From a virus, in the IMG/VR virus record IMGVR_UViG_3300030328_001506, positions 1-21,203 of that record: 21,203 bases of DNA; one strand, 5' to 3'. Under the pieces are notes generated by a model, which worked only from the letters and a program-made list of their open reading frames with translations, was not told where the DNA came from and ran no database searches. Position numbers and translations under genes: made by a program. Shown here piece after piece: positions 1 to 21,203 of the stretch (position 1 is its first letter; every line of letters begins with the position of its first letter).

Positions 1-284
1 CCTAATTGAAATACCATTTCTAATATAATTTCGTTTGCTTCTTTTTCCATAACAAAATCACTTATTAATTCTTCTGCTTGTTTTGTAGCTTCCATAAAAT
101 CTATTTCAAATACATCATTTAAGTAAGAGTGGTCATAACATTTGCCATCTTCCCAATTTTCATCATCTGTACAAAGATGTCCATAACCTACTGTTCGTTT
201 GCCTAATGTGTCTTTATAGACATAATTAATAAAACCTTCGTGAGTTTTAATCCGTTCTTTTACTTCATCTAAATTGTAAAACAT
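1..284 (-). CDS. T4-type lysozyme (endolysin, GH24), C-terminus off the left edge
   Basis: This is a peptidoglycan-cutting muramidase that lyses the host at the end of infection. Only the first 94 codons are present; the reading frame is open to the window edge. The N-terminal half matches phage T4 lysozyme with a constant offset of five residues: Glu16 (T4 Glu11, catalytic acid) in HEGF, Asp25 (T4 Asp20) in YKDT, Thr31 (T4 Thr26) and His36 in TVGYGHL. MVFQLG near the edge matches T4 MVFQMG. The start ATG shares its A with the holin stop (TAATG), so the two genes are translationally coupled. There is no signal peptide, so export should depend on the holin. The family is clear; the missing C-terminus cannot be judged. 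Confidence 0.93.
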   Translation of the reverse strand, partial: MFYNLDEVKERIKTHEGFINYVYKDTLGKRTVGYGHLCTDDENWEDGKCYDHSYLNDVFEIDFMEATKQAEELISDFVMEKEANEIILEMVFQL

Positions 285-652
285 TATTTTTTAAATTGTG
301 CTATACTTTTAAGCCCAAAAGATCCACCAATAGATGCAAGGATTCCCCAACTTATCCATTCTGGACAATCGTTTTTAAGAAATATAAATCCTTGTTTCAT
401 AAATGGTTGTAATGCAGGTATAAAGGATGCTAAAATTATAGCAATAAAGGTGAGCGTCCACGCTTCGTCTTTCCACGAATTATCAGATGCGGACATTGCT
501 TTTTCTTCCCAAGTGCCATCTGATTCTATTTGTTTTTTTGTAGCTTGTAATTTAGTAAGTTCTACTTGTGTTTTAAGTTTAGCTTTTTCCTGTTTTCCTT
601 GAATCCAAGTAGATGCTAATTTAGCAACAGGTCCTATTATTGCTTGAAACAT
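284..652 (-). CDS. Putative holin (3-TM / GTA-type holin family)
   Basis: A 122-aa inner-membrane protein that should form the lysis pore. Residues 1-50 are amphipathic and Lys/Gln-rich. They are followed by the family-like segment TWEEKAMSASDNSWKDEAWT and then two clear hydrophobic stretches, about residues 66-85 and 98-115; the N-terminal segment may be a third. The tail is basic (SIAQFKK). The layout fits the 3-TM holin family known from phages and gene transfer agents. A GAAGG Shine-Dalgarno lies 7 nt before the ATG. It sits directly before the lysozyme with a 1-nt overlap and behind a 35-aa membrane ORF, which is a standard lysis cassette order. The role is inferred from topology, the SWKDEAWT motif and neighbours. 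Confidence 0.8.
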   Translation of the reverse strand: MFQAIIGPVAKLASTWIQGKQEKAKLKTQVELTKLQATKKQIESDGTWEEKAMSASDNSWKDEAWTLTFIAIILASFIPALQPFMKQGFIFLKNDCPEWISWGILASIGGSFGLKSIAQFKK

Positions 653-677
653 AAAAAACCTTCGTTTCGTAACTTAT

Positions 678-785
678 TTACCAGACATTCCATAATATAA
701 GGAGCAACAAAGTCATTTCTATCCAATGATACATTGTCCATTCACTTACAATTTCTTCAAGTTTATCTTTAATATTATCCCACAT
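678..785 (-). CDS. 35-aa single-TM peptide at the head of the lysis cassette
   Basis: A short ORF starting MWDNIKDKLEEIVSEW, with an acidic amphipathic N-terminus and a hydrophobic C-terminus (WIEMTLLLLILWNVW) that should form one membrane helix. It lies between the exonuclease gene and the holin and is read in the same direction. There is no Shine-Dalgarno; a candidate -10 box (TAACAT) ends 7 nt before the ATG, so a leaderless transcript is possible. The position suggests a lysis function such as an antiholin, pinholin or small spanin partner, but no motif proves it. It ends 25 nt before the holin start. Confidence 0.55.
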   Translation of the reverse strand: MWDNIKDKLEEIVSEWTMYHWIEMTLLLLILWNVW

Positions 786-792
786 AGATGAT

Positions 793-820
793 ATGTTAGA
801 CTAGATCGTGGGCAAATCAA
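793..820 (-). promoter_or_regulatory. Candidate promoter of the lysis cassette
   Basis: Read leftward, a -35-like TTGATT (815-820) is followed after 16 bp by TAACAT (793-798). The same TAACAT hexamer serves as -10 in the candidate promoter near 7624. Predicted transcription would begin at or next to the ATG at 785. An operator-like palindrome (825-837) lies 4 bp upstream of the -35. Confidence 0.4.
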
Positions 821-824
821 GTGT

Positions 825-837
825 ATTTTAGTTAAGT
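825..837. promoter_or_regulatory. Operator-like motif, site A
   Basis: ATTTTAGTTAAGT matches the site at 9560-9572 in 12 of 13 positions. It overlaps the last codons and stop of the exonuclease gene and lies 4 bp upstream of the candidate lysis promoter -35. That position would suit an activator, but because it is partly coding its conservation could be coincidental. Confidence 0.35.
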
Positions 838-1737
838 ATCTACACCCATATAATGACTACAAAAGTGATTAACCTTGCAGTAATTTTTGCATCTAACATC
901 TTCTCCTGCTCTATGCACAATAGCACAACCTTTATTTTCTATCATATTTTTATCTTTTAAATATTGTAGTGCATCTTCTCTGGAAGGTAATAATCGTAAT
1001 GCAGTTTTTCTACCATCTTTAATAACTGCATATTGATCCTCTTTTCTCCAACGCTCTTCTGCGGTGCATAATGGGAGTTTATCTGCAGTTTCAGAATCTT
1101 GATGTAATTTAATTCGTTCTCTAATAAAATCTTCTTGTTCTTGATCTGTCCATTTTCTAATGGGAATAGTCATAGCTTGTTTTTTTGGGTATCTATCATC
1201 TTTTTCTACTCTGTTAATAGACCAATCTCTTAAAACTGCAACAATAGACAAATCTTTTACTTGTATGTTTTTACTACCAACAGTTAATTCATTTTGGTTT
1301 TTTCTACATAAAAAATCTAATACATTTAATTGTTGTTCCCATTCTGGTTTACCATTTTCTGACGAACTAATAGCAGAATAAGCGGAGGTAGTTTTAAAAT
1401 CAATAAGATTACCTTCGCCTGTTAATAAATCAAATGTACCAGAAATTTTCCACCCATTTGTAATATCATCATCTTGATAGAACAAAGTTTTTTCCGCTAT
1501 ATCTGTTCTTCGTGCAGATCGTTCAATAATATGATGTACTGATTGCCCAAGTAATGACCATATTCTATCTGATACATCTTCTTCTAATAAATCCCAATTC
1601 CGTTTTTCCAAGATTCTTATTCTAGGTGGTGCAATTATTCGTGTAGCAGATATATCTGATTTTGAGGAATCATAAGGATCGTTTTCTACTGCTCTTACTA
1701 AACAGGCAGGTAAGTTTGAATGATTAGTTATTTTCAC
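832..1737 (-). CDS. PD-(D/E)XK exonuclease with Fe-S cluster (Cas4/RecB-like)
   Basis: A 301-aa DNA exonuclease for recombination or replication. The nuclease motifs are in order: His68/His69 with Glu72 (HHIIE), Asp103 in GTFD, Asp113-x-Lys115 in LIDFKTTS, and a Gln motif at 135-136 (WEQQLNVLDFL). Four cysteines, C224 then C283-x3-C287-x5-C293, have the spacing of the Fe-S cluster that staples Cas4/AddB-type nucleases: one upstream and three near the C-terminus. The start is GTG with GGAG upstream and overlaps the previous gene by 14 nt. Next to the ssDNA-binding candidate, it probably provides 5'-end resection for phage recombination. Confidence 0.85.
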   Translation of the reverse strand: MKITNHSNLPACLVRAVENDPYDSSKSDISATRIIAPPRIRILEKRNWDLLEEDVSDRIWSLLGQSVHHIIERSARRTDIAEKTLFYQDDDITNGWKISGTFDLLTGEGNLIDFKTTSAYSAISSSENGKPEWEQQLNVLDFLCRKNQNELTVGSKNIQVKDLSIVAVLRDWSINRVEKDDRYPKKQAMTIPIRKWTDQEQEDFIRERIKLHQDSETADKLPLCTAEERWRKEDQYAVIKDGRKTALRLLPSREDALQYLKDKNMIENKGCAIVHRAGEDVRCKNYCKVNHFCSHYMGVDT

Positions 1738-1939
1738 GATACAACTCCATTAGTGGTTTATTTACTTCAAAAGTTTTATAACTTTCACATTTAACTGCAA
1801 TAAGTTTTTTTGACTTATCTTTATATTCTTCGTATAACTTTTCTACTGAAAACTCGCAAGAGTGGGGGGTAAGTTTATAATGTTCGTGCAATTTATCATT
1901 ATACTCTACCCATATTGTCAATACTAAATATTCTAACAT
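1724..1939 (-). CDS. Hypothetical protein, 71 aa
   Basis: No family recognised. The N-terminus is hydrophobic (MLEYLVLTIWVEY) and the rest is charged (YEEYKDKSKKLIAVKCESYKTF), with two cysteines. I place the start at the ATG at 1939, because it shares its A with the stop of the upstream ORF (TAATG); an in-frame ATG 12 nt further upstream lies inside that ORF. The 3' end overlaps the exonuclease start by 14 nt, so it belongs to the same leftward operon. Confidence 0.65.
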   Translation of the reverse strand: MLEYLVLTIWVEYNDKLHEHYKLTPHSCEFSVEKLYEEYKDKSKKLIAVKCESYKTFEVNKPLMELYRENN

Positions 1940-2088
1940 TACCCACCCCATACCTTATAATATTTTCTATAATCCTCTGGCACAAAAATATCTCTGCCGT
2001 GATGGTCTTTTACTATTGTGCCAAAATGATCTACAATGTATCCGTCTTTATTTATGTATTCAATCATTCCGTCTTTAAAATGGTACAT
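1939..2088 (-). CDS. Hypothetical protein, 49 aa
   Basis: A small ORF beginning MYHFKDGMIEYINKDGY and ending YRKYYKVWGG. It is rich in Asp, Lys, Tyr and His, with no membrane segment and no family I recognise. It overlaps the end of the upstream ssDNA-binding candidate by 14 nt and the start of the next gene by 1 nt (TAATG), filling the gap exactly. That packing is the main evidence that it is translated. Confidence 0.6.
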   Translation of the reverse strand: MYHFKDGMIEYINKDGYIVDHFGTIVKDHHGRDIFVPEDYRKYYKVWGG

Positions 2089-2638
2089 TACCACTATTAT
2101 CTTCTTCTTTAGTTAATTCACTTGAACTTAAAATAATATTTCTAATGCCCTCTTTAATTTGATTAAATACTTCCTTATTGCCTTTTTGATAATCTTCTAT
2201 ACTAAATAATTTAGACTTATGGTACTGTTGGTTTATGTCATCTTTAAGTGGCATAATGCTTACAATCTGTTGTTTGCCATTATCTTTTTCCATTATCTGT
2301 ATTTGACAAGTTTGACCTAACATATCACCCATATTAAATTGCTTTTTCTCTTGTGCGGTAAATGGTTTACCTCTCCACGAAGTTAAATCTTTTGATAGAT
2401 TTGATTTTTCATAAAATGATACATTATAAAATTTACCCGTTGTTAATGGTTCATTATTACTATCAGTATGTTCTGGAAATTCCCACTCAAACCATACTTG
2501 TCTTTTCCAAGATGTTTCTCCTTGCCAATTATTTTCTTGTGTACCTAAATCTATTACGCTAATACATCTAGCTTTTTGAACACCAAGTGGGATCGTTGGA
2601 TATTTTGGTTTACTATCTTCTGACATTACTAAACTCAT
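2075..2638 (-). CDS. Putative ssDNA-binding / recombination accessory protein
   Basis: A 187-aa protein and the first gene of the leftward unit that starts at the divergent promoter. The body looks like one beta-rich domain with conserved-looking aromatic positions (KARCISVIDLGTQ, RQVWFEWEFPE, KFYNVSFYEKS, CQIQIME). The C-terminus is acidic and ends in a hydrophobic NVPF, as SSB-type tails often do. Position beside an exonuclease also fits an ssDNA-binding or annealing partner; related phage proteins of this size are usually annotated this way. AAGGAG lies 7 nt before the ATG, a strong ribosome site. The function is inference; no sequence motif alone proves it. Confidence 0.5.
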   Translation of the reverse strand: MSLVMSEDSKPKYPTIPLGVQKARCISVIDLGTQENNWQGETSWKRQVWFEWEFPEHTDSNNEPLTTGKFYNVSFYEKSNLSKDLTSWRGKPFTAQEKKQFNMGDMLGQTCQIQIMEKDNGKQQIVSIMPLKDDINQQYHKSKLFSIEDYQKGNKEVFNQIKEGIRNIILSSSELTKEEDNSGNVPF

Positions 2639-2663
2639 AATTTTCTCCTTATAATTAAGTTTT

Positions 2664-2676
2664 ACTTTGGTTAAGT
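2664..2676. promoter_or_regulatory. Operator-like motif, site B
   Basis: ACTTTGGTTAAGT is an imperfect palindrome (ACTT and AAGT arms around 5 bp) that matches the site at 9560-9572 in 12 of 13 positions. It overlaps the -10 box (2674-2679) of the leftward promoter, a position expected to repress it. It lies between the divergently read Cro-like gene and the ssDNA-binding candidate. Confidence 0.5.
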
Positions 2677-2701
2677 ATAACTTTATTAATTATATAGTCA
2701 A
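2674..2701 (-). promoter_or_regulatory. Leftward promoter for the recombination genes
   Basis: Read leftward: TTGACT (2696-2701), 16 bp, TATACT (2674-2679), each 5 of 6 to the sigma70 consensus. It sits 35 bp before the ATG at 2638, which has a strong Shine-Dalgarno. Its -35 lies 7 bp from the -35 of the opposite promoter. Confidence 0.6.
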
Positions 2702-2708
2702 CTAAATA

Positions 2709-2737
2709 TTGACATATGTTAATTTTTTTTATAGATT
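2709..2737 (+). promoter_or_regulatory. Rightward promoter of the Cro-like gene
   Basis: TTGACA (2709-2714), 17 bp, TAGATT (2732-2737). Only six bases separate the -10 from the ATG at 2744, so transcription should start at the A of the start codon. No Shine-Dalgarno is present. Leaderless translation, as for lambda cI from PRM, is the simplest reading. Confidence 0.6.
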
Positions 2738-2743
2738 TACAAT

Positions 2744-2944
2744 ATGAGTAATAAATACGATTTAGCAATACAACGAAAAAAAGAAATTGTAGCCAAGTAT
2801 GGTGGTAAAAACTTATCTGAAAAGTTAAATATATCTCACCCTGCAGTTTCTAAATGGGAAGTCATACCACAATTAAGGGCATACCAGATTGCAAATTTTG
2901 GTGATTATAAATTAGAATATATTAGACCAGATTTAAGTTTTTAA
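2744..2944 (+). CDS. Cro-like helix-turn-helix transcription regulator
   Basis: A 66-aa DNA-binding protein. The helix-turn-helix covers about residues 22-41 (NLSEKLNISHPAVSKWEVIP); AVSKWE is the recognition-helix pattern of small Cro/YdaS-type repressors, and the C-terminal LEYIRPDL is also typical of that group. It is read rightward, against the surrounding leftward genes, from a promoter back-to-back with the leftward one. This is the arrangement of a phage switch. There is no Shine-Dalgarno and the -10 lies 6 nt upstream, so the mRNA is probably leaderless. The palindromic sites at 2664, 9560 and 10257 are candidate operators. No integrase or CI-type partner is seen, so it may control an early/late switch rather than lysogeny. 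Confidence 0.85.
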   Translation: MSNKYDLAIQRKKEIVAKYGGKNLSEKLNISHPAVSKWEVIPQLRAYQIANFGDYKLEYIRPDLSF

Positions 2945-2945
2945 A

Positions 2946-3158
2946 ATGAAAACTTTATTTGTTGTTGTTGCCTTGTTAACTTATCCAAAAGAACAGGCGG
3001 TGGTTTTTCGCAATTTATATGATGATTGTAAAACAGCAATACACGAATTAAAACAAAAATATGAATTTGAATGGCATATATGTATAACTGAACCGCATTG
3101 GAGAAAATGGCATAAGGATAAGACCGCAGGAGAGTGGTTGAAGTGGTTTAAGGATTGA
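2946..3158 (+). CDS. Hypothetical protein downstream of the Cro-like gene, 70 aa
   Basis: No family recognised. The N-terminus is a short hydrophobic run after one Lys (MKTLFVVVALLTYP), which could be a weak signal or anchor but is short. The remainder is rich in Trp, His and Lys (FEWHICITEPHWRKWHKDK and GEWLKWFKD). It starts one base after the stop of the regulator gene, so the two form a bicistronic rightward unit. The 3' end overlaps the end of the oppositely read HNH gene by 11 nt. The co-transcription hints at a role in the same regulatory decision, but nothing in the sequence shows which. Confidence 0.6.
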   Translation: MKTLFVVVALLTYPKEQAVVFRNLYDDCKTAIHELKQKYEFEWHICITEPHWRKWHKDKTAGEWLKWFKD

Positions 3159-3465
3159 TACTACCCAAAAGATTTAAAACCTCCTCTAGGAGCTTTATTT
3201 GGCTACCAAAACGATTTTCAAATTTTTTAGGAGAATAATGATAACTTTCGTTAGAATTTCTGTGATGATTAGGGCATAAAGGTAAAACTAGCATATGGCT
3301 AGACCTTTTTCCCATACCTGTTTTATTTCTTATGTGATGAATTTCTGCAGGTGAATCATAAATTCCTAATTTACGACAAGCGATACAACCTAGACTAACA
3401 ACTTTATCCATATGTCGTTGTTCTTTTAGTGTTGGTTTTTTACGCCCCATACTTTTTTCGTTCAC
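3148..3465 (-). CDS. Ref-like HNH nuclease (RecA-dependent nuclease family)
   Basis: A 105-aa HNH/beta-beta-alpha metal nuclease resembling phage P1 Ref. Zinc ligand pair C27-x2-C30 (GCIACRKLGI), then the catalytic-type EIHHIRNKTGMGKRSSHM (His43, His44, His57), then LPLCPNHHR (C64, H67, H68). The order CIAC...IHHI...H.LVLPLC..HHR is the Ref signature; P1 Ref cuts DNA at RecA-bound displacement loops. The first ATG overlaps the upstream gene by 26 nt; an in-frame ATG at 3450 (MGRKKPT) is an alternative start. It converges with the 70-aa rightward ORF. A role in recombination with the neighbouring exonuclease is inferred. Confidence 0.8.
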   Translation of the reverse strand: MNEKSMGRKKPTLKEQRHMDKVVSLGCIACRKLGIYDSPAEIHHIRNKTGMGKRSSHMLVLPLCPNHHRNSNESYHYSPKKFENRFGSQIKLLEEVLNLLGSINP

Positions 3466-3784
3466 TCATTACTGCAAATTGATTTACTTTCCAATAGTCA
3501 AACTTCATCTCAATAATTTTTCGCTCCCACCAGAGTCTTGATTCTTCTTCTACCGCTTGAGATAATTCTTTACACAATTTTTGATATTCTTCTGTTGCTC
3601 GTGATTCAAGATCCGCTTTTGCAACACTCATTTTTTCATTGCCAGACATTTTTAATTTCATCATTTTGGCTAATTCTATTTTTCTATTGTTTTCGTGAAA
3701 ATTTAAAGTTGCTTTAGCTTTTGCATAAGACTCTCCAATTTTTCTTATTTCTTCCATTCGTTTTTCTAATTCTTGTTCACTCAT
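3440..3784 (-). CDS. Hypothetical coiled-coil protein, 114 aa
   Basis: No family recognised. The sequence is charged and rich in Glu, Lys and Met, with long stretches suited to helix or coiled coil (about residues 1-90: ELEKRMEEIRKIGESYAKAK and YQKLCKELSQAVEEESRLWW). No membrane segment. It lies between the 95-aa gene (gap 4 nt) and the Ref-like nuclease (overlap 26 nt). Coiled coils of this size in replication operons may be structural accessories, but no role can be assigned. Confidence 0.65.
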   Translation of the reverse strand: MSEQELEKRMEEIRKIGESYAKAKATLNFHENNRKIELAKMMKLKMSGNEKMSVAKADLESRATEEYQKLCKELSQAVEEESRLWWERKIIEMKFDYWKVNQFAVMSERKKYGA

Positions 3785-3788
3785 AATC

Positions 3789-4076
3789 TTACTCCTTATA
3801 TTTAATCAATCCATCATCATCACACATATCAGCAATATCTGATGGACATTTAAAATTATGTTTGGCTAAAAGTTTTGCATCTTCTAATACATCTTTTCGT
3901 TTTTGTACCTGTAAATAGTATGGTAACTCTCCATCTTCTGATAAATTTTCTGGAGCAAGACCACAAGATATGCTCTCCCAACAATCTCTTGCTTGTTCTT
4001 TAGTGGTGGGAAATGCACCTCTTACATATTCCCATCTAGGATCGTCATTTGGAAATATTATTTTAATTTTATTCAT
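3789..4076 (-). CDS. Hypothetical protein, 95 aa
   Basis: No family recognised. The protein starts MNKIKIIFPNDDPRWEYVR and ends CDDDGLIKYKE; it is acidic and has four cysteines (CWESISCG, FKCPSDIADMCDDD) whose spacing is not a standard zinc finger. Its ATG overlaps the helicase stop by 4 nt (ATGA), so it is translationally coupled to the helicase. Confidence 0.65.
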   Translation of the reverse strand: MNKIKIIFPNDDPRWEYVRGAFPTTKEQARDCWESISCGLAPENLSEDGELPYYLQVQKRKDVLEDAKLLAKHNFKCPSDIADMCDDDGLIKYKE

Positions 4077-5557
4077 AATCTTATTCCTTTTGATTTAGCT
4101 TTTTTAATTTGTAAATGCTTAATAAAATTATGCACTTCGTTAGTAGGTGGTATGGGCAAGACCATTTTAGAATGGGGAAAGTGATGGAATTTTTCTCTAA
4201 AAGTATGACTTGCCCACCCCTCTTTATACCCTTTTTGTTTTGCAATAAACAATAGTTGGGCATAAAATCTTTTCTTATCTTCTGTTTTTGTTTCTTTCAT
4301 TTTTGGTAATTCTATTAATCTACCCTGCTTAATTAACATAATCTGTTCTTTTTTAGTTGGTATGTGAGAACAGTTTGGACATTCTGGTTCTTCTTTTGTA
4401 GGTTTATAAACAAAATCACATTTAACACAAGTGTATGGTTGTTTTTCAATGGGTACAGGGTCTTTCTTTTTTCTTTCTTTTTCTTCTCTACGCTTTAATT
4501 CCCATTTAGGTACATCTTCTGGAAATCCGTGTTCATATATACAACCACTATGATCTATTATTAATGTGTCGTTTTTATCTGGGTGTGGTCTTAATGATCT
4601 ACCTACCATTTGCAAATACATTCCATAAGATTTTGTAGGGCGACAAATCACTACACAAGAAACTTTTGGACAATCCCACCCCTCCGTTAGTATCATACAA
4701 TTTGATAACACTTTAATTTTATCTTCCTGTAAATCTTTTAACACTTGTTCTCTATCTTCATCATTCATTTCACTATCAATATGTCCTGCGGGTACACCAT
4801 TTTGATTAAATATGTTGGCTATGTATTTACTATGGGCAATACTACTAGCAAAAACAACTGTTGGTCTATTCTCTGCAAATTTAATCCAATGACTTACAGT
4901 ATCACCAACTAATTTTGTTTTATTCATTCTCTTATCTAATTCTCTTTTATCATAATCACCCATAGAAATTTTTAATCCCTGTAAATCTGGAATACTAGGT
5001 GCAAAAACTCTGTTCTTAACAAGATACCCTTGTGCAGTTAAATCTCTTATATTACTACTTTCTACTAATTCATCATAAATATTGCCTAACGCTTTTCCGT
5101 CATTTCTAATTGGTGTTGCAGTTAATCCCACAACATAGGCATCTGGATATTCTTCTAATAATTTTTTAAATGTATCACTCGTTGATCTATGTGCTTCGTC
5201 TAAAATAATCAAATCTGCATCTGGTTTAATAAAATCGTCATTATCTTTTCTGGCATTATAAGTTTGTATACTTGCTACTTGTGTGTCGTGTAAATAACTT
5301 CCTGTAATACCTGCCATTATCACTCCTGCATCAATTCCAAATTGATGTAATTTATTAGAACATTGCATTACTAACTCTCTGCGGTGAGCAACAAATAAAC
5401 AGCACTTATTTTTCTCTCTTGCTTTTTCAATCATTCTACTAGCAATAACAGTTTTGCCGCTCCCTGTTGGTGCGACTAATAAAACTTTTTTATTTCCTTG
5501 TTGAAATTTTTGTTTTATTTGTTCTATAGCAAACTCTTGATATTCACGAAGTTGCAT
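4073..5557 (-). CDS. DEAH-box superfamily 2 DNA helicase (ResIII-like) with C-terminal zinc finger
   Basis: A 494-aa ATP-driven helicase for phage replication or recombination. Walker A is PTGSGKT (residues 30-36), motif Ia FVAHRRELV (55-63), DEAH at 120-123, motif III LTATP (145-149), and motif VI QMVGRSLRPHPD (316-327) with arginine fingers. Linker and charged segments (355-370) lead to a four-cysteine zinc finger: C377-x2-C380 and C393-x2-C396. The rest is basic. GGAGAAG precedes the ATG, which overlaps the primase gene by 14 nt. The primase-helicase neighbour pair fits an SF2 replicative or origin-remodelling helicase of the kind found in small phages without a DnaB homologue; whether it is the main fork helicase is inference. 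Confidence 0.9.
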   Translation of the reverse strand: MQLREYQEFAIEQIKQKFQQGNKKVLLVAPTGSGKTVIASRMIEKAREKNKCCLFVAHRRELVMQCSNKLHQFGIDAGVIMAGITGSYLHDTQVASIQTYNARKDNDDFIKPDADLIILDEAHRSTSDTFKKLLEEYPDAYVVGLTATPIRNDGKALGNIYDELVESSNIRDLTAQGYLVKNRVFAPSIPDLQGLKISMGDYDKRELDKRMNKTKLVGDTVSHWIKFAENRPTVVFASSIAHSKYIANIFNQNGVPAGHIDSEMNDEDREQVLKDLQEDKIKVLSNCMILTEGWDCPKVSCVVICRPTKSYGMYLQMVGRSLRPHPDKNDTLIIDHSGCIYEHGFPEDVPKWELKRREEKERKKKDPVPIEKQPYTCVKCDFVYKPTKEEPECPNCSHIPTKKEQIMLIKQGRLIELPKMKETKTEDKKRFYAQLLFIAKQKGYKEGWASHTFREKFHHFPHSKMVLPIPPTNEVHNFIKHLQIKKAKSKGIRL

Positions 5558-6338
5558 ATCTTCTCCACATATCGTCTAATTGCCATAATATTTCCTGCTC
5601 TGTATCTGGCGGATTACACATACTATTAAACTTTAATACTTCAGCTTTTGCATACTGATATTCCTCGCCACGCTTAATTATTGAAATTACCATTTTTACC
5701 AATCTAGCGTGTCTATCGCCTTGTGTTGCACCTGTCATACCACCTGTATATTTATGTGTATAATTTGGATTGTGTGCAAACACTCTTTTTTTTGGTCTTT
5801 CTAAACCAAAACCATCTCTAATTTCTTCTTTTGTATATTCTGACATTATGTTTTGTTGAATAACTTTTACAGGATATGGCTCTTTTTTATTGTGCCAGAA
5901 CCCTGCACATCTCATTATTCTAGGTAAATCTTTTACAACAGGATCACTTCCAAACTTACTTGCTAATGCCTGTTGGTAAAGAGTAAAACTTTCTAATGGC
6001 ATATCTTTTACTAGCCAATAAGTATGATATTTATTAGGACTTGTATTTATTATAAAATGTGGTAATACATCAAACTTCTCTGGCATTGGTGTTCCGTCAA
6101 AATCACAAAATACTGCTCTTATCTTTTTAATGTTTTTAGTTGTTCTGCCACATAAATCAGTTTCATTGACAGTAAAATAAACACCTGCACCCTTTTGATT
6201 TAATTCTGATAATTCGTCAATATACTCATCAATATGTCCGTGAAATTGTTTAATTAATCTTTTATTCTTACCCTTATCACAAAAACATTGAAAACTATTT
6301 GTTAAACCAAATGGATATAAAAAATCGTAATACATCAT
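5544..6338 (-). CDS. RepB-like (archaeo-eukaryotic type) DNA primase
   Basis: A 264-aa protein matching the RepB primase family of phages and plasmids. Visible motifs: GVYFTVNET (52-60), the metal-binding Asp79-x-Asp81 in VFCDFDGTP, the TSPNKYHTYW segment with His105 (99-108), and the family motif DLPRIMRCAGFWHNKK with a conserved Arg. About 70 C-terminal residues form a helical region (GDRHARLVKMVISI...ILWQLDDMW) like the PriCT domain that follows such primases. It should synthesise primers for phage replication. It overlaps the helicase by 14 nt and the 21-aa ORF upstream by 4 nt. Two ATGs in a row open the frame; I keep the first. Confidence 0.85.
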   Translation of the reverse strand: MMYYDFLYPFGLTNSFQCFCDKGKNKRLIKQFHGHIDEYIDELSELNQKGAGVYFTVNETDLCGRTTKNIKKIRAVFCDFDGTPMPEKFDVLPHFIINTSPNKYHTYWLVKDMPLESFTLYQQALASKFGSDPVVKDLPRIMRCAGFWHNKKEPYPVKVIQQNIMSEYTKEEIRDGFGLERPKKRVFAHNPNYTHKYTGGMTGATQGDRHARLVKMVISIIKRGEEYQYAKAEVLKFNSMCNPPDTEQEILWQLDDMWRRYATS

Positions 6339-6400
6339 CTATAATGCTCCCACCAATACACAAACAAACCTAAAATCATATAAACTAAAACTATTTCCAT
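6335..6400 (-). CDS. 21-aa hydrophobic mini-ORF
   Basis: Starts MEIVLVYMILGL and ends VYWWEHYR: one possible membrane helix with a basic C-terminus. It fills the 65-nt gap between the DUF1376 gene and the primase; its stop overlaps the primase start by 4 nt (ATGATG context). No clear Shine-Dalgarno. It may be translated, or may only couple ribosomes to the primase start. Confidence 0.35.
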   Translation of the reverse strand: MEIVLVYMILGLFVYWWEHYR

Positions 6401-6403
6401 TAT

Positions 6404-6778
6404 TTACCCCCACCTAATTTTAGCACCAAGTTTCCCTGCTTTTTGTTTTTTAACTCTGTTTATAGCTTGTTCTTTTCTTTCCTGTTCTGCTTGAACACAT
6501 ATAAAATAAGTTTTTCCGTTTCGCTCTTTCTTGACTAAAAATTCTTTTTCTACTAACTTTGCAAATATTCTGCGAATTTTATCAATAGTACAATTACACA
6601 TTCTACTTAATACTTCTTCGTCATACTCTATTTCAAAACTCACCCAACAACGACAATATAACAAGATATATGCACCCTGTTCTTCTAAACTTAATTTCAC
6701 TCTGTCATTACTCGCTAACCAATCGTTAGCATAAAACCTAAAAATAGGTGATTGTTCTTCCCTAGTTGTTCTTCTCAT
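6404..6778 (-). CDS. DUF1376 / YdaU-like replication protein
   Basis: A 124-aa protein with the DUF1376 signature: FRFYANDWLASNDRVKLSLE (residues 13-32), then EEQGAYILLYCRCW and LSRMCNCTIDKIRRIFAKLV, a winged-helix layout. The C-terminus is basic (NRVKKQKAGKLGAKIRWG). The family occurs in phage replication modules and is thought to act in origin recognition or helicase loading. AAGG lies 9 nt before the ATG. It sits immediately downstream of the hexamer repeats and hairpins at 6810-6900 and upstream of the primase, which suits an origin-binding protein. It is short; longer relatives carry extra C-terminal sequence. Confidence 0.8.
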   Translation of the reverse strand: MRRTTREEQSPIFRFYANDWLASNDRVKLSLEEQGAYILLYCRCWVSFEIEYDEEVLSRMCNCTIDKIRRIFAKLVEKEFLVKKERNGKTYFICVQAEQERKEQAINRVKKQKAGKLGAKIRWG

Positions 6779-6809
6779 TTACATTATCCTTGTTGTTCTA
6801 TCTTGGTAG

Positions 6810-6900
6810 TATAGGTGTAAGTATAGGTATTGGTATTGGTATAGGTATAGGCATTGTTTTGCCATTAGCAAAACGATAGCACAACTATGGCATTGCCATA
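6810..6900. repeat. Candidate replication origin: tandem hexamers plus two hairpins
   Basis: From 6810 to 6851 there are seven consecutive hexamers: TATAGG, TGTAAG, TATAGG, TATTGG, TATTGG, TATAGG, TATAGG. They are followed by a 7-bp stem GTTTTGC/GCAAAAC with loop CATTA (6856-6874) and by TATGGC-ATT-GCCATA (6886-6900). The whole lies in the 139-bp gap upstream of the DUF1376 replication gene. Short iterons beside the gene for their initiator are the usual phage origin design. A Pro-Ile repeat ORF (6798-6854, leftward) results from the hexamers and I do not regard it as a gene. Confidence 0.45.
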
Positions 6901-6917
6901 ACATATTTTTACACCAT

Positions 6918-7064
6918 TTAATCATCTTTTGGCTCTGTATCACAAGGTAAAGCGTCTATGTGTTCATCTGTTTTTACTTTATCTAACCAGATAGTGCGAT
7001 CATATCCGCCATAATTAAAATTTCTTTTTAACTTAATAACTTTAGATTTTTTTTGGTTGCTCAT
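6918..7064 (-). CDS. Hypothetical protein, 48 aa
   Basis: A small ORF that starts MSNQKKSKVIKLKRNF and ends with an acidic tail (LPCDTEPKDD). Basic N-terminus, no membrane segment, no family recognised. It overlaps the zinc-ribbon gene by 23 nt and is the last gene before the candidate origin. The only support is its position in a fully packed operon. Confidence 0.5.
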   Translation of the reverse strand: MSNQKKSKVIKLKRNFNYGGYDRTIWLDKVKTDEHIDALPCDTEPKDD

Positions 7065-7209
7065 TTATTATTTCTCCCATTACTATTTCCCAACATTCTC
7101 CACAAACTTGATTATGACGAAAACCTATTGCATACATATTTTTATAATTAAAAATCCCGCCACAATGATCGCATTTTAAACTTGCTTTTTTATTGGTTAT
7201 TTTATTCAT
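7042..7209 (-). CDS. Small zinc-ribbon protein, 55 aa
   Basis: The protein has two CxxC pairs, C13-x2-C16 (KCDHCGG) and C36-x2-C39 (VCGECWE), about 20 residues apart: a four-cysteine zinc ribbon or knuckle. Between them lies an aromatic stretch (IFNYKNMYAIGFRHNQ). The C-terminus is NEQPKKI. GAAG lies upstream of the ATG. Phages use such small zinc proteins for host takeover or nucleic acid contact; the target here is unknown. Confidence 0.65.
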   Translation of the reverse strand: MNKITNKKASLKCDHCGGIFNYKNMYAIGFRHNQVCGECWEIVMGEIINEQPKKI

Positions 7210-7214
7210 AATCT

Positions 7215-7466
7215 TCACATTTTCTCACAAATTGTTTTCTGCATTTCGTATTCTTTTTGAAATTCGTTTCTACTGTTTCCTAAATCTAATTGTATTAATG
7301 CCAGATTGTGTAAATTATCTTCGTTTTCTTCTATTCCTAATTCTTCTAACTGCTTAATAAGTTTTTCTAAATTTTTTAATACATCAAGATAACGAATTGC
7401 CACCAATTCCATTTTTAATCTTCGCATATTTGCTAAATGAATATTTACATCTTCTTTACTCATCAT
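7215..7466 (-). CDS. Hypothetical helical protein, 83 aa
   Basis: No family recognised. The sequence looks almost fully helical with heptad-like Leu/Ile spacing (MRRLKMELVAIRYLDVLKNL and LEKLIKQLEELGIEE), so a coiled coil is likely. It begins with two ATGs; the upstream ORF's TGA stop overlaps them (ATGATGA context), so it is coupled to the 50-aa gene. It ends 5 nt before the zinc-ribbon gene. Confidence 0.6.
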   Translation of the reverse strand: MMSKEDVNIHLANMRRLKMELVAIRYLDVLKNLEKLIKQLEELGIEENEDNLHNLALIQLDLGNSRNEFQKEYEMQKTICEKM

Positions 7467-7615
7467 AAATCAACCTTATTTAATCTCTCATCTACCTCTA
7501 TTCTAGTTTCTTCTGGCAAATCCTCAAAATAATCCATAAGAATATTATACGCTTTTTTATATCGCCTATTCTCGTTTTCAAGTTGTTTAATTCTTAATTT
7601 ATCATCTATTATCAT
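7463..7615 (-). CDS. Hypothetical protein, 50 aa, first gene of its operon
   Basis: A small charged helical ORF starting MIIDDKLRIKQLENENRRYK and ending RLNKVDL. It overlaps the next gene by 4 nt. A consensus promoter -10 box ends 8 nt before its ATG and no Shine-Dalgarno is present, which makes it a candidate leaderless gene. Function unknown. Confidence 0.6.
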   Translation of the reverse strand: MIIDDKLRIKQLENENRRYKKAYNILMDYFEDLPEETRIEVDERLNKVDL

Positions 7616-7623
7616 ATTTACCA

Positions 7624-7652
7624 ATGTTAAGTATTTAAAAATGTATTGTCAA
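7624..7652 (-). promoter_or_regulatory. Leftward sigma70-type promoter for the replication operon
   Basis: Read leftward: perfect TTGACA (7647-7652), 17 bp, TAACAT (7624-7629). A half-site GTTAAGT (7626-7632) of the operator-like motif overlaps the -10. It follows directly after the terminator at 7671-7709, so it should start the unit 7615 to about 3148. Confidence 0.6.
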
Positions 7653-7670
7653 ACTTTTTTTTATTTTGTC

Positions 7671-7709
7671 AAAAAAAAATCCCCTAAAGTCGCTAAACAA
7701 TAGGGGATT
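7671..7709 (-). terminator. Rho-independent terminator, leftward
   Basis: A perfect 9-bp stem, AATCCCCTA (7678-7686) with TAGGGGATT (7701-7709), has a 14-nt loop. Read leftward it runs into a U-tract (the A run at 7671-7679). It ends the 8428-7742 gene group and separates it from the replication operon. Confidence 0.8.
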
Positions 7710-7741
7710 CACTAGGAAAGAAATAATAATTAAAATTATCA

Positions 7742-7981
7742 TTATTCAGTTAGTTTTGCAAGGTTTATAACTTTTTTTTCATTTTCTTCTACATCAATAA
7801 TGTCATAAGAAAAATCTGGTTGAACATCAAAAATATATTGTTTTTTATGTCTGAAAATTTTAATAGGTTTTCTTACTTCTTTTTCAATATCATCAATAAT
7901 TTCAAATATAATGTCATCACCAGAATAATCCCACGCTAATCTATCCCTTAATTGGTCAATTAATTTTATTATTTTAATCAT
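7742..7981 (-). CDS. Hypothetical protein, 79 aa
   Basis: No family recognised. Starts MIKIIKLIDQLRDRLAWDYS, with an acidic middle (DDIIFEIIDDIEKEV) and a probable beta-rich C-terminal part (KQYIFDVQPDFSYDIIDVEE). I choose the ATG at 7981 because AAGGA lies 10 nt upstream and the overlap with the previous gene is then only 8 nt; an ATG at 8011 is also in frame. The terminator lies 32 nt after its stop. Confidence 0.6.
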   Translation of the reverse strand: MIKIIKLIDQLRDRLAWDYSGDDIIFEIIDDIEKEVRKPIKIFRHKKQYIFDVQPDFSYDIIDVEENEKKVINLAKLTE

Positions 7982-8210
7982 TTGACTTGTCCTTGTTTTG
8001 TTGAAATTCAAATTTATGATATAACTTCCAAAAAATTTCAGTTAATTTGTGCATATCAGATAATCTTAAATCTTGACTTTCTACTATTTCACAATTTATG
8101 TCATTTATAACATTAACCGCCTTTTCAATCGTTTCAATTTGTTCTGGCGTTAATTCTTTAGGCAATTTCTTTTTATTTATTTTATGTGTTCTGTAAAACA
8201 TTTCATACAT
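7974..8210 (-). CDS. Hypothetical protein, 78 aa
   Basis: No family recognised. The N-terminus is basic (MYEMFYRTHKINKKKLPKEL), then a helical region (TPEQIETIEKAVNVINDINC) and a Phe/Lys-rich end. It starts on the stop of the upstream gene (TAATG) and is therefore coupled to it. Confidence 0.55.
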   Translation of the reverse strand: MYEMFYRTHKINKKKLPKELTPEQIETIEKAVNVINDINCEIVESQDLRLSDMHKLTEIFWKLYHKFEFQQNKDKSND

Positions 8211-8428
8211 TATTTCTCCAATCTTTCATTAATAATATGATTTAAATCATCTCTTAGATCAATTAATTGTCCTAAACTCCAAATATCTCTAATTAAATAT
8301 TTGGTTCGCATTGTATTTTTTTCATATGGCTTAACTTCCACCAATGAATTATAATTAAATTGTTTGTGTTGTTTTTCGTTATGTTGAAAACCACTCCCAA
8401 TTTCTTCTTTAGTTTTATAATGTTTCAT
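8210..8428 (-). CDS. Hypothetical protein, 72 aa
   Basis: No family recognised. It is basic in the first half (MKHYKTKEEIGSGFQHNEKQ) and helical at the end (LGQLIDLRDDLNHIINERLE). A weak GAGAAA precedes the ATG. It heads a three-gene leftward group that ends at the terminator near 7671. Confidence 0.55.
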   Translation of the reverse strand: MKHYKTKEEIGSGFQHNEKQHKQFNYNSLVEVKPYEKNTMRTKYLIRDIWSLGQLIDLRDDLNHIINERLEK

Positions 8429-8472
8429 TATTTCTCTGTTTTTAGTTAGGGTTAATATTCATTAAACTATTT

Positions 8473-8502
8473 AAATCGCTCTGTATGGCTCTTAAAATCG
8501 CT
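8473..8502. repeat. Two AAATCGCT repeats upstream of the 72-aa gene
   Basis: AAATCGCT occurs at 8473-8480 and 8495-8502, 22 bp apart (about two helical turns), in the 116-bp gap between 8428 and 8545. The gap should hold the promoter of the 8428-7742 group, but I see no convincing -35/-10 pair. The repeats may bind a regulator. Confidence 0.25.
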
Positions 8503-8515
8503 TAATTATCACTAG

Positions 8516-8537
8516 ACAAGGCGAAATCACGCCTTGT
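8516..8537 (-). other. Conserved RNA hairpin after the 140-aa gene
   Basis: An 8-bp perfect stem, ACAAGGCG with CGCCTTGT, has a 6-nt loop and sits exactly 7 nt after the stop codon at 8545. It resembles the hairpin at 9192-9213, with two compensatory base-pair changes. No U-tract follows when read leftward, so it is more likely an mRNA stabiliser or processing site than a terminator. Confidence 0.55.
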
Positions 8538-8544
8538 TTCTGGT

Positions 8545-8967
8545 TTAACCTTCATCAATAGTGATATATTGAGCATTGTTTCGCTCAATTTCTTCTTCTT
8601 CTTGTTTTAATATATCTTTCTCTATTTCTATTATTATATTAGCCATAAAATCCCAATAACCTTGTTCAACTTTAGTTCTTAAACTTTCGCTAGGGTTAGG
8701 ATTTATTGAACCCATTTTTATTGCTAGATTTACAATATCATCATAATAATATGGTAAATCTAAAGCCAAACCACTTAACCATTCTGATATAGCTTTTTGT
8801 TTTCCAACTTTAGGAATCAAAAAACCATATTCAGAGTAAAACCTTTTAAAAAGATAGTCCACCTTATCAAAATATTTAGCTATTGGTTCGCCATTTATAT
8901 CAGTTTCAATAGTTGATAATATAAACCTTTTATAATTGTCTTTATATTTTTCAGTTGATAATTTCAT
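8545..8967 (-). CDS. Hypothetical phage protein, 140 aa
   Basis: No family recognised by name. The core AISEWLSGLALDLPYYYDDI followed by NLAIKMGSINPNPSESLRTK looks like a compact helical domain. The C-terminus has a Glu run (KQEEEEIERNN) and ends YITIDEG. I choose the ATG at 8967: it overlaps the upstream stop as ATGA and has GGAGA 8 nt before it; an ATG at 8982 also exists. A conserved hairpin follows 7 nt after the stop. Confidence 0.6.
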   Translation of the reverse strand: MKLSTEKYKDNYKRFILSTIETDINGEPIAKYFDKVDYLFKRFYSEYGFLIPKVGKQKAISEWLSGLALDLPYYYDDIVNLAIKMGSINPNPSESLRTKVEQGYWDFMANIIIEIEKDILKQEEEEIERNNAQYITIDEG

Positions 8968-9158
8968 TTCCAAATTCTCCATATTGTTGATATTGTTTTA
9001 TATAAAAAAGTAGTACAAGCGATTAAATAGATTATGAATGTTAATACTAGTGCTCTATCAGATAGATAATGGCTAAAATATTCCATTAAAAAAAATAGAC
9101 CAAAAGAGATCACTCCGCTTGATCCTATTATTATAGAGTTGTTAAAAAGTTTTTGCAT
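8964..9158 (-). CDS. Small two-TM membrane protein, 64 aa
   Basis: Two hydrophobic segments, about residues 7-25 (NSIIIGSSGVISFGLFFLM) and 35-55 (RALVLTFIIYLIACTTFLYK), are separated by a short loop, with a basic tail (IWRIWK). No family recognised. Its leader, TAACTAGGAGA then AATATGCAAAAA, is almost identical to that of the 96-aa gene upstream. It may be an early membrane modifier such as a superinfection-exclusion peptide, but this is only a guess from topology and position. Confidence 0.6.
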   Translation of the reverse strand: MQKLFNNSIIIGSSGVISFGLFFLMEYFSHYLSDRALVLTFIIYLIACTTFLYKTISTIWRIWK

Positions 9159-9191
9159 ATTTTCTCCTAGTTAAAATTTATATTGCAAATG

Positions 9192-9213
9192 ACAAGGGAA
9201 ATTAATCCCTTGT
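9192..9213 (-). other. Conserved RNA hairpin after the 96-aa gene
   Basis: An 8-bp perfect stem, ACAAGGGA with TCCCTTGT, has loop AATTAA and sits exactly 7 nt after the stop codon at 9221. It is the partner of the hairpin at 8516-8537; both are preceded by CAGAA when read leftward. No U-tract follows. Confidence 0.55.
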
Positions 9214-9220
9214 TTCTGTA

Positions 9221-9511
9221 TTAAACTTCTTCGGATTTGCTTTTTAATCTAATAAATTCTGGTTTATCAAAATAAGTATGTTCAACAAATTCATCATTAA
9301 AACTTACTTCATAACCTTTATTTTTTAATAGGTTTAATAATTTTGTTGCATCACAATCTTCTTCCAAATAAAGACAAGCATTTTCATTGTTATAATATGA
9401 AAAATTAGAAAATTGATTTTCATCTATTTCTAAACCTTTTAAATCATATTTGGAAATTTTTATATATCCGTGAGATTCATTGTCAAAATGTGTTAACAAT
9501 ATTTTTTGCAT
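9221..9511 (-). CDS. Hypothetical protein, 96 aa, first leftward early gene
   Basis: No family recognised. Mixed alpha/beta look: MQKILLTHFDNESHGYIKIS, then an aromatic-rich middle (NFSYYNNENACLYLEED), a helix (ATKLLNLLKNKGYEV) and an acidic end. It starts with a strong TAGGAGA ribosome site. It is the first leftward gene of the window's central divergent region, so it is probably expressed early and strongly. Confidence 0.6.
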   Translation of the reverse strand: MQKILLTHFDNESHGYIKISKYDLKGLEIDENQFSNFSYYNNENACLYLEEDCDATKLLNLLKNKGYEVSFNDEFVEHTYFDKPEFIRLKSKSEEV

Positions 9512-9547
9512 ATTCTCTCCTAGTTAAATTAATATTATGCTAATAAC

Positions 9548-9575
9548 ATATTATAGTTTACTTTAGTTAAGTCAA
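9548..9575 (-). promoter_or_regulatory. Candidate leftward early promoter
   Basis: Read leftward: TTGACT (9570-9575), the same -35 as at 2696, then TAATAT (9548-9553) after 16 bp or TATAAT (9550-9555) after 14 bp. The operator-like motif at 9560-9572 covers the spacer and part of the -35. Confidence 0.45.
9560..9572. promoter_or_regulatory. Operator-like motif, site D
   Basis: ACTTTAGTTAAGT, an imperfect palindrome in the 98-bp divergent gap between leftward early genes and the small terminase. Together with flanking TTT it shares 15 of 16 bases with site B (2661-2676). It overlaps the leftward promoter and lies 37 bp upstream of the terminase ATG. Confidence 0.5.
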
Positions 9576-9609
9576 TATCTTTTTTATTATTAAGGTGTTA
9601 ATATAAGAA

Positions 9610-10023
9610 ATGGCTAATAAAACTCAAGAAAAGCAACGACCTTGCAAAGATGCGTTTATTAAGTTTTTTTCAGAATCTGGGAACGCAAAAACCAGCGCAA
9701 TAAGAAGTGGTTATTCAGAAAAGACTGCGGAACAACAAGGTGCGTATTTGAAGAAAAGATATGCAGGAGAAATATTTGAGAAACAGCAATCAATGTTGAG
9801 TAGTCTAACTCCAAAAGCGATACAAGTGCTTTCAGAGGTTTTGTCTGATCCAAAATGTAATGCGTCAACAAAAATCAATGCGGTGAATAGTCTTCTTGAT
9901 AGAACAGGTCATCAAACTGTCCAATTACACAAAGATGTAACTAATGAGAAGTCAACAGAGGAACTACAAGTAGAACTGCAACACCTACTAGGATTAATAC
10001 AAGAACCAGACAAACTAAACTAA
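9610..10023 (+). CDS. terS: Terminase small subunit
   Basis: A 137-aa DNA-recognition subunit of the packaging motor. The N-terminal helix-turn-helix-like region includes FFSESGNAKTSAIRSGYSEK and TAEQQGAYLKKRY, the typical terminase small-subunit pattern (N-x-x-x-A-x-x-x-G-Y-S). The central and C-terminal helices (SSLTPKAIQVLSEVLSDPKC, TKINAVNSLLDRTGHQ) should oligomerise and contact the large subunit. The ribosome site is weak: AAGG lies 14 nt upstream of the ATG. TAATAT 5 nt before the ATG could be a -10 of a very short-leader mRNA, but its -35 is poor. It opens the rightward late block; the GC-rich segment that follows is a candidate DNA target. Confidence 0.82.
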   Translation: MANKTQEKQRPCKDAFIKFFSESGNAKTSAIRSGYSEKTAEQQGAYLKKRYAGEIFEKQQSMLSSLTPKAIQVLSEVLSDPKCNASTKINAVNSLLDRTGHQTVQLHKDVTNEKSTEELQVELQHLLGLIQEPDKLN

Positions 10024-10134
10024 TATGATTACCTATATAATAGTATCAATAGCATTACACATTATCTTTTAATCTTGCCATTGGTGATGCTTTCACGCAC
10101 ACACACCCACGCATAAATTAAAAATGGTTCACGG

Positions 10135-10244
10135 ATCGCCATTAGATCGCCTGAAAGCCACGCAAATCGCCCATTTCAGAGGAGCCGACCCCCCAAACGC
10201 AACTCCGTTGCCTAGTAAGATGGATTCCATCCCACAGCGGTGGG
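10135..10244. other. GC-rich segment with repeats and hairpins, candidate packaging site
   Basis: 62 of these 110 bases are G or C, against a clearly AT-rich surround. It holds three ATCGCC repeats (10135, 10146, 10166) and three close hairpins: GCAAC-TCC-GTTGC (10199-10211), GATGG-ATT-CCATC (10219-10231) and CCCAC-AGCG-GTGGG (10231-10244). It follows the small terminase gene, where cos or pac sites often lie. The 100 bases before it (10024-10123) hold no feature I can support. Confidence 0.4.
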
Positions 10245-10251
10245 TATTTTT
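10231..10251 (+). terminator. Rho-independent terminator after the small terminase
   Basis: Stem CCCAC/GTGGG (5 bp, GC-rich) with loop AGCG, followed by TATTTTT. It lies about 210 bp after the small terminase gene and directly before a new operator and promoter, so it would insulate the late operon. Confidence 0.6.
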
Positions 10252-10254
10252 AGG

Positions 10255-10270
10255 TATTAACTAAAGTTAA
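10255..10270. promoter_or_regulatory. Operator-like motif, site E
   Basis: TTAACT-AA-AGTTAA (10257-10270) is a perfect 6+2+6 inverted repeat. On the minus strand, positions 10267-10255 read ACTTTAGTTAATA, which matches site D in 11 of 13 positions. It lies just upstream of the candidate -35 at 10275. Confidence 0.45.
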
Positions 10271-10274
10271 TGGG

Positions 10275-10303
10275 TTGTACATAGGTTAAGGTTGTGGTAT
10301 ATA
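10275..10303 (+). promoter_or_regulatory. Candidate promoter of the resolvase-terminase-head operon
   Basis: Weak -35 TTGTAC (10275-10280), 17 bp, -10 TATATA (10298-10303). Only GGGGT separates the -10 from the ATG at 10309, so the transcript may be leaderless. The weak -35 with a palindrome upstream suggests activation. Confidence 0.45.
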
Positions 10304-10308
10304 GGGGT

Positions 10309-10644
10309 ATGAGTGATAAAGCGTGGAAACAAAGGGAAAGACAGGTTGCAGAATTTTTTGGGGGAAAAAGAACACCTTTGAGTGGTGGAAATAGTGGTAT
10401 TACAAGAGCGGATGTGATACACGACAAATTATTTATAGAATGTAAGTTACGCAAAAAACACACGGCAATTACCCTTTGGGATGACACAAATGAAATGGCA
10501 AAGAAGGAGGGTAAGACTCCTGTCATTGCATTATGTGAAAAGGGCAGGGCAGGGTTTTGGGTAATGGTGCATAGTGATGATCTTGATAAAGTGCAAGAAA
10601 AGAAAACAGATTACTACTGGCAATTAACGCCAACTTGGAAATGA
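10309..10644 (+). CDS. Hjc-like PD-(D/E)XK nuclease (putative Holliday junction resolvase)
   Basis: A 111-aa endonuclease. Motifs: Glu10 in KQRERQVAEFFGGKR, SGGNSG (25-30), Asp35 in TRADVI, Glu44-x-Lys46 in LFIECKLRKK, and a helix with DTNEMAKKEGKTPVIALCEK. This order (E, SG, D, ExK) is that of Hjc-type resolvases and related phage nucleases. It may resolve branched DNA before packaging, which fits its place just before the large terminase. The ATG at 10309 follows TATATA by 5 nt; GTG at 10294 in the same frame has AGG 8 nt upstream and would add five residues. The stop overlaps the next gene as ATGA. Confidence 0.75.
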   Translation: MSDKAWKQRERQVAEFFGGKRTPLSGGNSGITRADVIHDKLFIECKLRKKHTAITLWDDTNEMAKKEGKTPVIALCEKGRAGFWVMVHSDDLDKVQEKKTDYYWQLTPTWK

Positions 10645-10853
10645 TAGAATGGATAGCAAGTTTAACAGCAATAATATCGGTATGGCTATATGGTAATGGG
10701 TGGAAATACTCTGGATATTTTGGCTTGGTTAGTCAATTTTTTTGGTGGTGGTTTTCATTTATATATGACTTAACATCTATGTATGTATTATGTGGATTTA
10801 TGACAGCTACCCATATTAGAAATATAATGAGGATGAAAAATGCAAATAAATAA
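10641..10853 (+). CDS. Small two-TM membrane protein, PnuC-like pattern
   Basis: A 70-aa protein with hydrophobic segments at about residues 3-18 (IEWIASLTAIISVWLY) and 25-56 (a Trp-rich run GLVSQFFWWWFSFIYDLTSM, then YVLCGFMTATH), and a basic tail. The spacing of W-L-Y-G-N-x-W...G..SQ..WW recalls the membrane repeat of PnuC-type vitamin transporters, but it is far shorter; the likeness is a guess. I use the ATG at 10641 (ATGA overlap with the resolvase) rather than the TTG 6 nt upstream. Confidence 0.6.
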   Translation: MIEWIASLTAIISVWLYGNGWKYSGYFGLVSQFFWWWFSFIYDLTSMYVLCGFMTATHIRNIMRMKNANK

Positions 10854-10953
10854 ATGGATAATTGGATTAATAACAATAGAAATAATTTTACATTTATGTG
10901 AAATAGCTTTTGATGTAATGCAACATATGCATTTTTATGGTCTTAATTTTTAA
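10840..10953 (+). CDS. 37-aa single-TM peptide before the large terminase
   Basis: Starts MQINKWIIGLITIEIILHLC and ends MHFYGLNF: one probable membrane helix followed by a Met/His-rich end. It overlaps the upstream gene by 14 nt and starts the terminase by TAATG (1-nt overlap), filling the gap exactly. AGG lies 8-10 nt upstream (ATGAGGATGAAAAATG). Function unknown. Confidence 0.5.
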   Translation: MQINKWIIGLITIEIILHLCEIAFDVMQHMHFYGLNF

Positions 10954-12365
10954 TGGATAATTTAGCCAGAGCGGTAAAAATTGCAAAAGAATTGCAATAT
11001 CGTCAAGAAACAAATCAGATGGAATTGTATAAACCATATGATTATCAAATAAAATTTCATAATAGTAATGCAACGCAACGATTGTTAATGGCAGGTAACA
11101 GAGTAGGTAAATCATTTTGTGGTGCTATGGAAATGGCATTTCATTGTACAGGATTATATCCAGAGTGGTGGACAGGTAGAAAATTTAATAGACCTGTAAG
11201 ATGTTGGGCAGGAGGAGTGTCTAATGAAACAACACGAGATGTATGTCAAAAAGAGTTAGTAGGACAACCAGATGATCCTAGTGCGAGAGGTAAAGGGAGT
11301 ATTCCGTTAAATTTAATAGGTGATACTGTAAGAAAAGCAGGTGTACCTAATGCATTAAACTCATTAGTAATAAAACATAAAACAGGAGGATATTCTCGTA
11401 TAGGTTTTAAAGCATATGAAATGGGTAAAGAAAAATGGATGGGTGAGTCATTAGATGTTATTTGGTTAGATGAAGAACCGCCACAAGCTATATACTCACA
11501 AGCATTAACTCGTACTGCGGATAAAGGAGGTATTGTGTATATGACATTTACGCCAGAGCAAGGTATGACAGAAACAGTTGCACAATTTGTAAATAATTTA
11601 AAAGATAGTCAAGATCTTATACAAGCAACTTGGGATGATGCACCGCATATGACAAAAAGTGTAAGAGATCAAATTTTACAGGCATTACCACCACACGAAA
11701 GAAAAATGAGAGAAAAAGGAATACCCCAGTTAGGATCTGGTTTAGTGTTTCCTGTAGCTGAAGAAGATATAGTTTGTGATCCTTTTGATATACCAGATTA
11801 TTATCCACGAATATGCGGAATAGATTTTGGTTGGGATCACCCAACAGCGTGTGCGTGGTTAGCGTGGGATAGAGATAGTGATATAGTATATGTGTATGAT
11901 AGTTATAGTATGCGACAAGAAACTGTACCTGTTCATGCATCAGCAATAAAATCAAGAAACAGATGGATTCCTGTTATATACCCTATGGATGGTAGACAGG
12001 CAGATAAAGGTAGTGGTAAAAGTTTAGCAATGCAATATAGAGAAGAAGGAGTTAATTTATTAAAAGAACATTTTACAAATCCACCGCAACAAGGAATGAA
12101 AGAAGGCACAGGTGGTATAAGTGTTGAAGCTGGAGTAATGGAAATGCTTACAAGATTTCAAACAAAAAGGTTGAAAATTTTTGCAAATCAGAATAAACTT
12201 ATGGAAGAAATTAGAATGTATCATAGAAAGGATGGTAAAATTATCCCTATGAATGATGATGTTATTTCAGCAATGCGATACGGAGTAATGTCATTACGAA
12301 AAGCTAGGGTTAAAAATACCGAACCGATCCAGATAGAATCTGATTCTGAATTTAATGTTTTTTAA
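10953..12365 (+). CDS. terL: Terminase large subunit
   Basis: A 470-aa packaging ATPase and nuclease. N-terminal ATPase: an adenine-binding-type YDYQIKFH (29-36), Walker A GNRVGKS (48-54), Walker B VIWLDEE (169-175, catalytic Glu), and the coupling motif YMTFTPE (196-202). C-terminal RNase H-like nuclease: Asp291 in GIDFGWDHP, Asp346 in YPMDGRQADK, and a late acidic NDDVISAMRYG. Length and order are normal for a phage terminase. The start shares one base with the 37-aa ORF stop. It moves DNA into the prohead with the small subunit at 9610, from which it is separated by a terminator and three small genes. Confidence 0.93.
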   Translation: MDNLARAVKIAKELQYRQETNQMELYKPYDYQIKFHNSNATQRLLMAGNRVGKSFCGAMEMAFHCTGLYPEWWTGRKFNRPVRCWAGGVSNETTRDVCQKELVGQPDDPSARGKGSIPLNLIGDTVRKAGVPNALNSLVIKHKTGGYSRIGFKAYEMGKEKWMGESLDVIWLDEEPPQAIYSQALTRTADKGGIVYMTFTPEQGMTETVAQFVNNLKDSQDLIQATWDDAPHMTKSVRDQILQALPPHERKMREKGIPQLGSGLVFPVAEEDIVCDPFDIPDYYPRICGIDFGWDHPTACAWLAWDRDSDIVYVYDSYSMRQETVPVHASAIKSRNRWIPVIYPMDGRQADKGSGKSLAMQYREEGVNLLKEHFTNPPQQGMKEGTGGISVEAGVMEMLTRFQTKRLKIFANQNKLMEEIRMYHRKDGKIIPMNDDVISAMRYGVMSLRKARVKNTEPIQIESDSEFNVF

Positions 12366-12374
12366 GGAGATATA

Positions 12375-12437
12375 ATGTATAAAACAAAATCTAAAATGTT
12401 AAAAAAAATGAAGAAAAAAGGAAAAGGAAAAAAATAA
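12375..12437 (+). CDS. 20-aa lysine-rich peptide
   Basis: The frame MYKTKSKMLKKMKKKGKGKK has 11 lysines in 20 residues. AAGGAGATATA directly before the ATG is one of the best ribosome sites in the window, and the stop is shared with the next ATG (TAATG), so translation is likely. Such a polycation should bind nucleic acid or acidic proteins. It sits between terminase and a GNAT acetyltransferase. It may be a virion-packaged peptide or merely a coupling leader. Confidence 0.55.
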   Translation: MYKTKSKMLKKMKKKGKGKK

Positions 12438-12928
12438 TGGCAGTTGCCCTTAAAAAAGAATTAACCAAAATGGTAAGTATAGATATTCAATCAATAAAAC
12501 ATAATGATTGGTTATATATAAAAGATCTAGTACCAAACATTCATAAAGAAAGTAGATATAGAACAAGTAAATTATCTATGTTAAAAGTATTTGAATTATT
12601 TAATACAACTAGAAATGATAAAAACCATTTTTGTTTTTTAGCGTGGAGAGGGGATAAAGTCATTGGATTAATTTCTGGTTATTGTGCAGAACATTATTTT
12701 ACTGAAGATGTGTATGCGTATGATACTATGTTTTATGTAAAGCCAGAATATAGAAAAGGAAGAACAGCATTATTATTAATTAGAGCATTTGAAAAATGGG
12801 CAAAAGAAAATAATTGTGTAGAGATTTCTGTGGGTATTTCAACTGAAATAGATACGGAAAAAACAGTAAGTTTTTATGAAAAACTTAAATATAAACAAAG
12901 TGCAATAGGATTGCGAAAGGAAATATAG
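12437..12928 (+). CDS. GNAT-family acetyltransferase 1
   Basis: A 163-aa N-acetyltransferase. The beta strands HFCFLAWRGDKVIGLISGYC (about 62-81) and YDTMFYVKPEYRKGRTALLL (95-114) form the acetyl-CoA core; YRKGRTA is the pyrophosphate loop, one residue shorter than the usual RGKGIG form. A helix AFEKWAKENN and VSFYEKLKYKQ (the late Tyr motif) complete the fold. The substrate is unknown. Proteins of this type occur near the portal in several T7-like marine phages. The gene is coupled by TAATG to the 20-aa lysine peptide, which makes that peptide one possible substrate; this is inference. Confidence 0.8.
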   Translation: MAVALKKELTKMVSIDIQSIKHNDWLYIKDLVPNIHKESRYRTSKLSMLKVFELFNTTRNDKNHFCFLAWRGDKVIGLISGYCAEHYFTEDVYAYDTMFYVKPEYRKGRTALLLIRAFEKWAKENNCVEISVGISTEIDTEKTVSFYEKLKYKQSAIGLRKEI

Positions 12929-12929
12929 T

Positions 12930-13112
12930 ATGTGTTTTTCAGCACCAAGTCGCCCTGCACCACCACCACCACCTCCTCCTCCAATGCCAGAGCCAGAAAA
13001 AGACGATAAGGCATCACAGCGTAGAGTAAGAGGATCTGGATATGGGCAAGGCGGTTTATTAAGTCAAGAAGATAGAATGAAAGTTGCTAAAACTATTCTT
13101 GGCGGAGGATGA
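12930..13112 (+). CDS. Small proline-rich virion-type protein (T7 gp6.7-like), KTxLGG protein 1
   Basis: A 60-aa protein beginning MCFSAPSRP, then eight prolines in a row (11-18), a charged middle (EPEKDDKASQRRVRGSGYGQ) and the C-terminus VAKTILGGG. The MCFS-P start and the Arg/Gly-rich part recall T7 gp6.7 (MCFSPKIKTPK), a small protein carried in the virion and encoded just before the T7 portal; the genomic place is equivalent here. AAGGA precedes the ATG. Its K-T-I-L-G-G end recurs in the proteins at 13534 and 13763. Confidence 0.65.
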   Translation: MCFSAPSRPAPPPPPPPPMPEPEKDDKASQRRVRGSGYGQGGLLSQEDRMKVAKTILGGG

Positions 13113-13534
13113 TTATTGCACGAACTGATTTAGCGTCTAAAAAAGAAACGCTAAAGTTTGTTGCACCAAGAGCAATGATTCAAGGGGTAAACGATCAATA
13201 TTCACATATTGGATATTACCAAAACGATAAAATTGTTGGAGGAGTAATATTTTCTCATTATGACGGACATAATATTTGGATGCATCTTGCATTAGATAAT
13301 CCTAGAGCAATGAGAAAGAGTTATGCTAAACAAGTATTTGAGTATTGCTTTTATACTTGTAAATGTGTTAGAATAACTGCAATGACAAAACCAACTAATG
13401 CTAGATGCATAAAATTAATTGAATCAGCAGGGTTTAAAAAAGAAGGTAGAATAAGAAAAGTGATAAAAGAAAACTTACAATATTCAGATGGTCTAATATA
13501 TGGATTATTAAGAAAGGAATGTAGGTATCTATAA
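13109..13534 (+). CDS. GNAT-family acetyltransferase 2
   Basis: A 141-aa acetyltransferase-like protein. Strands IGYYQNDKIVGGVIFSHYDG (about 33-52) and NIWMHLALDNPRAMRKSYAK (54-73) are followed by a helix and by the late GNAT motif ITAMTKPTNARCIKLIESAG (88-107) with FKKEGRIRK, typical of the RimJ/phage subgroup. The acetyl-CoA loop is degenerate compared with RxxGxG, so activity is not certain. The start overlaps the previous stop as ATGA with GGAGG upstream. It is not a close copy of the first GNAT gene. Confidence 0.72.
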   Translation: MIIARTDLASKKETLKFVAPRAMIQGVNDQYSHIGYYQNDKIVGGVIFSHYDGHNIWMHLALDNPRAMRKSYAKQVFEYCFYTCKCVRITAMTKPTNARCIKLIESAGFKKEGRIRKVIKENLQYSDGLIYGLLRKECRYL

Positions 13535-13761
13535 TGGGTGGAACAAGAAATCAAAACTTAAATGAAAAAGCAGCAGGAAATAAATTTGGTAACACTTATA
13601 CACCACCCCCTGTAGAATCACAAAAAAAACCAGAACCAGATAGAGAGCAAGTTGGTATGACAACACAACGAAAAAAAACAGAGCAAACTAAAAAACAACA
13701 AAAAGCATCATTAACAGGTACATCTATGGATGATGCTGGTAAAACTGTGTTAGGAGGATAA
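13534..13761 (+). CDS. Small disordered protein, KTxLGG protein 2
   Basis: A 75-aa low-complexity protein: MGGTRNQNLN, Pro-rich TYTPPPVESQKKPEPD, then a Lys/Gln/Thr-rich stretch (TTQRKKTEQTKKQQKASL) and the end DDAGKTVLGG. Probably unstructured and not membrane-bound. It starts by TAATG on the acetyltransferase stop. The ending matches its neighbours at 13112 (KTILGGG) and 13984 (KTTLGG), which suggests a shared binding or assembly role in the head-tail region. Confidence 0.6.
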   Translation: MGGTRNQNLNEKAAGNKFGNTYTPPPVESQKKPEPDREQVGMTTQRKKTEQTKKQQKASLTGTSMDDAGKTVLGG

Positions 13762-13762
13762 T

Positions 13763-13984
13763 ATGGGCGGAGGAATGAAAGCATCACCACAAATGCCACC
13801 ACCAATGACAGATGTAACGGATAAAACTGCAGAAGAAGAAGCAAGACTAGAAGCAGAAAGACAAAGAATGTTAGATGCAAAGAAAAAGGGTCAATATGCA
13901 ACAATACTTACATCTGGCGAAGGTCTTGATGAACCTGTAGATACTAAAAAGACTACATTAGGCGGCACATCAACAATGTCTTAA
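13763..13984 (+). CDS. Small protein, KTxLGG protein 3
   Basis: A 73-aa protein: glycine/methionine/proline-rich start (MGGGMKASPQMPPPMTD), a charged helix (AEEEARLEAERQRMLDAKKK, residues about 24-43), then YATILTSGEGLDEPVDTKKT and TLGGTSTMS. The GQYATILTSGEGL segment followed by a T-L-G-G tail is seen in short phage proteins encoded beside portal genes; I cannot name a family. GGAGG lies before the ATG. The portal gene follows after 1 nt. Confidence 0.6.
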   Translation: MGGGMKASPQMPPPMTDVTDKTAEEEARLEAERQRMLDAKKKGQYATILTSGEGLDEPVDTKKTTLGGTSTMS

Positions 13985-13985
13985 T

Positions 13986-15629
13986 ATGGAAGTTTTTGAT
14001 TATATAAAAAAAAGACAATCACGAATGGAAAGTGATCGCCAGACTTGGGAAGATCATTGGCAACAAATATTAGATTATGTAATGCCAAGAAAAGCGGATA
14101 TTACATTTACACGATCACAAGGTGAAGCACGAACAGATATATTATTTGATTCTACTGCCATTACAGCAAATAATTTATTAGCAGCAAGTTTACAAGGTAC
14201 ATTAACATCCCCATCATTAGCGTGGTTTCATTTAAAATTAAGAAACGAAGAATTAAACAATCAAAGAGAAGTACAACTGTGGTTAGAAGATACAGCTAGG
14301 CGTATGTACGATATGTTTAATGAATCTAATTTTAATACAGAAGTACACGAAATGTATCTTGATTTAACATCTATAGGTACAGGTGCAATGTTAGTAGAAG
14401 ATGGAGATGTAGGATTACCAGATGAAGGTGTACATTTTAGAACATTACATATTGCTGAATACTATATACAAGAAAATATAAACGGACAGGTAGATACATT
14501 ATATAGAAAATATGCAATGACAGCACGACAAGCTGTGCAAGAATTTGGTGAAAAAAATTTAGGAGAAAAAGTAATAAAAGCATCAGCAGAAAAACCAGAT
14601 AAAAGTTTTACATTTATACACGCAGTAGAACCAACTGCAGATTATGAAAGAGCATTAGGAAAATCAAAAACAAAATTACCATTTCATTCTTGTCATATTT
14701 GTGAAGAAGATCAAATGGTAGTTAGGACAAGTGGTTATCAAGAATTTCCATATTTAGTGCCTAGATGGTCAAAAGCAACAGGTGAAATATTTGGTAGATC
14801 ACCAAGTTATAATGCATTACCAGATATTAAAACATTAAACAAAGCAGTTGAAATAGGATTAAAAGCGTGGGCAAAAGCTATTGATCCACCATTACTTGTA
14901 ACAGATGATGGTGTAATTGGTAGAGTAAGAATGACACCTGCAGGGATTACAGTAGTACGAAGTGATGGTGCAGTTAAACCATTACAAATTGCAAGTAATT
15001 GGCAAGTTACAGATATGAAAGAAAATCAATTACGAACTGCAATACGACAGGCGTATTATTCTGACCAACTACAATTACAAGAAGGTCCTCAAATGACAGC
15101 TACAGAAGTGCAAGTGAGATATGAATTAATGCAAAGACTTCTTGGTCCTACTTTGGGTAGATTTCAAACTGAATTTTTAAATCCATTAATTGAAAGAGTA
15201 TTTGGATTAATGTTTAGAAAAGGTCAGTTTATGACACCTCCAGATAATATAAGTGAAGCTAATATGGATATTGAATATGTAGGTCCATTAGCACGATCAC
15301 AGAGAATGGAAGAAGCGGTTGCGGTAGAAAGATTATATCAATTAGCAATGACAATAGGTCAAGCAAATCCAGAAGTTATGGATTTAATAGATCACGATAG
15401 AGCGGTAAGATTAAGAGCAAAATTATTAGGAGTGCCTAAAAATATTTTAAGAGGAGAAGCAGAAGTTAATCAAATGCGACAACAAAGGATGCAACAACAA
15501 CAAATGGCAATGCAACAACAACAAGCATTAGAACAAGCTAAAACAATGAATGAAACTACAAAGGCGGCAGAAACTGCATCTAATCCACAAGTACAGGAAG
15601 TATTAAGTCAAGTTGCAGGTCTTGAATAG
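13986..15629 (+). CDS. Portal (T7-like head-tail connector)
   Basis: A 547-aa connector that forms the dodecameric DNA gate between head and tail. The N-terminus YIKKRQSRMESDRQTWEDHW, the PRKADITFTRSQGEARTDIL segment with FDSTAITANNLLAASLQGTL, and the later FGRSPSYNALPDIKTLNKAV are recognised signatures of the T7-type head-to-tail connecting family, as is the region LQEGPQMTATEVQVRYELMQ. The C-terminus is Gln/Met-rich (repeated QQ and MQQQ runs, about 498-520), usual for T7-type portals. Length agrees with T7 gp8 (about 536 aa). No clear ribosome site; the start lies 2 nt after the previous stop. Confidence 0.92.
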   Translation: MEVFDYIKKRQSRMESDRQTWEDHWQQILDYVMPRKADITFTRSQGEARTDILFDSTAITANNLLAASLQGTLTSPSLAWFHLKLRNEELNNQREVQLWLEDTARRMYDMFNESNFNTEVHEMYLDLTSIGTGAMLVEDGDVGLPDEGVHFRTLHIAEYYIQENINGQVDTLYRKYAMTARQAVQEFGEKNLGEKVIKASAEKPDKSFTFIHAVEPTADYERALGKSKTKLPFHSCHICEEDQMVVRTSGYQEFPYLVPRWSKATGEIFGRSPSYNALPDIKTLNKAVEIGLKAWAKAIDPPLLVTDDGVIGRVRMTPAGITVVRSDGAVKPLQIASNWQVTDMKENQLRTAIRQAYYSDQLQLQEGPQMTATEVQVRYELMQRLLGPTLGRFQTEFLNPLIERVFGLMFRKGQFMTPPDNISEANMDIEYVGPLARSQRMEEAVAVERLYQLAMTIGQANPEVMDLIDHDRAVRLRAKLLGVPKNILRGEAEVNQMRQQRMQQQQMAMQQQQALEQAKTMNETTKAAETASNPQVQEVLSQVAGLE

Positions 15630-15829
15630 TGGAACTTAAAGAATTAAAAAAATTTTATCAGATTACTTTTGACTCTAATGAGGGTCAACAAGTATTAGCA
15701 GATTTAAAGTCTGCTTATTATCATAGAAGTTCGTTTGTTACTTGTCCTTATGAAACAGCATATAAGGAAGGGCAACGAGCTGTTATTATACGAATAATCA
15801 ATCTAATAAAGGAGCAAAAAAATGATTGA
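15629..15829 (+). CDS. Bbp19-like small phage protein
   Basis: A 66-aa protein with a GTG start that shares its G with the portal stop TAG. The pattern FDSNEGQQVLADLKSAYYHR followed by PYETAYKEGQRAVIIRIINL is that of the Bbp19-like family (F-x-T/S-x-x-G-x-x-V-L-x-D-L ... PYETA-x-x-E-G-x-R), which is found between portal and scaffold genes in many podoviruses. Its function is unknown; position suggests a role in head assembly. The end overlaps the scaffold start by 8 nt. Confidence 0.7.
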   Translation: MELKELKKFYQITFDSNEGQQVLADLKSAYYHRSSFVTCPYETAYKEGQRAVIIRIINLIKEQKND

Positions 15830-16652
15830 AGAAACGACCACAACAGAAGATAATCCTGTTGCAGAAACATCTGCACCTGCAGAAACTGTATTAGGATCTA
15901 CTGAAGGTGATAATCAAGATTGGAAATCAACATTATCTAATGATTTAAAAAATGATCCTACTTTATCTAATTTTAAAGATGTAGAATCATTAGCAAAAAC
16001 AGTTGTTCATCAACAAAAAGTTTTAGGGAATCGTATTCCTATACCAAAAACAGATGAAGAAAAAGTAGAAGTATATAATAAATTAGGTAGACCAGAAACT
16101 GCAGAAAAATATGAAGTATCTATACCTAATGATTATAAACAATATATGCCAGAAGAACAAGTAAATCAGTTTAAAAATGTAGCACATAAAATTGGTTTAA
16201 ATAATGAACAGGTAAATGCTTTAGTTGAATATCAAAAAAATACTATTGACCACGAAATGAATAATCAACCAGCAAGAATTGATGCAAGTCGCAAAGAATC
16301 AGAAAAAAATTTAAAAGATGAATGGGGTTATGATTATGATAAAAATGTGGCTAAAGCAAAAAGAGCATTATCAGTTTATGGTGATGAAGAAATATTGCAA
16401 TTAATGAATACAGAAGCAGGAAATCATCCTGCAGTAATTAAAATGTTTGCACGACTTGGTGAAGATATAACTGAAGATATGGCAAAAAACACACAAAACA
16501 ATAGTTTAGCTGTATCTCCATTGGATGCAAAAGAAGAAATATCTAAAATTTATGAGGACAAAAGTCATGCATATCACGATTCAAAACATAGAGAACATAA
16601 GGCGGCAGTAGAAAAAGTTAGACAATTACACGAAAAAGCATTTCCAAGTTAA
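15822..16652 (+). CDS. Capsid scaffolding protein
   Basis: A 276-aa, highly charged, mostly helical protein: an acidic, Thr/Glu-rich N-terminus (EETTTTEDNPVAETSAPAET), DWKSTLSNDLKNDPTLSNFK (typical of T7-type scaffold starts), long helices through the middle with PKTDEEKVEVYNKLGRPETA, and a Lys/His-rich C-terminal helix (SKHREHKAAVEKVRQLHEKA) of the kind that binds capsid protein. AAAGGAG lies just before the ATG. Its place between portal and capsid supports the call. Confidence 0.85.
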   Translation: MIEETTTTEDNPVAETSAPAETVLGSTEGDNQDWKSTLSNDLKNDPTLSNFKDVESLAKTVVHQQKVLGNRIPIPKTDEEKVEVYNKLGRPETAEKYEVSIPNDYKQYMPEEQVNQFKNVAHKIGLNNEQVNALVEYQKNTIDHEMNNQPARIDASRKESEKNLKDEWGYDYDKNVAKAKRALSVYGDEEILQLMNTEAGNHPAVIKMFARLGEDITEDMAKNTQNNSLAVSPLDAKEEISKIYEDKSHAYHDSKHREHKAAVEKVRQLHEKAFPS

Positions 16653-16681
16653 AATTTTTGTGTTATTATATTTGTAATAAA

Positions 16682-16745
16682 GTTGCCCTAACGGATAACA
16701 ACTAAATTAGTCTAACGACTTTAAATAGGTTTCCCTAGTTTTAGG
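16682..16745 (+). other. Three small hairpins in the capsid gene leader
   Basis: The 142-nt gap before the capsid gene is long for this packed genome. It holds a GTTG/CAAC stem (16682-16702), AGTC-TAAC-GACT (16709-16720) and CCTA-GTTT-TAGG (16734-16745); CTAACG occurs twice, 24 bp apart (16688, 16712). These may protect or process the capsid mRNA. I see no convincing promoter in the gap. Confidence 0.35.
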
Positions 16746-16794
16746 ACAAAAACTGCAAAAATAATAATATTAATTTTAATTAAGGAGAACTCTA

Positions 16795-17658
16795 ATGAGT
16801 GTTCAAATTACTACAGCTTTTGTAGAACAATATAAAAGCAATGTATTCCATTTGGCACAACAGAAAGGCTCAAGATTAAGAGATTGCGTTAGATCCGAAA
16901 CTGTAACAGGGAAATCTCATTTCTTTGAAAGAATTGGTGATACTGCGGCTCTTAAAAGAACATCAAGACATAGTGATACACCTCGTGTTGATACTCCACA
17001 CTCAAGACGAAAAGTTACTATGGATGATTACGATTGGGCAGATTTAGTTGACCAAGAGGATAAAGTGAGAATGTTAATTTCTCCACAATCTGAATACGCA
17101 CAAGCAGGTGCGTGGGCAATGGGTAGAGCAATGGATGATGCAATTATAGCAGCAGCAACAGGCACAGCTTATGGCGGTGTATCTGGTGGTACTTCTGTAA
17201 CATTACCATCTGGTCAAAAAGTTGTACACGGATCGGCTAATTTAACGATTGCAAAATTGTTAGATGCCAAAAAGATTTTGGATGAAAATGAAACTGATCC
17301 AGAAGAAACAAGATATTTGATTTGTACTGCAAACCAATTATCTGACTTTCTTAACATAGCGGAAGTAAAATCTTCTGACTATAATTCTATTAAAGCATTA
17401 GTTCAAGGTGAGGTTGATACCTATCTTGGCTTTAAGTTTATTAGAAGTGAGCGTCTAGGACTTGATTCATCATCAAACAGACAAGTTCTAGCTTTTTGTC
17501 AATCCGCAATAGGTCTTGCACTTGGTGCAGATATTCAAACTAAAATATCTGAAAGAGCAGACAAGAACTATGCAACACAAGTATTTCTATCTATGACAAT
17601 CGGTGCAACTCGTATCGAAGATGAAAAGATGGTAGAAATTGCTTGTACAGAATCGTAG
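16795..17658 (+). CDS. Major capsid protein
   Basis: A 287-aa HK97-fold-type capsid protein. Visible features: SVQITTAFVEQYKSNVFHLA, the RLRDCVRSETVTGKSHFFER start, the E-loop-like PRVDTPHSRRKVTMDDYDWA, the helix AQAGAWAMGRAMDDAIIAAA (103-122, the spine-helix position), and the P-domain/A-domain end (YATQVFLSMTIGATRIEDEK). This order matches the capsid family of small marine podoviruses. A strong AAGGAG lies 9 nt before the ATG, and codon choice is less AT-rich than nearby genes (more CTC, GGC), as expected for high expression. It should be the most abundant virion protein. Confidence 0.88.
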   Translation: MSVQITTAFVEQYKSNVFHLAQQKGSRLRDCVRSETVTGKSHFFERIGDTAALKRTSRHSDTPRVDTPHSRRKVTMDDYDWADLVDQEDKVRMLISPQSEYAQAGAWAMGRAMDDAIIAAATGTAYGGVSGGTSVTLPSGQKVVHGSANLTIAKLLDAKKILDENETDPEETRYLICTANQLSDFLNIAEVKSSDYNSIKALVQGEVDTYLGFKFIRSERLGLDSSSNRQVLAFCQSAIGLALGADIQTKISERADKNYATQVFLSMTIGATRIEDEKMVEIACTES

Positions 17659-17667
17659 GGGGTAATT

Positions 17668-18213
17668 ATGGCTACAGCAAAATCAGTAGAAATTACTAAT
17701 ATGGATTCTACACCTAGAACACTAGCCGAAGTAGGAAGTGTTCACGGAAAAATGCGTGTATGGGCAGATACTATTGCTGCAGGTACAGGCGATATTGATA
17801 ATGATGATGTTATTATGATGGCAGAAATACCATCTAATGCAAAAATTATGTCAATTAAACTTTACAATGATGACCTTGATTCAAATGGTTCACCAACATT
17901 AGCCGCTAATGTAGGTCTATATAATGGAACTACAAAGTATACTATTGGAGGAACAACTACAGAAGCAAGTGCTGTTATTGATGAAGATTGTTATGCAACT
18001 GCAATAACAACTTTACAAGCGGCAAATACTGCTGGAGTTGAGGTTGCATTTGAAGCAAAAAATGTAAATGCCATTGCAAACCATGTATGGGAAGATGGAG
18101 GTCTGTCAGCAGATCCTAAAGTTCCATTAAGGGTTGCATTAACTATGTCAAATGTTGCGGCAACTGCAGCAGCAGGAGATATTACTATGGTAGTTACATA
18201 TGTAACTGACTAA
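17668..18213 (+). CDS. Putative capsid decoration or head-fibre protein, 181 aa
   Basis: No family recognised by name. Ala/Thr/Asp-rich with little Lys and a beta-rich look: RTLAEVGSVHGKMRVWADTI, NDDVIMMAEIPSNAKIMSIK, then several short strands and AAGDITMVVTYVTD at the end. It directly follows the capsid gene (9-nt gap, GGGGG before the ATG) and is followed by a strong terminator, so it shares the capsid transcript and is probably made in large amounts. Placement argues for a virion surface protein. Confidence 0.6.
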   Translation: MATAKSVEITNMDSTPRTLAEVGSVHGKMRVWADTIAAGTGDIDNDDVIMMAEIPSNAKIMSIKLYNDDLDSNGSPTLAANVGLYNGTTKYTIGGTTTEASAVIDEDCYATAITTLQAANTAGVEVAFEAKNVNAIANHVWEDGGLSADPKVPLRVALTMSNVAATAAAGDITMVVTYVTD

Positions 18214-18220
18214 ATAGACA

Positions 18221-18259
18221 AATAGAAGGGGTTTTTTATTGCAGAGAACCCCTTTTATT
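18221..18259 (+). terminator. Rho-independent terminator after the capsid operon
   Basis: The stem AAGGGGTT (18226-18233) with AACCCCTT (18247-18254) extends by AATA/TATT and one G-U pair to 13 bp; the loop is 13 nt. TTATTGTTATATTTG follows. It would end the capsid-rich transcript while some read-through supplies the tail genes, because no clear promoter is seen before 18277. Confidence 0.75.
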
Positions 18260-18276
18260 GTTATATTTGAGGTGTT

Positions 18277-18861
18277 ATGGCTACAGAAGTTTCAATTTGT
18301 TCCAATGCACTACGAAAATTAGGCGATAGCCCTATTACTGCTCTTACAGAAGATAGTGAAAGAGCAAGACTTTGTAACGCATTATATGAACCAGCACGAG
18401 ATTCGTTATTACGATCTCACGCTTGGAATTTTGCAATTACAAGAGCAGCGTTAGCACAAATTTCATCAACTCCTGCATTTGAATATTCATATCAATATGC
18501 ATTGCCAACAGATCCGTTTTGTTTGCGAGTGTTAAAAATGGAGTTTGATGATTATGAATTTAAAATTGAAAATTTAGCAAATCAAGGTAGAGTATTATTA
18601 ACTAATGAAGGTACAGCTAATATAATATATATTGCACAAATTACTGATCCTAAATTATTTGATTCTATATTTGTTGATACATTAACAGCAAAATTAGCTT
18701 CTGAAATGGCATATGCTATTACGAATAGTGCCGCACTTCAAAAAGAAATGGAAAAAGTTTATAAACTAAAACTTACAGAAGCAAGAAGTATAGATTCAAC
18801 AGAAGGATTTACAGACGATATTATATCAGATACTTTTACAGATTTCCGTAAGTTTCAATAA
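18277..18861 (+). CDS. Tail tubular protein A (T7 gp11-like)
   Basis: A 194-aa adaptor that joins the portal to the tail tube. Diagnostic segments: EVSICSNALRKLGDSPITAL at the N-terminus, CNALYEPARDSLLRSHAWNF (30-49), SYQYALPTDPFCLRVLKM (67-84), and the C-terminal helix SAALQKEMEKVYKLKLTEAR (147-166). This is the T7 gp11 family pattern, and the length equals T7 gp11 (about 196 aa). GAGG precedes the ATG. The stop overlaps the next start as TAATG. Confidence 0.92.
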   Translation: MATEVSICSNALRKLGDSPITALTEDSERARLCNALYEPARDSLLRSHAWNFAITRAALAQISSTPAFEYSYQYALPTDPFCLRVLKMEFDDYEFKIENLANQGRVLLTNEGTANIIYIAQITDPKLFDSIFVDTLTAKLASEMAYAITNSAALQKEMEKVYKLKLTEARSIDSTEGFTDDIISDTFTDFRKFQ

Positions 18862-21203
18862 TGGCTAGAGTACATCCGTTTCAAACAAATTTTACTGCAG
18901 GAGAATTATCTCCTAAACTACACGGACAGATTGATTTTAAAAAATACAATAATGGTGTAGAAACTTTAAAAAATTTAACAGTATTTCCACAAGGAGGAGC
19001 AACTAGAAGATTTGGTTCACGATTTGTGTGTGAGGTAAAAGATTCTAGCAAAGTTACACGATTAATTCCTTTTGAATTTAATATAGAACAAGCATATATA
19101 TTAGAATTTGGTAATTTGTATATTAGATTTTATAAAGATAATGGACAAATAACTGAAGCTACAAAAAGTATATCAGCAATTACAAAAGCAAATCCAGCAG
19201 TAGTTACTGCAACATCACACGGATATTCAAATGGAGATCATGTATGGATTAATGATGTTGGAGGAATGACCGAAGTAAATGGCAGGCGATTTACTGTAGC
19301 CAACAAAACAACAAATACTTTTGAATTATCTGGGATAAATTCAAGTGATTATACAACATACACATCAGGCGGAACTGCAGCAAAAGTATATGAAATAGCA
19401 ACAGAATATACTTCGGCACAATTATCGGAATTACAATTTGCACAATCTGCAGATGTTATGTATATAGTTCACGAATCACACGAACCTACTAAATTAACAA
19501 GAACAGGGCATACATCTTGGACAATTTCAGATGTAGATTTTGAAAAAGGACCTTATTTGGATCAAAATACAACTGATACAACACTAACAGCTAGTGCAAC
19601 AACAGTAGGTACAGGAAGAACATTAACTGCAAGTGCAAGTTTATTTGCAAGTACAGATGTAGGTAGATTATTTAAATTAGGTACTGGACACGGAAAAATT
19701 ACAGGTTATACAAGTGCAACAGAAGTAACAGTAGAAGTATTAGTTGCATTAACAAGTAGTGGAACAAAAACTTGGTCATTAGGTGCATATTCTAATACAA
19801 CAGGATTTCCGAGAGCAGTTAGTTTTTTTGAACAACGATTAGTATTTGCAGGATCAACAAGTTATCCACAAACAATATGGGGATCACAATCTGGTATATA
19901 TGAAAATTTTGATGAAGGTGATGCAGAAGCTGCAGATGCTTTTATATATACAATAGCGGCAAACAGAGTAAATGCAATTAGGTGGTTAGCACCATCAAAA
20001 GATTTAATGGTAGGTACAGCAGGTTCTGAATTTAAAGTAAGCCGACCTACAGGTGAACCATTACAACCAGATAATATTAATATACAACAACAAACCTCTT
20101 ATGGTGTTTATCCTTTACGCCCTATACAAATTGGAAATTTAATTTTATTTGTACAAAGGCAACAACGAAAAGTAAGGCAATTATATTATAGATTTGAAGA
20201 TGATGCTTATACTGCACCAGATATGACTATTTTAGCTGAACATATTACTGAAGGCGGAATAACAGAAGTTGATTATGCTCAAGAACCAGATGCAATATAT
20301 TGGGCAATAAGAAATGATGGTGTTTTATTAGGAATGACATTTAATAGAGAAGAAGATGTTGTTGCGTGGCATCAGCATACAATAGGTGGAAAAACAGGAA
20401 CAGCTACAATAACTGTAACAGATTATGCTAATATACCAAGAGGTAGTAGAATTGTTTTAACAAAATCAAATGGAACACAAGTAACATTTACATCAGAAAC
20501 CGCAGGAAGTTCTTCACCATCAGAAACAAATGGATGGCGACCTAATACAAATAATGACACAACTGCAGATAATATTTATACAGCAATAAATGCACACGCA
20601 GATTTTACAGTATCAAATCCAGCAGCAAATGTTGTAACTATTACAGAAACAAGTCCACAGGCAGTAGGGTATTTAACTGTAGAAACAACAGATTCTACTA
20701 GATTAGCGGCAACAAGTGAAGGAATAGCAAAAGCGAAAAGTGTAGCAAGTATTCCACAAGGAGGAGAAGATCAAGTATGGGTAATAGTAGAGCGAGTAAT
20801 AAATGGGTCAACAGTACAATATGTAGAGTATCTTGATTCTACTTCTAATATGGATAGTTATTTAACAGGTTCAGTAAATTCTTCTACATCTACTGTTACA
20901 GCATTAGATCATTTAGAAGGGCAAAAAGTACAAGTATTAATAGGAGATGCAGTATATCCAACACAAACAGTTACAAATGGAGCAATAACTGTTAATATAC
21001 CAAGTGAATTATCAACAAAAACAATTAATATAGGATTGGGGTTTGTGTCAACATTAAAAACTTTAAGAGTGGAAGCTGGAGCACAAGCAGGTACTTCACA
21101 GGGTAGAAAAAAAAGATATAATGAAGTTATGGTAAGATTATTAAATACAGTAGGTGTAACAATAAATGGAGATCAATTACCATTTAGAACATCATCTACG
21201 CCA
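18861..21203 (+). CDS. Tail tubular protein B (T7 gp12-like), C-terminus off the right edge
   Basis: The frame is open for 781 codons to the window edge. The N-terminus PFQTNFTAGELSPKLHGQID with NNGVETLKNLTVFPQGGATR (30-49) and RFGSRFVCEVK is the signature of T7 gp12-type tail tube B. Residues about 103-179 (ITKANPAVVTATSHGYSNGD, then MTEVNGRRFTVANKTTNTFE) form the small beta domain often annotated as E1 FCCH-like in phage tail proteins. Later segments (FPRAVSFFEQRLVFAGS, TIWGSQSGIYENF) are also typical. T7 gp12 is 794 aa; this one is at least 781 and not finished, so it is slightly longer. It forms the nozzle of the short tail. Confidence 0.9.
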   Translation, partial: MARVHPFQTNFTAGELSPKLHGQIDFKKYNNGVETLKNLTVFPQGGATRRFGSRFVCEVKDSSKVTRLIPFEFNIEQAYILEFGNLYIRFYKDNGQITEATKSISAITKANPAVVTATSHGYSNGDHVWINDVGGMTEVNGRRFTVANKTTNTFELSGINSSDYTTYTSGGTAAKVYEIATEYTSAQLSELQFAQSADVMYIVHESHEPTKLTRTGHTSWTISDVDFEKGPYLDQNTTDTTLTASATTVGTGRTLTASASLFASTDVGRLFKLGTGHGKITGYTSATEVTVEVLVALTSSGTKTWSLGAYSNTTGFPRAVSFFEQRLVFAGSTSYPQTIWGSQSGIYENFDEGDAEAADAFIYTIAANRVNAIRWLAPSKDLMVGTAGSEFKVSRPTGEPLQPDNINIQQQTSYGVYPLRPIQIGNLILFVQRQQRKVRQLYYRFEDDAYTAPDMTILAEHITEGGITEVDYAQEPDAIYWAIRNDGVLLGMTFNREEDVVAWHQHTIGGKTGTATITVTDYANIPRGSRIVLTKSNGTQVTFTSETAGSSSPSETNGWRPNTNNDTTADNIYTAINAHADFTVSNPAANVVTITETSPQAVGYLTVETTDSTRLAATSEGIAKAKSVASIPQGGEDQVWVIVERVINGSTVQYVEYLDSTSNMDSYLTGSVNSSTSTVTALDHLEGQKVQVLIGDAVYPTQTVTNGAITVNIPSELSTKTINIGLGFVSTLKTLRVEAGAQAGTSQGRKKRYNEVMVRLLNTVGVTINGDQLPFRTSSTP

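Follow-up and report, generated by a model that had tools for sequence, protein, structure and literature searches.

A conserved promoter-associated dyad as the probable operator of a Cro-like protein in a SAR11 phage lineage: likely early repression and possible late activation

We propose that a 14-bp dyad, TTAAC-N4-GTTAA, which recurs at promoters in the window (the whole 21,203-nt stretch of DNA analyzed, from a 36.2-kb genome), serves as operator for the Cro that this phage encodes, and that it mediates early repression and, most likely, late assistance; we regard this reading as probable. A P22_Cro-family dimer would bind the dyad. Cro would be made early from its own promoter, shut that promoter through a site at 2709, and block the strong leftward early promoters at 2661, 7617, and 9557 by covering the -35, spacer, -10, or start. 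On its best operator, at 10257 and upstream of a weak -35, it would most likely aid host RNA polymerase at the resolvase-terminase unit, and a weaker operator copy at 822 may do likewise for the lysis unit. Because the strong early promoters are covered and the weak late one is preceded by a site, a Cro of 66 residues may both silence the early genes and switch on the late ones. More tentatively, and with slightly less than even confidence, we suggest that this lone Cro, with no CI, integrase, or phage RNA polymerase, acts as both repressor and activator and alone makes the early-to-late switch in a widespread SAR11 lineage, activating a leaderless late promoter from a perfect operator that ends 4 bp before a weak -35.

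The first-pass annotation had described a 13-bp palindrome, ACTTTAGTTAAGT, which does occur exactly at 9560–9572, with one mismatch at 2664–2676 and 825–837, and with two mismatches at 10255–10267 (minus strand) and 2106–2118. The recurrence is real but was mis-framed: the 13-mer is only 10/13 self-complementary, and the common unit is the 14-bp dyad, which starts 3 bp left of the 13-mer at 825, 2664, and 9560 (822–835, 2661–2674, and 9557–9570) and lies at 10257–10270 at the fourth locus. Similarly, a supposed half-site at 7626 is one end of a full dyad at 7617–7630, and the original list overlooked a strong site (2709–2722) on the -35 of the Cro promoter. Against dinucleotide shuffles, three sites had at most one mismatch to the 13-mer (0.05 expected; 0/100 shuffles reached 3) and five had at most two (2.07 expected; 5/100 reached 5), figures that are too favorable because the seed was chosen from the same window. 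Neither the 13-mer at up to three mismatches (18 versus 20.2 expected) nor plain dyad counts at 8 or more of 10 letters, genome-wide, showed enrichment, and the signal therefore resides in the location and conservation of the sites. An 18-bp matrix was built only from orthologous sites in other phages, which largely avoids seed bias, with some fairly close relatives (85–91% identity in neighboring genes) in its training set. The operators are as follows, with matrix scores and ranks among the 36,196 positions of the genome.

2709–2722, plus strand: operator TTGACATATGTTAA, candidate autorepression site containing the cro -35 (14.9 bits, rank 3)
2661–2674, plus strand: operator TTTACTTTGGTTAA at a leftward early promoter (6.6 bits, rank 6)
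7617–7630, minus strand: operator over the -10 of a leftward early promoter (14.6 bits, rank 4)
9557–9570, minus strand: operator within the spacer of the leftward early promoter that diverges from terS (15.8 bits, rank 2)
10257–10270, plus strand: perfect operator TTAACTAAAGTTAA in an activator-like position, 4 bp upstream of the late -35 (20.8 bits, rank 1)
822–835, minus strand: weak operator variant TTAACTAAAATACA, ending 1 bp before the -35 of the lysis unit (2.2 bits, rank 18)
10276–10289, plus strand: TGTACATAGGTTAA, possibly a second half-operator, covering the late -35 and spacer (-0.3 bits, rank 38)

The match at 2106–2118 was rejected as a site; it lies inside a coding region and ranks 61st. 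Intergenic matches of at least 11 bits numbered 3–7 per Cro-bearing genome compared with 0.02–0.12 in shuffles, and the observed counts were reached in 0/200 shuffles (six genomes); five Cro-less complete pelagiphages had none. Cro is encoded in 6/15 searched records (9.8–60.6 kb), the others being fragments of 4.1–16.1 kb and the complete HTVC010P, which lacks both Cro and intergenic operators. Across the lineage, the dyad is perfect with a varying core. Two of the comparisons that the first-pass annotation had set as possible refutations, of intergenic with shuffled density and of the sites with those of relatives, came out in favor of the motif, which, judged on sequence, is a genuine, conserved, promoter-associated operator.

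As the first-pass annotation had claimed, sites 2661, 7617, and 9557 each overlap part of the core of a strong leftward promoter, the position expected of a repressor. Operator 2661 adjoins the -10 and spans the start of its promoter (minus strand; -35 TTGACT 2701–2696, -10 TATACT 2679–2674) and has the same location in four relatives (L003, L004, L006, and L008). The promoter at 7617 (minus strand; TTGACA 7652–7647, TAACAT 7629–7624, ATG at 7615) retains its operator in five close relatives, and the dyad within the promoter at 9557 (minus strand; TTGACT 9575–9570, TAATAT 9553–9548) is perfect or near-perfect in about 20 relatives and in phage Baldr (38928). At the cro promoter (-35 TTGACA 2709–2714, -10 TAGATT 2732–2737, ATG 2744), TT(G/T)AC-N4-GTTAA or a near variant occupies the -35 position in most relatives. 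Among strong sigma-70-like promoters called near operators, the operator centre fell at -30 to +11 in 31/47 calls, and such calls were made at a rate of 0.19 per strand near operators versus 0.045 at control positions. These placements make repression of the early promoters, and autorepression, by Cro likely.

The proposed binder is encoded just downstream of its own promoter.

2744–2944, plus strand: Cro-like protein, 66 aa, P22_Cro family (PF14549 match)

The protein matches PF14549 at 45.6 bits, above the curated threshold of 30.2, and a profile of its relatives matches the P22 Cro structure 1RZS (E 7e-6); AlphaFold predicts an entirely helical protein, but at low confidence (pLDDT 56). Its helix ISHPAVSKW is almost invariant among relatives. 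Phage Cros with the helix HPAV-RW have the operator GTAAC-N4-GTTAC, the pelagiphage helix HPAVSKW goes with TTAAC-N4-GTTAA, and annotated P22 OR/OL contain TTAAG-N4-CTTAA, the same architecture as the dyad of this phage. In a pattern spotted post hoc, the residue before W goes with the innermost base: Q is paired with G in four helix types, whereas four lineages pair R or K with C. Because phage Cros with the HPAV helix have TAAC-N4-GTTA, as here, Cro is very probably the binder of the dyads. Family, co-occurrence, the operator on its own -35, and the helix/operator correspondence all uphold the earlier choice of this protein as best candidate, and a Pfam scan of ten further early ORFs gave no other clear DNA-binding regulator. 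Beside cro, the divergent gene at 2075–2638, where a CI-type partner was sought, matches only PHROGs of unknown function and no Pfam family. Tyrosine integrase (PF00589) was not found in G000, in four other Cro-bearing IMG/VR contigs (some of them fragments), or in Baldr, and control genomes were positive; PF00940 (T7-type RNA polymerase) had no match in the searched records, nor in the control. HTVC010P-type phages are said to depend on host RNA polymerase (PMC10504331).

At the late unit, two features follow the best-ranked operator.

10275–10308, plus strand: weak late promoter, -35 TTGTAC 10275–10280, 17 bp, -10 TATATA 10298–10303
10309–10644, plus strand: Holliday-junction resolvase-like protein (phrog_2002, phrog_2), first gene of the late unit

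Only 5 nt separate the -10 from the ATG at 10309, a leaderless geometry, and the unit leads to terL (10953–12365). The placement of 10257 upstream of a weak late -35 was borne out, with spacing fixed throughout the lineage whichever gene comes next: the module is conserved in 15 dereplicated relatives, the operator-to--35 gap is 4 bp in 12/15, and -35, 16–17 bp spacer, -10, and ATG follow the dyad at rigid distances. The -35s are mostly non-consensus (TTGAAC, TTGAAT, and TTGTAC), and the median promoter score is 4.2 bits versus 8.5–11.7 for strong promoters called near operators, a contrast partly built in because the strong set was picked by a score cut-off. A blind IMG/VR scan for TTAAC-N4-GTTAA-N4-TTGAA, whose unanchored matches are mostly chance and which is informative only after filtering by lineage and ATG distance, placed an ATG at 32–38 nt in 13/15 loci of the lineage versus 3/65 elsewhere, two of these also being relatives. 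Activation of the late genes by Cro is plausible, a weaker inference than repression. The dyad sits within a longer conserved noncoding block between terS and terL, and this block may be a packaging site. Pairing in a hairpin-like CCCACAGCGGTGGG, which with a T-run precedes 10257 and may be a terminator, is not preserved in relatives.

Site 822 precedes the lysis promoter (minus strand; TTGATT 820–815, 16 bp, TAACAT 798–793, ATG at 785). In 8/8 distinct homologues of g284 with >80% identity, it is the best match in the 500 bp preceding the gene, and its register is retained in the L008 and L015 lineages. Measured from the dyad, the gaps to the -35 are 1 bp (822) and 4 bp (10257), which puts the registers of the two late sites 3 bp apart. 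Because just one half-site is good at the lysis site (825) and the registers differ, a single activation mechanism for both is doubtful; with gaps of 4 and 1 bp, one sigma-contact mechanism cannot simply serve the two.

These differing registers also suit an alternative that we consider unlikely, namely that Cro is a pure repressor, that it damps host-polymerase promoters from every site, 10257 and 822 among them, and that the late unit is switched on otherwise (by replication-linked copy number or another phage factor), with Cro merely tuning it. The P22 record states that Cro turns off early gene expression in lytic growth, and the weak half-operator at 10276 lies over the late -35 in close relatives, being absent from distant ones. 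However, this would leave the genome's strongest operator outside the core promoter, before a weak -35 and at rigid spacing, although at strong promoters most operators lie over core elements; moreover, the best site would silence the late genes without visible relief.

The remaining explanations are much less probable than repression alone. That the dyad at 10257 is part of a site for packaging (cos/pac) or replication beside the terminase genes, and not of a promoter, is improbable: it does stand at a fixed distance from the conserved terS-terL noncoding block CCCCCCAAA...ATGGATT...AGCGGTGGG...TATTTTTA, yet in Cro-less HTVC010P a comparable GC-rich part, CCCCCCACAACGC...TATATATATACATGG, is retained while the dyad is absent, the same dyad is found at cro and early promoters, and here a promoter and ATG follow it at rigid distance. 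Marginally less probable again is that another DNA-binding protein, of the host or an unrecognized one of the phage, owns the sites and cro is just one target. Many genes of this phage have no family; even so, the N4 spacing is of the P22_Cro type and helix corresponds to half-site, the large contigs searched that bear operators also encode Cro, whereas HTVC010P, which lacks intergenic operators, does not, and the scan of ten early ORFs offers no clear competitor. Chance matches in an AT-rich genome, for which the unenriched 13-mer and dyad counts speak, are hardly credible given the intergenic enrichment in six genomes, the perfect dyad around a varying core, and the lack of enrichment in Cro-less relatives; for 2709, 7617, 9557, and 10257, a chance origin is already refuted.

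Cro proteins are usually pure repressors. A parallel to the late site is lambda CI at OR2/PRM, where the operator lies just upstream of a weak -35, the transcript is leaderless, and the same protein, which carries an acidic patch in helix 2, represses other promoters. In contrast, the protein here is a Cro only, without a conserved helix 2 acidic patch of the lambda CI kind among the relatives compared, and its operator lies a few bp further upstream. P22 Cro shares with it the PF14549 family and a two-fold operator of 5-bp half-sites and 4-bp core, and in both phages operators lie between divergent promoters and cover the cro promoter. Unlike P22, this phage has the half-site TTAAC rather than TTAAG, no CI/C2 partner beside cro, no tyrosine integrase found, and operators spread beyond OR/OL over several early promoters and a late one. 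To our knowledge, p4 of Bacillus phage phi29 is not a Cro-fold protein. It is an early regulator whose target is an inverted repeat; it represses early promoters, is required for a poor-consensus late promoter read by host RNA polymerase, and acts jointly with nucleoid-like p6 at a single composite region (PMC3100819). The switch proposed here is similar, and the operator positions agree with it, but it would use separate single operators, a CI-less, integrase-less variant of Cro control with an outcome resembling that of p4.

We found no report of a Cro activating late genes in the largely open-access literature searched, and no mention of Cro in the pelagiphage papers searched for it. SAR11 are the ocean's most abundant bacteria and their phages are among the sea's most abundant viruses, and gene timing in those without their own RNA polymerase has so far only been guessed at (PMC10504331). 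If true, the proposal would supply a natural example of an activating Cro; because protein and operator are both defined and the promoter geometry is fixed, the system can be tested, including in the cultured Pelagibacter phage Baldr EXVC032P (OQ414636). Like this phage, Baldr has Cro (63%), with three dyads 22–23 bp apart ahead of the cro operon; a dyad also lies at its promoter divergent from terS, and the late module is found at 233. It differs in the small gene after the late promoter and in having cro second in its operon.

The first-pass annotation proposed that a 13-bp palindrome marks promoter regions (825, 2664, 7626, 9560, and 10255) and suggests a single early-to-late switch. All of its site coordinates were confirmed in the sequence, and within one mismatch the 13-mer occurs 3 times compared with 0.05 times expected. 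Although the sites are real, alignment of the relatives revealed that the shared unit is instead a 14-bp dyad, TTAAC-N4-GTTAA, in which the central four bases are free to vary and one-letter departures (e.g. TTTAC or TTGAC) are tolerated. Nearly all relatives that are readable at 10257 have a perfect dyad there, with cores TAAA, CTAA, TTAT, TTTT, TTGT, ATTT, and ACAA. What had been taken for a half-site at 7626 is part of a full dyad, and a further operator, absent from the original list, lies at 2709-2722.

We scanned the whole genome (36,196 positions) with an 18-bp matrix trained only on dyads upstream of resolvase and terS homologues in other phages and independent of the earlier motif choice. 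The four best matches were all predicted operators, although the training set, which holds some relatives with 85-91% identity in neighbouring genes, somewhat favours the sites of the window.

Predicted operators (dyad positions) with matrix rank and score
822-835, rank 18, 2.2 bits
2661-2674, rank 6, 6.6 bits
2709-2722, rank 3, 14.9 bits
7617-7630, rank 4, 14.6 bits
9557-9570, rank 2, 15.8 bits
10257-10270, rank 1, 20.8 bits

A match inside a coding region (2103/2106) ranked 61. In a comparison less affected by this kinship, six Cro-bearing genomes contained 3, 3, 4, 4, 4, and 7 intergenic matches of at least 11 bits, compared with 0.02-0.12 in shuffled intergenic sequence, and the observed count was reached in 0 of 200 shuffles for each genome. 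No intergenic match of at least 11 bits was found in five complete Cro-less relatives (HTVC010P, HTVC028P, Greip, HTVC100P, and HTVC204P; the status of the last four comes from tblastn of all phage records, which gave no HTVC010P-type match). Overall, the operator network is almost certainly real.

The IMG/VR record (36,213 bp, of which the window is bases 1-21203) has a G+C content of 31.6%. Its portal protein shares 75% identity with the one in Pelagibacter phage Baldr EXVC032P and 41-44% with the portals of HTVC010P-type pelagiphages, and from these identities we assign the source virus, by sequence, to the SAR11 podophages of the wider HTVC010P group. A search for a T7-type RNA polymerase gave no match in the records searched, but the control of this search also failed to match; phages of the HTVC010P group are reported to rely on host RNA polymerase (PMC10504331).

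The 66-aa protein encoded at 2744..2944 (+) matches the P22_Cro family profile, and a profile built from the Cros of relatives retrieves the solved P22 Cro structure; by the tests run, it is a P22-type Cro. Across relatives covering 59-98% identity, the recognition-helix segment ISHPAVSKW shows a single departure, one residue in one sequence. Of 15 records searched, six (G001, G002, G007, G009, G011, and G012; 9.8-60.6 kb) encode Cro; the remainder comprise HTVC010P and fragments of 4.1-16.1 kb. The annotated P22 OR and OL hold TTAAG-N4-CTTAA, and 5-4-5 dyads precede cro in other phages with P22_Cro proteins (loci L141-L154), with no clear dyad of this kind seen in phage AH02. The innermost operator base is G (AAG-N4-CTT) where the helix ends in QW (P22 and near relatives, K242, FluPA14, and D14O), C (AAC-N4-GTT) where it ends in RW or KW (ST101, ZF40, ES15, and the pelagiphages), and GG where it ends in GW (mEp390 and YeP1). 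Across eight helix types, the amino acid immediately preceding the helix Trp, Q or R/K, tracks the innermost base, G or C, respectively. This correspondence was noticed after the fact and may represent a recognition rule, but it ties the pelagiphage operator to the Cro protein, which is very likely the binder of the operators. A C-terminal motif, Y(I/L/M)RPD(L/I) (window 2918-2938), is present in all pelagiphage Cros, is missing from P22 Cro, and could be a dimer or polymerase contact.

The -35 element of the cro promoter (TTGACA) falls inside operator TTGACATATGTTAA, and a second operator in the cro intergenic region adjoins the -10 element of the leftward early promoter; this two-operator arrangement is kept in relatives. 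In Baldr (L028, 31720-31778), three dyads spaced by 23 and 22 bp precede the cro operon, recalling lambda OR1-OR3. Operators 7617 and 9557 overlap the -10 element and the spacer, respectively, of further leftward promoters. Of 47 strong promoter calls across 124 dereplicated operators, 31 put the operator centre between positions -30 and +11 relative to the start, and such calls are 4 times commoner at operators than at control positions. The placement is that of a repressor, with cro itself included among its targets, and we hold with good confidence that Cro would repress the early promoters.

By comparison, operator 10257 lies outside the core promoter. The order of this late module is operator, 4 bp, a non-consensus -35 element (TTGTAC), 17 bp, TATATA, 5 bp, and the resolvase ATG. 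The module is retained in fifteen dereplicated relatives, where the gap from operator to -35 is 4 bp in 12, 5 bp in 2, and 3 bp in 1, the ATG follows 5-8 nt past the -10, and the -35 is TTGAAC, TTGAAT, or TTGTAC in 11; the gene downstream varies by sub-lineage. The -35-to-ATG distance is rigid at the resolvase promoter (34 nt in most relatives). The late promoters score a median of 4.2 bits versus 8.5-11.7 for strong promoters near operators, a set selected by a score cut-off of 8.5. IMG/VR was also scanned blind for the operator plus TTGAA. Of 15 loci belonging to the lineage of this phage, 13 had an ATG at 32-38 nt from the -35, compared with 3 of 65 other loci, and two of those 3 are themselves relatives, judged by terS or resolvase. 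A weak promoter preceded at a set distance by a strong operator is what activation usually looks like. The layout at 10257 fits this but is not proof, and we give activation of this promoter by Cro roughly an even chance. The two relatives with a consensus TTGACA at the late -35 both have a 5-bp gap, in keeping with a promoter that depends less on assistance, but they are closely related to each other.

The 10257 dyad could instead be part of a packaging site, as an extended block of conserved noncoding sequence, located between terS and terL, includes it. However, HTVC010P, which lacks Cro, has a similar GC-rich part upstream of terL without the dyad, and the dyad is therefore separable from the block. 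The block itself (CCCCCCAAACGC...ATGGATTCC...CACAGCGGTGGGTATTTTTA, window 10188-10256, in the interval between terS and the resolvase gene) is a candidate packaging site.

Because neither a partner repressor beside cro nor a tyrosine integrase (in the phage record and five other Cro-bearing records searched) was found, the circuit is not a Cro/CI switch. In effect, the proposed Cro circuit would resemble lambda CI at PRM. It would also resemble the phi29 p4 switch, in which p4 represses early promoters and is needed, together with host polymerase, at a late promoter of poor consensus (PMC3100819).

Site 822-835 has one good half (TTAAC) and one that is not. In every homologue with >80% identity, the 500 bp ahead of the neighbouring gene has its top matrix match at this site, and three divergent lineages preserve the register between TTAAC and the -35 (9.1 bits for the copy at locus L008). 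It is probably a weak operator, which could act in either direction (activation or repression). The operator ends 1 bp from the -35 here versus 4 bp at 10257, and one shared contact mechanism is therefore unlikely. The first gene behind this lysis-side promoter is an unlisted ORF of ~35 aa (MWDNIKDKLEEIVSEW..., minus strand, window 785 down to about 675), which is conserved among relatives, contains a hydrophobic stretch, and is possibly a small holin-like protein.

At four operator-linked promoters, the -10 lies just 5-8 nt ahead of the ATG, implying leaderless mRNAs.

Short -10-to-ATG intervals (window)
2738-2744, cro (+)
785-792, lysis
7615-7623, 7615 gene
10304-10309, resolvase (+)

In Baldr, an unannotated 70-aa ORF (MARKFLQINKPKT..., about 296-508) lies directly behind that phage's late-type operator-promoter module.
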